Source: Acidobacteriota bacterium (GTDB lineage Bacteria > Acidobacteriota > Thermoanaerobaculia > Gp7-AA8). Taken from it: a stretch of 64,000 nt of DNA. A program made the position numbers and the translations under genes. The notes beneath the pieces are model-generated. The model was not told the DNA's origin. It was given only the letters and a program-made list of their open reading frames with translations, and made no database searches. Where the stretch lies: contig JAJPHC010000001.1 of NCBI GenBank assembly GCA_021325515.1, positions 1 to 64,000 on the forward strand, given 5' to 3'. The stretch's first letter is position 1; every line of letters starts with the position of its first letter. Below are positions 1-64,000 of this stretch, piece by piece.

Positions 1-446
<446 letters not shown>

Positions 447-537
447 ATAAATGCCTTGATTTGATGTTGTCTGCAGCGTGTGTCTAATCTTCCGCTGCAA
501 CCCGTATTCAATGTAGTACTGACTCAGATCCCAAGTT

Positions 538-654
538 TCCGGTGATCATAGAGCGGAGGACACACCCGTTCCCATTCCGAACACGGCAGTTAAGCTCCGC
601 ATCGCCGATGATACTGCGCGGGCAACTGCGTGGGAAAGTAGGACGTCGCCGGGA
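538..654 (+). rRNA. rrf: 5S ribosomal RNA
   Basis: About 117 nt beginning CCGGTGATCATAG and ending GACGTCGCCGGGA, whose ends pair (CCGG with CCGG) as helix I of 5S rRNA. The conserved core CCCGTTCCCATTCCGAACACG and the GGGAAAGTAGG loop E/helix IV region are clear. It follows the 23S gene after about 91 nt that hold no tRNA. End positions are estimated from the terminal helix. Confidence 0.95.
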
Positions 655-661
655 TAATATG

Positions 662-698
662 AAGGCCCGCGGGCAATACCCGCGGGCCTTTTCTTTTT
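662..698 (+). terminator. rrn operon intrinsic terminator
   Basis: A perfect 12-bp inverted repeat, AAGGCCCGCGGG (662-673) and CCCGCGGGCCTT (679-690), encloses a 5-nt CAATA loop. It is followed by TTCTTTTTGT. It sits 8 nt after the 5S gene and is a textbook Rho-independent terminator for the rRNA operon, separating it from the glycan genes. Confidence 0.95.
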
Positions 699-772
699 GT
701 CCGGCCTCGTCCACCTTCGCTTCCCCACAACGCGGGACATCCACTGCTACGATAGAGCTACACTCCTCTGCA

Positions 773-2119
773 ATGGCAAGTACACAATTGTTGCCTCGCT
801 GGAAGCAGTACTTCCACGGTCTCATCGCGGCTGAAATCTCGTCCATCGTGCGCTACTGCGACCGGCTCATTCAATGGCGGCCGGTCAAAGCAGACTCGGG
901 CTTTCTTCTGAAAGCGATCGATTGCCCCGATAAGAGCTTGGTCGCCGATGGCGATCTGCCTGATTTGAGCGCAGAACGAGAGCGCCGTACAGCCGTCCTC
1001 ATCAACGGAAACTTCAATTACGCCTACGATATCGAAGCCGAACTTCGGCACCTGCGGCAGCGTATGTCGCGGACCGCGAGAGTCGTCATCGTTCTGTTCA
1101 ACCCGTACTTGGACTGGCTCTACCGGCTGGCTACCAGGCTCCATCTAAAAGACGGTGATCCACCCACGACATTCATCACCCTGACCGACATTGACTCCAT
1201 CAGCCGGCTCGCAGGGTTTGAACGCGTTCGGACCAGGCCAATCGGCTACTGCCCGCGCTCATTGTTCGGACTCGGATCTCTCTGGAATCGCATCGCACCT
1301 GCACTTCCTCTGGCGCGGCTCTCTGCGCTTGCGATGGTTGTCGTCCTGCGGCCGACGGGAAGCGGCGCTGAGTCACCCTCGAGTATCTCGGTCGTGATTC
1401 CGGCGCGGAACGAGAAGGGAAATATTTTTCCGGCCCTGGAGAGGATGCCCGACCTTGGGTGTGAAACCGAGATCATCTTCGTTGAAGGACACTCGACTGA
1501 TGGAACATCCGAGGAGATTGCTCGGGCAGTTTCACGCTTCGGGCACAGGTGGCGAATCGTTGCTTTGCAACAGACGGGGAAGGGCAAAGCTGACGCCGTA
1601 CGCCTCGGGTTCTCGCATGCGCGCGGCGAATTGCTCACGATTCTCGATGCCGATCTGACCATGCCGCCTGAATTGCTCCCGCGTTTTGTCAGCGCCTACA
1701 AATGTGGCCTGGCCGATTTTGTGAACGGAAACCGCATCGTGTATCCGATGGAAGGCGAGGCGATGCGCTTCCTCAATCGTCTCGGAAACGTCTTCTTTGC
1801 GAAAGCTCTGAGCTGGGTGCTGGGCGTCCGCCTCGGTGATTCGCTTTGCGGCACCAAACTTCTCGCACGACACGACTATGAGCGGATGATCCGCTGGCGC
1901 AAACATTTCGGCGATTTCGACCCATTCGGAGATTTTGAACTCCTTTTTCCGGCCGCGATTCTGGGGCTCGGCATCATCGATGTACCCATTCGCTATCGCG
2001 CCCGCACCTATGGGACGACGAACATCAGCCGGTTCCGGCACGGCCTGGTTCTATTGCGCATGGTGATCCATGGGCTATTCCGGGTAAAGCTCGGCCACAT
2101 TCCTGCGCAGGGAGTTTGA
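773..2119 (+). CDS. Methyltransferase-like / GT2 glycosyltransferase two-domain protein
   Basis: 448 residues from ATG 773; the frame stays open back into the 5S gene, so the first ATG after the rrn terminator was chosen. Residues ~1-185 look like the C-terminal half of a class I SAM methyltransferase (Asp/Glu-rich strand followed by an FNPYLDWLYRL segment and TDIDSISRLAGFE), but I see no GxGxG cofactor motif, so it may be inactive. From about residue 204 a GT2 domain of the polyprenyl-phosphate sugar synthase type starts (SVVIPARNEKGN), with the DAD metal-binding triad near residue 292. It probably transfers a sugar from a nucleotide donor to a lipid phosphate or glycan. It overlaps the FkbM gene region, suggesting one transcript. 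A weak -10 (TACGAT, 748-753) lies upstream. Confidence 0.8.
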   Translation: MASTQLLPRWKQYFHGLIAAEISSIVRYCDRLIQWRPVKADSGFLLKAIDCPDKSLVADGDLPDLSAERERRTAVLINGNFNYAYDIEAELRHLRQRMSRTARVVIVLFNPYLDWLYRLATRLHLKDGDPPTTFITLTDIDSISRLAGFERVRTRPIGYCPRSLFGLGSLWNRIAPALPLARLSALAMVVVLRPTGSGAESPSSISVVIPARNEKGNIFPALERMPDLGCETEIIFVEGHSTDGTSEEIARAVSRFGHRWRIVALQQTGKGKADAVRLGFSHARGELLTILDADLTMPPELLPRFVSAYKCGLADFVNGNRIVYPMEGEAMRFLNRLGNVFFAKALSWVLGVRLGDSLCGTKLLARHDYERMIRWRKHFGDFDPFGDFELLFPAAILGLGIIDVPIRYRARTYGTTNISRFRHGLVLLRMVIHGLFRVKLGHIPAQGV

Positions 2120-2121
2120 CA

Positions 2122-2916
2122 ATGCGCCTGACACAAATCCTACCCGCCTTGTATGCGATGGCTGGCGGTAGCGATCTGCTACAAAAGCCGGTCGCTGCAC
2201 GTCTGTACACGAGCGCCTTCTTTCTCTACAAACGCTACGTGGAAGACCCCTACTACCGTCTGACGCAGGAACATCCGGAATTGTTCGCGGGAGGCGATGT
2301 AATCGACGTCGGGGCGCACATTGGATACACATGCAGCGTATTCGCGTCCGCAATCAGTGCTGGTCAATGCGTGTACGCAATCGAGCCGGAGGCGCGCAAT
2401 TACGAACACCTCGTGGGAAACATCAGACGCCGGTCTCTGGAGAAACGTGTGATTCCAGTGCATTCCGCTGTCGGGTGCGTGAACGGCAGCGCGAACCTTT
2501 GGCGGAATCCGGACCATCCCGGCGATCACAGGATCGTGACGCAATCCGTGCGTGATTTGTCACCGGAAAGCCTCGTCACAGTCCCTATGGTGACGCTCGA
2601 CGCGTTCACTACCGAGCGGCGCGTTGAGAATGTTGCTTTCGTCAAGATCGACGTTCAGGGGTACGAGCTCGAGGTGAGCCGCGGAATGGAGCAGGTACTC
2701 GCGAGGAATCCTTCTCTTTCAGTCGGCTTCGAATATGACCCCGACGCGCTGCGAAGGCTCGGAGCCGATCCGGCAGAGCTCCTGCTGTTCTATCGTGATC
2801 GACGTTTCACGCTGTTTCTGCCTTCACGAGATGGCGGGCTGCGACCGTTTGACGAGCCGGCAGTAGCCGATGTAATTGCGCAACGCGGCTACGCCGATGT
2901 CATTGCGGTGCATTGA
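2122..2916 (+). CDS. FkbM family methyltransferase
   Basis: 264 residues. ATG 2122 is preferred over an in-frame TTG at 2116 because GGAG at 2111-2114 is correctly spaced. The SAM site reads DVGAHIGYT (about residues 62-70), with the acidic ribose-binding residue in AIEPEA, and the family hallmark KIDVQGYE near residue 175. FkbM enzymes O-methylate hydroxyls of sugars or polyketides. In this glycan cluster a sugar O-methyltransferase is the natural reading, but the acceptor is unknown. It starts 2 nt after the preceding gene's stop. Confidence 0.88.
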   Translation: MRLTQILPALYAMAGGSDLLQKPVAARLYTSAFFLYKRYVEDPYYRLTQEHPELFAGGDVIDVGAHIGYTCSVFASAISAGQCVYAIEPEARNYEHLVGNIRRRSLEKRVIPVHSAVGCVNGSANLWRNPDHPGDHRIVTQSVRDLSPESLVTVPMVTLDAFTTERRVENVAFVKIDVQGYELEVSRGMEQVLARNPSLSVGFEYDPDALRRLGADPAELLLFYRDRRFTLFLPSRDGGLRPFDEPAVADVIAQRGYADVIAVH

Positions 2917-2951
2917 TCGGGACGCGGGGACAACTGTTGTATTCTCCCCAG

Positions 2952-4313
2952 ATGCCTGACGGCCACGCGCGTTTGCGACTGCATCTCTGCGGCGCCTCAT
3001 TCGTACTGGTCGCAGCCATTTATCTTTCGACCGGGACGATGGCTCCCTACGGAGTAACGGTCCAATACCCCGCGGTGCTCGAGCCATGCCACTACCTGAT
3101 CAACGTCGACCATGCGCACTTCCAGGCGCTGTCGCGAATGATTTCCGGTGACGACCCGTCGTCATGGGCATGGAGCGTCGTTCTGCGGCGTCCGCTCTTC
3201 GCGATTCTCGCGCAGCCCTTCGTGCTCGCCGCCGGCTTTTTGACCGGCGGCGTCATCGCGAGCATCGTGCTGAACGTTATCGCAATGCTCGTTTTTGCTT
3301 CATATGTAAGACAAGTGGTAGGGCCCCGCGGAGCCATTACTACAGCGTGGCTTCTTGCGACATATCCTGGAATTACTTATTGGGCAGGACTCCCCTATTC
3401 CTACGTGATGATCGTACCGGGGGCGCTCTGCTGTGCGATGTTTCTGGATCGCATCGCAACCGCCGAGACTGCCGGGGCGGTATCCCGCGCCGCGTTCGGA
3501 ATGGGGATCGTGTTCCTGGGATACGACCTTTATCCATTCTTCATACCTGCGGCAGTCTTTGTCTTGCTTGCCGGCCGGCGTTCGCGATGGATTCCGGCGT
3601 TCATTGCGGTTGTACTGCTGCCTTTGATCGGCCTCACGCTGTACTACGAGTTAATCGGTGTCCCTGTTGTCAACTCCAACAGCGTGATGTATCTCCGCAT
3701 CATCTTCAGCTATCTGCATCCGGCCGAGTTGCAGTTGTGGCTCCGAACTCTCGCCGAGTTGCCGAAGCTGCTCGTGTCCAACTTTCTGTTCAGTAACTTT
3801 GTGTTTCTGCCCCTTCTATTTGTGGTCGCGATGATTCTGGCCAGAATCTCCGCGACGCGAGTATTGTCGTTGGCAGACGGTGCATTGCTGCTAGCCGGGC
3901 TGGCGTTGTTCCTTTTCAACAATGCTGCACCTCCATATTACGGGTGGCAGATGCGGGGTGAGTGGATCGCCCGGCTCTATCAGCCTATCGTGCCGGCGTT
4001 CTTGTTCGCCTGTGCCCGCGTAGCCGAGAACATCGGTGGTCGTTGGCGCACGATTTGGCTTCCGGCAGTCGCAATAACGGTGCTGGCTAACGCGTCGATC
4101 GCGTTCGGGCCGATTCTCATGAATCCACTCGCCGCGCGCGTGTACCACGACTTCTACATGCATTCGCCGGCGGAGTCGATGCTCGTGAATCTCAGACGAT
4201 TTGGCCGGCGTCCTCTCGGTTTCTGCAGTACAAATCACGCTTGGGATAACATTCCCAATCCGAATACACCTCTGAACCGCCCACAATTCATGTTTCGATA
4301 TCCGCCCCGTTGA
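2952..4313 (+). CDS. Polytopic membrane protein, GT-C-like glycosyltransferase candidate
   Basis: 453 residues from ATG 2952 (an in-frame TTG at 2913 would add 13 residues). About ten hydrophobic helices span the protein, with an early luminal segment containing HYLINVDHAHFQ and a short C-terminal soluble tail (SPAESMLVNLRRFG...). This topology resembles GT-C glycosyltransferases that use lipid-linked sugars, or an O-antigen polymerase. I do not recognise a specific family. It sits between methyltransferase and flippase genes, which supports a role in glycan assembly at the outer face of the inner membrane. Confidence 0.6.
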   Translation: MPDGHARLRLHLCGASFVLVAAIYLSTGTMAPYGVTVQYPAVLEPCHYLINVDHAHFQALSRMISGDDPSSWAWSVVLRRPLFAILAQPFVLAAGFLTGGVIASIVLNVIAMLVFASYVRQVVGPRGAITTAWLLATYPGITYWAGLPYSYVMIVPGALCCAMFLDRIATAETAGAVSRAAFGMGIVFLGYDLYPFFIPAAVFVLLAGRRSRWIPAFIAVVLLPLIGLTLYYELIGVPVVNSNSVMYLRIIFSYLHPAELQLWLRTLAELPKLLVSNFLFSNFVFLPLLFVVAMILARISATRVLSLADGALLLAGLALFLFNNAAPPYYGWQMRGEWIARLYQPIVPAFLFACARVAENIGGRWRTIWLPAVAITVLANASIAFGPILMNPLAARVYHDFYMHSPAESMLVNLRRFGRRPLGFCSTNHAWDNIPNPNTPLNRPQFMFRYPPR

Positions 4314-5575
4314 TGACTGGGATGCTGCCCTCGCGCACAGAAGTTGCCGACGTCGCGGGGCTTGTGGCCGGCGCCGCGACTGCCGCAGTTCTCAATTTTG
4401 CGTACGTCGTTTATGTAGGCCGCTCGCTGCAGCCCGGCGAGTATGCCGATTTCGGCGCCGCGTTGTCGGTCGTATTCGTGGTGACACTCATAATTGGACC
4501 CGTCGCACCCTCACTTTCCCGGGTGGCTGCGACTATGGTGATTCGCGGTGAAGGCTCGCGCGTCCGTTCGCTTCGGGCTTCCGCCCTGAAGTGGAGCGGC
4601 ATCTGTCTCATTCCGATGATCGCCGCCGGCCTCGCCGTGAGCCCGCTATTTAGCCGATCCTTTCACTTCCGTTCGGCTACGACTCTTATGGCGGCATTTT
4701 CCGCCTCAGCGTTCTACTTGCTCCTGACGGCGGAAAGGGGATTGCTCCAGGGTCTGCGGCGTTTTGCGGCGCACAACGTGAGCACGGTCATGGAGGCCTT
4801 GACGCGATTCGCAGCCGCTGTCGTTCTAATCGCGTTTTTCAGAACCGCCACCGCCGCGCTGGTTGCATATCTGCTGTCCATCATCACGGCCGAGGTGCTC
4901 ATCGCCGGCAATTGGCGCGATCGCCATGCGGACCAGGAGCCAGCGCCGCTCGCCGATGTTTTCCGTTTCGCAGCACCGATGTTCGGCCTCATGATCGGGG
5001 CGGCGGCATTTCAAAATGCTGATCTACTGGCAGCCAAACGGTGGCTGTCGCCGCCGAGCGCGGGCGCTTACGCCGCAGCGTCGGCGCTCACACGAACGAT
5101 CGGCGTACTGTTCGTGCCGCTCTACATTCTGGCCGGACCCACGATCGCATCGCATCAGGAGCGCGGAGAATCGATTCGTTGGGCCACCCTTCGAATGGTC
5201 GCATATTTTGTCGGCCTAACAGCGGTTCCCATCATCCTGTTCGCATGCTTTCCCAAGATCATCGTGACGCTGCTGTTTGGCGATCAATACGCTGAGGCGG
5301 CCTTGATTCTTGGCCCGCTTGCCGGCGCCATGGTCATCGGCTATTCAGGCCTTCTGATTGCGCAGACCCTCGTGGTTTCCCGGCGATTTCTTGTCGTCCC
5401 CTGTTACCTGGTACTCGCAGCGATCCAGATTGGTTCTTTCGTGGTGAACCACACAAGCGCTATGGCCATCATTCGTGAAATGTACGCCGTTCAGGGAATC
5501 GCACTGGTGACGGTACTCGCTCTTTTCTTGATGACAGAACGTGGAGACAAGCAGCATGCTGAGCCGATTCCTTAA
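4313..5575 (+). CDS. Wzx-like polysaccharide/oligosaccharide flippase
   Basis: 420 residues; ATG 4313 overlaps the previous stop (TGATG), a sign of coupled translation. The protein is hydrophobic throughout with about 12 predicted helices and the MATE/Wzx-style N-terminus (AATAAVLNFAYVVYVGRSL, then LQPGEYADFGAALS). Such proteins move undecaprenyl-pyrophosphate-linked oligosaccharide across the inner membrane. It is the only flippase-like gene in the window and probably exports the repeat unit made by neighbouring transferases. Substrate cannot be told from sequence. Confidence 0.8.
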   Translation: MTGMLPSRTEVADVAGLVAGAATAAVLNFAYVVYVGRSLQPGEYADFGAALSVVFVVTLIIGPVAPSLSRVAATMVIRGEGSRVRSLRASALKWSGICLIPMIAAGLAVSPLFSRSFHFRSATTLMAAFSASAFYLLLTAERGLLQGLRRFAAHNVSTVMEALTRFAAAVVLIAFFRTATAALVAYLLSIITAEVLIAGNWRDRHADQEPAPLADVFRFAAPMFGLMIGAAAFQNADLLAAKRWLSPPSAGAYAAASALTRTIGVLFVPLYILAGPTIASHQERGESIRWATLRMVAYFVGLTAVPIILFACFPKIIVTLLFGDQYAEAALILGPLAGAMVIGYSGLLIAQTLVVSRRFLVVPCYLVLAAIQIGSFVVNHTSAMAIIREMYAVQGIALVTVLALFLMTERGDKQHAEPIP

Positions 5576-6287
5576 TGGACTTTATGACCGCGCTTCGCGC
5601 TTGAACCGCGCAAACATCATTGAACTGGTCCGAGAGTCCGGGGGCGACGGCGGTTCGTTACTGGACCTTGGTTGTGATGATGGTTCGTGGACGATGGAAC
5701 TGGCGAAGGCCTGCAAGGCGCGTTCTGTATTCGGCGTCGAGAAGGTCGAGGATGCCGCGCGGAGAGCTGAGGACCGGGGGCTGACAGTCTTTCGTGTCGA
5801 CCTGAACGCGCACCTCGATGAGCTGGGGACGGATCAGTTCGATATCGTGCACGCGAACCAGGTGATCGAACATGTGACCAATGTCGACTTGTTCGTCGCG
5901 GAAACCTTCCGGATTCTGAAGCCCGGAGGTTGGGCGGTCGTGAGCACCGAGAATGGCAGCAGCTGGCATAACGTCTTCGCGGCCATCATGGGTTGGCAAA
6001 TTTTTTCATCGACGAATATTTCGGAAAAGATGTCGGGTCTAGGAAATCCGTGCGCGCTTCACCGTGGTAAACCGCCATACATGGGAACGTGGACCCACAA
6101 GACAATCTTCAACTATCGCGGGCTGATCGAGATATTCAAGGCACATGCGTTTCAACGCATCGAGGTCGCCGGCGCTGGATATTTTCCGCTTCCTGCTTAT
6201 CTGGGTCGACTGGATCCCCGCCACAGCGCATTTATTACGGTTCGTGCGCAGAAACCCATCGATATCAACCAACGAACAGCTTCCTGA
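5556..6287 (+). CDS. Class I SAM-dependent methyltransferase
   Basis: 243 residues; ATG 5556 is chosen over GTG 5541 because GGAG at 5543-5546 is correctly placed. It overlaps the flippase gene by 20 nt. The SAM motif is LLDLGCDDGSW (about residues 35-45), the acidic motif II is VFGVEKVE, and FDIVHANQVIEHV is the UbiE/COQ5-type post-I motif. It probably methylates a sugar or lipid intermediate of the local glycan. Its 3' end overlaps the convergent GT2 gene by 23 nt. Confidence 0.85.
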   Translation: MLSRFLNGLYDRASRLNRANIIELVRESGGDGGSLLDLGCDDGSWTMELAKACKARSVFGVEKVEDAARRAEDRGLTVFRVDLNAHLDELGTDQFDIVHANQVIEHVTNVDLFVAETFRILKPGGWAVVSTENGSSWHNVFAAIMGWQIFSSTNISEKMSGLGNPCALHRGKPPYMGTWTHKTIFNYRGLIEIFKAHAFQRIEVAGAGYFPLPAYLGRLDPRHSAFITVRAQKPIDINQRTAS

Positions 6288-7074
6288 AGAGGCGATAGAT
6301 CAAGCGATCTGGCAGGCCCAATAGAAGGATGTGGGCAGCGATGCTGGCCAGAGCGGCAGGCGTTGGTTTGAATCCGTAATGGCGAATTGCTTCGATCTTC
6401 AACTTTGTGGAGTCTCGCAGCGCCGGACGAAGACGGAGGTGTTTTCCGGACTTCAAATGAATCCGATAGGCAACCAGGTCCTCCTGAAGATTGTGAAATT
6501 TTCCAAGTCGTGCAGCTCGTAACCAGAGTGCGTAATCCTCAGCAAAGGGAAAGTCTTCGGTGTAGCCTCCGGCTGCAATGAGCGCTTCTCTGCGGGCCAT
6601 CACTGACGGTTGCGCAATGCAGTTCGCGGCGACCATGCGGCGCTTGATCTCCTCGTCCTGTTCCGGATACGTGCGATGTCCGATCGTATTCGATCCTTCG
6701 TCGATGTACCGGAGACACGATCCGACCAGGATGTGACCGGGATGCGCAGCGAGAAAATCGAATTCCTTAAGAAAGCGGTCCGCCTCACAGACATCGTCTG
6801 AGTCGATGAATGCGATGAACTCACCGCGCGCCGCCTGCAATCCGAAATTGCGTGATGCACTCAATCCGAGAGGCGATGAATTCGTAATGATTCGAATTCG
6901 TGTATCGCGGTAGGTCTCCTCGATGCGTGTGGCATCCTCCTGCGGCCCGTCGTTGATGATCAGGTACTCGAAATCGCCGAATGACTGAGCGAGAACGCTG
7001 CGAATCGTCTGGTCGAAGTAGTCGAAGCTCTTGTAAAAAGGGGTGAAAACGGTCAGAGGAAGGTGGGAGCTCAT
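6265..7074 (-). CDS. GT2 family glycosyltransferase
   Basis: 269 residues with a GT-A fold signature: VFTPFYKSFDYFDQTIRSVL at the N-terminus, nucleotide-binding IINDGPQED, and the metal-binding FIDSDDV around residue 95. A later ED-Y-LW acceptor motif (FAEDYALWLRAARLG) is typical of family 2 inverting transferases such as WcaA-like enzymes. It is the last gene of a leftward four-gene operon (epimerase, SDR, Gfo/Idh, GT2); its ATG overlaps the upstream stop (ATGA). It probably transfers the sugar made by those enzymes. Confidence 0.9.
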   Translation of the reverse strand: MSSHLPLTVFTPFYKSFDYFDQTIRSVLAQSFGDFEYLIINDGPQEDATRIEETYRDTRIRIITNSSPLGLSASRNFGLQAARGEFIAFIDSDDVCEADRFLKEFDFLAAHPGHILVGSCLRYIDEGSNTIGHRTYPEQDEEIKRRMVAANCIAQPSVMARREALIAAGGYTEDFPFAEDYALWLRAARLGKFHNLQEDLVAYRIHLKSGKHLRLRPALRDSTKLKIEAIRHYGFKPTPAALASIAAHILLLGLPDRLIYRLFRKLFVG

Positions 7075-8042
7075 CGATTCGCGTAGATTTTCTCAACGAT
7101 GCGCAGAGTCGCATGCGCATCCTCCAGTGACGCCGCTGGCGGGCGGTTCAGGCGAATGTCTTCAAAAAACTCCGTAAGCTCTACGCGCCATGAATCGTCG
7201 GCCATTGGGTACTCCCAGATGGTGGTTTCTGGCGGACCCATTTCCGGCAACATGCGATAGTACGTCAACCGTTCCGTGCCGTAGCTCCCTCCCAGGCCGT
7301 CGATCTGGAGTTTGGCGGCCCGTCCGTAGAGCTCAAGGGAAAACAGATTCTTCCATTCGGTGGAGCTCACATGAAGCATCGCCGCGCGCCGGTCCGCCGT
7401 TTGGAGTAGGAGAAACGCGTTGTCGTCCACCGGGGCATTCCAGAAGTAGGTGCGAGCGAATCCATCCACAGTAGAAAACTCGCCGAGAAACATTCGGGCC
7501 AGGTCGATCAGGTGAACCCCTTGATCGATCAACTCACCGCCGCCGGAAATGGCTGGGTTGGATCGCCATTCGGCCTCATATCCGGGGCGTCCTCCGTGCC
7601 CGTAACGACCGCGCACGAACATCATGTCGCCTAACGAGCCGTTGCACTGCAGTTCACGAGCTTTGATCAAGGCGCGATGATATCGATGGTTGAAGCCCAC
7701 ACGTACGAGCCGCCCACTCCGATCTCGTGCGTCGATGATCGCTTCGATCTCCGCGGTCGTCCTTCCGGCCGGCTTTTCGACGAGCACATGTTTGCCGGAT
7801 TCAAGCGCAGCAACCGCGACCTCGGCCAGCAGGCCATTGACGGTAGATACGATGATGATGTCGATATCGTCACGGCCAACGACATCCCTCCAGTCGGTGC
7901 TCGTGTAGGGGGCACCAACGTGTCGAGCGCGGGCAGCGTCAATGTCTGCGCATGCCACAATCTGTCCTGCTTGCAGTGCGGCGGCTCGCCGTGTGCCGAT
8001 CAATCCGCATCCTACGATCCCGAGCCGAGGTGTCGCGCTCAC
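7071..8042 (-). CDS. Gfo/Idh/MocA family NAD(P)-dependent oxidoreductase
   Basis: 323 residues from GTG 8042. The N-terminal Rossmann fold carries GIVGCGLIG (residues ~8-16), followed by the family's EKPAGRT motif near residue 94 with the conserved catalytic Lys. The C-terminal domain has GGGELIDQGVHLIDLARMFLG with the His/Asp pair expected in sugar dehydrogenases. In a glycan cluster such enzymes (WlbA/WbpB-like) oxidise the 3-OH of nucleotide sugars. Start and stop overlap both neighbours by 4 nt, so it is translationally coupled in the leftward operon. Confidence 0.9.
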   Translation of the reverse strand: MSATPRLGIVGCGLIGTRRAAALQAGQIVACADIDAARARHVGAPYTSTDWRDVVGRDDIDIIIVSTVNGLLAEVAVAALESGKHVLVEKPAGRTTAEIEAIIDARDRSGRLVRVGFNHRYHRALIKARELQCNGSLGDMMFVRGRYGHGGRPGYEAEWRSNPAISGGGELIDQGVHLIDLARMFLGEFSTVDGFARTYFWNAPVDDNAFLLLQTADRRAAMLHVSSTEWKNLFSLELYGRAAKLQIDGLGGSYGTERLTYYRMLPEMGPPETTIWEYPMADDSWRVELTEFFEDIRLNRPPAASLEDAHATLRIVEKIYANR

Positions 8043-8926
8043 GGTTCACCCCAGTGAAAACCGCGGTCTCGAGGAAGGATCCTTCTCAAGGTATAGATGT
8101 CGGACTGCAGATCCTCCGCGTGGTCATTGAACGTACGCCAGGGATCCCAGACGGCGCTGATGAGCTTTCCGGTGAGCCCATCACTGTCGGCCGAAGCCAG
8201 GAAGACACAAAGAGCTGCCGCGTCTTCCACGCGGGCACCGCCGTCGGCCTTCTGCCGCACTGCCTGTTCGTAGTACTCGACTCCGACTTTCTCAGGTCCG
8301 GCATTGAGTATCTCGTCCAGCATGCGGGTATTCAATGCCCCTGGCGCGAGGGCATTCACGTCAATCCGGAATTCGCGTACCTCCTCAGCAAGCGTTTCCG
8401 TAAAGCGAACGACGCCAGCCTTTGATGCCGCATAGGCGCTGAGCCGCGGCATAGGTTTCGTGGCGCCGCCGCCTGAAATCTGAACGATCTTTCCGTAGCG
8501 TCGTGTTCGCATGTGGGGAAGCAGGGCGCGGCACGGCAGTACTGATCCGAACAGGTTGATGGACACCGCTTCGGCCCAGTCCTTCCAGTCGACTTCGTCG
8601 ACGAGCCCTTTCGGCCCATAGACCCCGGCATTGTTCACGAGGATGTCCACCGAACCGAAGGAAGACAGAGCGCGATCCACGAGCATGGACACATCCGCTT
8701 CCCTGGATACGTCGGCCGTCACGGCAATCACGTTGCCGAGCGCAGTTGCTGCCTTCTCCAGTTGCTCAGCGTCGCGACCGCAGATCAAGACCTTTGCGCC
8801 TTCCGCGACGAAAGCACGGGCGATGGCGAGCCCCAGTCCTTGAGTGCCACCCGTGACGACCGCATGTCGACCTGCGAGCCGCATGGTCTTGTTGTCAGGG
8901 GCGAGCACGGTCAAGGAGTCCTTCAT
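8039..8926 (-). CDS. SDR family oxidoreductase
   Basis: 295 residues from ATG 8926; a shorter start at 8884 (MRLAGRHAVVTGG) would remove an unusual 14-residue leader and is also plausible. NAD(P) motif TGGTQGLG (residues ~25-32), NNAG near 98-101, and the catalytic Ser151, Tyr165 and Lys169 (YAASK) are intact. Classical SDRs reduce keto groups; here a keto-sugar formed by the adjacent dehydrogenase is a reasonable substrate, but this is inference from position. It is the second gene of the leftward operon. Confidence 0.88.
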   Translation of the reverse strand: MKDSLTVLAPDNKTMRLAGRHAVVTGGTQGLGLAIARAFVAEGAKVLICGRDAEQLEKAATALGNVIAVTADVSREADVSMLVDRALSSFGSVDILVNNAGVYGPKGLVDEVDWKDWAEAVSINLFGSVLPCRALLPHMRTRRYGKIVQISGGGATKPMPRLSAYAASKAGVVRFTETLAEEVREFRIDVNALAPGALNTRMLDEILNAGPEKVGVEYYEQAVRQKADGGARVEDAAALCVFLASADSDGLTGKLISAVWDPWRTFNDHAEDLQSDIYTLRRILPRDRGFHWGEP

Positions 8927-9854
8927 TGGAACGGAGAAATTCTACGGTTCGGATTACAGCCTCCCGGATCGACAGGTTCGGCCGCCAGCCAAGAGAACGG
9001 ATTCTGCGGGTGTCGAGATAAATAAAAGGATTGTCGCCGACCCATCCCCGGGTTCCTCCGGAATAGACCAGTCTGGGGGTTACTCCAAGAGCCGCCGTAA
9101 TCCATGCGATTGATTGATTGACTTCGCAGTATTCGTCAGTTCCGAGGTTGAAAATGGAGAGCCGGGCCTCTGAACGGTCGATGGCAAGCAAGACAGCGTC
9201 TATGCAGTCATGAATGTAGAGATAGGACTTTCGCTGGTGCCCATCGCCGAGGACATTCAACTGTGACGGATCCCGTTTGAGACTTCGGCAGAAATCGAAT
9301 ACATGTCCGTGTGTGTAACGTTCGCCGAGAATGGAGACGAATCGGAAAATGAAGGATTGAAAACCAAAACCCTCGCTGTAAGCCTGAATCAAAGACTCGC
9401 CTGCCAGCTTGGACGCCGCATAAAACGATGTCTGTACAGGGAATGGCGCGTCCTCGGGTGTCGGAATGATCGTTGCTTCGCCGTACACGGATCCGGTTGA
9501 CGCGAAAGCGATCTTTCTGATGCCTGTCCAGCGCATTGCCTCGAGGACATTGAACGTGGCGATGGTGTTCTGCTCGAGATCGCGGCGAGGATCGAGCGTT
9601 CCAAACCGCACATCTGCGTTCGCGGCAAAATGAAATACGAAATCGCAACCTCGCATTGCATTGGTCAGATGTGCTGAGTCGAGCACGTCGGCTGCAATAA
9701 CCTTTAACCCGCCATGGGCCCTGGCCGCAGCGAGGAAATCTTCGCGCCCAGTCGAGAAATTGTCATAGACGATGACTTCGTGTCCTGCCGCAAGCAACCG
9801 GTCTGTGAGATTGCTGCCGATGAAGCCCGCCCCTCCAGTGACAAATGCGCGCAA
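8895..9854 (-). CDS. NAD-dependent epimerase/dehydratase (extended SDR)
   Basis: 319 residues. The frame is open further upstream, but the fold begins at a TTG codon (9854) preceded by AGGAG, giving MRAFVTGGAGFIGSN. GGAGFIG binds NAD; Ser119/Thr120, Tyr145 and Lys149 (YAASK) form the active site. It acts on a nucleotide sugar as a 4-epimerase or 4,6-dehydratase. It shares layout and motifs (PTPED, LGDG) with the epimerase at 22140-23099, so the two are paralogs. It is the first gene of the leftward operon, behind a good promoter at 9901-9929. Confidence 0.88.
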   Translation of the reverse strand: MRAFVTGGAGFIGSNLTDRLLAAGHEVIVYDNFSTGREDFLAAARAHGGLKVIAADVLDSAHLTNAMRGCDFVFHFAANADVRFGTLDPRRDLEQNTIATFNVLEAMRWTGIRKIAFASTGSVYGEATIIPTPEDAPFPVQTSFYAASKLAGESLIQAYSEGFGFQSFIFRFVSILGERYTHGHVFDFCRSLKRDPSQLNVLGDGHQRKSYLYIHDCIDAVLLAIDRSEARLSIFNLGTDEYCEVNQSIAWITAALGVTPRLVYSGGTRGWVGDNPFIYLDTRRIRSLGWRPNLSIREAVIRTVEFLRSNEGLLDRARP

Positions 9855-9900
9855 GAACCGCTCCTGAGCCAGTCGAAAAGTGCCGGTAGCCGGAAGCAAC

Positions 9901-9929
9901 AGTATACGTTCGGCAGGATCATCTGTGGA
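9901..9929 (-). promoter_or_regulatory. Sigma70-type promoter of the leftward sugar operon
   Basis: On the minus strand, TATACT (plus-strand 9901-9906) is a near-consensus -10. It is preceded after exactly 17 nt by TCCACA (9924-9929), which matches four of six -35 positions. Expected transcription start is near 9894, giving a ~40-nt leader with AGGAG before the TTG start at 9854. On the other strand TAGAAT (9939-9944) is a good -10 for the divergent membrane-protein gene, but its -35 is poor. Confidence 0.6.
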
Positions 9930-9994
9930 GCCGAAGTGTAGAATGACTCTCCCGCGATGGTGACTCTTCCGGCGTACCCGACCGAGGTCTCGGC

Positions 9995-11974
9995 TTGATC
10001 CTCCTGGTGGCCATCGCCTTTTCCATCTTTGGACTTCTTCTTGTGGATCTCTGGTGGCCGGGCGATGCTGCACCCGCGCCCATGGAGAAGCTGTGTTATG
10101 CCCTCACCCTTGGCTCAGCCCTTTGGCTGGCATCATGCTGGTTGCTTGCTCTTGCTGGCTGCTTCACGCGTTCAGGCATCATCGTTCGGTCAAGCATACT
10201 GCTGGTGAGCATTGGAATCCTCCTGTCCCGGCGCCTGGCAGCAGTTTCGTGGGACCTCCGGCGGATTCTGGCGGTGCAGGGGGATCGAGCCGCGCTGATC
10301 GCAATCGCGCCGCTCTGTTTATGGCTCGCATTCATCGTCTGGCGCGGAGCCATTATCCCGCCGGTGAGCCATGACGCGCTTGCTTACCATCTTCCGAAAG
10401 CCACGATCCTGGCCCGTGACGGTGCGTATCACTATCTTCCGTACTTGCATTGGTCGATACGTACCTTGCCGATGAATTACGAGCTTCTCCTTGCGGAGTC
10501 GATCGTGTGGCAAGGTTCGGATGCATATAGTGTCTGGCTGAGCGCCTTTTTCTACGTGTACGTGATGATCGCGACAGGTGCTCTGGTGGAGCGCTGGTGG
10601 GGACGCAACAACACCGCAATTGTAGCCACGATGATGTGTGTGGCGGCCTGTCCCGTGGCGTTGCTCCATAGTGGTGCGCACAAAAGCGATCTCATGTTCG
10701 CCGCATTTCTTGTAGCGGCGGTCGTGGCGACGGGCCGATTTCTGACTCAGCGCGATTCGCGAGGATTGATACTCGTCATTCTGGCCATGGCTGCGGCTGG
10801 GGGCGTGAAGCCGCATGCCGGGTTTCTGCTGCTCGCTGTTGCGCCAGTACTGCTTTTTGTATGTTACGACGAGTTGCGTAAGCGTACGATGACGTGGCGA
10901 TTTCTCGCCGCCGGTGCAGTTCTGGCTGTCTTCGCGTTTGTGCTTCTTGGCGGTGCGGTCTATATCAGCAACGTAATGCACGAGCACTCGCTGCTGAACC
11001 CGCGATCTGATGACGGGACGCGTGAGCTGGTGATCGCACCATATGGCGATTACCGGGGTCTGTGGCAGGGTCCCTATGTTCTCCTGGCAGCGCCGTTCGC
11101 CACGGATCCGATGTCACTCAGTGTGCCGTGGGAGCGGCGGCCCTGGTTCTGGCAGCGGTATGAGGTCTTTTTTTCACATATGGGAGCGCACTTCACGTTC
11201 GCCGCATTGATCGCGCCGTTCGCAGCGTTGTGTTTGCGCAACGTTAACAGAGGGGCGGCGTCACAGGAGCGCGTTCTCCTGACGCTCGTGGTCGTCGCGG
11301 CATTTCTCTTTTCACTGCCAGTGGGGTTCAAGCCGCACGGCATGTATCAGATCTCCCTGCCGCGATACGTCTATTTTGTCGCTCCCGTCGTTTTCGCGTG
11401 GGGGATTGCGCCGGTCATCGTGTCTATCGGCAATCGACGGACCAAGGCAGCCGGTCTTGCGCTTAGCGGCGTGATCGCGGTGTACTGCGGCTATGCGGCC
11501 GATTGTGCCGTGAATGATCGTTTTGCCCCTCTCTCGTTCGTCATGTGGGCGCGTGCACATCCCGGCACCAGAAGGGTGCCGTTTTCTCCATATCGTGCGG
11601 CGTGCATAGTTGATGAGCTCGCGGGTCCGAGGGATGCGATTGCTGTCGATGCTGACTATGGAACATGGATCCAGCCGGCATACGGCGCACGATTGGAGCG
11701 TCGCGTCGATTTCATTCCGCCGGGGAACGGTGTGCCGCAGCTGGCTCCGGATGTTCGTTGGGTGATCATTGATCGAGCGGCGGCCATCGCATGGTGGCAC
11801 CCCGAATTCAAGGATTTGAGCCAGTGGCCGGAGTATTTGAACCACGGACCGCTGCGCGAGCGGGACATGCGAGTGTTTACATTCCTCTCGCACGATCGCC
11901 GGTTCCGTCTGGTCAGTTTCAGGCGCGACCTGATGCAGGCCGTATTCGAGCGCGTCCGGATTGATCCGGGCTAG
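9995..11974 (+). CDS. Large polytopic membrane protein, GT-C-like (paralog 1)
   Basis: 659 residues from TTG 9995. That start aligns with the paralog at 13159-15132, and no in-frame ATG lies further upstream. About 11 helices are followed by a ~130-residue soluble C-terminal domain. The first large luminal loop contains PVSHDALAYHLPKA, whose Asp is placed like the catalytic acidic residue of GT-C enzymes that use polyprenyl-phosphate sugars. Both copies also share WRGxIIPP, LPxNYE and FKPHGMY. Function is inferred only: transfer of a lipid-linked sugar on the periplasmic side. It is separated from its paralog by a GT2 and a DUF2304 gene. Confidence 0.7.
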   Translation: MILLVAIAFSIFGLLLVDLWWPGDAAPAPMEKLCYALTLGSALWLASCWLLALAGCFTRSGIIVRSSILLVSIGILLSRRLAAVSWDLRRILAVQGDRAALIAIAPLCLWLAFIVWRGAIIPPVSHDALAYHLPKATILARDGAYHYLPYLHWSIRTLPMNYELLLAESIVWQGSDAYSVWLSAFFYVYVMIATGALVERWWGRNNTAIVATMMCVAACPVALLHSGAHKSDLMFAAFLVAAVVATGRFLTQRDSRGLILVILAMAAAGGVKPHAGFLLLAVAPVLLFVCYDELRKRTMTWRFLAAGAVLAVFAFVLLGGAVYISNVMHEHSLLNPRSDDGTRELVIAPYGDYRGLWQGPYVLLAAPFATDPMSLSVPWERRPWFWQRYEVFFSHMGAHFTFAALIAPFAALCLRNVNRGAASQERVLLTLVVVAAFLFSLPVGFKPHGMYQISLPRYVYFVAPVVFAWGIAPVIVSIGNRRTKAAGLALSGVIAVYCGYAADCAVNDRFAPLSFVMWARAHPGTRRVPFSPYRAACIVDELAGPRDAIAVDADYGTWIQPAYGARLERRVDFIPPGNGVPQLAPDVRWVIIDRAAAIAWWHPEFKDLSQWPEYLNHGPLRERDMRVFTFLSHDRRFRLVSFRRDLMQAVFERVRIDPG

Positions 11975-11984
11975 AATCAATGGC

Positions 11985-12662
11985 GTGAGAGGCCCGGTTT
12001 TCATTGTCATCCCTGCCTACAACGAAGAGGCCGTGATTCGCGGGGTCGTCTCGGAATTGGTCGCTTTGTTCGAACACGTCGTTGTCGTGGATGACGGCTC
12101 ATCAGATCGGACTGGTGACGAGGCTCGAGCGGCGGGTGCCACGGTAGTACGGCACATCATCAACCGAGGCCAGGGAGCGGCATTGCAGACGGGCATCGAG
12201 TTCGCGCTGCGTCGTGACGCTCAGGTCATCGTCACGTTCGACGCCGACGGCCAGCATGCCGCCTCGGATGTCGCAGCGCTCGTCGATGCGCTTGAAAAGC
12301 ATGCAGCGGACATCAGCATCGGCTCGCGATTTCTGACCGATTCTTCCGCGGTGCCGTTTGGGAGGCGAATGCTCCTGCGACTGGCGGTCATCTTCATGAG
12401 AATCACGGCCCGCGTGCCTTTGACCGATGTACACAATGGATTACGCGCCATTCGCCGGCAGGCAGCGGCGAAAATCTCGATTACGCTCGATGGAATGGCG
12501 CACGCCAGTGAGATCATCGATGAAATCCAGCGCAATAGCCTGCGAGTCGTCGAAGTTCCGGTCCATGTTCGTTACACCGAATACTCACTGCACAAGGGAC
12601 AATCGGGTGCAGCGGCGTTCAGGATTGCGTTCGAATATTTGTTCAAGAGGTGGTTCTTATGA
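11985..12662 (+). CDS. GT2 glycosyltransferase, polyprenyl-phosphate sugar synthase type
   Basis: 225 residues from GTG 11985 (an overlapping TTG at 11961 is possible). The sequence is of the dolichol-phosphate mannosyltransferase type: VIPAYNEE at the N-terminus, VDDGSSDRT nucleotide site, TFDADGQH metal site, and DVHNGLRAI later. Such enzymes load a sugar onto undecaprenyl phosphate at the cytosolic face. The next gene (DUF2304) overlaps by 4 nt. GT2/DUF2304 pairs recur in many genomes, DUF2304 probably acting as membrane partner. Two GT-C-like genes flank the pair. Confidence 0.88.
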   Translation: MRGPVFIVIPAYNEEAVIRGVVSELVALFEHVVVVDDGSSDRTGDEARAAGATVVRHIINRGQGAALQTGIEFALRRDAQVIVTFDADGQHAASDVAALVDALEKHAADISIGSRFLTDSSAVPFGRRMLLRLAVIFMRITARVPLTDVHNGLRAIRRQAAAKISITLDGMAHASEIIDEIQRNSLRVVEVPVHVRYTEYSLHKGQSGAAAFRIAFEYLFKRWFL

Positions 12663-13012
12663 CAACGTTCCAGGTCGTGACGCTTCCTCTTCTCGTCGTC
12701 GCCGCCTTGCTGGCGGTGGTCGCCATGAGAAGGAGGGTCATCAACTCGCGAGCGGGACTGGTGTGGTCGTTCCTTTGGCTAGCGGCAGCGGTTTCTATAG
12801 CCTTTCCTGAAATTCCAGCGTGGGTCGCGCATTTTCTGGGGATTGGCCGAGGAGCAGACCTCGTTCTGTACCTTTCGATCCTTTTCATGTTTACGGTGTC
12901 TTTCATGCTCTTCGTTCGTTATCGGCGTCTGTCCGACAACATCACCGCGATCGTGAGGCAGCTCGCCATTAGAGATGCCGAGGATGAGTTGCGACGCTCG
13001 AACAGAGTGTGA
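12659..13012 (+). CDS. DUF2304 family membrane protein
   Basis: 117 residues; ATG 12659 overlaps the GT2 stop (ATGA). Three transmembrane helices: residues ~3-22, ~33-50 and ~65-85, the last containing the LYLSILFMFTVSFMLFVRY signature, then a charged C-terminal helix (LSDNITAIVRQLAIRDAEDE). This matches DUF2304, which has no proven function but usually follows a dolichol-phosphate-mannose-synthase-like GT2. I infer it anchors or assists that enzyme. Confidence 0.85.
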   Translation: MTTFQVVTLPLLVVAALLAVVAMRRRVINSRAGLVWSFLWLAAAVSIAFPEIPAWVAHFLGIGRGADLVLYLSILFMFTVSFMLFVRYRRLSDNITAIVRQLAIRDAEDELRRSNRV

Positions 13013-13158
13013 GAATGGCCGCCGATTGCATTCGCCTCGCTCTGGCACGTTTCCCTGGTGCCATCTGATACCGCCCCGATGTGAAGGGCCGCCTACAAGC
13101 CGGCTGGCAGTAACGCACTGGGACTTTTGGAGCGGTCATAATCGCGACTTCATCTGCT

Positions 13159-15132
13159 ATGCTCCGGATGATGGTCCTGCTCATTTCGGCGGCCGTGTTT
13201 GTAGCGACCGGATACGGGATTGTACGGCGTTGCTCGAGTTTCATTAGGAACTCGGGGCCATTCGAGCGGCTCGCCGCGGCGTTCACGCTCGGTATCGCCG
13301 TCTGGCTGTCGTCGACATGGTCTCTCGCGCTGACGCACTTGCTGACGCCTGGGTTTCTCTTTGCACGCACTGTCCTTGCAGCGTGCGTGGCCGTTGCCTT
13401 GAATCTTAGGCGGCCGGCGTCTGCAGCCGCCAATACGGGCTGGCGTCAAGCCGTATTATGGGGTCCTCTGGTCCCGCCTGGGCTCTGGTTGCTTTTCTTA
13501 CTCTGGCGCGGCTCGGTCATTCCGCCGCTCAGCCATGACGCTCTTTCCTATCATCTGCCCAAGGCCGTTCTTTGGCTTCGTTCATCCGGCTACCGCTACC
13601 TCGAGGAACTGGAGCCGATCATCCGGCAGCTGCCCGCGAATTACGAAATGATGCTGGCGGATGCGATTGCACTGGACGGCGACCGGCACGTTGAATGGCT
13701 GTCGGCCTTCCACGCGATAGCCATGGTCGTCATGTCGGCGGCACTCGCGGAGCGCTGGTGGGGAAAGAATCGCGCAGGTGCCACCAGCATCATTCTCCTG
13801 ACGATGGCAGCTCCGATCGTGCTTTTGCAAGCTGGCGCGATCAAGAACGATCTCCTGACGGCAGTTTGTATGATCGCTGTTCTGCTCTGGAGCGGACGAT
13901 GGTGGCGCGATGGAGATGACCTCGCGCTGCTGCTGCTCATTGTCGCAGCGATTGCCGGTGTCGGCACGAAACCTCAGGCTGCAATGTCGGCGGCAGCAGT
14001 CGCTCCCTTCGTTTTGTATAGAGGCTGGCAGGAATGGCATTGCGGCCGGCTCGGATACCGTCGTCTCGCCGGAATTGCTGTGTTTACGGTTTTTTCGTTT
14101 GTGGCTCTAGGCGGAGCTGTGTACATAAGCAACGCGATTCATCGTAGTGCGCCTATCGGCGTGTCGCTGGGCGCAGACCCGCCCAAGACCGGCTCTCCCG
14201 CAATCATGTACGGTGATTGGCGCAATCTGTGGGAAGGGCCCTGGGTCCTATTGACGGCGCCGCTTTCCCCATGGAGTGACGCGCTCTGGGTCCCCGGATA
14301 CGCTGAGCCATGGTACTGGCGCCGTTACGAGATCTATTTTTCTCACCTGGGGATCATGTTCACAATAGCGGCGCTCAGTCTTCCGGTGGCGATCCGCAAG
14401 TACTGGCGGCGTGGGAAAGGACGAGGCAGCGAACGCCGCGCCGTTTCGATCGCGGCGCTGATCATTTGTGCCGGCATGCTCCCCGTCGTGTTCAAGCCAC
14501 ATGGGATGTATGACATTTCCTTGCCGAGATACATGCTCTTTGCGTTGCCTCTCGTGTTTTCGTGGACTGCTATTCCGCTCCTGCGAATAGCTCGGCGAAA
14601 TCGGCGAGTCGCGACGCTGATTGTGCGGGCCCTCGCCTTCTTCTTTTTTGTCCAGGCCTGCGAATATGTTCTTCTCGACAGGTTCGCTCCCCTTGATTAT
14701 GTGATTTGGGCTTTCAGACATCCGGGAACAAGGTTGATCCCATTCGATTCAAGCAGAGCGGAAAGTGTCGTGGACGAAATGGCCGGCCCTCATGACAAGG
14801 TCGCGCTGGACATCGCGGTGACTTCATGGATTTACCCCGTGTTTGGCCGTGACCTGACAAGACCAGTGGAGCTGATTCCTGCTGGAGAGGGTCCGCCGGT
14901 GATCTCCGAAGATGCGAAATGGGTCGCGATCGACCGCAGTTGGAATGTAGTGTGGGCCGTCCCCGGCTTCTCTGATCTCAGCAAATGGTCAATGTATCTT
15001 GGGCAGGGACATCCAACTGCTGATGATTTGCGCGTGTTTCGGTTCCTCTCGCGGGACAGAAACTTTCAGCTTGTGTCCTATGACGCCAAGAGAAACCAGG
15101 CGGTTTTCAAACGCGTGCGAAGTGCACGATAG
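13159..15132 (+). CDS. Large polytopic membrane protein, GT-C-like (paralog 2)
   Basis: 657 residues from ATG 13159, nearly the same length as paralog 1 (9995-11974) and colinear with it along the whole chain. Shared blocks include WRGSVIPPLSHDALSYHLPKA, LPANYEMMLADAI, AERWWGK, GGAVYISNAIH, FKPHGMYDISLPRY and a soluble tail with WVAIDRSWNVVW...LSKW. The two arose by duplication. The conserved Asp in SHDALSYH is the best candidate for a catalytic residue. The 146-nt gap upstream holds a possible -10 (CATAAT, 13137-13142) without a clear -35. Confidence 0.7.
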   Translation: MLRMMVLLISAAVFVATGYGIVRRCSSFIRNSGPFERLAAAFTLGIAVWLSSTWSLALTHLLTPGFLFARTVLAACVAVALNLRRPASAAANTGWRQAVLWGPLVPPGLWLLFLLWRGSVIPPLSHDALSYHLPKAVLWLRSSGYRYLEELEPIIRQLPANYEMMLADAIALDGDRHVEWLSAFHAIAMVVMSAALAERWWGKNRAGATSIILLTMAAPIVLLQAGAIKNDLLTAVCMIAVLLWSGRWWRDGDDLALLLLIVAAIAGVGTKPQAAMSAAAVAPFVLYRGWQEWHCGRLGYRRLAGIAVFTVFSFVALGGAVYISNAIHRSAPIGVSLGADPPKTGSPAIMYGDWRNLWEGPWVLLTAPLSPWSDALWVPGYAEPWYWRRYEIYFSHLGIMFTIAALSLPVAIRKYWRRGKGRGSERRAVSIAALIICAGMLPVVFKPHGMYDISLPRYMLFALPLVFSWTAIPLLRIARRNRRVATLIVRALAFFFFVQACEYVLLDRFAPLDYVIWAFRHPGTRLIPFDSSRAESVVDEMAGPHDKVALDIAVTSWIYPVFGRDLTRPVELIPAGEGPPVISEDAKWVAIDRSWNVVWAVPGFSDLSKWSMYLGQGHPTADDLRVFRFLSRDRNFQLVSYDAKRNQAVFKRVRSAR

Positions 15133-15175
15133 CTGATCGCCGAGAGCATGGCGACGTACTCAAGACCGGATCAGG

Positions 15176-16966
15176 ATGAGCAGTAGAGGTCCAATGGGCA
15201 AGATTCCCGCGACGAAAGTGGCCGAGGTTGCGTTCTTCGGAACGATTGCAATCTGGCTTGCCGGACTGATTCTTGTGATCCGGCCCCTCTCGTGGGACGA
15301 AATTGAGAACTTCCGGGCAACTCGATGGGTTGGCCGCGGCCTCCTTCCGTACCGTGATTTTTGGGAGCATCACACGCCGCTCCTATGGTTGGTCGAAGGT
15401 CCGATTGCGCGGCTGCTCGCACCCGGTGCCGGCACGTGGGCTGTCGTGACGATGAGGGTCGTCCAGCTGCTTGTGTGGCTGATCACCTTCACGATGATTG
15501 CGAGGATCCTGAAGAGCGAGGGTGTGCAGACTCGAGCGGTCCATCTGGCCTTCCTCGCGTTGCTGTTATCGCGCTCGTTCACGTTCCTGGCCGTGGAGTT
15601 TCGTCCTGATCCGCTTGCCGAGGCATTTCTGATCGCGGGGCTGGCGCTCGTTTTTCTGAAGAAGCCACTGTCGGCGCGTCACTGGATTACGTTCGGAGCC
15701 CTGGTTTCCGCCGCCGTCCTGACCAACATGCGTTTGGTGCCGCTTGCCCTCGCTGCAGGCGCATTGATGCTGATTGCAAGAGTCGATGAGCGTAAATGGG
15801 GATTCAACTGGCAGGCGACGTGGATGCTCGTCGGCGTCGTGGCCATGGCCTCGGCGTTTGTCTTCTGGCTATGGGTGACTCGTTCTCTTCCTCATTTCCT
15901 CGACGCCGTATTCACCTACAACATCACGTCCAACAAGATGATGTTGACGGCTGTTCATGGGAACTTCTCCAGCATGGTCAGGGGGGTTCTGCTTGCGCCG
16001 GACATCGGCGCGTGGCTCCTGCTCCTGTGCGCAGTTTCAGGAGCGCTTGCAGCCTGGCGCCACTGGAGGGACGCCGGTCCGATTCAAATTCTCACGATCC
16101 TGTCGTTCGTCGAATTGATCTCGATCAGCCGGCTGGGTGCGAGTCATCCCTATCATCTGCAATGTCTTTTTCTCTTGATGACAGTTCCCGCGGCGAACGG
16201 ACTGTTGATCCGCTGGCGCAGGCCGGCAGTCTTCGCGCTGGTGGTGGCGTTTCTTCTGGATCTTTCAGTAACCGACACCGTTGGCGCAATGACGCAGCAG
16301 AACTCCCTCATGCTCGAGGTTGACCGCCGAACATCTCGATCTGACGTGGTTCTGGATGGCGTCGGCTATGCGCTCAATCGCACGCCCGCGTATCGCTACT
16401 GGTTCATGCCGCTCGGCGTCGTGCTCATGGCGAAGTTCAAGCTCCTGCCTCAATACGGCGCGCGTGAGCTGATCGCGAACCCGCCTGGCGCCATCATCTA
16501 CACCTCGCGTCTGGAATCGTGGTTCGACGACTTTCCCGACCTCCTGCCGGTCGTACGCCGTAACTATCTTCCGCGTCAGCGTGCGCTCTGGATTCCGGCG
16601 CTCAACGGAATCGTCAGCCCGCAGGCGCCTGCGCAGGAGTGGGTTGTTCTTACTGGCGGGATGTATCGTGCACACGCCGTCGAGCTGCTGGCAAAACACC
16701 CGTGGTTCCGTGATCCACTCGAATACGCGAAGAGAGTCGGGCCCGATTCGGAGCTGCTCACCGCGAGGCTTGAAGAGCTTCCGCATGTGGACGCCAGGCA
16801 GTGCCGCTGGACACTCAACGGAGCTCCCGTTTCGACAACGATGCGCCTTCGCAGGGGCGATCATGTTCGCGTCGAGATCTCTACTCCTGTTCCGGTCGGA
16901 ATCGTCATCGTCCCATCGGACGTAGACACGATTTTCGATTCCTCCGGGGAGCGCTTTCACATGTAA
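15176..16966 (+). CDS. GT39/GT83-like membrane glycosyltransferase
   Basis: 596 residues from ATG 15176. The first luminal loop reads LSWDEIENFRATRWV followed by YRDFWEHHTPLLW, the pattern of the ArnT/PMT superfamily in which the Asp-Glu pair is catalytic and sugars come from polyprenyl-phosphate donors. About 11 helices span to residue ~430, then a periplasmic soluble domain with PWFRDPLEYAKRVG. The acceptor (lipid A, glycan or protein) is unknown. It follows the paralogous membrane pair in the same direction with a 43-nt gap. Confidence 0.75.
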   Translation: MSSRGPMGKIPATKVAEVAFFGTIAIWLAGLILVIRPLSWDEIENFRATRWVGRGLLPYRDFWEHHTPLLWLVEGPIARLLAPGAGTWAVVTMRVVQLLVWLITFTMIARILKSEGVQTRAVHLAFLALLLSRSFTFLAVEFRPDPLAEAFLIAGLALVFLKKPLSARHWITFGALVSAAVLTNMRLVPLALAAGALMLIARVDERKWGFNWQATWMLVGVVAMASAFVFWLWVTRSLPHFLDAVFTYNITSNKMMLTAVHGNFSSMVRGVLLAPDIGAWLLLLCAVSGALAAWRHWRDAGPIQILTILSFVELISISRLGASHPYHLQCLFLLMTVPAANGLLIRWRRPAVFALVVAFLLDLSVTDTVGAMTQQNSLMLEVDRRTSRSDVVLDGVGYALNRTPAYRYWFMPLGVVLMAKFKLLPQYGARELIANPPGAIIYTSRLESWFDDFPDLLPVVRRNYLPRQRALWIPALNGIVSPQAPAQEWVVLTGGMYRAHAVELLAKHPWFRDPLEYAKRVGPDSELLTARLEELPHVDARQCRWTLNGAPVSTTMRLRRGDHVRVEISTPVPVGIVIVPSDVDTIFDSSGERFHM

Positions 16967-16998
16967 GGGTTTGCTACCATGCACAATCCTGAGCCTGT

Positions 16999-17712
16999 AT
17001 GACTACTCAAAAACTGAAGATCGATCTGTTTGCAGACGGCGCCGATGTGCGCGAAATGACCGCCGCTCGTGAGAGCGGACTCGTCAAGGGATTTACGACG
17101 AATCCGACGCTCATGCGGAAGTGCGGCATCGATGACTACGAGTCCTTTGCCCGCAGTGCTCTCGTCGCCGCGGGCGGCCTCCCGATTTCCTTTGAGGTCT
17201 TCGCGGACGAGCACGATGAGATGGAGCGGCAGGCGCGGCTCATCGCCGGATGGGGCGAAGCTGTTTACGTGAAGATTCCGATCACGAACACGCGCGGCGT
17301 GTCGTCGGTTCCGCTGATCGGGCGCCTCTCCGCCGCCGGTGTGAAGCTGAATATCACCGCGATTCTTACGGTCCAGCAGGTCCGCGAGGTCGTCGACGCG
17401 CTGGATCCCGGCGTCCCGGCCGTCATCTCCGTTTTCGCGGGAAGAATCGCCGATACGGGGCGCGATCCGATGCCGATCATGCGCGAGTGCGCGGCGATCG
17501 CGAAGGCTCGCCCGAAAGCCGAATTGCTCTGGGCCAGCCCGCGCGAGCTGCTGAACGTGCTGCAGGCCGAGGAGTGCGGGTGCCACATCATCACGGTGAC
17601 GCCTGACATTCTGAAGAAGACCGCCATGATCGGACGTTCGCTCGAAGAGCTGTCGCTCGACACGGTGAAGATGTTCTACAACGACGCGTCGGCGGCGGGC
17701 TACAAACTGTGA
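16999..17712 (+). CDS. Transaldolase family protein
   Basis: 237 residues, the size of the short (TalC/FSA-like) transaldolases. GFTTNPTLM (31-39), Schiff-base Lys92 in VYVKIPIT, LNITAILT and VFAGRIADTGRDP are all diagnostic. The reaction interconverts sedoheptulose 7-phosphate + glyceraldehyde 3-phosphate with erythrose 4-phosphate + fructose 6-phosphate. It is the first gene of a tightly coupled heptose operon, with the next gene overlapping by 4 nt. It probably supplies or tunes the sedoheptulose 7-phosphate pool that feeds GDP-heptose synthesis. Confidence 0.92.
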   Translation: MTTQKLKIDLFADGADVREMTAARESGLVKGFTTNPTLMRKCGIDDYESFARSALVAAGGLPISFEVFADEHDEMERQARLIAGWGEAVYVKIPITNTRGVSSVPLIGRLSAAGVKLNITAILTVQQVREVVDALDPGVPAVISVFAGRIADTGRDPMPIMRECAAIAKARPKAELLWASPRELLNVLQAEECGCHIITVTPDILKKTAMIGRSLEELSLDTVKMFYNDASAAGYKL

Positions 17713-18767
17713 TCGTCACACGCACACCATTTCGCGTGACGCTCGGCGGCGGCGGCACGGATCTCCCCTCGTATTACACGCAACATGGCGGATTCATCTT
17801 CGCCATGGGCCTCGACAAGTACATGTACGTGATGGTGAACCGTCCCACGGTGGGGCGGAAGATCCGCCTTCACTATTCGCAGAGCGAGGTCGTCGATCAT
17901 GTGAGCGAGCTGCGGCATGAGCTGGCGCGAGAAGCACTGCGCGCGCATGGAATCGAGGACGCGTTCGAAGTCGGGTCGATTGCGGATCTTCCCGCCGGCA
18001 CCGGCCTCGGATCGTCGAGCTGCTATCTCGTCGGTCTGCTGAATGCGCTGCATCACGACCGGCGTGACTATGTGCCGCTGCAGACGCTCGCCGAAGAAGC
18101 GTGTCACATCGAACTGAACGTCCTCCGCCAGCCGATCGGCAAACAGGATCAGTACATGGCGGCGTATGGCGGTCTCGCCGTTCTCGAGATCGCACGAGAC
18201 GGTTCGGTGAAGGTCAGGCAATTACGGCCGAACAGCAGCGACATCGCCGATTTCGTTGCCCATACGCACATCTATTACACCGGTTCACAGCGCGATGCGC
18301 GCGAAGTTCTTCATGATCAGAACGTCGCGATGCAGAAAAAAGAGAGCGTCGACCACGGGCGCGTGGCGGAGAGTCTGCACCGCATCAAGGATCTCGGATA
18401 CCGCATCCTCGAGGCATTGGAGAGCTCCGAGTTCGACCGCTGGGGCATGCTGCTCGATGAGCACTGGCAGAACAAGAAGAAGCTGTCGGGCAAGGTTTCC
18501 CTGCAGCGCGTCGATGAGGTTTACGACGAAGTGCGCGCACGCTTCGGCGTCCTCGGCGGAAAGATCATCGGCGCCGGCGGCGGTGGATTCCTGATGCTCT
18601 ACTGCCCGAGCCATCACGCGGCGCTCGAGCGTTTCATGGAAGAGAAGGGAATGCCGCGCATGCACTACACGATCGAGCCGGAGGGGACGAAGGTCGTTGC
18701 GCAGATCGGTCCCGGATCGCTCGCGCCGATCACGTCGTTTGCGGCCGCGGCCGAGGAGCGACGGTGA
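17709..18767 (+). CDS. hddA: GHMP kinase, D-glycero-alpha-D-manno-heptose 7-phosphate kinase-like
   Basis: 352 residues from GTG 17709 (GTGA overlap). N-terminal TPFRVTLGGGGTDLPSYY and the GHMP phosphate-binding motif LPAGTGLGSSS (94-104), then a C-terminal KIIGAGGGGFLMLYC motif 3, match HddA kinases. The enzyme phosphorylates C1 of D-glycero-D-manno-heptose 7-phosphate to give the alpha-1,7-bisphosphate. The same operon holds a GmhB-type phosphatase and an HddC-type guanylyltransferase, and a GmhA-type isomerase lies at 26324-26923. L-fuco- or galactokinase-type activity is the main alternative. Confidence 0.85.
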   Translation: MIVTRTPFRVTLGGGGTDLPSYYTQHGGFIFAMGLDKYMYVMVNRPTVGRKIRLHYSQSEVVDHVSELRHELAREALRAHGIEDAFEVGSIADLPAGTGLGSSSCYLVGLLNALHHDRRDYVPLQTLAEEACHIELNVLRQPIGKQDQYMAAYGGLAVLEIARDGSVKVRQLRPNSSDIADFVAHTHIYYTGSQRDAREVLHDQNVAMQKKESVDHGRVAESLHRIKDLGYRILEALESSEFDRWGMLLDEHWQNKKKLSGKVSLQRVDEVYDEVRARFGVLGGKIIGAGGGGFLMLYCPSHHAALERFMEEKGMPRMHYTIEPEGTKVVAQIGPGSLAPITSFAAAAEERR

Positions 18768-20065
18768 CAGTCCGCCGCGTCGGTATCCTCGGTGGAGGCG
18801 TTTCGGGAATTGCACTGGCCGCTCATCTCGACAGCGATGTCGATGTGCTCGAGAAGAGCTCGATGATCGGAGGTCTCTGCCGAACGATCTCCGAAGACGG
18901 ATTCACCTATGATGCCGCCGGTCCGCACATCATGTTCAGCAAGAACAAAGAGGTGCTGAATCTGATGATCGGCGTTCTCGGGCCGAACGTTCATCAGAAC
19001 AAGCGCGAGAACCGCATCTTCTTCAAGGGCGCTCTCGTGAAATATCCGTTCGAGAACGATCTCGCCTCCTTGCCCAAAGAAGACAACTTCGATTGCATCT
19101 ACGGATACATCGTGAACCCGCGCGCGCACGAGACGCCGGAGAATCTCGCGCAGTGGTCCTATGTGACGTTCGGCAGCGGGATCTCGGAGAAGTACTTCAT
19201 CCCGTACAACCGGAAGATCTGGAACTACGATCCGGAGAAGATCGGGCTGGAGTTCGTGTCGCGGATTCCGAAGCCGCCGATGGAGGACGTCCTCAAGTCG
19301 TCGATCGGAATTCCGACCGAGGGATATCTTCATCAGTTGTTCTATTCGTATCCCACGGAAGGCGGCTTCGAGTCGATCGTCCACGCATTTGCGGGGCGCA
19401 TCCGCGGCGACATCGTGACGTCGTGGAGTGTCGCGCACGTCGAGCGCGCAGGCGACGAATGGCGCGTCGTTTCGACCACCGGCGAAGAGCGGCGCTACCG
19501 CACGCTCGTCTCGACGCTCCCGATTCACGAACTGCTCAAGGTGTGGCCCGATGCGCCGCCGGCCGCGGTGGAGGCGGCGAAGAAGCTGCGCTACAACTCG
19601 CTCGTGAATGTCGTTCTGGGAAGCAGCGAGGATCCCGGCCACCCATTTACGGCTCTCTATGTTCCTGATCCGGAGATCGTCTTCCATCGCCTGTCATTTC
19701 CGAAGGCATTCAGCACCACCTGCGTGCCGGAGGGTGGCTACTCCGTCATGGCGGAAATTACGACGAATGCCGGCGACGGCATCTGGGAGTCGGGCGACGA
19801 CGAGCTGATCGAGCGGGTCACGAGCGATGTGGCGAAGGTCGGCTTCATCAATCCGGAGCGGATCGTGTACCGGCGTGTCGTCCGCTTCCTTTATGGCTAT
19901 CCCGTGTACGACCTCGACTACCGGCGCAATGTCACCGCGATGCGGGACGCCGTGGCGGCAACGGGACTCCATCTCCTCGGCCGCTTTGCGCAGTTCGACT
20001 ACATCAATTCCGATGTCTGTGTCGAACGCGCGCTGAAGCTGGCGGATGACCTGCGCGATGGATGA
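18764..20065 (+). CDS. FAD-dependent oxidoreductase, UDP-galactopyranose-mutase-like
   Basis: 433 residues from GTG 18764. It opens with an FAD-binding GILGGGVSGIALAAHL, a second ELEKSSMIGGLCRT-like region, and AAGPHIMFSKNKEV. The IPYNRKIWNYDPEKIG block is shared with the 26966-28540 protein ([10 protein letters not shown]...), so they are distant paralogs of the mutase/amine-oxidase superfamily. In a heptose cluster a furanose-pyranose mutase or sugar oxidase is possible, but the substrate is unknown. It overlaps hddA by 4 nt. Confidence 0.75.
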   Translation: MTVRRVGILGGGVSGIALAAHLDSDVDVLEKSSMIGGLCRTISEDGFTYDAAGPHIMFSKNKEVLNLMIGVLGPNVHQNKRENRIFFKGALVKYPFENDLASLPKEDNFDCIYGYIVNPRAHETPENLAQWSYVTFGSGISEKYFIPYNRKIWNYDPEKIGLEFVSRIPKPPMEDVLKSSIGIPTEGYLHQLFYSYPTEGGFESIVHAFAGRIRGDIVTSWSVAHVERAGDEWRVVSTTGEERRYRTLVSTLPIHELLKVWPDAPPAAVEAAKKLRYNSLVNVVLGSSEDPGHPFTALYVPDPEIVFHRLSFPKAFSTTCVPEGGYSVMAEITTNAGDGIWESGDDELIERVTSDVAKVGFINPERIVYRRVVRFLYGYPVYDLDYRRNVTAMRDAVAATGLHLLGRFAQFDYINSDVCVERALKLADDLRDG

Positions 20066-20816
20066 GACGGGGTCGTACGAGTACTACGAGGATGTGAACT
20101 GGGGGCTGCTCCGGCTGTGGGGCAAGCGGACCGGCTTGCGCGTGCTCGATGTCGGCTGTGGTTTCGCGAACACCAGCGAGGCGATCTGCAAGCTCGGAAA
20201 CGAAGTGACCGGCATCGAGCTCGACGAGCATGCGGCTTCGGTCGCTGCGACGCGAGTCACACGCGTCGTCCGCGCCGACGTCCAGGCATTCGGCGACATC
20301 GAACGGCAGCTCGGAGACTCGAAGTTCGACGTCATCATGTTTGCCGATGTGCTCGAGCACCTCGCGTGGCCGATCGGCGTGTTGCGCGGTTATCTCCGCT
20401 GGCTGGCGCCGGAAGGGTCGGTGATCGTGTCGCTGCCGAACGTCGGCCTCTGGTCGGTTCGATTCTCGCTGCTGTTCGGAACCTTCGACTACGCGGATAC
20501 GGGAGTCCTCGATCGGACTCATCTGCGGTTCTTTACGCGGAAGACCGCGCGGCACCTCCTCGATGCCGCCGGACTCGAACCGGTTCGCGTTCAGTACAAT
20601 CCCGGCCTTGTGCGGCCGCTCGTGCCGCTCGCAAAAAAAATGATGGGCAGCGGAGGCGACGGTCCTCACGATCCGGCAGCGCTGCTGAACTCGCGTCCCT
20701 ACAAGCTCTACCTCAGGATGATTTATCCGCTGGAACTCGCCATCTCGCGCCTTGTGCCCGGGCTGCTGGCGTTTCAGCACATCTTCGAAGCAAAACGAAA
20801 GAACACGAAACCATGA
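20058..20816 (+). CDS. Class I SAM-dependent methyltransferase
   Basis: 252 residues from ATG 20058; an ATG 12 nt upstream is possible. LRVLDVGCGFANTS is SAM motif I, VTGIELDE motif II, and FDVIMFADVLEHL the post-I motif. A C-terminal amphipathic/hydrophobic stretch (LYLRMIYPLELAISRLVPGLLAF) may bring it to the membrane. It resembles glycan-cluster O-methyltransferases acting on sugar or lipid-linked intermediates. It overlaps both neighbours, so it belongs to the heptose operon. Confidence 0.85.
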   Translation: MDETGSYEYYEDVNWGLLRLWGKRTGLRVLDVGCGFANTSEAICKLGNEVTGIELDEHAASVAATRVTRVVRADVQAFGDIERQLGDSKFDVIMFADVLEHLAWPIGVLRGYLRWLAPEGSVIVSLPNVGLWSVRFSLLFGTFDYADTGVLDRTHLRFFTRKTARHLLDAAGLEPVRVQYNPGLVRPLVPLAKKMMGSGGDGPHDPAALLNSRPYKLYLRMIYPLELAISRLVPGLLAFQHIFEAKRKNTKP

Positions 20817-21478
20817 AGCTGACGGTATCGATGATCACCATGAACGAGGAGCGTGCGGTGGCGAAAGTCATCGGCGACATCCGCTCTGTCGTTCCCGACG
20901 CAGAGATCCTGCTCGTCGATTCGAGCCGCGATCGCACCGCGGAGATCGCAGAGGAGCTCGGCGCCCGCGTGATCAAGCAGTTTCCTCCGCAGGGTTACGG
21001 GCCAGCGATGGATCGCGCGGTACGCGAAGCGTCCGGCGATGTCGTGCTGACTCTCGATTGCGACGACACCTATCCCGTCTCCGCAATTCCGAAGATGCTG
21101 GCCTTGATCGACGAGGGCTACGACCTCGTCAACACGACGCGCGTGAGCAAGAGGCCGAAGGCGATGCCTTTCGCGAACTTTCTCGCGAATCGTTTCTTCG
21201 CTCTGGCGGCGAGAGTGCTCCATGGCCTGAAGACCACCGATGTCCACAGCGGCATGCGCGCTTACAGGAAGTCGATGATCGAGCAGGTCCAATGGAACGC
21301 GCGTGGTCCTGCGCTTCCGGTCGACATGCTGATCATCCCTTACCGTGCGGGATTCAAGGTTGCGGAGATTCCGATCGAGTATCTGGAGCGGATCGGAGAA
21401 ACGACTCTGCATCGATTCAGCAGCACGGTGTGGACGTTCAAACGGTTGTGGCGTGCACGCAAGGTAACGCGCAGGTGA
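20813..21478 (+). CDS. GT2 glycosyltransferase, polyprenyl-phosphate sugar synthase type
   Basis: 221 residues from ATG 20813, which overlaps the previous stop (ATGA); longer upstream frames read through another gene and were discarded. VSMITMNEERAVAKV, LLVDSSRDRT and the metal site TLDCDDTYP fit the dolichol-phosphate mannose synthase family, as does TTDVHSGMRAYR. It may move the heptose or a companion sugar onto undecaprenyl phosphate for the GT-C enzyme at the operon's end. Confidence 0.87.
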   Translation: MKLTVSMITMNEERAVAKVIGDIRSVVPDAEILLVDSSRDRTAEIAEELGARVIKQFPPQGYGPAMDRAVREASGDVVLTLDCDDTYPVSAIPKMLALIDEGYDLVNTTRVSKRPKAMPFANFLANRFFALAARVLHGLKTTDVHSGMRAYRKSMIEQVQWNARGPALPVDMLIIPYRAGFKVAEIPIEYLERIGETTLHRFSSTVWTFKRLWRARKVTRR

Positions 21479-22143
21479 TTCGCGTCGCCATTCTTTGCGG
21501 CGGCCTCGGAACGCGTCTCGGCCCTCTTGCCGGGAACCTGCCGAAGCCGATGATCGATGTCGGCGGGCGTCCGTACCTCGAGCGCGTGATCGAATCGTTT
21601 TCGTCGCGAGGATTGCGCGAGCTCGTGTTGCTGACGGGCCATCGCGCCGAGGTCATCGAGCAGCACTTCGCTGACGGCGCACGGTTCGGTGTGTCGATTT
21701 CTTATAGCCGCGAATCGGAACCGATCGGAACAGGAGGCGCGTTGCGCGACGCGCGCGCTCTCCTCGGGCCGCGATTCATCGTGACGTACGGAGATGTGCT
21801 GCGCTACTTCGACTACGATCACTTCGTGGCGCGCCACGCGTCCCATTGTCTCGCCGTCTATCCGCGCATTCATTCCGGCAACGCGGACGTTCGCGCAGGT
21901 CGCGTCGTCCGATTCGACAAGCACGCACCCGAGCTGCCCTTCGTCGACGCGGGCTTTTCGCTCATCGGCGCGCCGGCACTCGATGTGCTGCCGGCAACGG
22001 GGCCATGTTCCTTCGAGGAGATCGTGTTCCCGGAACTGATCCGCCGAGGCGAGATGGAGGGCGAGATCATCGATCACGAGTTCTTCGATATCGGTACACC
22101 TGATGAACTGGCTCGCACGCGCGCAGCTCTGGAGGAGCAGTGA
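21475..22143 (+). CDS. hddC: Nucleotidyltransferase, D-glycero-alpha-D-manno-heptose 1-phosphate guanylyltransferase-like
   Basis: 222 residues from GTG 21475 (GTGA overlap). VAILCGGLGTRLGPL and LPKPMIDVGGRPYLE form the nucleotide-binding loop of sugar nucleotidyltransferases; GTGGALRDAR and VTYGDVL carry the sugar-binding and metal residues. The short length and the absence of hexapeptide repeats match HddC and related RmlA-like enzymes. With HddA, GmhB and GmhA encoded nearby, GDP-D-glycero-alpha-D-manno-heptose is the expected product. A mannose-1-phosphate or glucose-1-phosphate substrate cannot be excluded. Confidence 0.83.
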   Translation: MIRVAILCGGLGTRLGPLAGNLPKPMIDVGGRPYLERVIESFSSRGLRELVLLTGHRAEVIEQHFADGARFGVSISYSRESEPIGTGGALRDARALLGPRFIVTYGDVLRYFDYDHFVARHASHCLAVYPRIHSGNADVRAGRVVRFDKHAPELPFVDAGFSLIGAPALDVLPATGPCSFEEIVFPELIRRGEMEGEIIDHEFFDIGTPDELARTRAALEEQ

Positions 22144-23099
22144 GAATTCTCGTTACCGGCGCAGCCGGCTTCATTGCATCGAATCTCATCCCGCGTCTTC
22201 TTGAACGCGGCGATGAAGTCGCGGGCGTGGACAACTTCTTTCTCGGCAAGCGGGCGTACGTGCATCAGCATCCGCGCTTCGCATTTCATGAGCAGGACCT
22301 GCTGGATCTCGATGCGCTGATCGCGCTGATGAAGGAGTTCCGTCCGGAGCGCGTGTGGCATCTCGCGGCGAACAGCGACATCAGCTACGGCACGAAATTC
22401 ACCGACTTCGATCTGAAGGGTGGAACGCTCGTGACGTACAACGTGCTCGAAGCGATGCGGCGCTGCGACGTCAGGCAGATCGTCTTTTCGAGCAGCGGCG
22501 CCGTGTATGGCGAGCCGGCGGTGATGCCGACGCCGGAGGACTACGGCCCCATTCTCCCGATCTCTCTTTATGCGGCGAGCAAGGCCGCATGCGAGGCGCT
22601 GATCACTGCCTTCTCGCACAACTACGACATCCGCTCCTGGATCTTTCGCTTCGGCAACATCGTCGGCCCGAATCCGACGCATGGCGTGATTCACGACTTC
22701 GTTCTCCGTCTTCGCGACGAGCCGTCGAAGCTCGTCGTCCTCGGCGACGGGACGCAGGCCAAGCCGTATGTCTACGTCGAGGATTGTCTCGACGGGATGG
22801 AGTTCGGAGTCGCGAGCTCGCACGATAGTGTGAATTACTACAATCTCGCCGTCGATGATCAGACATCCGTGCGCGAGATTGCCGAATGGACGATCGAGGC
22901 GATGGGGATCGATCGCGCTTCGATCGACGTGCAGTATGGCGAGGGGCCGCGCGGCTGGCGCGGCGATGTGCCTCAGGTGAAACTCGACACGAGGAAAATG
23001 ACGGCTCTCGGATGGAGGCCGAAACTCTCCAGCGCCGAGTCGGTCAGGGCGACCATCCGTGAGGTCGTCGAGCAGTTCCGCAACGGACCCTTGTCGTGA
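22140..23099 (+). CDS. NAD-dependent epimerase/dehydratase
   Basis: 319 residues from GTG 22140. The NAD site TGAAGFIASN has Ala in place of the third Gly; active-site SSSGAVYGE, Tyr144 and Lys148 (YAASK) are present. FRFGNIVGPNPTHGVI and LGDGTQAKPYVYVEDC are typical of GDP/UDP-sugar epimerases. Placed directly after the HddC-like gene, it probably acts on GDP-heptose (epimerisation or dehydration). It is a paralog of the epimerase at 8895-9854. Confidence 0.88.
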   Translation: MRILVTGAAGFIASNLIPRLLERGDEVAGVDNFFLGKRAYVHQHPRFAFHEQDLLDLDALIALMKEFRPERVWHLAANSDISYGTKFTDFDLKGGTLVTYNVLEAMRRCDVRQIVFSSSGAVYGEPAVMPTPEDYGPILPISLYAASKAACEALITAFSHNYDIRSWIFRFGNIVGPNPTHGVIHDFVLRLRDEPSKLVVLGDGTQAKPYVYVEDCLDGMEFGVASSHDSVNYYNLAVDDQTSVREIAEWTIEAMGIDRASIDVQYGEGPRGWRGDVPQVKLDTRKMTALGWRPKLSSAESVRATIREVVEQFRNGPLS

Positions 23100-23662
23100 A
23101 TCGCGCGATCTTTCTCGACCGTGATGGCATTCTCAATGATCTGGTGTTCTATCCGTCTCATGGAGAGTGGGAATCGCCGCGCGCGGTCAGCGACCTTCGA
23201 ATGCTGCCGGGCATCGCGGCGCCGCTGATTTCACTTCAGAACGCCGGATGGCTGCTCTTCATCGTGACCAATCAGCCGAGCTTTGCGAAAGGCAAGACAT
23301 CGCTCCGCGATCTCGAGGAAGTGGAGAGCGCGGTGATCGGGTCGCTCGCTCGGGAGGGCGTCCGCATCACAGCGAGCTATGAATGCTTTCATCACCCTGA
23401 AGCAGCGCTGAGCGAGTGGCGCGTGCAGTGCGAATGCCGAAAGCCGGGGACGCTGTTTCTGCGGCGCGCCGCTGCCGAACATGACATCGCTCTTTCTCAG
23501 TCGTGGATGGCCGGCGATCAGGATTCCGATCTGGCTTGCGGCCGTGCCGCCGGGTGCCGAGTCGCCTTGATCGAATATCCTCATTCCGGAAACAAGCGTG
23601 GCGTGATCGAGCCCGATCTTCGTTGCCGCAACCTGGACGAACTGGCGAGAGCTCTATGCTGA
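23096..23662 (+). CDS. gmhB: HAD-IIIA phosphatase, D-glycero-D-manno-heptose 1,7-bisphosphate 7-phosphatase-like
   Basis: 188 residues from GTG 23096. The HAD nucleophile motif IFLDRDG has Asp8 and Asp10, TNQP is motif II, and AGDQDSDLACG is motif IV. A structural zinc site is suggested by Cys-His...Cys-x-Cys (ECFHHPEA ... CECRKPG), as in GmhB. It removes the C7 phosphate from heptose 1,7-bisphosphate, the step between HddA and HddC. Its place two genes after the HddC-like gene supports this reading over histidinol phosphatase. Confidence 0.87.
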   Translation: MNRAIFLDRDGILNDLVFYPSHGEWESPRAVSDLRMLPGIAAPLISLQNAGWLLFIVTNQPSFAKGKTSLRDLEEVESAVIGSLAREGVRITASYECFHHPEAALSEWRVQCECRKPGTLFLRRAAAEHDIALSQSWMAGDQDSDLACGRAAGCRVALIEYPHSGNKRGVIEPDLRCRNLDELARALC

Positions 23663-24843
23663 CGGCAAGCCGGCGCACCGCGGCGGGGATTGCCATCCTC
23701 GGAATCGTGATGGTGCTCGCCGGCGTGAAGGTGACGCACGCCTCGGCAGGGCGCTTTCGAATCGACGAGACGCTCAAGATTTCCGAAAGCGCATTCTTCG
23801 GCCTCCTGATGCAGGGACGCTTTTTCGACCCCGCGTGGTCGGGCACGATCATCGATCGCGCGACGCCACCCGTCGGAAAGTATGGATTCGGCCTGGCGAT
23901 CGAGTTGAGCGGGCGCCGTGTTCCTCCGGTCCCTACACTGAATGTAAGGACGCCTGCCGGCAACGTTCCGATGGTTTATCCCGATGACGTTGCTGCACCG
24001 TATCTGCCGTATCTGCCGGCGGTGCGCCACGCTTCGACGGTTTGCGTTGCACTGATTGCAGCGATCCTCGGCTGGATGACGGCGCGAACCGCGAGCGCAC
24101 TCTCGGCTCTTTTCGCTCTCGTACTCTTTTGTACGAGCTACCTCACGAATCTGCTGTGGGCTACCGCAGTCTTCGATCCGCTGTTGATTCTCTTTGCGAC
24201 CGTGCTCCTGCTGCTTGCGACGCACAGGTCATCGGCCGCTTCCTGCGTATTGGCGGGAATCGTCGGCGGCCTGGCAATGGAGACGCGGCTGAACGGCGCG
24301 TTGTTCTTCGGACTCACAGTTCTCATTCTTCTCGTCGCAGAACCGAAGCGGTGGCGTTCGATCGTTCTCTCCGGTGTCGCGTTTGTAGCGACCGCGTTCG
24401 CAGTCAACCCGTATTACTGGCCGTCGCCGATCTCGCGTGTCGTGCAGCAGTTTCATGACATCCATACTTTGCTGGACGGGTTGCTGGCGTCCGGGCGCGG
24501 ATTCTCCACACCTGGAGCGAAGATCCGCTTTGCCTTCGAATATTTGTTCGGAGATGTGCCGGGATCGGTGCTCTTTGTGTCGACGTTGATCGCCGTGTAC
24601 TGGCTCGTGACGCGGTGGCGTACATTGAACGAGCCCGCGCTTCGTGGTGCCCTCTGGTGCGGAGCGAACGTGGTCGTGTTCTTATGGTGGTTGCCCGTGG
24701 CGTGGCCGCGCTATCTGTTTGCGATCGTGCCGTCGCTTTGTTTTCTGGCCGCAGTCGGGACTACGGGCTTCATCAGCGAGGCATCAAGCCTAGTGCGCTT
24801 CCGGAGCGCGAAGAAGATCGCCGCGAATGAAGAGCCTGAATGA
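23656..24843 (+). CDS. Polytopic membrane protein, GT-C-like glycosyltransferase
   Basis: 395 residues from ATG 23656, overlapping gmhB by 7 nt. Hydrophobic helices alternate with a first loop bearing FRIDETLKISESAFF, where Asp-Glu may be the catalytic pair of a GT39-like fold; later helices include WLPVAWPRYLFAIVPSL. It is the last gene of the nine-gene heptose operon, so it may transfer the finished sugar at the periplasmic face. Its end overlaps the convergent membrane-protein gene by 54 nt of coding sequence. Confidence 0.7.
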   Translation: MLTASRRTAAGIAILGIVMVLAGVKVTHASAGRFRIDETLKISESAFFGLLMQGRFFDPAWSGTIIDRATPPVGKYGFGLAIELSGRRVPPVPTLNVRTPAGNVPMVYPDDVAAPYLPYLPAVRHASTVCVALIAAILGWMTARTASALSALFALVLFCTSYLTNLLWATAVFDPLLILFATVLLLLATHRSSAASCVLAGIVGGLAMETRLNGALFFGLTVLILLVAEPKRWRSIVLSGVAFVATAFAVNPYYWPSPISRVVQQFHDIHTLLDGLLASGRGFSTPGAKIRFAFEYLFGDVPGSVLFVSTLIAVYWLVTRWRTLNEPALRGALWCGANVVVFLWWLPVAWPRYLFAIVPSLCFLAAVGTTGFISEASSLVRFRSAKKIAANEEPE

Positions 24844-26304
24844 CTCCCTCTCGATGACTTGATCTTTCCAGATCATCGCGCCGGGAAAGTAGGCGATCTG
24901 GCGATATCCCGCACTCCGGGCCAGGATGGAGTACTGCTCCTCGCCCTTCATCTTTTCGGAAACCAGAACGAAGTCGGGCCGCTGGCGTAGTTGGGCCGTC
25001 TGCCACGCTTCGAGGTTGCCGGTGTGCATCTCGAACGAAGGTTCGTAATACCACGGCCTCTTCGACGACCAGTCCCAGAACGAGAACCCATCCTTCGTCT
25101 GATAGTTCGCAAAGATGTTGTGGGCGAAGTAGGGCTCGACTGCGAGGCACGAGAACCCCGCCCCGAACATCCGGGCATGATCGATTCCGTACTTGCGAAT
25201 GAACTCCGCCGCAGCTCGGCTTCCCGAATACGGATGGCCGTAGTCATACCGGTACGCGTGCAGCGTCGCGTTAGCCGATTTCAGGAAGATCAGCGAGGCG
25301 ATCGCGATCATTGCGAGATCGAATCTGCCGCGCTGCTCGTATGAGAGCGTGAACGTGAGCAGGATGGCGAAGGCGATCGCGATGAAAAAGACGCCTTCAT
25401 GCCAGACGCCGAAATAGACACTGCCGATCGGGATGAGGGAAAGGATCAGTACGGCGAACATCAGCAGAGTTCTCCGTCTGGCGAACCACGTCACGAGAAT
25501 GCAGAAGGCGATCACGGACAGAGCCGCTTCCGTCCACGTCGCCGCGCCGAGCAGATTGACCGCAAGCCCGTGCCAGAGAATCGCGATCAGGCGCTGGATG
25601 CGAAAGTGGAAGTCGAGCTTGTGGATGGTCGCCATGTCGCCCGGGATGCGAAGCATCCATGCGATTGCGGCGCAATTCGCGAGCAGGACACCTGCAGCAG
25701 CCAGGTGATGGATCAGCTCTCTGCCGCGCGGGAAACCGCCGCGAATCAACTCGATTCCATAGACCAGCACGAGCCCGAAGGCAATCGACATTCCATAGAG
25801 CGAAGTCTGGCAGAGAAGCGCAAGAAGGATGACGAATAGCCAGAGCCGCTCCCGTCTTCGGCCGTAAATCGACAGGATTCCCAGGAGAATCGGGAACAAT
25901 AGGACATAGCTGCGTGCAACGATCGAGTACTGATATGCAACGAAGTACGTGAAGGGGAGGACGGCCCTGATCAGGAACGGGATCCTGCGGTTCAGGAGAA
26001 GCAGAGCGACTCCGCCCAACGTAATCGCCGCGGCAATGACGTTCATCGACCTGTAGGGAAAGCCGAGCGACGCCGGAATCTTCAGGAGGAGATACCAGAG
26101 AGGAGGATGCCCCTCATAGCGGAGATAGTGGCCGCAGAGATCCGAAACGCCGGCGTCGCGCGCCAGGAGCCACGATTGTGCTTCGTCGAACCAGGGTTCG
26201 TGGACGGTGACGCCGATTGCCATCAAGGTGCTGAAGACGGCGAAGACGAGCAGTTCTCCGCCGCGAAATCGGTTGATGGATTCGATGTTCGCCTTCAGTC
26301 GCAA
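24790..26304 (-). CDS. Polytopic membrane protein, GT-C-like glycosyltransferase
   Basis: 504 residues from ATG 26304. The N-terminal helix is followed by WFDEAQSWLLARD and then YEGHPPLWYLLLK, matching the first-loop acidic motif and the second HPP motif of ArnT/PMT-type enzymes. About 11 helices and a soluble tail with VLVSEKMKGEEQYS follow. It is the last gene of a leftward operon with the GmhA-like isomerase 19 nt upstream, so heptose transfer is a fair guess. Acceptor unknown. Confidence 0.73.
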   Translation of the reverse strand: MRLKANIESINRFRGGELLVFAVFSTLMAIGVTVHEPWFDEAQSWLLARDAGVSDLCGHYLRYEGHPPLWYLLLKIPASLGFPYRSMNVIAAAITLGGVALLLLNRRIPFLIRAVLPFTYFVAYQYSIVARSYVLLFPILLGILSIYGRRRERLWLFVILLALLCQTSLYGMSIAFGLVLVYGIELIRGGFPRGRELIHHLAAAGVLLANCAAIAWMLRIPGDMATIHKLDFHFRIQRLIAILWHGLAVNLLGAATWTEAALSVIAFCILVTWFARRRTLLMFAVLILSLIPIGSVYFGVWHEGVFFIAIAFAILLTFTLSYEQRGRFDLAMIAIASLIFLKSANATLHAYRYDYGHPYSGSRAAAEFIRKYGIDHARMFGAGFSCLAVEPYFAHNIFANYQTKDGFSFWDWSSKRPWYYEPSFEMHTGNLEAWQTAQLRQRPDFVLVSEKMKGEEQYSILARSAGYRQIAYFPGAMIWKDQVIERESFRLFIRGDLLRAPEAH

Positions 26305-26323
26305 GACAGTTGGCAGACCATCG

Positions 26324-26923
26324 TCAGCGTACGGATTCCCACTTGGTCTCTGTGGCCTTCAGGCTCGGATGAGAGACGAGCAGATGCCAGACGACGGCGC
26401 ATAGTCCCTCCGTGTGAGGCGTAATCCGTTCCGTCGAGACAACCGGGACGAGGACGCAGTGGTCGGCCTGCTCTTTCGTGTAACCGCCGTCTTTCCCGAC
26501 GATCCCGAAAATCTTCGCGCCGACCGTCTTCGCATGATCGATGGACCGGACGAGATTAACAGAGACGTTCTTGAGAACGCTGCCGCCTCCGACCGAGAAG
26601 ATCAGAAGGGCATCGCGCTCCGACAGCCGCGAGATGCGCAGCCACTCGACGAAGCAGCTCTCCCAGCCCTCGTCGTTCACGCGCGCAGTCAGCTCCGAGA
26701 CGTTGTCCGTGGGCGCGTATGCCTCGATCCCGCAAATCTTCCGGAAGTCGTTTACGGCATGGCTGGCATGACCCGCCGACCCACCGACGCCGAGGATGAA
26801 CAAACGCCCGTGGTTCTGGCGCACGAGCGAAAGTGCCGCTGCCATCCGGTCGATCGCATCGGCGTCCATCCGCTGCAAAGCAAGAACGCTCTCTTCAAGA
26901 AATGATCTGGCAAAGGGCTCCAT
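26324..26923 (-). CDS. gmhA: SIS domain protein, sedoheptulose 7-phosphate isomerase-like
   Basis: 199 residues. The SIS fold is shown by LFILGVGGSAGHASHAVNDF (41-60), SVGGGS near residue 112 and a C-terminal HTEGLCAVVWHLL that places His/Glu ligands as in GmhA. GmhA turns sedoheptulose 7-phosphate into D-glycero-D-manno-heptose 7-phosphate, the entry step for HddA. It is the one pathway member outside the rightward operon. Assignment to heptose is supported by that context; other SIS phosphosugar isomerases remain possible. Confidence 0.82.
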   Translation of the reverse strand: MEPFARSFLEESVLALQRMDADAIDRMAAALSLVRQNHGRLFILGVGGSAGHASHAVNDFRKICGIEAYAPTDNVSELTARVNDEGWESCFVEWLRISRLSERDALLIFSVGGGSVLKNVSVNLVRSIDHAKTVGAKIFGIVGKDGGYTKEQADHCVLVPVVSTERITPHTEGLCAVVWHLLVSHPSLKATETKWESVR

Positions 26924-26965
26924 GCGGCGCAGTATAGCGTCAGGCTGGAGAGACCTCGTGCCCGT

Positions 26966-28540
26966 TCATTTCTTCTCTTCGTGATACTCCTCTTCGGTGT
27001 TGATCTCCCAGATGTTCGCCTTGTCGGTCCGGCCTTCGACGATGTTGTCGACGGCGACCATCGCGGTCAGCATCGAATGGTCCTGGTTGTTGTAGCGGTG
27101 CATGCCGTTGCGGCCGAGGAGATAGAGGTTGGGGAACGTGTCGACGTAGTTGCGAATCTCGTCGAAGCGGTCGTACGAACCGAAATAGGCGGGATACGTC
27201 TTGGGAACGTGAATGACCACACCATCGCGGCAGTCGGACGCAGCAGCGATACCGATGCGTTCCATCTCCGTCTTGGCAAGCTCGATCATCTCGGTGTCCG
27301 AGGCGGTCCAGAGCGTCTCTTTGTCGCTGCAGAAGTATTCGAGCCCGACCCACGTCTTGGTCTGATCCGCGACGAGATACGGGCTCCAGTTGTTGAAGAT
27401 CTGGAGGCGTCCGACGAGGACGTCCGGCTCCTGAATGTAAATCCAGTTGTCTTTGATCGGTGAGCCGTCGCTCTCCCGGACCTTGAGGTGATCGTAGAGC
27501 AGTCCCACCGTCACGAAGTTGCGGTACTGAAGCCCCTCGGCGATCTCGATGATCGGCTTAGGCACATCGTCGCCGAGCGCGCGGACGAGCGACCGCACGG
27601 GCATCGTCGAGAAAAAGAGATCGCCTTTGATCTCGATCTCGTTTCCATCAGCGTCCACCGCCCGGACCGCCACGATCTTCCCGCTGGCATCAGCGACGAT
27701 CCTGGTCACCTTGTGTTGCATCAGGATCTGACCGCCGCGTTCCTGCACTTTTCTCGTGACGGTTTCCCACATCTGTCCCGGTCCGAACTTCGGATAGAGG
27801 AATTGCTCGATGAGCGAAGTCTCCACGTTCTTCTGGCTGACGTCCGTGGCCGGCGAGAAGAGCTTCCGGGCGAAATGAAGGATTGCTTTCGAAATCGACA
27901 ATCCCTTTACGCGCTGCGCTCCCCACTCGGCACTGATCTCATTGCAGGGGACACCCCAGACCTTTTCCGTGTAGGACTTGAAGAACGTTCCATACAGCTC
28001 GCGGCCGAACCGGTTGATGAAGAACTCTTCGAGATTCTTCTCATTGCGAATGGGGAAAAGCGCGCTCCGAATGTAGGAGAAACCGATCTTCATCGACCGG
28101 AGGATTCCGAGCTTCTTCAGCGTGTCGGGAGAGAGGGAGATGGGGTAGTCGAAGAATCTGCGGGAGAAATAGATGCGCGACTTGCGGCCGCGCAGAAGCA
28201 TGACCTCGTCGGTCGAATCGGGATCGGGCCCCTGCTCCGCGCCGCCGACTTCGGTGGTGCGGCGGTGATAGGTGATGGTCTGCTTTCCATCCGTGCGCTG
28301 CATCGGAAGCATGTCCATCCACCAATCCATCACCCGGTCCGATTTCGAGAAAAACCGGTGGCCGCCGATGTCGATGCGGTTACCCTTGTAGTTGACCGTG
28401 CGTGAAATGCCGCCGACCTGATCGGTGCCTTCGAGGACGATGGGCGTATAGCCCGTCCGTTCGAGCAACTCATAAGCCGCCGTGAGTCCGGCAGGCCCGG
28501 CTCCGATGATGACCGCAACTCCCGAATTCTTCTCCGCCAT
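26966..28540 (-). CDS. NAD(P)/FAD-dependent oxidoreductase, UDP-galactopyranose-mutase superfamily
   Basis: 524 residues; ATG 28540 is chosen because AAGGGG precedes it and the N-terminus then reads [20 protein letters not shown]. The FAD motif [20 protein letters not shown] and a C-terminal [19 protein letters not shown] are all features of protoporphyrinogen-oxidase/UGM-like sugar enzymes found in glycan clusters. It is the first gene of the leftward operon with gmhA and a GT-C gene. It is a distant paralog of the 18764-20065 protein and about 90 residues longer. Confidence 0.8.
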
Positions 28541-28625
28541 CGTCCCCTTACTCGTGCGCTCGGTCCTCATCAACACGGTTTCGAGCAGTCTCTGCCAAAC
28601 AATCGCCCCTGCCGTTCATTCCACG

Positions 28626-28655
28626 TTGACCGTTCGTGCCGTGCTTGGTTATCGT
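28626..28655 (+). promoter_or_regulatory. Probable sigma70-type promoter
   Basis: TTGACC (28626-28631) matches five of six -35 positions and is followed after 18 nt by TATCGT (28650-28655), four of six at -10. It lies in the 127-nt gap between divergent genes and would start transcription only ~6 nt before the ATG at 28668, giving a nearly leaderless message. Confidence 0.45.
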
Positions 28656-28667
28656 CGAATCGTCCTG

Positions 28668-30281
28668 ATGATTAGAAAGAGCGGGCGATCCCAGCCGCTC
28701 ACTCGTGCTTTCGACAGCCGGTGGGAACGCAACGCCGTCCTCACAATCTCCGCGGCACTCCTCCTTCTGCACCTGTGGGCTGTGTGGAGTGTTCTGCGCA
28801 TCGCGTGCGACCACGACGAAGCGGAGTACCTTCACGCAAGCTGGCTGATGGGTCAGGGATTGCGGATCTATCGCGACTTCATGGAGGATCACCCGCCGTT
28901 CTTTTTCCGAATGCTGCTGCTGCTGGCCCCGGCTCGCGTCACGAACGAGTTCCCGCTTCTCGACGTTCCGTTGTGGCTGGCACGGGCGCGGATCCTCTCC
29001 GTGTTCTGCGGCACCGCGGCGGCGATGTCGGCAGGCGCTGCGGTCGCGAGAGTGACGCGCAACGGTCTGTCCGGAATCGTAGTCGCGATGTTGGTCGCCG
29101 GCTCTCCCTGGATCTGGTTTCGAGGGATTCTGCAGGCGCGGTCGGATGCCCCCGCTCTCCTCTTCTTCTGGGTGGGCGTCGTGCTTCTCGTCTGGGACGA
29201 AGACGTCGGGTTGATGCCGGCGCTGCGCATCGGTACCGGGATGGCACTCGTCGTCGCCGCCGAGTTGCTGAATCCGAAATGGCCTTTGTGCGGATTGTTG
29301 ATCGGCGCGTTCTTTCTCGTGAGAGTCGTGTCGTTCGTGCGCGCCGATCGCCGCTGTCTCATCGGCATCTTCCTGCCGTCGATCCTCATCGCAATCGGAT
29401 TCGCTGTCTGGCTTGCTTCGACGACGACGTTTTCTGATTTCCTCTTCTTCAACGTCACGCTCAAGAGCTCGATCGTTCGATGGTTTCGCCACTCTCCGGC
29501 AGTCGCGCGCGTGTTCCGCGGAATGGCGCCCTTTGGATTCTGTACGACGCTGGCCAGGCCCGCTGTGGTCCTGATGATTCTGCTGGCGGTCGTGGGACTT
29601 CTATGGCGCCGAAGATCGGCGATTCCATCCATGAATCTGCGCGGAGTGTTGATGCTGGTGGCGCTTGTGGTGGCGGCCGCTGTCGAGGTGCGATTCGTCT
29701 ATCCGTATCCGCGGCTGTGGCCGCAGTACTACCTCATGTGGGGTTTCACGGCGGCGGTGCTGGCGGGGATCGCGCTGTCTCTGGCGCAGGCGGCATTTCC
29801 GTCTGTTCGCGGATGGCTGCGCGCGGCGGGGTTTCTGGCCGGCGTCGTCACGGCTGCATCGTGCTTCCTCACCGTCACGTCGTTTCGAGACGATGCCGGA
29901 TACGCGTGGCGCAGGATGTCCTCAGTGCAGAAGAGTCTCCGGCCGGGTGACACCGTCTGGCTGGACGCGACCGAACATCCGATCGGTGTCCGTGATGCCT
30001 CGTTTTTCTGGTACTCGGAGCACGATCTTGTTCCGGCTGTCATCGATTACATCGTCCGACATCCGGAGTCCGCGGCCTATCTGCCTCGCTCCGGTGATCG
30101 AGACCTTCCTCCCTGCCGCATTCTGCGTGGCGAGCTCTCCTCAGTGCTGTACCTGCATGGCCCCGTTCTCGATGGTCTGCCCGAGAGCAACGGGTGCATC
30201 GTTCAGTTAGAGCGCAAAGGACAACTGAGGCGCGCGTTTCCGGGGGCGCGGTTCGACGTGGTGAGGCGCAACCCGTTTTGA
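28668..30281 (+). CDS. GT39-like membrane glycosyltransferase
   Basis: 537 residues. ATG 28668 is used because earlier in-frame starts overlap the divergent gene and add a non-hydrophobic leader. Loop 1 reads CDHDEAEYLHASWLMGQG followed by YRDFMEDHPPFFF, the acidic and HPP motifs of the ArnT/PMT superfamily. It strongly resembles the layout of 15176-16966 (WDE...YRDFWEHHTPLLW). About 11 helices precede a soluble tail. It probably uses a polyprenyl-phosphate sugar; acceptor unknown. Confidence 0.75.
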   Translation: MIRKSGRSQPLTRAFDSRWERNAVLTISAALLLLHLWAVWSVLRIACDHDEAEYLHASWLMGQGLRIYRDFMEDHPPFFFRMLLLLAPARVTNEFPLLDVPLWLARARILSVFCGTAAAMSAGAAVARVTRNGLSGIVVAMLVAGSPWIWFRGILQARSDAPALLFFWVGVVLLVWDEDVGLMPALRIGTGMALVVAAELLNPKWPLCGLLIGAFFLVRVVSFVRADRRCLIGIFLPSILIAIGFAVWLASTTTFSDFLFFNVTLKSSIVRWFRHSPAVARVFRGMAPFGFCTTLARPAVVLMILLAVVGLLWRRRSAIPSMNLRGVLMLVALVVAAAVEVRFVYPYPRLWPQYYLMWGFTAAVLAGIALSLAQAAFPSVRGWLRAAGFLAGVVTAASCFLTVTSFRDDAGYAWRRMSSVQKSLRPGDTVWLDATEHPIGVRDASFFWYSEHDLVPAVIDYIVRHPESAAYLPRSGDRDLPPCRILRGELSSVLYLHGPVLDGLPESNGCIVQLERKGQLRRAFPGARFDVVRRNPF

Positions 30282-30284
30282 CGA

Positions 30285-31907
30285 TCAGCGCGCCGTCACC
30301 TCCGTCGACGCGAACGTTCGCCGGTCGGCCGTTTCGGGCGGCAGGAGCTGGATGCGCATCTGCGCCGCCACCGCGAGATTGTGCTCTGCATGCGGTGCGT
30401 TGGGATTGATCCGCAGCGCCTGATGCAGATCGGCTTCCGCGGAATCGAGGAGGTGAGCGCGCTCGGCCATGGGAGCAACACGCGCCTTCACCATCCTGGC
30501 GGTTGCCATTGCAACATACGACTGCGGATACCAGTCCGGGGCCGGGGATCCGGGATGTTCATGGAGCGCCTGCTGGACGAGCTCGATCGACCGCTGGAGG
30601 TGTGGCAGCGCACGGTTCGGCGCATCCATCTGCAGCGCTTGTCCAAGTGAATACTCGGCGACCGGATTGGCCGGTGTGACCGACAGAACGTGAGTGAAGA
30701 GCTCCTCACTCGATTTCCAGTGGCGAGTCTGCTGCCACGCGGCGCCGGTGCAGGCGAGGATCACCGCGCTGCCGGTCGCGATCGCAGCTCTCTCGGGCAG
30801 AATCTCTGCCGCCGTCCAGACGACCGCGATGAAGAGACCGATGTAGGAAAAGTAGGTGTAGCGGTCGGCAATCGATTGCGGGCCGATCTGAATGATGCCG
30901 ATGACCGGGACGAGAGTTCCGAGAAACCACAGCCAGCCCGTCAGAAACCATGGTGCGATCTTCCTCGCGTACCAGGCCGCCGCGCTGACTGCAAGGAGAA
31001 GGACCGTTCCACCAATCAGTTCTCCCGCCGGCACGGGGACCAGCGGATAAGGAACTGCAAGGTGAATCGGCACGAACATCTTGCCCACATAGCGGACGTA
31101 GCCGTCGATCGCGTTGGCGATCCGTGCACTGATGGGGAGCGCCGATACGGACTGAATCGCCTGCAGGTTTTTCTGTCCGATGATCGCGATCGCTGCGGCT
31201 CCGATCGAAAGCGCGAGCATCGGTAATTTGCCCGCGATTCGGAAAGGCCGCTTCAAGGGCCACCAATCGAGCACGATCAGGAGAAACGGCAGCGTGACGT
31301 ACATCTGCTTGGACATCAGCGAGGCCGCGAAACAGAGCATCACCAGGAAGTGGCGTCGAGTGGAGCGCTCGATTGCAGCGTAGTGGTAAAGCGCGAGCAG
31401 CACGAAAAACGTCGAAAGCGTGTCCTTGCGCTCCGAGGCCCATGCGACCGACTCGACGTGCATCGGGTGCACTGCGAAGAGAGCAGCAACGAAGGCGCTG
31501 CGCATGGTCTGGCCGGTCATTCGGCGAAGAGCCAGGAAGAGCAGAGACGCGTTTGCCGCATGCAGCAATGCCTGCGTGAGCAGATGCCCGCGCGGGTTCA
31601 AGCCCCAAAGCTCGACATCCAGTTCGTGGGAAAGCCACGTCAACGGATACCAGCCGATGGAAGCGGAAGTGAACGCCCAGGCGATGGATGATCCGGTGAG
31701 ACCGCTCGTGACGGCAGGGTTCTCGTAGATGAACTGGCCGTCGTCGTAGTTCGTGAATGAGTGCGTCGCGACCTGGCCGTAGATGGCGATCGTCAGTAGT
31801 ACGAGCACAGCGATGATCCAGAGTGAATCCCGCTTGTGTATGGCGAGGGGAGCACTCTGCGGCGCGAGCGCCGTTTGTGTTTGTTTGCTCTTCGATTTCT
31901 TCCCCAT
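30285..31907 (-). CDS. TPR-containing membrane glycosyltransferase (TMTC/O-mannosyltransferase-like)
   Basis: 540 residues from ATG 31907. A Lys-rich cytosolic start (MGKKSKSKQ) leads to ~10 helices. The first loop holds FTNYDDGQFIYENPAV with the Asp-Asp pair, and HPMHVESVAWASERKDTLS is the conserved second loop of this family, in which bacterial members resemble eukaryotic TMTC O-mannosyltransferases. The C-terminal third has TPR-like helical repeats (NPVAEYSLGQALQ ... SAEADLHQALRINPNAPHAEHNLAVA). Protein O-glycosylation is a possible role. It converges on 28668-30281 with a 3-nt gap. Confidence 0.78.
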   Translation of the reverse strand: MGKKSKSKQTQTALAPQSAPLAIHKRDSLWIIAVLVLLTIAIYGQVATHSFTNYDDGQFIYENPAVTSGLTGSSIAWAFTSASIGWYPLTWLSHELDVELWGLNPRGHLLTQALLHAANASLLFLALRRMTGQTMRSAFVAALFAVHPMHVESVAWASERKDTLSTFFVLLALYHYAAIERSTRRHFLVMLCFAASLMSKQMYVTLPFLLIVLDWWPLKRPFRIAGKLPMLALSIGAAAIAIIGQKNLQAIQSVSALPISARIANAIDGYVRYVGKMFVPIHLAVPYPLVPVPAGELIGGTVLLLAVSAAAWYARKIAPWFLTGWLWFLGTLVPVIGIIQIGPQSIADRYTYFSYIGLFIAVVWTAAEILPERAAIATGSAVILACTGAAWQQTRHWKSSEELFTHVLSVTPANPVAEYSLGQALQMDAPNRALPHLQRSIELVQQALHEHPGSPAPDWYPQSYVAMATARMVKARVAPMAERAHLLDSAEADLHQALRINPNAPHAEHNLAVAAQMRIQLLPPETADRRTFASTEVTAR

Positions 31908-31933
31908 GGCGGCGCGTAGTTTAGACTGCGCCG

Positions 31934-32290
31934 ATGCCGACTTACATTGCACATCCGAAGATCATCGAAGCAGCCGGCAACAAGCCGAAACGCATCGAGG
32001 AATTCGTCGGCCGGGTGAACAGCAGTACACCGGCCGTATCCGTTGCGAGGATGAAGAGTCCCCCGGGATGGGTCGAGCCTGGCCAGACGCCGGAGTTCGA
32101 TGAATACACGGTGGTGTTGAACGGCATGCTGCGCGTGGCATCGCGAGATGGCAGTGTCGACGTGCGCGCCGGCGAGGCGGTCATCGCCCACAAAGGCGAG
32201 TGGGTTCAATACTCGACGCCCGAGGGGGCGGAATACGTTGCGGTCTGCCTGCCGGCGTTTTCGCCTGAGACCGTCCATCGAGACGAATGA
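31934..32290 (+). CDS. Cupin domain protein
   Basis: 118 residues with a single cupin barrel: PEFDEYTVVLNGMLRV is motif 1 without the usual His pair (Glu is present), and VRAGEAVIAHKGEWVQYSTP is motif 2. EutQ-like cupins look similar. It faces the opposite way from the TPR glycosyltransferase across only 26 nt and is followed by a DUF4186 gene. No enzymatic role can be assigned. Confidence 0.75.
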   Translation: MPTYIAHPKIIEAAGNKPKRIEEFVGRVNSSTPAVSVARMKSPPGWVEPGQTPEFDEYTVVLNGMLRVASRDGSVDVRAGEAVIAHKGEWVQYSTPEGAEYVAVCLPAFSPETVHRDE

Positions 32291-32304
32291 TGTGACTTCG
32301 TTCG

Positions 32305-32670
32305 TTGTTCTCCGTGGCCGGTGTGTACGACATCGAAGAGGTCTTTCGCCGGCTGCAGGCATCGAGCTTCCGGCGCAGGTTTCATTTGACGGGACGCGAG
32401 CGCGCCTACCTCGACACATGGGGCATCGAGCGCGTCATGGAGCAGGCTGCCAGGTTCATCAGTGAGCGGCTGGCGCCCGCTCAGCCGAGGAACGATGGCC
32501 GGCAGACTCCGTGGCGCAATCACCCGGTATTCGTTGCCCAGCACGCCACCGCGACCTGCTGCCGGGGATGTCTGGAGAAGACGCACGGCATCGCGAAAGG
32601 GCACGCGTTGACGGATGAAGAGCTGCGGCATGTCCTCGCAGTGATCGAGCGATGGCTTCGCGCACAGTAG
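32305..32670 (+). CDS. DUF4186 family protein
   Basis: 121 residues from TTG 32305; GTG 32314 is an equally possible start, neither having a clear ribosome site. The family signature is plain: FRRRFHLTGRERAYLDTWG, NDGRQTPWRNHPVFVAQHA and ATCCRGCLEKTHGI, whose Cys-Cys-x2-Cys and His residues suggest a metal site. DUF4186 proteins are small, soluble and of unknown function. It begins 14 nt after the cupin gene, so the two may share a transcript. Confidence 0.82.
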   Translation: MFSVAGVYDIEEVFRRLQASSFRRRFHLTGRERAYLDTWGIERVMEQAARFISERLAPAQPRNDGRQTPWRNHPVFVAQHATATCCRGCLEKTHGIAKGHALTDEELRHVLAVIERWLRAQ

Positions 32671-32679
32671 ACTTGCGAT

Positions 32680-33636
32680 GTGAAAGTACTCGTTCTCAAC
32701 GAACGCGATGTCCATGAGTTGCTGACGATGCGGGAGTGCATCGCGGTCATGGAGGATGCGCTCGCGGCGCTTGCTCGCGGAGAGGTCGTGAATCCGCTGA
32801 GGCATCTGGTGCGCGCCGGCGATTCGGCATCGATTCTTGGGCTGATGCCGGCGTGGCGCGGCGGCAAGGTCCCGATGTACGGGTTGAAGGAAGTCTGCGT
32901 CTTTCCTGCGAATCCGTCCCGAGGGCTCGACACGCATCTCGGCGCCGTCCTTCTGCACAGTGGTGAAACCGGCGAGCTTCTCGCGATGGTCAATGCGGCG
33001 GCGGTCACGGCGATTCGAACGGCTGCAGTCTCTGCTGTTGCGACTCGCTTGCTTGCGCGGAGTGATGCCGCCGTCCTGGCGATACTCGGCTCCGGGGCAC
33101 AGGCGAGGAGCCATCTGGAGGCGATTCCGCTCGTGCGGAACATCCGCGAGGTAAGGATCTACAGCCGCAATCGCGAGAGGGCTGCGCAGTTGGGGACAGC
33201 AGTCGCGTCTGCCGAAGAAGCCGTTCGCGGCGCGGAGATCATCGTGACGGCGACGAGCTCGAGAGAGCCGGTCGTGCAGCGCGAGTGGGTTTCTCCGGGC
33301 GCGCACATCAACGCCGTCGGCTCGAGCATCGCGGCGGCGAGGGAGCTCGACAGCGCGACGGTGGCGGCCGCTTCGCTGTTTGTCGACCGGCGCGAGTCGA
33401 CGGTGAATGAATCGGGGGACTACCTCTTCGCACTGCGGGAGGGGGCGATCAGCGGCCCCGGCCATATCCGGGGCGAGATCGGTGAGATTCTGATCGAAAA
33501 AGCGGAGGGGCGGAAATCTCCGGAAGAGATCACGCTGTTCAAGTCACTCGGTCTGGCTGCAGAGGATCTGGCGTGCGCGGCATTTCTTTACGAAAAGGCG
33601 CGCACGATGGGGCGCGGCGTCACCGTCGATTTCTGA
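32680..33636 (+). CDS. Ornithine cyclodeaminase / mu-crystallin family protein
   Basis: 318 residues from GTG 32680. GGKVPMYGLKEVCVFP and AAAVTAIRTAAVSAVATRLLA are family blocks, followed by the NAD-binding LAILGSGAQARSHLEA and VGSSIAAARELD. Family members include ornithine cyclodeaminase, alanine dehydrogenase and imino-acid reductases, so the substrate is unclear. It lies just ahead of the ribosomal superoperon, whose promoter region may also carry its terminator hairpin (33705-33729). Confidence 0.87.
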   Translation: MKVLVLNERDVHELLTMRECIAVMEDALAALARGEVVNPLRHLVRAGDSASILGLMPAWRGGKVPMYGLKEVCVFPANPSRGLDTHLGAVLLHSGETGELLAMVNAAAVTAIRTAAVSAVATRLLARSDAAVLAILGSGAQARSHLEAIPLVRNIREVRIYSRNRERAAQLGTAVASAEEAVRGAEIIVTATSSREPVVQREWVSPGAHINAVGSSIAAARELDSATVAAASLFVDRRESTVNESGDYLFALREGAISGPGHIRGEIGEILIEKAEGRKSPEEITLFKSLGLAAEDLACAAFLYEKARTMGRGVTVDF

Positions 33637-33689
33637 TCGGCGGAAAACGGAATAGCTCATATCCTCTGCCGGTTAGCCTGAATCCGGAC

Positions 33690-33718
33690 TTGACAAGTCC
33701 ACTTCCCGCGCGTAAAGT
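33690..33718 (+). promoter_or_regulatory. Promoter of the str/S10/spc/alpha ribosomal superoperon
   Basis: TTGACA (33690-33695) is a perfect -35, followed after exactly 17 nt by TAAAGT (33713-33718), four of six at -10. Transcription would start near 33725, leaving a ~54-nt leader before rpsL with AAGGA next to the ATG. It is the only strong promoter I see before rpsL, and the -10 lies inside a hairpin loop (33705-33729). Confidence 0.75.
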
Positions 33719-33729
33719 GCGCGGGTTTT
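33705..33729 (+). terminator. Hairpin with T-tract overlapping the rpsL promoter
   Basis: CCCGCGC (33705-33711) and GCGCGGG (33719-33725) form a 7-bp GC stem with a GTAAAGT loop, followed by TTTT. It can end transcription from the upstream cyclodeaminase gene (stop at 33636). The loop coincides with the -10 hexamer of the ribosomal promoter, so the same DNA serves both roles. Seven bp and four Ts make it a modest terminator. Confidence 0.5.
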
Positions 33730-33778
33730 CCCTAACGGGAGTCCATTTTCGCTGTACGTGTCTTCAGAAGGATAAGGA

Positions 33779-34156
33779 ATGCCAACGATCAACCAACTCG
33801 TCAGCGCAGGTCGCGAAGCGGTCAAGTACAAGACCAAGTCGCCGGCGCTTCAGTCGAGCCCGCAGAAGCGCGGCGTTTGCACCCGCGTCTACACCTCAAC
33901 GCCGAAGAAGCCGAATTCGGCTCTCCGCAAAGTGGCGCGTGTTCGCCTGACGAACGGCGTCGAGGTCACGACCTACATTCCGGGCGTTGGCCACAACCTT
34001 CAGGAGCACTCGATCGTGCTCATTCGCGGCGGCCGTGTGAAGGATCTGCCGGGTGTTCGTTATCACGTCATTCGCGGCACGCTGGACGCTGTCGGCGTTG
34101 CCAAGCGTATGCAGGGCCGTTCGAAGTACGGCGCCAAGCGCCCCAAGAAGAGCTAA
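33779..34156 (+). CDS. rpsL: 30S ribosomal protein S12
   Basis: 125 residues, the usual length. [17 protein letters not shown] holds the lysine that, when changed, gives streptomycin resistance, and [11 protein letters not shown] the second decoding-site loop; both look wild type. S12 sits at the decoding centre of the 30S subunit. It opens the str operon with rpsG 16 nt downstream. A possible zinc-type Cys occurs in RGVCTRV, normal for the family. Confidence 0.98.
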
Positions 34157-34172
34157 AAAGGGTTAGATCAAG

Positions 34173-34643
34173 ATGCCGAGACGTCGTGAAGTTCCCAAGC
34201 GCGAGATCCTGCCGGATCCGGTTTACAACAGCCAGCTCGTCACGAAGTTCATCAACTCGTTGATGACTCATGGCAAGAAGTCGGTTGCAGAGAACGTCTT
34301 CTATGGCGCTCTGAAGAAGGTCGAAGATCGTGCCAAGGACGATCCGATCAAGCTCTTCAAGAAGGCTGTCGACAACGTGAAGCCGGCCCTCGAGGTCAAG
34401 AGCCGCCGCGTCGGTGGATCGAACTATCAGGTTCCCATCGAAGTGCGCCCGGTGCGCCGCACCGCGCTCGCGATCCGCTGGCTGATCACGTACGCTCAGG
34501 CGCGCGGCGAGAAGACGATGCAGGACAAGCTCGCAGGCGAGATCATGGATGCCGCCAACAACCGCGGCAACGCGATCAAGAAGCGCGAGGATACACACAA
34601 GATGGCGGAAGCGAACAAGGCGTTCGCGCACTACCGCTGGTAG
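34173..34643 (+). CDS. rpsG: 30S ribosomal protein S7
   Basis: 156 residues, standard length. [28 protein letters not shown] and the [16 protein letters not shown] beta-hairpin that contacts the E-site tRNA region identify it. It nucleates assembly of the 30S head and in E. coli is an autogenous repressor of the str operon. It is followed by a 215-nt spacer before fusA, unusually long for this operon, in which I found no convincing promoter or terminator. Confidence 0.98.
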
Positions 34644-34858
34644 TTACAGCCATCGAAGTCGTTGTTGTAGTACAGCAGTAAAGACGAAGTTACGCAGTAT
34701 CTCCGAAGCAACTTTCCGTAGCTCCGTCTCGACCGGATAACACAGAAAGCGTTCTGCGGTTCCGGACCGAGCAACGGGAAACAAACAATTGAATGAGTTG
34801 GCAGAGGGTCGGCGGCAGCCGTGTCGCCGCGATTGCTCTGCTTGTGCAAGGTAAAACC

Positions 34859-36934
34859 ATGGCGCGACAGGTATCTCTCGAAAAAACGCGAAACATCGGG
34901 ATCATGGCTCACATCGACGCCGGTAAGACGACGACGACGGAGCGAATCCTCTATTACACGGGCCGTACCCACAAGATCGGCGAAGTGCACGAAGGCACTG
35001 CAACCATGGACTGGATGGTCCAGGAGCAGGAGCGCGGCATCACGATCACGTCCGCCGCGACGACCGCGATGTGGGGCGATACCCGCGTCAACATCATCGA
35101 CACTCCGGGTCACGTCGACTTCACCGTTGAGGTCGAGCGCTCGCTTCGCGTTCTCGACGGAGCCGTCGGCGTCTTCTGCGCTGTCGGCGGTGTCGAGCCT
35201 CAGTCGGAAACCGTGTGGCGCCAGGCCGACAAGTACGGCGTTCCGCGCATTGCGTTCATCAACAAGATGGATCGTATCGGCGCGAACTTCGAAGCCGTCG
35301 TGAACCAGATCCGCACCAAGCTTGGCAAGAACGCTGTCCCTCTGCAGCTCCCGATCGGAGCCGAGGACCAGTTCAAGGGTGTCATCGATCTCGTGCAGAT
35401 GAAGGCTCTCTTCTTCCGCGACGAGACCCTCGGCGCCAAATACGACGTCGAAGAGATCCCGGCGGAGCTCCGCGAGGCTGCTGAGCACTACCGCGAGAAG
35501 ATGGTCGAGTCGATTGCGGAGCAGCACGACGAGCTGTTGGAGAAGTATCTCGCAGGCGAGCCGCTCGAGATCAACGAGCTGAAGGCTGCGCTCCGCGAGG
35601 CGACGATCGCTCAGAAGATCACGCCGGTCCTCTGCGGATCCGCATTCAAGAACAAGGGCGTGCAGCCGCTGCTCGACTGCGTCGTCGACTATCTGCCGTC
35701 CCCGCTCGACATCCCGCCGGTCAAGGGCATCAACCCTGACGACGAGTCGTTCATCGAGCGCAAGGCCGCCGACAGCGAGCCGTTCGCGGCACTCGTGTTC
35801 AAGATCATGACCGACCCCTTCGTCGGCCAGCTCGCATTCTTCCGCGTGTACTCGGGTCACATCGAGTCCGGCACGGCCGTGCTCAATACCACCAAGGGCA
35901 ACACCGAGCGCGTCGGCCGTCTGCTGCAGATGCATGCGAACAAGCGCGAAGAGATCAAGGAAGTGTGGGCCGGTGACATCGGCGCCGCCGTTGGTCTTCG
36001 CAACGTGACGACGGGCGACACGATCTGCACGAAGGATGCGCCGATTGCTCTGGAGACGATGACGTTCCCCGAGCCGGTCATCGCGGTTGCGATCGAGCCG
36101 AAGACCAAAGCAGACCAGGAAAAGATGGGCGTCGCTCTCGCGAAGCTCATGCAGGAAGATCCGACCTTCAAGGTCCACACCGACCCGGAGACGAATCAGA
36201 CCATCATCCGCGGCATGGGCGAGCTGCACCTCGAGATCATCGTCGATCGCATGGTGCGCGAGTTCAACGTCGCCGCGAACGTCGGCAAGCCGCAGGTCGC
36301 GTATCGCGAGGCGATCACGAAGTCTGCGGAAGCGCATGGCCGCTTCGTCCGCCAGTCGGGCGGTAAGGGCCAGTACGGCGATGTCAAGATCCGCCTCGAG
36401 CCGATCGCCGACAAGGACTTCGAGTTCGTCAATGCGATCGTCGGCGGTGTCGTGCCGAAGGAATTCATCAAGCCGACGGAGCAGGGCATCAAGGAAGCGC
36501 TCGACAAGGGAATCCTTGCCGGCTATCCGATGACCGGCGTCCGCGCGACGCTGTACGACGGTTCGTACCACGACGTCGACTCGTCGGAAATGGCATTCAA
36601 GATCGCCGGCTCGATGGCCTTCCAGGAAGGCGCAAAGAAGGCGAACCCGATTCTCAAGGAACCGATCATGGACGTCGAAGTCGTCACGCCGGAAGACTAC
36701 GCGGGCGACGTCATGGGCGACCTCTCCCGCCGTCGCGGCAAGATCCAGCAGATGGACGAGCGCGGCGGAGCGAAGGTCATTCGCGCTCACGTTCCTCTGT
36801 CGGAGATGTTCGGTTATGCGACGCAGCTCCGCTCGATGTCGCAGGGCCGCGCCAGCTACACGATGCAGTTCTATGCGTACGAACCCGCTCCGCGGAACGT
36901 CGCTGACGAAGTGATTGCCAAAGTTGCCGGATAG
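34859..36934 (+). CDS. fusA: Translation elongation factor G
   Basis: 691 residues from ATG 34859; an earlier in-frame ATG lies in the spacer but adds no conserved sequence. G1 [18 protein letters not shown] (G3) and NKMDRIG (G4) are intact, followed by domains II-V typical of EF-G1 ([12 protein letters not shown] in domain IV). It drives translocation and, with RRF, ribosome recycling. It is part of the str operon, 41 nt upstream of tuf. Confidence 0.98.
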
Positions 36935-36975
36935 AAATTCGGAAGAAGAGAAAGAACTACGGAGGTTAATCCACG

Positions 36976-38169
<1,194 letters not shown>

Positions 38170-38171
38170 CT

Positions 38172-38234
38172 AGGCGCAGCGGCGCGAGGCGCGAGGCGCG
38201 AAGTCAAGCGCCCCGCGCCCAGCGCCTCGCGCCT
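38172..38234. repeat. Intergenic palindromic repeat, family A copy 1 (tuf-rpsJ)
   Basis: Perfect 13-bp inverted repeat AGGCGCGAGGCGC (38187-38199) and GCGCCTCGCGCCT (38222-38234), with tandem GCGAGGC units on the left arm. It shares the 18-mer CGCGCCCAGCGCCTCGCG with copy 2 on the other side of rpsJ, so both come from one repeat family. Confidence 0.8.
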
Positions 38235-38251
38235 GTGGAGCATAGCGACCG

Positions 38252-38569
38252 ATGATGAACGAAAAGATCCGCATCCGACTCAAAGCGTACGACTACCGCG
38301 TTCTCGACCAGAGCACGTCGGAGATCGTCGACACGGCCAAGCGCACCGGCGCGAAGGTGGCGGGACCGATCCCTCTGCCGACGCAGGTGTCGCGTTACAC
38401 CGTTCTTCGCAGCCCGCACGTCGATAAGAAGTCGCGGGAGCAGTTCGAGATGCGGACGCACAAGCGGCTGCTCGACATTCTCGAGCCGACGACCCAGACG
38501 GTTGACGCGCTCATGAAGCTCGAACTGCCGGCCGGCGTCGACGTCGAGATCAAGGCGTTCGGAAAATAA
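38252..38569 (+). CDS. rpsJ: 30S ribosomal protein S10
   Basis: 105 residues from ATG 38252 (the next codon is also ATG). [25 protein letters not shown] and [13 protein letters not shown] are diagnostic. S10 packs in the 30S head and, as NusE, joins the antitermination complex with NusB. It opens the S10 block. Its gene is bracketed by two copies of the same GC-rich palindromic repeat. Confidence 0.97.
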
Positions 38570-38577
38570 AGGCGCCG

Positions 38578-38632
38578 GGCGCTGGGCGCGAGGCGCAGGG
38601 ATCGTTCCCGCGTCTCGCGCCCAGCGCCTCGC
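38578..38632. repeat. Intergenic palindromic repeat, family A copy 2 (rpsJ-rplC)
   Basis: Perfect 15-bp arms GGCGCTGGGCGCGAG (38578-38592) and CTCGCGCCCAGCGCC (38614-38628); the pairing extends inward by a further 7 bp with one bulge to an ATCGTT loop. A separate small hairpin GAACCGG-TTT-CCGGTTC follows at 38646-38662. The shared 18-mer with copy 1 marks a repeat family. Confidence 0.82.
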
Positions 38633-38676
38633 GACCAATACACACGAACCGGTTTCCGGTTCCAAGGTGAAGACAA

Positions 38677-39318
38677 ATGGCAATCGAAGGAATCATTGGC
38701 AAGAAGGTCGGAATGACCCAGGTGTTCGCCGAAGACGGCGCGCTCATACCTGTCACGGTCATTCAGGCCGGCCCTTGCCTGGTGGTGCAGAAGAAGACGG
38801 CTGATAAGGACGGCTACGATGCCGTGCAGATCGGCCTTGTGGAGAAGATCTCCAACCGCCGCGTGACGAGCGCGATGCGCGGACACTTCGAGAAGGCCGG
38901 CGCACAGCCGCTGCGCACGCTCGCGGAGTTCGAGTATTCGGGCGACGCGAACGTCGGCGACCGCGTGCAGGTCGATATCTTCAAGCCGGGCGATCAGATC
39001 GACGTCGTCGGTCAGTCGAAGGGCAAGGGATATCAGGGCGTCGTCAAGCGCCATAACTTCGCCGGCGGCCGCGCGACTCACGGCTCGATGTTCCATCGCG
39101 CTCCCGGCTCGATCGGCGCTTCGGCATTCCCGTCGCGCGTCATGAAGGGCATGCGTATGGGCGGCCGGATGGGTGGAGATCAGGTGACGGTCAAGAACCT
39201 CCGCGTTGCGAAGATCGACGTCGAGAACAACCTGCTCTATATCCGCGGCGCGGTTCCGGGTGGCCGCAACGGCCTCGTCGTCGTGCGCTTCGCGAAGAAC
39301 GGGAAGCGAGGAGAGTAA
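38677..39318 (+). CDS. rplC: 50S ribosomal protein L3
   Basis: 213 residues. [12 protein letters not shown] at the start, and the long finger [23 protein letters not shown] that reaches the peptidyl-transferase centre, including the Gln-less methylation region of some lineages ([11 protein letters not shown]). It is an early 50S assembly protein. Located 107 nt after rpsJ, the gap being filled with the family A repeat and a small hairpin. Confidence 0.97.
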
Positions 39319-39320
39319 CC

Positions 39321-39950
39321 ATGCCGACGATCGACGTGAAGAACTGGGATAACAAGACGATCGGTCAGGCCGAGCTGCCGGACGAGATCTTCGCGTACCC
39401 CTACAAAGAGCATCTCATTCACGAAGCGGTGCGCAACTACCTGGCGTCGCTTCGCGCGGGAACCCACAAGACGAAGACGCGTTCGGAAGTCAGCGGATCC
39501 GGCAAGAAGCCGTTCCGCCAGAAGGGCACCGGCCGCGCACGTCAGGGCGGTAACCGTCCGCCGATCCACCGCCACGGCGGTACGGTCTTCGGTCCGGTTC
39601 CGCGCGACTACTCGTACAAGATGAACGCGAAGGAAAAGAAGGCGGCTCTCAAGAGCGCTCTCTCCCGCCGCGTCAAGGAAGGCAAGCTGGTTCTGATCGG
39701 CGACCTCGGCATCGAGGAGTCGAAGACGAAGCAGCTCGCGCAGAAGGTCGCGAACATCGGCGTCGAAGGGAAAGCGCTTCTCGTCGACACGATGGAGAAC
39801 ACGAACCTCGTGCTCGCCTCGCGCAACAACCCGAAGCTGCATCTGGTCGACGCCTCGAGCGTCAACGTGTACGACGTCGTCAACAGCCGTTACGTCGTTC
39901 TCAGCCAGGCTGCTCTTCAGCGACTGACGGAGGCGCTCGGCAATGAATAG
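39321..39950 (+). CDS. rplD: 50S ribosomal protein L4
   Basis: 209 residues with the exit-tunnel loop [19 protein letters not shown] and [13 protein letters not shown]4 lines the peptide exit tunnel and, in E. coli, represses the S10 operon and modulates RNase E; whether it does so here is unknown. It begins 2 nt after rplC and overlaps rplW by 8 nt. Confidence 0.97.
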
Positions 39951-40236
39951 CAACAAGATCATCCGTCGTCCTCTCGTCACCGAGAAGAGCACGATGCAGC
40001 GCGAATCGGGTGCGAACGTGATCGCGTTCGAAGTCGCGCCGGAAGCCAACAAGATTCAAGTCAAGACCGCGGTTGAAGAGCTCTTCAAGGTGAAAGTCGA
40101 AGAAGTTCGTCTCTTCAACGTGCGCGGAAAAATGAAGCGTATGGGCCGCTATGCCGGCAAGCGCCGCGACTGGCGCAAGGCGTATGTGCGGCTCAAGGCG
40201 GGCGAGAAAGCGCCGGACTTCATCGAAGGCGTGTAA
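39943..40236 (+). CDS. rplW: 50S ribosomal protein L23
   Basis: 97 residues. [33 protein letters not shown] and the basic loop [15 protein letters not shown] mark L23, which sits at the tunnel exit and docks SRP and trigger factor. Its ATG lies within the end of rplD, an overlap consistent with coupled translation. Confidence 0.97.
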
Positions 40237-40265
40237 GCCCACGACGGCGATAAACAGAGGACACT

Positions 40266-41090
40266 ATGCCAGTCAAGAATTACAAACCGACATCTCCGGG
40301 TATCCGGTTTCAGTCTCATCACACGTTCGATGAGATCACGAAGGCCAGACCTGAGAAGTCGCTGACGAAGGGGAAGATGAAGACCGGCGGACGCAACTCC
40401 GTTGGCCGCATCACCTCCCGTTTCATCGGCGGCGGTCACAAGCAGAAATACCGCGCCATCGACTTCAAGCGCGACAAGCACGGCATCCCGGCGAAGGTTG
40501 CGGCGATCGAATACGATCCGAACCGCACCGCTCGCATCGCCCTGCTGCACTACGTCGATGGTGAGAAGCGCTACATCCTCGCTCCGGACGGCCTCACCGT
40601 CGGCGCGATGATCACGGCGGGTGAAGATGCCGACATTCTCGTCGGCAACGCGCTTCCGCTCTCGAAGATCCCTCTCGGCACGACGGTTCACAACATCGAG
40701 CTGAAAGAGGGAAAGGGTGGGCAGATGGCTCGCTCGGCCGGTGCGTTCGCGCAGCTCATGGCGCGCGAAGGCGACTGGGCGACGCTCCGTCTTCCTTCCG
40801 GTGAGATGCGCAAGGTTCACGTCCGCTGCTACGCGACGATCGGACAGGTCGGCAATCTCGAGCACGAGAACATCTCGATCGGCAAGGCCGGCCGCACGCG
40901 TCATCGTGGCCGCAAGCCGCACAACCGTGGCGTTGCGATGAACCCCGTCGACCATCCGTTGGGTGGTGGTGAAGGCAAGACTTCCGGTGGCCGTCATCCG
41001 GTCAGCCCGTGGGGCCAGCCGACGAAGGGCTACAAGACGCGCCGGAACAAGGTCACGAACAAGTTCATCGTCAAGCGGAGAACCAAGTAA
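40266..41090 (+). CDS. rplB: 50S ribosomal protein L2
   Basis: 274 residues, standard length. [22 protein letters not shown] near the N-terminus, and the [17 protein letters not shown] block with the conserved His essential for peptidyl transfer, are intact. L2 bridges the two subunits. Its stop overlaps the rpsS start (TAATG). Confidence 0.98.
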
Positions 41091-41395
41091 TGCGCTCACA
41101 GAAAAAAGGTGCATTCGTCGACGAGCACCTGATCAAGAAGGTCGAATCCATGAATCGCGAGCGCGACAAGAAGGTCATCAAGACCTGGTCGCGCCGCTCG
41201 ACGGTCATCCCGGACATGGTCGGTCACACGGTGGCCGTGCACAACGGACGGAAGTTCATCCCTGTGTACATCTCCGAGAACATGGTCGGCCACAAGCTCG
41301 GCGAGTTCGCGCTGACGCGCACGTTCAAGGGACACAGCGGGAAGAAAGTGGAGAAGACGGCCAAGCCGGCCGCGGCTCCGGCGCCCGCGAAATAA
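41090..41395 (+). CDS. rpsS: 30S ribosomal protein S19
   Basis: 101 residues from ATG 41090, which shares its A with the rplB stop. [33 protein letters not shown] and [19 protein letters not shown] identify it. A short C-terminal tail rich in Lys, Ala and Pro ([13 protein letters not shown]) extends past the usual end. S19 contacts S13 and the 16S head. Confidence 0.97.
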
Positions 41396-41410
41396 GGGCG
41401 GAGAACGACG

Positions 41411-41806
41411 ATGGAAGCTACTGCAACACTCAGATACCTGAAAGCATCGCCGCAGAAGGTCCGCCTCGTGGCCGACCTGGTGCGTGGCAAGAAGGTCGAC
41501 GAGGCACTTGGCATTCTCCGCTTCACGCGCAAGTCGTGCGCGAAGGATCTGGAGAAGCTCCTCCGCTCGGCGATCGCCAATGCGGAGAACCTCGAGGCGA
41601 ACGTCGATGCCGACGACCTCGTGGTCTCGAAGATCTATGTCAACGAAGGACCGCGTGAGAAGCGTGTGCAGCCGGCTCCGATGGGCCGCGCCTACCGCAT
41701 TCAGAAGCGGCAGGCTCACGTGACGGTTCACGTTTCGGACGAAGTGAAAGCGGTCAACGCGCGGGAAGAGTCGGCCAAGAGTGGCCGGGCTCGCGCACGG
41801 AAATAA
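41411..41806 (+). CDS. rplV: 50S ribosomal protein L22
   Basis: 131 residues. [23 protein letters not shown] and the tunnel-lining beta-hairpin with [21 protein letters not shown] are clear; that hairpin is where macrolide-resistance changes occur in other bacteria. The C-terminal tail ([16 protein letters not shown]) is basic and longer than in E. coli (110 residues). It is 11 nt upstream of rpsC. Confidence 0.97.
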
Positions 41807-41817
41807 CGGAGGCTATC

Positions 41818-42468
41818 TTGGGTCAGAAGGTCAACCCGTACGGATTTCGGCTCGGATTCAATAAGACGTGGCATTCCCGCTGGTTTGCCGGGAAGAACTA
41901 CGCCGAGACGCTTCATCGCGATCTGAAGCTTCGCGAGGACCTCAAGAAGCGTCTTGCGCACGCCGGAGTCTCGGAGATCGACATCGAGCGCACGGCGAAC
42001 AAGATGCGCATCAACATCTACACGTCGCGCCCGGGAATCATCATCGGACGCAAGGGTGCCGAAGTCGACAAGCTCCGCGACGAGCTGCAGAAGCTCGTCA
42101 ACGGTGAGGTCTACATCAACATCCAGGAGATTCAGCGTCCGGAGCTCGACGCACAGCTCGTGGCGGAGAACATCGCCACGCAGCTCGAGCGCCGTATCGC
42201 ATTCCGCCGCGCGATGAAGAAGGCGATGGAATCTGCCTTCCGCTTCGGTGCGAAGGGGATCAAGGTGCGTGTGGGCGGCCGCCTGAACGGCGCCGAGATC
42301 GCGCGCAGCGAGTGGTATCAGGATGGACGTCTGCCGCTGCACACGCTGAAGGCAGACATCGACTACGGTCTGGCTGAAGCGAAGACGACGTACGGAATCA
42401 TCGGCGTCAAGGTGTGGATCTACAAGGGCGAGATGGCGAAGACGCGCTCGCGCCGTCGTCCGCAGTAA
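41818..42468 (+). CDS. rpsC: 30S ribosomal protein S3
   Basis: 216 residues. The start codon is TTG (41818): the family's invariant [13 protein letters not shown] begins exactly there, and GGAGG lies just upstream. The KH domain ([16 protein letters not shown]) and C-terminal [21 protein letters not shown] are present. S3 forms part of the mRNA entry helicase. A TTG start is uncommon for so highly expressed a gene. Confidence 0.97.
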
Positions 42469-42495
42469 GCAAGGAAGCTCAGGAGATAACGCATC

Positions 42496-42921
42496 ATGTT
42501 GATGCCGAAGAAGGTCAAATTCAGAAAGCAGCAGCGCGGACGCCGCCGCGGTCTGGCCACGCGTGGTCAGAAGGTGTCGTTCGGTGATTACGGGCTGCAG
42601 GCGCTCGAGGCGGGCTGGGTGACGGCGCGTCAGATCGAGGCCGGCCGTATCGCGATGACGCGCCACATCAAGCGCGGCGGAAAGATCTGGATCCGCGTCT
42701 TCCCGGACAAGCCGGTCACCAAGAAGCCGCTCGAAACCCGTATGGGTAAGGGCAAGGGCGCGCCGGAAGAGTGGGTATGCGTGATCAAGCCGGCCCGCAT
42801 CCTCTACGAGATGGAGGGTGTGACCCGCGAGATCGCCGAAGAGGCATTTCGCCTGGCCGCGCACAAGCTCCCGATCAAGACGCGCTTCGTCAGCCGTGAA
42901 GAGATGGAGGTTGGCCAGTGA
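42496..42921 (+). CDS. rplP: 50S ribosomal protein L16
   Basis: 141 residues from ATG 42496 ([16 protein letters not shown]). [22 protein letters not shown] and [20 protein letters not shown] fit L16, which lies near the A site and helps position tRNA. GTG of rpmC overlaps its stop by 4 nt. Confidence 0.97.
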
Positions 42922-43109
42922 AGACCGCCGAGCTTCGTGACAAGAGCGTCGACGAGCTGAACGCGCGCGAGCGCGACTTGAACGAGCAGTTGTTCAAGCT
43001 TCGCTTCCAGCGCGCGACAGGTCGGATCGAGAACCCGAACAAGATCCGCGAGGTCAAGCGCGAGATCGCCCGAATCAAGACACTCCTCAACGAGCGGTCG
43101 CGGGCCTAG
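42918..43109 (+). CDS. rpmC: 50S ribosomal protein L29
   Basis: 63 residues from GTG 42918, typical size. [28 protein letters not shown] and [21 protein letters not shown] give the two-helix hairpin of L29, found near the tunnel exit. Coupled to rplP by a GTGA overlap. Confidence 0.96.
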
Positions 43110-43121
43110 CCGGAGAACGAG

Positions 43122-43397
43122 ATGGCAACGATGGAAAAGAACGAATCGACGGCCGACAAGCGCACGAAAGTGGGCGTGGTGGTCTCGAACAAGATGCAGA
43201 AGACCGTCGTCGTGGCGGTCGAGAGTCTCGTCAAGCACGGGATGTATCAGAAGTTCATCAAGCGTACGAGCAAGTTCCTCGCTCATGCCGAGAACAACGA
43301 CGTCAACGTCGGTGATCGTGTGGTGATCGAAGAGACGCGGCCGCTGTCGAAGCGGAAGCGCTGGAACGTGCGCCAGGTGCTGGAGAAAGCGAGCTAG
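43122..43397 (+). CDS. rpsQ: 30S ribosomal protein S17
   Basis: 91 residues. [48 protein letters not shown] and the OB fold mark S17, a primary 16S binder. A second in-frame ATG 9 nt downstream is possible; ATG 43122 is preceded by GGAGAACGAG. Confidence 0.97.
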
Positions 43398-43399
43398 CC

Positions 43400-43771
43400 A
43401 TGATCCAGATGGGAACGATTCTGCAGGTAGCCGACAACACGGGCGCGAAGAAGATCGCCTGCATCAAGATGCTGGGCGGATCGACGGCCGGCCGTTATGC
43501 GCGGCTCGGTGATGTGATCACCGCTTCGGTGAAGGAAGCTTCGCCGGACGGCACCGTCAAGAAGGGTGCGGTCGTCAAGGCCGTCATCGTTCGCACGGTG
43601 AAGGAGAGCCGCCGTCGCGATGGGTCGTACATCAAGTTCGACGACAACGCGGCCGTTCTCATCAACGATGCCCGCGAGCCGGTCGGGACGCGTGTCTTCG
43701 GTCCTGTTGCCCGCGAGCTCCGCGAGCGCAAGTTCATGAAGATCATCTCGCTCGCGCCGGAAGTGATCTGA
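43400..43771 (+). CDS. rplN: 50S ribosomal protein L14
   Basis: 123 residues, standard. [39 protein letters not shown] and [23 protein letters not shown] are characteristic. L14 forms intersubunit bridge B8 and binds the silencing factor RsfS. It follows rpsQ after 2 nt. Confidence 0.97.
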
Positions 43772-43778
43772 GGTCAAC

Positions 43779-44132
43779 ATGTACGGAAAAGCGACGAAAC
43801 AGAAAGAAACTCCGCGGGTGAAGCCGCACCTGAAGAAGGGCGACACGGTTGTCGTCCTGGCAGGGAAGGACCGCGGAAAGCAGGGCAAGGTGCTGCGCGT
43901 GAATGCCGCAAAGGGCACCGCGATCGTCGAGCGCGTCAACTTCCTCAAGAAGCACACGCGCCCGAATCCGCAGCGCAACATCCAGGGCGGCATCCTCGAG
44001 CGTGAGGCGCCGGTGAAGCTGTCCAACCTTCAGGTGATCTGCCCGAGCTGCAATCAGCCGGCTCGTACCGGCACGCACCGCACAGATTCCGGCGTGTCGC
44101 GCTTCTGCCGCAAGTGCGACACCGAGATGTAA
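43779..44132 (+). CDS. rplX: 50S ribosomal protein L24
   Basis: 117 residues with the KOW motif ([23 protein letters not shown]). The C-terminus holds a zinc-ribbon-like Cys-x2-Cys pair (ICPSCNQP ... FCRKCDTEM), found in many but not all bacterial L24 proteins. L24 initiates 50S assembly and lies near the tunnel exit. Confidence 0.97.
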
Positions 44133-44149
44133 GAGATCAGGACGAGAAC

Positions 44150-44695
44150 ATGGCTGCACGACTGAAAGAGCACTACACGAAGGAAGTTCGGAAGAAGCTT
44201 CAGGAGCAGTTCGGGATCAAGAACCCGATGGCCGTTCCCAAGCTGGAGAAGATCGTTCTCAACATGGGAATGGGTGAAGCAATCCAGAACTCGAAGATTC
44301 TCGACAGCGCTGTCGACGAACTGACGACCATTGCCGGTCAGAAGCCCGTCGTGACGAAGGCGAAGAAGTCGATCGCCGCGTTCAAGCTGCGCGAGGGTGT
44401 TGCCATCGGCACGATGGTCACGTTGCGCGGGGAGAAGATGTACGAGTTCCTCGACCGCCTGATCAATCTCGCGCTGCCGCGCGTCCGCGACTTCCGCGGT
44501 GTGCCGTCCCGTTCGTTCGACGGACGCGGCAACTACACGCTGGGGATCAAGGATCATTTGATCTTCCCTGAGATCGACATCGCAAAAGTCGACAAGTCGA
44601 AGGGAATGAACATCACCATCGTTACGACCGCGAACAATGACGAACAGGCCCGTTTCCTTCTCAAGGAGATGGGAATGCCGTTCGGAAGCAGGTAA
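44150..44695 (+). CDS. rplE: 50S ribosomal protein L5
   Basis: 181 residues from ATG 44150; an in-frame ATG upstream lies inside rpl[33 protein letters not shown]-type start and [28 protein letters not shown] are conserved (each seen as a continuous block). L5 binds 5S rRNA and forms bridge B1b. Confidence 0.97.
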
Positions 44696-44706
44696 GAGGA
44701 AAGACC

Positions 44707-44892
44707 ATGGCCAAGATCTCAATGATGGTTAAGGCGGCGCGCAAGCCGAAGTTCATGACACGGAAGCGCAACCGCTGCAAGGTCTGCGGACGCCCGCGCG
44801 GCTATCTGCGGAAGTTCCAGCTCTGCCGCATCTGCTTCCGGCAGCTCTCGCTCGGCGGATACATCCCCGGCGTGACCAAGGCAAGCTGGTAA
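44707..44892 (+). CDS. rpsN: 30S ribosomal protein S14, zinc-binding (type Z)
   Basis: 61 residues, the short form. Cys24, Cys27, Cys40 and Cys43 (CKVCGRPR ... CRICFRQ) make the zinc site, so this is the C+ version used under zinc-sufficient conditions. It sits in its usual spc-operon place between rplE and rpsH. Confidence 0.97.
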
Positions 44893-44920
44893 GCAGGACT
44901 ACAGGACAGGAGCAACGAGA

Positions 44921-45322
44921 ATGTCGATGACAGACCCGATCGCGGACATGCTTACCCGCATCCGCAACGGCATCCAGTCGCATCATGACCGCGTCGATCT
45001 CCCCACTTCGAAGCTGAAGGTGGAGGTCGCCCGCATCCTCAAGAACGAGGGCTTCATCAGCAACTACAAGCTGGTCGAAAGCGATGGCAAGCAGGGAACG
45101 CTTCGCGTGTACCTGAAATATTCGGAAGATGGCGAGCCCGTGATTCACGGAATCGAGCGCATTTCGCGCCCGGGGCGCCGCGTCTACCGCAACAAGCAGG
45201 AGATCCCCCGAGTTCTCGGCGGTCTCGGCCTGGCCATCGTTTCGACCTCGAAGGGTGTGCTGTCCGGTGCTGACGCCGTGAAGAACGGCGTGGGCGGCGA
45301 AGTTCTCTGCCAGGTCTGGTAA
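44921..45322 (+). CDS. rpsH: 30S ribosomal protein S8
   Basis: 133 residues. TDPIADMLTRIRNG and RISRPGRRVYRNKQEIPRV with C-terminal GLGLAIVSTSKGVLS are diagnostic. In E. coli S8 represses the spc operon by binding its mRNA near rplE. Spacing to neighbours is 28 and 11 nt. Confidence 0.97.
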   Translation: MSMTDPIADMLTRIRNGIQSHHDRVDLPTSKLKVEVARILKNEGFISNYKLVESDGKQGTLRVYLKYSEDGEPVIHGIERISRPGRRVYRNKQEIPRVLGGLGLAIVSTSKGVLSGADAVKNGVGGEVLCQVW

Positions 45323-45333
45323 GGAGAGATCCG

Positions 45334-45876
45334 ATGTCGCGTATTGGCAAGAAAGAGATTGCACTCCCGAAAGGGGTGGAAGCGAAGCACGACGGCGGCG
45401 CCGTCGTCATCAAGGGGCCGAAGGGCTCGCTCAAGACGCCGCTCATTCCGGGCATCGGCGTCAAGATCGAGAACAACGTGGTCGCCTTCACGCGTACCGA
45501 CGATGAAGGAAAGACGCGTGCCTTCCACGGCCTGATGCGCGCGCTCGTGGCGAACAACGTTCGTGGCGTGAGCGAAGGCTTCAAGAGAGAGCTCGATATC
45601 GTCGGCGTCGGTTACCGCGCCGAGGTGAAGGGCCGCGAGGTCGTGTTCCAGCTCGGCTATTCGCATCCGGTCCGTTTCGCGATTCCGGAAGGAATCGACA
45701 TCGCGATCGACGCGAAGTCCGGTCACATCACGATCACCGGCATCGACAAACAGAAGGTCGGCCAGACAGCCGCCGAGATCCGTTCGCTGCGCGAGCCGGA
45801 CCCTTACAAGGGCAAGGGCATCAAGTACAGCGACGAAGTCATCCGCCGCAAAGCTGGCAAGGCTGCCGGCAAGTAG
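45334..45876 (+). CDS. rplF: 50S ribosomal protein L6
   Basis: 180 residues. [20 protein letters not shown], the duplicated L6 fold, and C-terminal [27 protein letters not shown] are conserved. L6 is near the sarcin-ricin loop and the factor-binding site. It follows rpsH after 11 nt and lies 8 nt ahead of rplR. Confidence 0.97.
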
Positions 45877-45884
45877 AGGACAAC

Positions 45885-46244
45885 ATGGATCGCGCGAAGC
45901 ATAGAGTGGAAGCAAGAACGCGGATTCGCGAGCGAATTCGCACGAAGGTGCTGGGGACGGCGGCCCGTCCGCGTCTCGCAGTGTTCAAGAGCCTGAAGCA
46001 CATCTACGTTCAGGTGATCGACGACGCGAGCGGCAAGACGATTCTCGCCGCATCGACTCGCGACAAAGACGCGAGCGCCAAGGGGGCGAATGCAGCATCG
46101 GCGAAAGCCGTCGGTGCGGCGATCGCCAAGAAGGCGAAGGACAAGGGAATCACGAAGGTCGTCTTCGACCGCGGTGGTTACCTCTATCACGGCAACATCA
46201 AGGCGCTCGCGGATGCGGCGCGCGAAAACGGTCTGGAATTCTAG
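45885..46244 (+). CDS. rplR: 50S ribosomal protein L18
   Basis: 119 residues. [30 protein letters not shown] and the C-terminal [26 protein letters not shown] are classic. L18 binds 5S rRNA together with L5. Spacing to rpsE is 8 nt. Confidence 0.97.
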
Positions 46245-46252
46245 GAGACTTC

Positions 46253-46813
46253 ATGCAGCGTCCAATGCAGCGTCAGGGACAGGGCTCGCCGCGTGGTGAG
46301 CGCCGTGGTGGCGAGCAGGAGCGGTCCGAGAGCGGGATGATCGACAAGGTCGTCCACATCAACCGCGTCACCAAGGTCGTCAAGGGCGGTAAGAACTTCA
46401 GCTTCAGCGCGCTCGTCGTCGTGGGCGACGGCAACGGCAAGGTCGGATTCGGATCCGGCAAGGCCAAGGAAGTGCCGGCCGCGATCAAGAAGGGAATCGA
46501 GATCGCCAAGAAGAACATGATCTCGATCTCCACCAGCGGCACCACGATTCCGCACGCGGTGCTCGGACACTACGGCGCAGGCAAGGTTCTCCTCAAGCCG
46601 GCGTCGGAAGGTACGGGTGTCATCGCCGGCGGTCCGGTGCGCGCGATTCTCGAGTCGGCCGGGATTCAGAACATCCTGACGAAGTCGCTCGGCACGGCGA
46701 ATCCGCACAACGTCGTCAAGGCGACGTTCGAAGCGCTCAAGCAGCTCCGCAGCGAGGAGCAGTACAAGTCGCTGCGCGGCAGCGGTGACAACGCTACGGA
46801 AGGTGAAGCATGA
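46253..46813 (+). CDS. rpsE: 30S ribosomal protein S5
   Basis: 186 residues; a ~20-residue Gln/Arg-rich leader ([19 protein letters not shown]) precedes the double-stranded RNA-binding domain ([21 protein letters not shown]). [19 protein letters not shown] and the region of spectinomycin contact appear normal. S5 helps translational accuracy. rpmD overlaps its end by 4 nt. Confidence 0.97.
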
Positions 46814-46998
46814 GCGCCGCAGCGAAGAAGATCAAAGTCCGCCAGATCCGCAGTGGTATCGGTTGCACGCTCGAGATGCGGGAGACGCTCAAGGCTCTCG
46901 GTCTCGGAAAGATGAATCGCGTCACCGAGCGCGCCGATACGAAGGAAGTCCGCGGGATGATCGCGAAGATCCCCCACCTCGTCGAAGTGGTCGAGTAA
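46810..46998 (+). CDS. rpmD: 50S ribosomal protein L30
   Basis: 62 residues: [26 protein letters not shown] and [19 protein letters not shown] match L30. Its ATG overlaps the rpsE stop (ATGA). A 97-nt spacer with a heptamer-built inverted repeat separates it from rplO. Confidence 0.96.
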
Positions 46999-47013
46999 GA
47001 ACGAAAGAGAAGC

Positions 47014-47081
47014 GATGAACGATGAACGATGAACGATGAACCGGCCGCTGACGTTCATCGCTTATCGTTCATCCGTTCATC
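47014..47081. repeat. Heptamer-based inverted repeat (rpmD-rplO spacer)
   Basis: Four tandem GATGAAC units (47014-47041) face three GTTCATC units (47053-47059, 47067-47073, 47075-47081), so the spacer can fold into a long imperfect hairpin. It is a different sequence family from the other spacer repeats. It ends 14 nt before rplO, leaving the ribosome site GGAGC free. Confidence 0.8.
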
Positions 47082-47095
47082 GTTCGGAGCAAAAC

Positions 47096-47539
47096 ATGGA
47101 ACTTAGCAATCTGAAACCGAAGAAGGGCGCCCGCCATGCGAAGAAGCGCGTGGGCCGCGGACCTGGATCCGGACATGGAAAAACCGCGAGCCGCGGTGAG
47201 AAGGGACAGAAGTCGCGTTCCGGTTTCTCCCGCATGCGTGGATTCGAAGGCGGCCAGATGCCTCTGCATCGCCGTCTGCCGAAGCGCGGCTTCACCAACA
47301 TCTTCAAGAAGGAACATGCGGTCGTGAATCTCTCCGACCTCGAGCAGTTCGAGAACGGCGTGACGGTCGATGAGACCGCAATGCGCCGCGCTGGTCTGGT
47401 CAAGGGGAAGAAAGCCGGCATCAAGGTTCTCGGCAACGGCAAGCTGACGAAGAAGCTCAACGTCGTTGCCACGAAATTCTCCGAGACTGCCAAGAAGCAG
47501 ATCGAAGCAGCAGGTGGTTCCTGCCAGGAGATTCAGTAG
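47096..47539 (+). CDS. rplO: 50S ribosomal protein L15
   Basis: 147 residues from ATG 47096; the in-frame ATG at 47036 lies in the repeat and was rejected. [30 protein letters not shown] and [18 protein letters not shown] (long basic N-arm entering 23S rRNA) are typical. Followed without gap by secY. Confidence 0.96.
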
Positions 47540-48949
47540 GTGAACTTCCTCGAGACACTCCGCAACATCTGGGCGATCGAGGATCTGCGCAAGCGGGTCC
47601 TGTTCACGTTCGGCCTTCTCGCCATCTATCGTCTCGGATCGCACATCCCGACGCCGGGCGTCGATCCGGTGGCGCTCCAGGAATTCTTCAAGGCGATGAG
47701 CGGCGGCGTGTTCGGATTCCTCGATCTATTCTCGGGCGGCGCACTGCGCCGTCTCTCCGTCTTTGCCCTCGGAATCATGCCGTACATCTCGGCATCGATC
47801 ATTCTGCAGCTCCTTACGGTCGTCTGGCCTTACCTCGAGAAGCTCTCGAAGGAAGGAGAGATGGGGCGGCGGAAGATCAATCAGTACACACGCTACGGCA
47901 CGATCGCACTGTCGATCGTCCAGTCGCTCGGCGTCGCCTTCTGGTTGAAGTCACAGACCGCGCCCGGCGGCGCACCTCTCGTTCCGACCAACGTTCAGGA
48001 CGCCGTGTGGGGACTCGGATTCCCCATCATGACCGTGCTCACGCTGACCACCGGCACGGCATTCATCATGTGGCTCGGTGAGCAGATTTCCGAGCGCGGC
48101 ATCGGCAACGGGATCTCGCTGATCATCTTCGCCGGCATCGTGGTCAACCTGCCGCACGCGGTGATGGCTACCATCGACGACATCCGCACCGGCGCTCACA
48201 ACCTGTTCGCGGTTCTCCTCCTGGTCGTCTTCATGGTCGCGGTCGTCGGTTTCGTCGTGTTCATGGAGCGTGCGCAGCGACGCATTCCTGTGAACTACGC
48301 GAAGCGCGTCATCGGCCGGAAGATCATGGGCGGGTCGAGCACTTATCTCCCGCTTCGTGTGAACACGGCCGGCGTCATCCCTGTGATCTTCGCCTCCTCG
48401 ATCCTCGTCATCCCGACGACTCTCGCGACGATGATCAAGGCGCCGTGGGCCGTCGCCATCGGCAATCAGTTGAAGGTCGGTGAGCCGCTGTATTACCTGC
48501 TGCAGGTCATCGGCATCATCTTCTTCGGCTACTTCTACACCTCGATCATCTTCAATCCCGTCGACACGGCCGACAACATGCGGAAGTACGGCGGGTACAT
48601 CCCGGGCATCCGTCCGGGCAAGAAGACCAGCGACTACATCGATCGCGTGCTGACGCGCATTACGTTCGTCGGCTCGATCTATCTCGCCGCGGTCTGCATT
48701 CTTCCGGAGTTCCTCATCGCCGGTGTGCACGTGAACCAGTTGCCGTTCGGCATCGGTGATGCGCTTGACCGCGCGCTGCCGGTCTGGTTCACGACGGGCA
48801 TGGGATACAACTTCTACTTCGGCGGCACGTCGCTGCTCATTGTGGTTGGCGTTGCGATGGACACGATTCAGCAGATCGAGTCGCAGCTCGTCATGCGCCA
48901 CTACGACGGCTTCATGAAGCGCGGCCGCATCCGCGGACGCCGGGGATAA
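47540..48949 (+). CDS. secY: Protein translocase subunit SecY
   Basis: 469 residues from GTG 47540, directly after the rplO stop. Ten transmembrane helices, signature LGIMPYISASIILQLLTVVWPYLE, GGSSTYLPLRVNTAGVIPVIFASS, and the cytosolic C-terminal VMRHYDGFMKRGRIRGRRG are conserved. SecY forms the protein-conducting channel with SecE and SecG. It usually lies in the spc operon, as here. Confidence 0.98.
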   Translation: MNFLETLRNIWAIEDLRKRVLFTFGLLAIYRLGSHIPTPGVDPVALQEFFKAMSGGVFGFLDLFSGGALRRLSVFALGIMPYISASIILQLLTVVWPYLEKLSKEGEMGRRKINQYTRYGTIALSIVQSLGVAFWLKSQTAPGGAPLVPTNVQDAVWGLGFPIMTVLTLTTGTAFIMWLGEQISERGIGNGISLIIFAGIVVNLPHAVMATIDDIRTGAHNLFAVLLLVVFMVAVVGFVVFMERAQRRIPVNYAKRVIGRKIMGGSSTYLPLRVNTAGVIPVIFASSILVIPTTLATMIKAPWAVAIGNQLKVGEPLYYLLQVIGIIFFGYFYTSIIFNPVDTADNMRKYGGYIPGIRPGKKTSDYIDRVLTRITFVGSIYLAAVCILPEFLIAGVHVNQLPFGIGDALDRALPVWFTTGMGYNFYFGGTSLLIVVGVAMDTIQQIESQLVMRHYDGFMKRGRIRGRRG

Positions 48950-48953
48950 GGAA

Positions 48954-49592
48954 GTGCAGATCATCTTCATCGGGCCGCCGGGAAGCGGCAAGGGGACTCA
49001 GGCGAAACGGCTGGCGGATTCGCATGCGATTCCGCACATCTCGACGGGCGACATGCTCCGCGAGGCGGTTGCCGAGGGCACTGAGCTTGGCAGGCAGGCG
49101 GCGCCGATCATGGCGTCCGGCGGCCTCGTCTCCGATGATCTGATGATCGGCATCATCAAGGATCGGCTGGCGAAGCCCGATGCGCAGAAGGGGTTCATTC
49201 TGGATGGCTTTCCGCGCACGGTCATCCAGGCTGAGAAGCTCGACAATCTCGTCGGGAATGCGAAGGAGAACCTCCGGGTTCTGCAACTGTTGGTCCCCGA
49301 TGAAGTGATCGTCAGGCGCGTCGCGCTCCGGCGGTCGTGTTCAAACTGCGGGGCCGTTTACCATCTCGAGAATAATCCTCCGGCGTCGGACAGCGTGTGT
49401 GATCGCTGCGGCACGGAGCTCACCGCCCGCCCCGACGACAACGAAGAGGCGATGCGGAAGCGGCTGGAAGCGTTTCACAGACAAACGCTTCCGGTTGCTA
49501 CGTTTTACAAGGCAAAGAGTCTGTTGCGTGAAGTCGACGGGATGGGTCCCGTCGATGAGGTCTTTGAACGAATCGAGAAGTCCCTGCAGTAG
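48954..49592 (+). CDS. adk: Adenylate kinase, zinc-type long LID
   Basis: 212 residues from GTG 48954. P-loop GPPGSGKGTQ (residues ~7-16), FPRT in the AMP-binding region and the LID with four cysteines (CSNCG ... CDRCG), the zinc-stabilised form. It equilibrates AMP + ATP with two ADP. Its place between secY and map is the common spc-operon layout. Confidence 0.97.
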   Translation: MQIIFIGPPGSGKGTQAKRLADSHAIPHISTGDMLREAVAEGTELGRQAAPIMASGGLVSDDLMIGIIKDRLAKPDAQKGFILDGFPRTVIQAEKLDNLVGNAKENLRVLQLLVPDEVIVRRVALRRSCSNCGAVYHLENNPPASDSVCDRCGTELTARPDDNEEAMRKRLEAFHRQTLPVATFYKAKSLLREVDGMGPVDEVFERIEKSLQ

Positions 49593-49601
49593 GACCGCTG
49601 G

Positions 49602-50426
49602 ATGCTCGACAGAATGAAAGGTCCGATCCTCAAGACTCGCGATGAGCTCGCGGTCATGGATCGAGCCAATCGCGTGGTGCTCGAGATTCTCGAGATCATG
49701 CGGAGCATGGTGAAGCCGGGCGCGACCACTGCACAGCTCAATGCTGTTGCAGAGGAAGAACTGGCGAAGCGGGGGGCGAAGTCGCCCTTCAAGGGATATG
49801 CACCGATGGGATTGCCGCCGTATCCGGCAGTCGTCTGTGCATCGTTGAACGACGTGATCGTTCACGGAATCCCCAACCGCGCCAAGCTTCAGGAAGGTGA
49901 CATCCTCGGACTTGACTTCGGTGCAATCCTCGACGGATTCGTCGGCGATGGTGCGATCACCATCGGCGTCGGCAAAGTCGATGAGCGGGCCGATCTCCTG
50001 ATGCAGACCACGAAGGAGTGCCTCGATCTCGCGATCGAGGAGATGCGTCCGGGCCGCCATCTTGGCGACATCGGCGCCGCGGTCCAGGAGCATGCGGAGT
50101 CACGCGGGTTTCACGTCATCCGGAACTTCGTCGGTCATGGGATCGGCCGTCGGATGCACGAGGATCCGCAGGTCTACAACTACGGCAGGAGAGGACGAGG
50201 CATCGAGCTGAAGGAAGGGATGGTCTTTGCCATCGAACCGATGCTCTGTGTCATCGGGGCGAAGCTGAAGTCGCGCATCGAGCGCGCCGGCAGCAACGGG
50301 ATGATCCAGGACGTGAAGACGGACAGCGACGGCTGGACGGCTCGCACGGTCGACGGAACACTCGCCGCCCACTTCGAACATTCGGTGGCCATTACGGCCA
50401 ACGGGCCGTGGGTGTTGGGGAAGTAA
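49602..50426 (+). CDS. map: Methionine aminopeptidase, type I
   Basis: 274 residues from ATG 49602 (ATG 49614 is possible). Metal ligands: the two Asp in [16 protein letters not shown], His in [12 protein letters not shown], Glu in AIEPMLC and Glu in FEHSVAI. Removes the N-terminal Met from nascent chains. It lies between adk and infA, 14 nt before the latter. Confidence 0.97.
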
Positions 50427-50440
50427 GTAACTGGGGAGAT

Positions 50441-50665
50441 ATGTCAGAGAAGGAAGAAGCAATAGAAGTGACTGCAACCGTCCTGGAGACATTGCCGAAT
50501 GCGATGTTCCAGGTCGAACTGGAGAACGGAAAGCACAAGGTGCTGGCCCACATCTCCGGAAAAATGCGCAAGCATTTCATTCGAATCCTTCCTGGTGACA
50601 AAGTGCTGGTCGAGCTCTCGCCGTACGATCTGACGCGCGGGCGCATCATCTATCGATACAAGTGA
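50441..50665 (+). CDS. infA: Translation initiation factor IF-1
   Basis: 74 residues from ATG 50441, preceded by GGGGAG. OB fold with [49 protein letters not shown] and the ending YRYK. It occupies the A site during initiation. rpmJ begins 7 nt later. Confidence 0.98.
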
Positions 50666-50672
50666 GCAAGTC

Positions 50673-50786
50673 ATGAAAGTGCGTTCATCGGTCAAGAAGA
50701 TTTGTACCAAGTGCAAGATCGTGCGGCGTCAGGGTGTGATCCGCATCATCTGCGAGAATCCGAAACACAAGCAGAGACAGGGATAA
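50673..50786 (+). CDS. rpmJ: 50S ribosomal protein L36
   Basis: A 37-codon gene: [20 protein letters not shown] then [13 protein letters not shown]. Cys11, Cys14, Cys27 and His33 form the zinc site of the C+ form. It lies between infA and rpsM as in most bacteria. Confidence 0.97.
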
Positions 50787-50792
50787 GAGAAC

Positions 50793-51176
50793 ATGGCACG
50801 TATCGCGGGCGTGGATCTTCCACTGAACAAGCGGGTCGAAATCGGCCTCACTTACATTTACGGCATCGGCCGAGCGCGGTCGAATGACATCCTCGAGAAG
50901 GCTCAGGTGAGCCGCGACGTTCGCGTCAAGGACCTGTCCGAGGATGATGTCCGCAAGATCCGTCAGGTGATCACGGACGAAGGCAAGGTCGAGGGCGATC
51001 TCCGCAAGGACGTCGGCCTGGACATCAAGCGGTTGATGGAAATCAACTGCTACCGCGGCATGCGCCACCGCCGTGGACTTCCGGTCCGCGGTCAGCGTAC
51101 GCACACGAATGCCCGCACGCGGAAGGGTCCGCGCAAGGGTGCAATCGCCGGCAAGAAGAAGGCGACCAAGAAGTAA
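50793..51176 (+). CDS. rpsM: 30S ribosomal protein S13
   Basis: 127 residues. [25 protein letters not shown] and [25 protein letters not shown] are invariant, the latter reaching the P-site tRNA. The C-terminal tail is Lys-rich. It opens the alpha-operon part and comes 6 nt after rpmJ. Confidence 0.97.
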
Positions 51177-51203
51177 GTCGCGAGCTAAGAGGAAGAGAAC
51201 ACA

Positions 51204-51617
51204 ATGGCCACTGCCAGAGCACCGAAAGCGGGCGCGCGTCGCGCCGGCACCAAGCGCAAAGAGCGGAAGAACATCCCGCACGGCGTCGCCTCGATCGCGG
51301 CGACCTTCAACAACACGATCGTCGCCATTTCCGATCCGATGGGCAATGTGCTGTCCTGGTCGAGCGCCGGCCGTATCGGCTTCAAGGGCTCGCGCAAAGG
51401 GACGCCCTTCGCCGCTCAGGTCGCTGCACAGAACGCTGCGCAGCTCGCGCAGGAGCACGGCATTCGCTCGGTCGACGTGAAGGTCAAGGGACCGGGAGCC
51501 GGCCGCGAGTCGGCGATTCGCGCTCTTGCCGCATCAGGACTCGACATCAAGTCCATCAAGGACGTGACCCCGATTCCGCACAACGGTTGCCGCCCACCGA
51601 AGCGGCGCCGCGTATAA
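51204..51617 (+). CDS. rpsK: 30S ribosomal protein S11
   Basis: 137 residues; an Ala/Lys-rich leader precedes [21 protein letters not shown], and the C-terminus ends in [18 protein letters not shown] with the conserved Asn-Gly site. S11 lies in the 30S platform. It is followed by a structured 133-nt spacer before rpsD. Confidence 0.97.
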
Positions 51618-51634
51618 CAACTCTCGTCAGATCT

Positions 51635-51667
51635 TTCCGTACCGGCACGCGTGGTGCCGGTACGGAA
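51635..51667 (+). promoter_or_regulatory. Strong hairpin in the rpsK-rpsD leader
   Basis: Perfect 14-bp stem TTCCGTACCGGCAC (51635-51648) and GTGCCGGTACGGAA (51654-51667) with a 5-nt loop. A second hairpin with GTACG arms follows at about 51680-51704, and then rpsD with AAAGGAGG. Poorly T-rich after the stem, so a processing or autoregulatory site (S4 is the classic alpha-operon repressor) is as likely as attenuation. Confidence 0.5.
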
Positions 51668-51750
51668 TTGCTGTCTTTCGTACGGCGAGCAGCTGCCGTC
51701 GTACACGCAACGTCCCAATGGTGGGGCGGGTGCGAACCAAAGGAGGCATA

Positions 51751-52377
51751 GTGGCTCGTTACACGGATCCCGTTTGCCGGCTCTGCCGGCGCGAGGGCAT
51801 GAAGCTGTTTCTCAAAGGTGATCGTTGCTTCAAGGACAAGTGCGCCATCGAGCGCCGCAACTACGCACCTGGCCAGCATGGCCGCCGCCGTTCGAAGGTT
51901 CTCGGCTACGGCGTGCAGCTTCGTGAAAAGCAGAAGGTCAAGCGTATTTATGGTCTTCTGGAGCGCCAGTTCCGGACCTACTTCGCGCGTGCTGAGCAGA
52001 AGAGCGGAATCACCGGCGAGAACCTGCTCCGCCAGCTCGAGCTTCGTCTCGACAACGTCGTCTACTCGCTGGGCTTTGCCGCCTCGCGCGCTCAGGCGCG
52101 TCAGCTCGTTCGCCACGGTCACATCGAGGTGAACGGCAAGAAGATCAACGTTCCCTCCTTCCAGACTCGTAAGGGGAACGTCATCCAGGTTCGCGAGAAG
52201 AGCCGGAAGAACGATCAGATCCGCCAGGCCGTCGAAACGGCAGCGGGCCGCGGCGTTCCTTCGTGGCTTCAGTTGAACCCTGAGCAGTTCCTCGGCACCG
52301 TGATGGATCTTCCGAAGCGCGAAGACATCCGTCTGCCGATCCAGGAGCAGCTCATCGTCGAACTCTACTCGAAGTAA
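51751..52377 (+). CDS. rpsD: 30S ribosomal protein S4, zinc-type
   Basis: 208 residues from GTG 51751, with AAAGGAGG 5-12 nt upstream. Cys9, Cys12, Cys26 and Cys31 make the zinc site of the C+ form. [33 protein letters not shown] is the S4 RNA-binding domain (seen as one block). S4 starts 16S assembly and represses the alpha operon in E. coli. Confidence 0.97.
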
Positions 52378-52381
52378 ACAC

Positions 52382-52454
52382 GGTGTAGGGCAGGCGCCCT
52401 CGCCTGCCCAGACTCGATTCCGTCGCAGACAGGCGAGGGCGCCTGTCCTACACC
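52382..52454. repeat. Long intergenic inverted repeat (rpsD-rpoA)
   Basis: Two 27-nt arms (52382-52408 and 52428-52454) are complementary at 25 of 27 positions and enclose a 19-nt loop. Each arm also holds CAGGCGCCCTCGCCTG or its variant, which can fold on itself. It ends 6 nt before the AGGAGG of rpoA. Confidence 0.85.
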
Positions 52455-52473
52455 ATTGCGAGGAGGCCGCTAC

Positions 52474-53463
52474 ATGCTCTGGTCCGATTTCCAGAAACCC
52501 AAGAAGCTCGATTACGACTCCGAATCCCTGACTCCGAATTACGGCCGTTTCATTGCCCAGCCGTTCGAGCGTGGCTTCGGCACGACGATCGGCAATGCAC
52601 TCCGTCGCGTGCTGCTCTCCTCGATCGAAGGAGCCGCGATCTCCGCGGTTCGCGTCGAGGGCGTGCTGCACGAGTTCTCGTCCCTGACCGGTGTGGTCGA
52701 GGACATGACCGACGTCGTTCTCAACCTCAAGCAGATCCCCTTCAGGATGCACGGTGAGGGTCCCAAGACGCTCTACCTGGAGAAGAAGGGACCGGGCGTC
52801 GTGACTGCCGCCGATTTCGAAGCGGACTCCGACATCGAGATTCTCGATCCGACTGCGCACATCGCGACGCTTTCGAAGGAAGGCACTCTGAAGCTCGAGG
52901 CGCGTCTCAAGCGCGGCCGCGGCTACCAGGTCGCCGACCGCAATGCCGACAGCGATCTGCCGCTCGGCTACATCCCGATCGACTCGATCCATTCGCCGGT
53001 CCGCCGCGTGAACTATCACGTCGAGGGTGCGCGCGTCGGACAGATGACCGACTACGACAAGCTCGTGCTCGAAGTCTGGACGAACGGTGCCGTCTCGCCT
53101 CAGGAAGCCGTCGGCCTCGCCGCCGATCTTCTCGGCGATCACCTCCGGATCTTCAGCCAGTTCGAAACGCGCGGTGAGCAGATCGAAGAGACTGCGGCTC
53201 CGGAAGTCGATCCGCGTCTGGCCGAAATGCTGGCCAAGCCGATCGAGGAGCTCGATCTCTCCGTTCGGTCCGCGAACTGCCTCAAGAATGCCAACATCCG
53301 CACGCTCGGCGATCTCGTGCAGCGCACGGAGCGTGAGATGCTCTCGACGAAGAATTTCGGACGCAAGTCCCTCGACGAGATCAAGGACGTTCTGGCCAGC
53401 CTGGGCCTGTCCTTTGGCATGACGAAGCTGCCGGCGTCCCGCGCCGGTGAGATGCGCGAGTAA
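52474..53463 (+). CDS. rpoA: RNA polymerase alpha subunit
   Basis: 329 residues from ATG 52474 (AGGAGG at 52461-52466; the in-frame ATG at 52456 lies before it). The N-terminal dimerisation domain holds [22 protein letters not shown]; the C-terminal domain [21 protein letters not shown] ... [12 protein letters not shown] has the UP-element-binding residues of E. coli alpha. It is in its usual alpha-operon place. Confidence 0.98.
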
Positions 53464-53478
53464 GGAGCGTAACTCGAA

Positions 53479-54063
53479 ATGAGACACGGAATGGTCAACC
53501 GCAAGCTGGGACGCACGAGCGCACATCGCAATGCGCTCTTCCGCAACCAGCTCGCGTCGCTCATCGACAAAGAGCGCATCATCACGACGCTGCCCAAAGC
53601 GAAAGAACTTCGCCCGCAGATCGAGAAGCTCATCACGCTCGGCCGCACGGACAGCGTTCACAATCGCCGTCAGGCTGGCCGCATCATCGCTGACGAGACG
53701 CTCGTGGCCAAGCTGTTCGACACGCTCAGCCCGCGCTTCGCGGATCGCAACGGTGGCTACACCCGCATCATCAAGCTCGGCGCACGCCGCGGCGACGCTG
53801 CGGAGATGGCGATCCTCGAATTCGTCGGCTTCGAGCTGAAGACCGAAACGGCTGCGGCGCCTGAGCCGGAGAAGAAGGCAAAGGCGAAGAAGGCTGCTCC
53901 CGCCGAAGAGGCCGAACCGGCCGCTGAGGAGAAGGAAGAGAAGCCGAAGAAGAAGCCGGCAGCGAAGAAGGCTGCGGCTCCTGCGAAGAAGAAGGCCGAC
54001 AAGGCTGAGGCTGAAGAAAAGCCGAAGAAGAAGCCTGCCGCAAAGAAGAAGTCAGAAAAGTAA
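53479..54063 (+). CDS. rplQ: 50S ribosomal protein L17 with long Lys/Ala-rich tail
   Basis: 194 residues. Residues 1-120 are a complete L17 ([20 protein letters not shown] ... [13 protein letters not shown]). Residues 121-194 form an extra tail of Lys, Ala, Glu and Pro in which [11 protein letters not shown] occurs twice (154-164 and 180-190). E. coli L17 has 127 residues, so the tail is unusual and probably disordered; it resembles histone-H1-like sequence. It ends the superoperon before a strong terminator. Confidence 0.95.
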
Positions 54064-54071
54064 TCGATCCG

Positions 54072-54103
54072 ATCGGCCCGCCACTGGCGGGCCGATTCAT
54101 TTG
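54072..54103 (+). terminator. Terminator of the ribosomal superoperon
   Basis: ATCGGCCCGCCA (54072-54083) and TGGCGGGCCGAT (54085-54096) are perfectly complementary; sterically the loop is ACT with an 11-bp stem. TCATTT follows. It starts 9 nt after rplQ. The convergent M28 gene ends at 54116 just beyond it. Confidence 0.85.
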
Positions 54104-54115
54104 GCGCGGAAGGCG

Positions 54116-56323
54116 TTACAGCGTTTTCCGAACCAACGTCTGCGTCACGTCGCCCTCGTGACTCGTGATCGCGTTCGATTCATCGCGTGCGCGAGCCAGT
54201 GACGATCCCGCCGGAGGCAACTCGTAGGTCGTATCCGTTGCGACGATGCTGATGGGCGCCGATCCACGCGCGAGGATCTCGACGACCGCATCGTTACCGC
54301 CATGGGTCGCGATTCGCTGCCAGCCCGGATCCACGAGCTCATAGAAGTGCTCCGGTCGTGGCGGCGGTGTCACTCCGTTGATCGAAACGCGATCGATCGT
54401 TGCCTCGGAACGGAAGAACATCGCCAGGCGAGAAGCGTTGCGATTCGAATGGAGCTGCAGCACGAGGCTGCGCTTCCCTTCTTTTCTCGTATCGCTGACC
54501 ACGTTCAATTGAATCTGCGGAATCTGAAGCGCCGGCGCTGACGCCTCCCACGACGTGTACGCGGCTGCCCATGGCCAGCGAAAGCGGGAGAACGTCGCGA
54601 TTTTGCGCATGGCTGGTGTGGCCTCGTTGGCCGTCCACCGGCTGTGCGAGCCCTCGCTGATGTGCGCGATGACGATTCGCCGCGGCCGCGCTGCGTTTGC
54701 GCCGGGCAGTACGAGTGACAGCAGAGCGAGCACGACGGCACCTGTAATCGCGATCATCGCCGGCTGGTACTCATCGATCGCGAAGGCGACTGGAGAGAAC
54801 GCGAGTGCGACGACGGCGGCGATCACGGGTAGCGCCGGATTTCCGAGGCCGTCGTAGATGAGAAACGCCATCGGCAGAAGAACGATGGAGATCAACGCTG
54901 AGGTGATCAGCGCTCCGACTTCGTGGGAGAGCCCTGTAAACGTGTGGATATACGCGCGGACCACGAGGACGAGAGCAGGGACAACACCGATGTAACTCGC
55001 GCCGGGAAGAACGAAGGGAAGCGCGAGCGAAAGCGCGGACCAGACGAGCGCTTCACCTGCGAGCATGCCGCTGTCGGTGGTGAATCTGCGGAGTGTCGAG
55101 GGAATCGCGATGGCAGCCGCGATCCCGGCGAGAAACATCGCCGTGACGATCACGCCGGCATGGGCGATCCATGTCTGAGTCGCGCGAAGCGTTCCGAGTT
55201 TCGCGAGGAGGTACCCGGCGATTGCCGCAGTCATCACGACGCCGAGGAGGGAGAGCGCACCATGAATGACGCCGGCGAGCGTGGTCTCTTCGTCGCGAAT
55301 CATCAGTGCCGCGGCGACGATCGACGCGATGAGCAGCAGAAGCGCCATCCAGATCGTCAGAGACTGGCGCCACGAGATGACGAAGAACTGCAGCACGTCG
55401 AACCAGACGCCATTCTCGTCGATGCCGTGCTGCAGCTCGCCGGTTCCGAGTGCCCGGACTGACGCGAGCGCGTTGTCGCCATGCGCCTGCAGCGTGCTGA
55501 GCGCGACGTTTTCAAGGGAGTCGTTCGGAGTGTGATAAGCCCACTGATTGCCGATTGCCGCGAAGTTGATCCCGGCCTTCTTCGCGCGCTTGAAAACCGA
55601 AAGGTCCGTGTCGTGCGGGATGAGGTCGTAGATGGTCGCAAAGAGCGACGTCGTCGCCGGCCGCGGCAACTCGTCGAGCACTCGGCGCACTATCGACCAG
55701 TCGTTGCGGCTCGTCTCGTACATCAGCGAGCTTCCGTTCGTGCCGCGGTTGTCGATGTTGACCACCGCCGCGAGGCGCGGAACATTCACGTCCGCCGCGT
55801 ATCCCTCCGCGCCAAGAAGTCCGCTCTCTTCGCCTTCCGTCATGACGAAGATCACCGGATTTCGAAATGTCGTGGCCTGCAGCACCCGTGCGATCTCGAG
55901 TGTCGCGGCGACACCGGCGCCGTCATCGGATGCGCCGGGACCGGCGGGAACGGAGTCGTAGTGACTCATCAGCGCAACCGCGGGCCGCGACGCCATTCCG
56001 GGATGGCGCGCGATGATGTTCTGCGTCCATCCGCATTCCGCGTGCGGATTGCAGGCGAACGTCCGCTCGACCTCCGTCTCGTATCCGAGTGATTGCAGCA
56101 CGCGAAGGATTCGTTCACGCACGATCGCGTTGGCCGGCGAAGCGATCGGATGAGGTCCGATTCCGGCGAGAATCTGGCGCTCGGTCGCGTACGCGCGCGC
56201 CGCGGAAAACTCGCTGGCCGGCGCATTTGCCGGCCTGGGAGCCGGCCCCGAGATCCGGATCAGAAGAATGACGATGACAACGAGAGGGCCAAGCCACGGA
56301 AGCGCGCGCCGCATCGCACGCAT
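54116..56323 (-). CDS. M28 family metallopeptidase with multi-span membrane domain
   Basis: 735 residues from ATG 56323. An N-terminal signal-anchor helix (~9-24) is followed by an M28 aminopeptidase domain: His121 (SHYDS), Asp133/134 (GASDDGAG), Glu165/166 (TEGEESG), Asp191 and His264 supply zinc ligands and the catalytic Glu. From residue ~310 to ~560 seven to nine helices follow, then a periplasmic beta-rich domain. This order resembles ER metallopeptidase-1 (Fxna-type) proteins. It probably trims peptides in the periplasm. It ends opposite the ribosomal operon. Confidence 0.88.
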   Translation of the reverse strand: MRAMRRALPWLGPLVVIVILLIRISGPAPRPANAPASEFSAARAYATERQILAGIGPHPIASPANAIVRERILRVLQSLGYETEVERTFACNPHAECGWTQNIIARHPGMASRPAVALMSHYDSVPAGPGASDDGAGVAATLEIARVLQATTFRNPVIFVMTEGEESGLLGAEGYAADVNVPRLAAVVNIDNRGTNGSSLMYETSRNDWSIVRRVLDELPRPATTSLFATIYDLIPHDTDLSVFKRAKKAGINFAAIGNQWAYHTPNDSLENVALSTLQAHGDNALASVRALGTGELQHGIDENGVWFDVLQFFVISWRQSLTIWMALLLLIASIVAAALMIRDEETTLAGVIHGALSLLGVVMTAAIAGYLLAKLGTLRATQTWIAHAGVIVTAMFLAGIAAAIAIPSTLRRFTTDSGMLAGEALVWSALSLALPFVLPGASYIGVVPALVLVVRAYIHTFTGLSHEVGALITSALISIVLLPMAFLIYDGLGNPALPVIAAVVALAFSPVAFAIDEYQPAMIAITGAVVLALLSLVLPGANAARPRRIVIAHISEGSHSRWTANEATPAMRKIATFSRFRWPWAAAYTSWEASAPALQIPQIQLNVVSDTRKEGKRSLVLQLHSNRNASRLAMFFRSEATIDRVSINGVTPPPRPEHFYELVDPGWQRIATHGGNDAVVEILARGSAPISIVATDTTYELPPAGSSLARARDESNAITSHEGDVTQTLVRKTL

Positions 56324-56335
56324 TCTACTTGCTGG

Positions 56336-57955
56336 CTAGGCGTGAACTCCCGGCGCTTCGTGCCCGCTCGCTTCGACGTACTCGATGTAGGAACCGCCAT
56401 AGACGCGAGGTTTCTCGTCGAGCTCCAGCACGCGATTCGAGAGTCCGCGCAGAAAGGCGCGGTCGTGCGAGACGAAGAGCATCGTTCCCTCGAAGTCCTT
56501 GAGCGCCTCGACGAGCATCTCTTTGGTCGCCATGTCCAGATGGTTCGTCGGCTCGTCGAGGATCAGGAAGTTCGGCGGATCGAGCAGCATGCGCGCGAGC
56601 ACGAGCCGTGAGCGTTCACCACCCGAGAGCGAGCGGATCTTTTTCTCGACGTCATCTCCCGAGAAATGAAATGCGCCGAGCAGATTGCGCAGTGTTCCGA
56701 TTGACTCCAGCGGGAAATCCTTCTGAATCTGTTCCCACACGGTCAGCTCCGGGTCGAGCAGATCGAACGATTGCTGCGCGAAGTAGCCGACCTTCAGCGA
56801 CGCGCCGAGCCGGACGCTGCCCGCATCGGGATCGAGCGTGCCGGCGACCATCTTCAGCAACGTCGACTTGCCCGCGCCGTTCTTCCCCATCACACACCAG
56901 CGCTCGCCGCGGCGAACCATGAAGCTGAACGCGTCGTACACGCTTCGTTTGCCGAAGGACTTCGACACGCCTTCCAGCATCGCGACGTCATCACCGGAGC
57001 GCGGAGGCTTGCGGAAGTCAAAGCGCATCGTTTTGCGGCGCTTCGGCGGTTCGAGCTTTTCGATCTTGTCGAGAGCCTTCACGCGGCTCTGGACCTGTGC
57101 CGCCTTCGCGGCATGCGCGGCGAACCGGTCGATGAAGCGCTGTTCCTTCGCGAGCATCGCCTGCTGGCGGGCGTAGGCCGCCTCGCGGTTTGCCTCGCGG
57201 AGTGCGCGCTCACGGTCGTAGTAGTCGTAGTTGCCGGAGAACATGTTCAGCTCGCCGTCATCGATCTCCACGATCTTCGTGACGACGCGGTTCATGAACT
57301 CGCGATCGTGCGAGGTCATGAGCAGCGAGCCGGGATAGGACTTCAGAAATCCTTCGAGCCAGATGATCGACTCGATATCGAGATGGTTCGTCGGTTCGTC
57401 CATCAGCAGGACGTCCGGACGGCCGAGCAGGACCTTGGCCATCGCCACACGCATCTTCCAGCCGCCGCTGAGGAGGCCGGCATCGGCATCGATGCGGTCG
57501 TCTTCGAATCCGAGGCCATGCAGCACTTCGCGGGCGCGTGCCTCGAGCTCGTAGCCACCGAGGTGCGAGTATTCCTCCTGCACATGGCCGAAGCGGTCGA
57601 GGATCTTCTCCATCTCGTCCGCGCGATCGGGATCGCTCATCGCGTTCTGCAAGTGCTCGAGCTCGTGGTGCAGATCGCCGAGGCGGCCGCTGCCGGCGAT
57701 CGACTCGTCGAGCACGGAGCGGCCGGACATCTCCTCGATGTCCTGGCGGAAGTAGCCGATCGTGATCTTTTTCGGCACCGAGACTTCGCCGTCATCAGGC
57801 GACTCCTCGCCGACGATCATGCGAAACAGCGTCGTTTTTCCCGCGCCATTCGGGCCCACGAGGCCGGCCTTTTCGCCCGGATTCAACTGGAACGAGGCGT
57901 CGACGAAGATGAGCTGCTTGCCGTATTGCTTGCAGATTTTGTTGAAGCTGATCAT
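56336..57955 (-). CDS. ABC-F family ATP-binding protein
   Basis: 539 residues from ATG 57955; upstream in-frame ATGs at 57991/57988 overlap the previous stop and would add 12 residues. Two nucleotide-binding domains: Walker A GPNGAGKTT with LSGGWKMRV, and GKNGAGKST with LSGGERSRL; each has an EPTNHLD Walker B. The ~70-residue linker between them is rich in Arg/Lys (KQRFIDRFAAHAAKAAQVQSRVKAL). There is no membrane domain. ABC-F proteins act on ribosomes (EttA/Uup/YbiT type); it looks housekeeping rather than a drug-resistance form. Confidence 0.93.
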   Translation of the reverse strand: MISFNKICKQYGKQLIFVDASFQLNPGEKAGLVGPNGAGKTTLFRMIVGEESPDDGEVSVPKKITIGYFRQDIEEMSGRSVLDESIAGSGRLGDLHHELEHLQNAMSDPDRADEMEKILDRFGHVQEEYSHLGGYELEARAREVLHGLGFEDDRIDADAGLLSGGWKMRVAMAKVLLGRPDVLLMDEPTNHLDIESIIWLEGFLKSYPGSLLMTSHDREFMNRVVTKIVEIDDGELNMFSGNYDYYDRERALREANREAAYARQQAMLAKEQRFIDRFAAHAAKAAQVQSRVKALDKIEKLEPPKRRKTMRFDFRKPPRSGDDVAMLEGVSKSFGKRSVYDAFSFMVRRGERWCVMGKNGAGKSTLLKMVAGTLDPDAGSVRLGASLKVGYFAQQSFDLLDPELTVWEQIQKDFPLESIGTLRNLLGAFHFSGDDVEKKIRSLSGGERSRLVLARMLLDPPNFLILDEPTNHLDMATKEMLVEALKDFEGTMLFVSHDRAFLRGLSNRVLELDEKPRVYGGSYIEYVEASGHEAPGVHA

Positions 57956-57987
57956 GTGCCCCAGCCGGAACGCGGCAGGGCCGTTCA

Positions 57988-58905
57988 TCATTTCGCAGCG
58001 AGGTGAACGATTCCGCCGAACACGCCATCGGCGACCGCAGCCATCTTTCGATAGTCCAGCGTTTCAGGCGTGTCGCGCCACGTGTGGTAGTTCTCGTTCC
58101 GCAGATAGGCTGTGTCGGTGATCATCACCGCCGGCCATCCGCGGGCCCAGTAGTTGCGCTGGTCGGACGCGTCGAGCATGTCGCGCGGCCCGGTGAAGCT
58201 GACGCTCTTCATCCCCGCGCCGCACAGCGAACGCTTGAGCGTACGGGCGAGCGCTCGATCGTTCCATCCGCCAGCGACGCCGATGAAGTCACCTCGATTC
58301 GGGTAGAGAAGCGAGAGAACGAACGAGCCCCACGTCTGATCTGCGGTGTATCTTCCGATCATCTCCAGCGAGATCATTCCCGCGACGGGCTGCCGAGCGA
58401 GACTTGCGGCATGAACGAAGCTGCCCATCTCCTCGGACGCGAAATATGGCGGCTCTTCGTTGTCGAACGCGACGAGAACAACAGGGCGTTCCAGTTTGCG
58501 ATCGCCGAGCAGCCTCGCGATTTCAAGTAAGGCCGCGACACCGCTGGCGTTGTCGTCCGCGGCCGGCAAATCCCTGAATGCATCGTAGTGCGCTCCTACG
58601 ACCAGCAGCGCCCCGCTGCCGTGGCCGAATCTCGCCATGACATTCGTCGATGGCTTGCCTCGCGCGATGAACTCCTGCCGCGACACGTCGCCGCCGGCCG
58701 CGCGAAACGCGTTTGCGATGTAGTCCGCCGCTCCATGGCGCTGGCGGGCCGTCAGGAATCGCACATGCCTCTCCAGCGTGGCTGGATCGGCATGAGGTGC
58801 AGCGTCCGGATAGGGAATCGATGTGAGGACCGGTTGCCGGAGAGCCGCCGCGGCGAGTAGGAGGATCGCCGCGACGGCAACGCCGATGCGCAAGATCGAA
58901 CGCAC
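57988..58905 (-). CDS. Secreted M28 family metallopeptidase
   Basis: 305 residues with a signal peptide (MRSILRIGVAVAAILLLAAAALRQ). Zinc ligands: His106 (GAHYD), Asp117/118 (AADDNASG), and Glu150/151 in FDNEEPPYF; further ligands in ISLEMIGRY and the C-terminal YHTWRDTPETLDYRK. This is a single-domain aminopeptidase like the glutaminyl-cyclase/AmpS group. Its stop overlaps ATGs of the ABC-F frame, so they are probably co-transcribed. Confidence 0.9.
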   Translation of the reverse strand: MRSILRIGVAVAAILLLAAAALRQPVLTSIPYPDAAPHADPATLERHVRFLTARQRHGAADYIANAFRAAGGDVSRQEFIARGKPSTNVMARFGHGSGALLVVGAHYDAFRDLPAADDNASGVAALLEIARLLGDRKLERPVVLVAFDNEEPPYFASEEMGSFVHAASLARQPVAGMISLEMIGRYTADQTWGSFVLSLLYPNRGDFIGVAGGWNDRALARTLKRSLCGAGMKSVSFTGPRDMLDASDQRNYWARGWPAVMITDTAYLRNENYHTWRDTPETLDYRKMAAVADGVFGGIVHLAAK

Positions 58906-58936
58906 ACTCCCTATGACGCGCGATCAGCGCTCGTAG

Positions 58937-59704
58937 TTACTCAGGCGTGATGTACGCGGAGGTGATGCCGCCATCGACGAGGAACGTCGATCCATTCACA
59001 TACGACGACTCGTCACTTGCGAGGAACAGCGCGGCGTTCGCCATCTCCTCGGCGCGCGCGAAGCGGCCGGGCGGAATGTGCACGAGCCGCCGCTGGCGGC
59101 GCGCCGAATCCGATAGCAACTCCTGCAGCAGAGGCGTCTCGACCGGCCCGGGACACAATGCATTCACGCGGATGTTCTTCCTGGCGAACTCCACCGCGAT
59201 CTCGCGCGTCATCGACAGCACGCCGCCCTTGCTCGCCGTGTACGCGATCTGCGGCGCCGCCGCTCCCATGATCGCGACGAACGACGCCGTGTTGATGATC
59301 GAGCCACCGCCATTGCGCAACAGCGCCGGAATCTCGTACTTGCAGCCGAGGAACACTCCTTTGAGATTCACGTTGATGACGAGATCCCAGATCTTCTCCT
59401 CGGTATTTGTCACCGAGTCATCGTTTGGGTGAAAGATGCCGGCGTTGTTGAACGCGATGTCGAGTTTGCCGTAGGTCTTCTCGGCGAAGGCGACCATCCC
59501 TTCGCAGTCGCCTGCCCTGGAGATATCCGCAGTGAACGCGCTCGCCGTGCCGCCGCCGCTTCGAATCTCCTCGGCCGTTTCCTCCGCCCCTTTGAGATCG
59601 ACGACGACGACCGCCGCACCTTCCTCAGCGAAGCGAAGACAAGAGGCTTTTCCGATTCCTGAGCCGCCTCCCGTGATGAGCGCAACTTTGTTTGCGAGTC
59701 GCAT
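58937..59704 (-). CDS. SDR family oxidoreductase
   Basis: 255 residues from ATG 59704; earlier starts overlap the upstream gene and add a non-conserved leader. TGGGSGIGKA (11-20), NNAG (86-89), Ser141, Tyr155 and Lys159 are the classical SDR residues; a C-terminal NGSTFLVDGGITSAY matches the FabG-like/gluconate dehydrogenase group. It is the last gene of an operon with a glutamine-synthetase-like and an aldehyde dehydrogenase gene, so an amino- or keto-acid substrate of polyamine breakdown is possible. Confidence 0.88.
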   Translation of the reverse strand: MRLANKVALITGGGSGIGKASCLRFAEEGAAVVVVDLKGAEETAEEIRSGGGTASAFTADISRAGDCEGMVAFAEKTYGKLDIAFNNAGIFHPNDDSVTNTEEKIWDLVINVNLKGVFLGCKYEIPALLRNGGGSIINTASFVAIMGAAAPQIAYTASKGGVLSMTREIAVEFARKNIRVNALCPGPVETPLLQELLSDSARRQRRLVHIPPGRFARAEEMANAALFLASDESSYVNGSTFLVDGGITSAYITPE

Positions 59705-59708
59705 CCGT

Positions 59709-61040
59709 TCACCCCATCTCGAAGTATCGGCGCCGCTCCCAGTCTGTGACGGCCGCGTCGAACTTTCTCTGTTCGGTCCCGAAGAAATGCAGGTAGTGCT
59801 CAACCACGTCGTCGCCGAACGCGGTTCGCGCAAAGGAGCTCTGTTCCAACGACGCGATCGCCTCGTTCAGCGTGCGCGGAACCTGAGGCAGATCGCGCGC
59901 GGCGTACACATCGCCTTCGAATTCCGGCGGCGGCTCGACTTTTCTCTCGATTCCATCGAGCCCCGCTGCGAGTGTCGCGGCGAATGCGAGATAGGGATTC
60001 GCATCGGCACCGGGAGCGCGGCACTCGATGCGCAGCGACGGACCATGACCGACGATGCGGAAGCCCGCGGTGCGATTGTCGTGAGACCACGCGATGCCGG
60101 TCGGCGCAAACGAGCCGGCCACGTACCGCTTGTAGGACGCAGGATAGGGCGCATAGAACGCGAAGAGCTCGCGGATGTGCGCCATCCATCCGCCGAGGAA
60201 GTGGCGAAAGATCTCCGACTCCCCTTCGAACAGCGCGCGCTTCCGCTTCGCATCCCACAGCGACATGTGGATGTGGCAGCTCGAGCCCGCGTGGCGTTCG
60301 TCCCACTTCGCCATGAACGTGATCGCATGTCCTGCAGCCCACGCGATCTCTTTCGCCGCATGTTTGTAGATCGCGTGGCGGTCCGCCATCTCCAGCGCGT
60401 CGGCGTAACGGAGGCCGATCTCCTGCTGGCCCGGCCCCCATTCGCCCTTCGACGACTCGACCGGAACGCCCGATCGCTCGAGATGCGAGCGAATCGCGCC
60501 GATGAGGAACTCTTCCTTCGTTCCCTGCAGGACGTGGTAATCCTCGATCACACGACCGATCGGCTCGAGACGGATGTAGCCCTTCTCCGCCGCCGATTCG
60601 TATGAATCCTTGAAGACATACAGCTCGAGCTCGGACGCAGCCATGGGGAGGAAGCCGAGCCGCTCCGCGCGCTCGACCTGCTTGCGAAGCATCGTGCGTG
60701 GAGCAATCGGTGCGGAGATGTCGCAGAGAACGAGAGCGCTTCGCGTTTGCCACGAGGCCACGCGCAGCGTTTCGAAATCAGGAATCGGATTGAAGTCGCC
60801 GTAGCCCTTCGCCCAGCTCGTGAATGCGTAGCCTGGGACCGGATCCATCTCCATGTCGCAGGCGAGGAGATAGTCGCAGGCATGCATCCCGTGCTCGGCG
60901 ACATCGTCGAGAAAATACTGCGCGACGAAGCGCTTGCCGACCAGCCGGCCGTACATGTCGGGGAACACTGCGATCACGGTCTCGATCTCGCCCGCGGTCA
61001 CGAGCCGCTTCAACTCATCAACGCTGATTTTTCCCTGCAT
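59709..61040 (-). CDS. Glutamine synthetase family protein (gamma-glutamylpolyamine synthetase-like)
   Basis: 443 residues from ATG 61040, which overlaps the aldehyde dehydrogenase stop (TGATG). The catalytic domain has SSCHIHMSLWD in the place of the GS His-rich motif, YVAGSFAPTGIAWSHDNRTAGFRI, and IECRAPGADANPYLAFA. The N-terminal VFPDMYGRLVGKRF is typical of PuuA/GlnA3-like enzymes rather than housekeeping GS. With an aldehyde dehydrogenase next to it, gamma-glutamylation of putrescine or another amine is the most likely reaction; not proven. Confidence 0.82.
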   Translation of the reverse strand: MQGKISVDELKRLVTAGEIETVIAVFPDMYGRLVGKRFVAQYFLDDVAEHGMHACDYLLACDMEMDPVPGYAFTSWAKGYGDFNPIPDFETLRVASWQTRSALVLCDISAPIAPRTMLRKQVERAERLGFLPMAASELELYVFKDSYESAAEKGYIRLEPIGRVIEDYHVLQGTKEEFLIGAIRSHLERSGVPVESSKGEWGPGQQEIGLRYADALEMADRHAIYKHAAKEIAWAAGHAITFMAKWDERHAGSSCHIHMSLWDAKRKRALFEGESEIFRHFLGGWMAHIRELFAFYAPYPASYKRYVAGSFAPTGIAWSHDNRTAGFRIVGHGPSLRIECRAPGADANPYLAFAATLAAGLDGIERKVEPPPEFEGDVYAARDLPQVPRTLNEAIASLEQSSFARTAFGDDVVEHYLHFFGTEQRKFDAAVTDWERRRYFEMG

Positions 61041-62431
61041 CACGTCACATCCAGATAGACGCTCTTCCATTCCGTGTAGGAGTCGAGCGCCTGAAGTCCG
61101 AGCTCACGGCCAATGCCGCTTCGTTTCACGCCGCCGAAAGGGCCCTCGAGATGCACGCTCGAGCCGGAGTTGATCGAGATATTTCCCGTCTCGATCGCGC
61201 GCGCCACGCGCATGGCGCGCCCGGCATCACGAGTCCAGATCGAGCCCGACAATCCGTACGTCGAATCGTTCGCGAGCGCGATCGCTTCTGCCTCGTCACG
61301 AAACGGCATTGCCGTCACGACGGGGCCGAAGATCTCCTCTCGCATGATGCTCATCTCCGGTTTCACGTCGAGAAACACAACAGGGGAGAGGTATGCATGT
61401 CCTGTCGCCTCACCACCGCACGCTAGTGTTGCGCCTTGATCGCGGCCCTGCTCGATGTACGTCATGACGCGGCCGCGATGAGCCGCCGTGACCAGCGGCC
61501 CCATCTCCGTTTCCTCGGCGAGCGGTTCGCCGACCTTTACCTTCGCGAAGGCACCGACGAGCGCGCTGGAGAATCGATCGAACAGCGATTGCTGCACGAA
61601 GATGCGGCTGCGCGCACAGCAGTCCTGGCCCGCATTGCCGAGCGAAGACGACACCGCGGATGCGACCGCGCGATCGAAATCGCAATCGTCGAAGATCACG
61701 TTGGCCGACTTGCCTCCGAGTTCGAGCGAAACGCGCTTGATGTCTTCTGCTGCGAGGCGCATGACATTCATGCCGACTTCCGTCGAGCCGGTAAATGCGA
61801 TCTTCCGCACGAGCGGATGTCTGACGAGCGCGTTGCCGGCGGCAGAGCCCGCGCCGGTGACGACGGTGAACACACCTTCCGGCATGCCGGCTTCGCGCGC
61901 GAGCTCCGCGAGGCGCATCGCCGTGAGCGGCGTCTGCTCGGCGGGCTTCAACACGACGGTGTTGCCCATCGCCAGAGCGGGCGCCGTTTTCCAGGACGTG
62001 ATGGCGATCGGAAAGTTCCACGGCACGATGATTCCGCACACACCCACCGGCTCGCGGAACGACATGAGTACGCCGGGCGCCGCGACGGGGATCGTCTGGC
62101 CGCCGATCTTGTTCGTGGTGCCCGCGTAGTATTCGAAACAGTTGGCTGCGAGTGCGACTTCGTCACGCGAATCGCGGATCGGTTTCCCGACGTTCCGCGA
62201 TTCGAGCTGCGCCAGTTCTTCCGCGTGGTCGCGAATCAATTGCGACAGCCGCAGCATGATGCGCGCGCGATCCCGCGTGTTGATCCGCCGCCACTCACCG
62301 CGAAACGTGCGCGCCGCAGATTGCACCGCACGGTCGACATCCTCCGCAGCGAGCTCGGGAACCGATGTCAGAACGCTGCCCGTGGCTGGCTCGATGATCT
62401 GAAAGTCCGGCACGTCTCCGCCATTCTGCAA
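61040..62431 (-). CDS. NAD(P)-dependent aldehyde dehydrogenase
   Basis: 463 residues. Asn139 (PWNF), Lys162 (LKPAEQTP), GSTEVG, catalytic Glu237 (LELGGKS) and Cys271 (GQDCCA) are all in place. The EIFGPVVT and C-terminal PFGGVKRSGIGRELG blocks suit the betaine/gamma-glutamyl-aminobutyraldehyde dehydrogenase group (PuuC-like). It heads the three-gene operon with the glutamine-synthetase-like and SDR genes. Confidence 0.92.
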   Translation of the reverse strand: MQNGGDVPDFQIIEPATGSVLTSVPELAAEDVDRAVQSAARTFRGEWRRINTRDRARIMLRLSQLIRDHAEELAQLESRNVGKPIRDSRDEVALAANCFEYYAGTTNKIGGQTIPVAAPGVLMSFREPVGVCGIIVPWNFPIAITSWKTAPALAMGNTVVLKPAEQTPLTAMRLAELAREAGMPEGVFTVVTGAGSAAGNALVRHPLVRKIAFTGSTEVGMNVMRLAAEDIKRVSLELGGKSANVIFDDCDFDRAVASAVSSSLGNAGQDCCARSRIFVQQSLFDRFSSALVGAFAKVKVGEPLAEETEMGPLVTAAHRGRVMTYIEQGRDQGATLACGGEATGHAYLSPVVFLDVKPEMSIMREEIFGPVVTAMPFRDEAEAIALANDSTYGLSGSIWTRDAGRAMRVARAIETGNISINSGSSVHLEGPFGGVKRSGIGRELGLQALDSYTEWKSVYLDVT

Positions 62432-62461
62432 GAAGCAGGCGCGGCGTCAAATGCCGTCCGT

Positions 62462-63322
62462 TCAATCGGGTGCCGGGAATTCCGAGACCGGCTCGCCGAG
62501 GAGTGTGTGCCATGCGATTGCGGCGAGCACGACTGCGCCGCCGGCGATCGCATAAAGCGATGGCCGTTCCCCGAGCAGGAGAAAAACCCAGAGAGGATTC
62601 GCGATCGGCTCCAGCATCCCGGTGAGCGAGGCCTGCGTCGCCGTCACATGTTTCAGCCCGCGGATGAAGAGCACGTAGGCGAGGCCGACCTGAAAGAGAC
62701 CGAGATACGTGAGGACCGCGAATGATTTTCCTGTGAGCGCGAGATCGTGGCGGACGAACGGGAAGAGCGCGAGCGCGAGAACGACATTGCCCCAGGCGAC
62801 CGCCGACTGGGCTGCGTCATGTTCGCGCCGCAGCGAGAGGATCAGTCCGGCGAAGAAGACGCTCGAGACGAGCGCCATCGCGTTTCCGGCAACACCCTGC
62901 GTGTCGAAGTGCCCGACGAAGAACAGCGCCATTCCGGAGAGCGCGACGATGATCGCGATCACGTCCCGTCCGCGCATCGGCTCGCGCAGCACGATGGGTG
63001 ACAGCAGCAGCACCCAGATCACACCGGCGTACTGCAGGAAGATCGCGTTCGCGGCGGTCGTCCACTTCGTGGCCGTTACGAACGCGGTGAGACATCCGCC
63101 GTAGCAGACGATCGCGGCGATGAAGGCGGGCGTCGATTTCCATCGCCGCCGCCCCCACACATCACGGCCGAGGAGTAGAAAGAGCGCGACCGCGGCGAAG
63201 AGGGATCGGTAGAACGACACCTTGAGCGGCGAGTCGGCGATTCCCTTGATGCCGATCCCGCCGGTCGACCAGAGAAGAGCGGTCGCGACGATCCACAGGA
63301 TCCCTCTGCGCTGTGCGGACAC
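62462..63322 (-). CDS. EamA/DMT family transporter
   Basis: 286 residues with ten hydrophobic helices and the two EamA repeats: ILWIVATALLWSTGGIGIKG in the first and FAGLILSLRREHDAA ... AYVLFIRGLKHVTATQASL in the second. The family moves amino acids, amines or metabolites across the inner membrane. It lies 31 nt upstream of the aldehyde dehydrogenase operon in the same direction and may serve it. Confidence 0.88.
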   Translation of the reverse strand: MSAQRRGILWIVATALLWSTGGIGIKGIADSPLKVSFYRSLFAAVALFLLLGRDVWGRRRWKSTPAFIAAIVCYGGCLTAFVTATKWTTAANAIFLQYAGVIWVLLLSPIVLREPMRGRDVIAIIVALSGMALFFVGHFDTQGVAGNAMALVSSVFFAGLILSLRREHDAAQSAVAWGNVVLALALFPFVRHDLALTGKSFAVLTYLGLFQVGLAYVLFIRGLKHVTATQASLTGMLEPIANPLWVFLLLGERPSLYAIAGGAVVLAAIAWHTLLGEPVSEFPAPD

Positions 63323-63331
63323 GCGCGGATT

Positions 63332-63784
63332 TTAGTTTGAATAGTAGCTCCCGCTCCGATCCAACTTCGCGCGTACATCGCTCTCGGAAGGGGGACAAGG
63401 AAGCGGATCTTCCGGACGTGGCACCAGCGGTGCGCACTCGCGCACGACTTCGGCCATCGTGTCGATCTCCAGCGGTTTGTTCAGCACTGCTGCGACCTGA
63501 GCGGGATCGAGATTCGACACGCCATTCGGATCGCGGACGGCAAGGACGAAGGACGTTGCTTCGGGGCGCTGCTGGCGAAACTCTCTGAGAAAAGAAATCG
63601 CCTCGTTGTCGGGCATATCCATATCGAGAACGATCAATGCGTAATCGCACGTCAGCACGCGGCCGAGGGCCTCTTCGGCCGTGGCGGCCGTATCGACGGC
63701 AAGGGGCTGATGGCGAAGAATCGTGAACAGCATCACACGAAGGACGTCATTGCTCTCGACGATCAGTACTCTTGGATCACTCAT
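63332..63784 (-). CDS. Single-domain response regulator
   Basis: 150 residues from ATG 63784. The REC fold has VLIVESNDVLR (acidic residue ahead of the usual pair), phospho-acceptor Asp in LIVLDMDMPD and the conserved Lys in VLNKPLEI. No output domain; the C-terminus is Pro-rich and charged (LVPRPEDPLPCPPSESD). The gene follows another response regulator gene after 38 nt. Partner kinase unknown. Confidence 0.83.
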   Translation of the reverse strand: MSDPRVLIVESNDVLRVMLFTILRHQPLAVDTAATAEEALGRVLTCDYALIVLDMDMPDNEAISFLREFRQQRPEATSFVLAVRDPNGVSNLDPAQVAAVLNKPLEIDTMAEVVRECAPLVPRPEDPLPCPPSESDVRAKLDRSGSYYSN

Positions 63785-63822
63785 GATGGGGTACATAGGT
63801 CAAGAGCTGTGCCAGAAGTGCT

Positions 63823-64000
63823 CTAGTCCGGCTCATCCGTACGGGTTGGCTTCGAACTCTGAGCCGGCGGGCAGTCACTGGATTGCTCGACGTCCGGAAG
63901 CATGCCGAGGCAAGCGCGAACCGTGTCGATGAGGATCTCGATGTCGAAAGGCTTGCGCAGCGTTCCTGCGACGATCCGCGGGTTCAGCTCGCGCGGCTCG
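63823..64000 (-). CDS. Response regulator, C-terminal part (cut by window edge)
   Basis: The last 58 codons of a leftward gene that continues past the window. The visible part has PRIVAGTLRKPFDIEIL, with the Lys-Pro-Phe of a receiver domain's last strand, and a polar tail (SSDCPPAQSSKPTRTDEPD). It resembles the next gene, so this is a tandem pair. Whether it has an N-terminal partner domain cannot be seen. Confidence 0.75.
   Translation of the reverse strand, partial: EPRELNPRIVAGTLRKPFDIEILIDTVRACLGMLPDVEQSSDCPPAQSSKPTRTDEPD

Follow-up and report, generated by a model that had tools for sequence, protein, structure and literature searches.

Genes at the locus

Four genes, all on the forward strand, occupy positions 9995–15132 of the window (the whole 64,000-nucleotide stretch of Acidobacteriota DNA that was analysed) in the order GTCa, GT2, DUF2304 and GTCb. 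GTCa (9995–11974, TTG start) encodes a polytopic protein of 659 amino acids, a predicted GT-C glycosyltransferase. Ten bases further on begins the gene for a GT2 protein (GT-A; 11985–12662, GTG start), a predicted polyprenyl-phosphate-sugar synthase of the PpgS/GacI/WpsA type. Its stop codon (12660–12662) is joined by an ATGA overlap to the ATG (12659) that starts the DUF2304 gene (12659–13012), which encodes a small membrane protein, a predicted activator similar to GacJ, WpsB and Rv3632. GTCb (13159–15132, ATG start, 657 amino acids) follows after a gap of 147 bases; its product is a paralog of GTCa and is likewise predicted to be a GT-C glycosyltransferase. The genome holds a single copy of DUF2304, and the family of ~658-residue proteins has two matches in it, GTCa and GTCb, with no further copy.

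Several neighbouring genes are relevant to the interpretation. The gene at 15176–16966, on the forward strand, encodes a 596-amino-acid polytopic protein with a weak match to PMT_2 (17.8 bits, cut-off 26.1), perhaps another GT-C. A Wzx-type protein (Polysacc_synt match), our candidate flippase, is encoded at 4310–5575, likewise on the forward strand; it is one of three PF01943 matches in the genome, and homologues occur in the loci of genomes G004 and G011. No GtrA-type flippase was matched across the five genomes searched. The window also contains two further GT2 genes resembling lipid-phosphate-sugar synthases (542–2119 and 20819–21478).

The GT2/DUF2304 pair

The GT2 protein matches PF00535 (94 bits) and, over its full length, the PpgS model NF058614 at 241.9 bits, short of the 370 bits that this model sets as its equivalog cut-off. 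Its profile matches include the dolichol-phosphate-mannose synthase 5mlz and ArnC-type structures. It carries D86-x-D88-G-Q90-H, R115 and E176, and the distances between DxD, Gln and Glu agree with those of the residues published for WpsA. The small membrane protein matches PF10066 at 81.6 bits (gathering cut-off 25.5); in a comparison with the PDB its sole match was 8jnm_A (E 0.22). In a sample of 119 genomes of the class, a GT2 gene lay next to DUF2304 on the same strand at all 13 DUF2304 loci. At one of these, DUF2304 is fused to the N-terminus of the GT2, which parallels an arrangement reported for GacJ-GacI.

These data support the assignment of the two genes as a predicted lipid-linked-sugar synthase pair. 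The original prediction that they make such a sugar is thus sustained at the level of sequence, by PF00535, PF10066, the profiles of PpgS and dolichol-phosphate-mannose synthase type and the literature. Its description of DUF2304 as lacking a defined function has to be withdrawn, since GacJ, WpsB and Rv3632 have described functions. In the published pairs PpgS/Rv3632, GacI/GacJ and WpsA/WpsB, the small membrane protein activates the polyprenyl-phosphate-sugar synthase, whose product goes to a GT-C enzyme.

GTCa and GTCb

GTCa and GTCb are identical at 268 of 637 positions (42%; E 8e-154) and colinear almost throughout. Both contain the blocks SHDALxYHLPKA and FKPHGMY, with HDAL at position 126 and KPHGMY at position 446 of either protein, so that the arrangement first noted, two colinear paralogs with these motifs around GT2/DUF2304, was found as described. 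The family alignment identifies D127, N161, E163, K272, R457 and Y458 of GTCa as invariant. The conserved Asp anticipated for the paralogs is D127; it lies in the expected stretch of sequence, is present in all five family members and has an aligned counterpart in three remote relatives. GTCb retains D127 and the other invariant residues and departs from the family in having QAGAIK for HSGAHK and VPG for VPW. The two proteins are separated by ~1.9 changes per column. A recent tandem duplication was dismissed, because the distance between them is no smaller than that from either to the single family members of G004 and G011. GTCb is an old additional copy that was seen in no other genome. The idea that the 596-amino-acid protein is a third paralog was also discarded (hhalign probability 0.4 between it and the family profile).

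Curated Pfam and NCBIfam models gave no match above cut-off for either protein. PMT_2 (PF13231) reached 15.8 bits with GTCa, under its gathering cut-off of 26.1, and left GTCb and the three other family members unmatched (one of five members matching at E up to 1). Searched by sequence against every chain in the PDB, the family profile returned nothing up to E 5. The Asp/YHLP motif recurs in remote relatives of the PMT_2 type, one of which exceeds the PMT_2 cut-off.

The predicted structure of GTCa consists of about three extra N-terminal helices (residues 1–83), a GT-C core (~88–510) and a small C-terminal alpha/beta domain (~535–655), with the conserved acidic residue D127 placed behind the first core helix. 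Both models, which are of moderate confidence (mean pLDDT 58.9 for GTCa and 63.9 for GTCb, below 50 in the D127 stretch), align best with the GT-C enzymes STT3, PMT, AglB, ArnT and ALG12. The best Z was 13.9 for GTCa and 16.7 for GTCb. The top 46 structural matches of GTCa, and likewise those of GTCb, are all of GT-C type if the GPI-transamidase U subunit is included, which we take to be GT-C-like. The models therefore support a GT-C fold for GTCa and GTCb, in agreement with the GT-C-like nature originally proposed for them.

Distribution across genomes

The GT-C family was found in five genomes. Three of the four Thermoanaerobaculia-type genomes among them have GTC, GT2 and DUF2304 genes tightly packed. 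The ATGA overlap between GT2 and DUF2304 is present in all three; the GTC and GT2 genes overlap in two, the window being the third. G004 and G011 each have one family member, and the paralog pair around GT2/DUF2304 was seen only in the genome of the window. Of the predicted four-gene module, then, the GTC-GT2-DUF2304 unit recurs, whereas the bracket of two paralogs does not.

Co-occurrence, proposed as a check of the module, gave a similarly divided answer. Three genomes hold both GT-C and DUF2304, but the GT-C family is absent from 10 of the 13 DUF2304 genomes, and two of the five family genomes lack a DUF2304 match: G006 (88% complete, with a contig end near the GT-C gene) and the Myxococcales MAG G497. 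These two suggest that the GT-C protein can work without the DUF2304 pair, perhaps with another GT2. Among the 18 genomes of the window's family, GT-C occurs in four, DUF2304 in four and both in three (hypergeometric 0.019); the corresponding numbers in the 119-genome sample are 4, 13 and 3 (hypergeometric 0.0039), both probabilities being a rough guide only because they ignore relatedness. G059, G152 and G228 were left out of the family, as their matches were weak and partial, the relationship covering only a portion of the sequence. A link between the family and heptose genes was rejected, since a kinase resembling HddA (E up to 1e-30) occurs in 34 of 148 genomes of the class, compared with four that have the family.

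Comparison with known systems

The closest parallels are GacI/GacJ/GacK/GacL of Streptococcus pyogenes and WpsA/WpsB/WpsG/WpsJ of lactococci, which combine a GT2, a downstream activator of DUF2304 type, a Wzx-type flippase and a GT-C; the locus described here has counterparts of these, the flippase as a candidate and the GT-C by predicted fold. The present locus differs in belonging to Acidobacteriota, in having two paralogous GT-Cs whose family has no Pfam model and in lying in another glycan cluster; GacL is likened to GTCa and GTCb by description. In Mycobacterium tuberculosis, PpgS (Rv3631), Rv3632 and Rv3779 similarly comprise a PpgS-like GT2, a small membrane partner and a membrane transferase using a lipid-linked sugar. 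Here there are two GT-C genes, and Rv3779, judged by its number, is not adjacent to ppgS; its likeness to GTCa and GTCb is again one of description.

Sharing of one donor synthase by two GT-C type proteins has precedents: a single synthase, GttA, with GtlB and GttB in Listeria, and, as a proposal, EpaI/EpaJ serving EpaP or EpaQ in Enterococcus. The two GT-Cs here, unlike those, are paralogs side by side, and the Listeria set includes a predicted flippase of the GtrA type, which went unmatched in our five genomes. ArnT-like GT-Cs of the PMT_2 group share the predicted fold and, in remote relatives, the Asp and a YHLP-like stretch; in contrast to them, the family has the extra N-terminal helices, with GTCa below the PMT_2 cut-off and GTCb without a match.

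Interpretation

We propose, with a probability of about two in three, that the locus is a multi-component transmembrane glycosylation module whose donor is shared by GTCa and GTCb. With a nucleotide sugar as its source, the GT2 protein would glycosylate polyprenyl phosphate at the cytoplasmic face, while the DUF2304 protein would anchor the synthase at the membrane and activate it. The Wzx-type candidate (4310–5575) may then flip the lipid-phospho-sugar, and at the outer face GTCa and the extra paralog GTCb would move the sugar onto a glycan made by the surface-polysaccharide genes around them; the two paralogs probably have different acceptors or act at different positions on one. We infer the lipid-phosphate donor, the flippase, the use of one donor by both paralogs and the acceptors; the gene identities, the paralogy, the packing in three genomes and the constant GT2–DUF2304 pairing are read from the sequences, and the GT-C fold from predicted structures.

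With two more synthase-like GT2s in the window, either paralog could obtain its donor elsewhere, and an appreciable but clearly smaller chance goes to an arrangement in which GTCa alone uses the GT2/DUF2304 product while GTCb and the 596-amino-acid protein form a second unit supplied by the GT2 at 542–2119 or 20819–21478. The 147-base gap before GTCb, against the tight packing of the first three genes, would suit such a split, as would the G011 cluster, which lacks both GTCb and the 596-amino-acid gene; the distance of ~1.9 changes per column means that specificity may have shifted. GTCb nevertheless keeps the invariant residues of the family, and in G004 the homologue of the 596-amino-acid protein immediately precedes GTC-GT2-DUF2304, so that this protein is not tied to GTCb.

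Two other explanations appear improbable. As adjacent old paralogs, GTCa and GTCb might form one heterodimeric transferase acting on one acceptor in one step, in the manner of Pmt1-Pmt2 or EmbA-EmbB; GTCb indeed aligns best with one chain of Pmt1-Pmt2 (Z 16.7), and EmbA-EmbB chains are among the matches, but a fold match is uninformative on oligomers and both G004 and G011 manage with a single member. Slightly less probable still is that the two are polysaccharide polymerases, ligases or transporters rather than lipid-phospho-sugar transferases. The lack of above-cut-off matches in Pfam and NCBIfam leaves room for this, against which stand the top structural matches of both models (GT-C enzymes with lipid-linked donors), the return of the Asp/YHLP motif in PMT_2-type relatives and the packing of the genes with a lipid-phosphate-sugar synthase.

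The shared-donor module thus remains our preferred reading: most likely, a compact unit loads a sugar onto a membrane lipid and passes it to two sister surface-glycan enzymes, and it is an uncharacterised version of the machine known from streptococci, lactococci and mycobacteria. More tentatively, and with the odds somewhat against it, an undescribed GT-C family with a three-helix N-terminal extension and a C-terminal alpha/beta domain may operate through two paralogs that a single DUF2304-activated synthase supplies, the two either sharing out its lipid-linked sugar to separate acceptors or acting as a heterodimer, in an Acidobacteriota surface glycan.

Studies of Gram-positive bacteria and mycobacteria established the DUF2304-dependent glycosylation module; the present locus extends it to Acidobacteriota from a group represented mainly by MAGs, and gives a likely donor to a GT-C family that neither Pfam nor NCBIfam covers. 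The paralog pair offers a natural test of acceptor choice among GT-C enzymes whose donor may be common to both, and the label of DUF2304 could change from 'uncharacterized' to 'polyprenyl-phosphate-sugar synthase activator'.

Gene arrangement at the locus

The genome that contains the window (5.38 Mb in 63 contigs, 99.84% complete) carries on its forward strand, in this order, GTCa (9995–11974), GT2 (11985–12662), DUF2304 (12659–13012) and GTCb (13159–15132), and the four-gene arrangement first noticed, with its flanking paralogs, was thus borne out. GT2 starts with GTG at position 11985, 10 bases past the GTCa stop codon; its own stop codon overlaps the DUF2304 start (ATGA), while 147 bases separate DUF2304 from GTCb and about 44 bases lie between GTCb and the gene for a 596-amino-acid polytopic protein (15176–16966). 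The two paralogs share 42% identity across 637 alignment columns (E = 8e-154), and no further member of their family occurs in this genome.

Predicted fold and conserved residues of the paralogs

No Pfam or NCBIfam model matched GTCa or GTCb above its cut-off, and on score neither belongs to PMT_2 proper. Models were built from four (GTCa) and five (GTCb) family sequences (mean pLDDT 58.9 and 63.9, pTM 0.61 and 0.66, respectively). For both models the top Foldseek match was an STT3 chain: GTCa hit 7oci at 2.4e-4 and GTCb hit 8agc at 5.3e-4. With VIA-align 2, the best 46 rows of each list were GT-C type entries: 8agc_A (Z 13.9, rmsd 6.0, 434 aligned) and ArnT 5f15 (Z 11.3, rmsd 5.3, 380 aligned) for GTCa; Pmt1-Pmt2 6p25_B (Z 16.7, rmsd 4.5, 315 aligned), 8age_A (Z 15.5, rmsd 6.7, 389 aligned), AglB 3waj (Z 15.3, rmsd 3.5, 265 aligned) and ALG12 9s6t (Z 14.8, rmsd 6.0, 379 aligned) for GTCb. 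The earliest unrelated rows had Z-scores of 6.0 and 8.5, respectively. The models therefore favour the GT-C fold that had been proposed for both proteins. Since most alignments start at residues 83–103, the shared core excludes about three N-terminal helices of the models; at the other end, the last 120 residues are modelled as a small alpha/beta domain.

The SHDALxYHLP motif follows directly on the first core helix. All five family members have D127, and an Asp aligns with it in three remote relatives, two of which score 36.9 bits (passing) and 21.9 bits (under the cut-off) against PMT_2. Judged from the first aligned residues, D127 falls within about 10 residues of the catalytic Asp of each of STT3, AglB, ArnT and PglB. 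Departures from family-conserved sites occur in both paralogs (QAGAIK for HSGAHK and VPG for VPW in GTCb; KSD for KND and GVKPHA for GTKPQA in GTCa).

The GT2–DUF2304 pair

GT2 matches PF00535 (94 bits) as well as structures of dolichol-phosphate-mannose synthase and of the ArnC type. NF058614, the model for polyprenyl-phospho-GalNAc synthase, covers it end to end at 241.9 bits, under the cut-off of 370, so that on score it is not a PpgS proper. A search of 119 genomes, the window's own and its relatives, found DUF2304 in 13, adjoined each time by a same-strand GT2; in one genome (G273, locus L040, 8409–9476) the two form a single open reading frame with DUF2304 N-terminal. According to published work, GacJ activates GacI, WpsB activates WpsA and Rv3632 assists PpgS, and GacJ–GacI fusions with GacJ first are on record (PMC8327497, PMC8035078, PMC3485146, PMC9671496, PMC10821137). 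The constant pairing in our sample resembles these pairs, and given their published roles the original view of DUF2304 as lacking a defined function is outdated. The WpsA active-site residues given in PMC10821137 (DxD 96–98, Gln100 and Glu187) have counterparts in D86, D88, Q90 and E176 of GT2, which are spaced identically or almost so; across the 13 GT2s the first three are invariant and E176 is nearly so. In another genome (G449, locus L034), large polytopic proteins with PA14 matches (8599–10815 and 12710–14989) lie beside a GT2–DUF2304 pair.

Distribution of the family

Family members were present in 4 of 148 genomes of the class (the window's own, G004, G006 and G011), all from the taxonomic family to which the window belongs; one more match, in G059, was weak and partial. 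Among 396 genomes of the phylum there were four matches, two of them weak and partial; G006 and G011 were not among these, presumably because they were not drawn. A scan of GTDB r220 contigs with two short patterns, which misses remote members, returned three contigs, from a Thermoanaerobaculia MAG, an 'uncultured Acidobacteria' MAG and a Myxococcales MAG (G497; 35% identity).

Among these genomes, only the window's own has all four genes together. G004 and G011 keep GTC, GT2 and DUF2304 in the same order, with overlapping genes, and lack GTCb; neither G006 nor G497 gave a DUF2304 match. The conserved unit, as far as gene order tells, is therefore the trio, and GTCb may have been added here or may be an old copy that the other genomes have lost, both being compatible with the tree. 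Apart from lacking GTCb and the gene for the 596-amino-acid protein, the G011 locus (divergent epimerase, GTC, GT2, DUF2304, transaldolase, kinase, UGM-like gene, methyltransferase) is similar to the window. In G004 a homologue of the 596-amino-acid protein precedes GTC, and unrelated adenosine-deaminase-like and MoeA genes follow DUF2304. The G006 GT-C is in two pieces in different frames; there (locus L032, 9999–11757 and 6197–8109) the GT-C and 596-amino-acid homologues are each split over two frames, through assembly errors or gene decay.

The surrounding cluster

Two further GT2s resemble lipid-phosphate-sugar synthases: the C-terminal half of 542–2119 (AglJ-like, 86.9 bits) and 20819–21478 (200.7 bits against a dolichyl-phosphate hexose transferase model whose cut-off is 375). 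Counting these two, as many as three lipid-linked sugars may be made by the cluster. The region 16999–26923 is likely a nucleotide-activated heptose gene set, with a transaldolase (TIGR02134, 336.5 bits over 281.95) and HddA-, HddC-, GmhB- and GmhA-like genes, all four under their cut-offs. Other polytopic proteins are encoded at 2913–4313, 15176–16966, 23650–24843, 24790–26304, 28482–30281 and 30285–31952; three of them have weak PMT_2 or EpsG matches, which suggests that GT-C-like enzymes are plentiful in the cluster.

A probable GacIJKL-type module

That the genes work like a GacIJKL-type module, in which GT2 and DUF2304 would charge a lipid and GTCa and GTCb would transfer the sugar outside after its flipping, is well supported, with the flippase as its weakest point. 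A search for GtrA proteins that was positive in 7 of 14 control genomes gave no match in the five genomes of the family. A candidate flippase of the lipid-linked sugar is the Wzx-type protein at 4310–5575; the genome has three PF01943 matches, this one included, and the loci of G004 and G011 also encode homologues of it. The use of one donor by two GT-C enzymes has a precedent in Listeria, where GttA serves GtlB and GttB, and has been proposed for EpaP or EpaQ in Enterococcus. A search of mostly open-access literature returned no description of such a system in Thermoanaerobaculia or the Acidobacteria. New in this system are the GT-C family, the pairing of two paralogs and the bacterial group that carries them.
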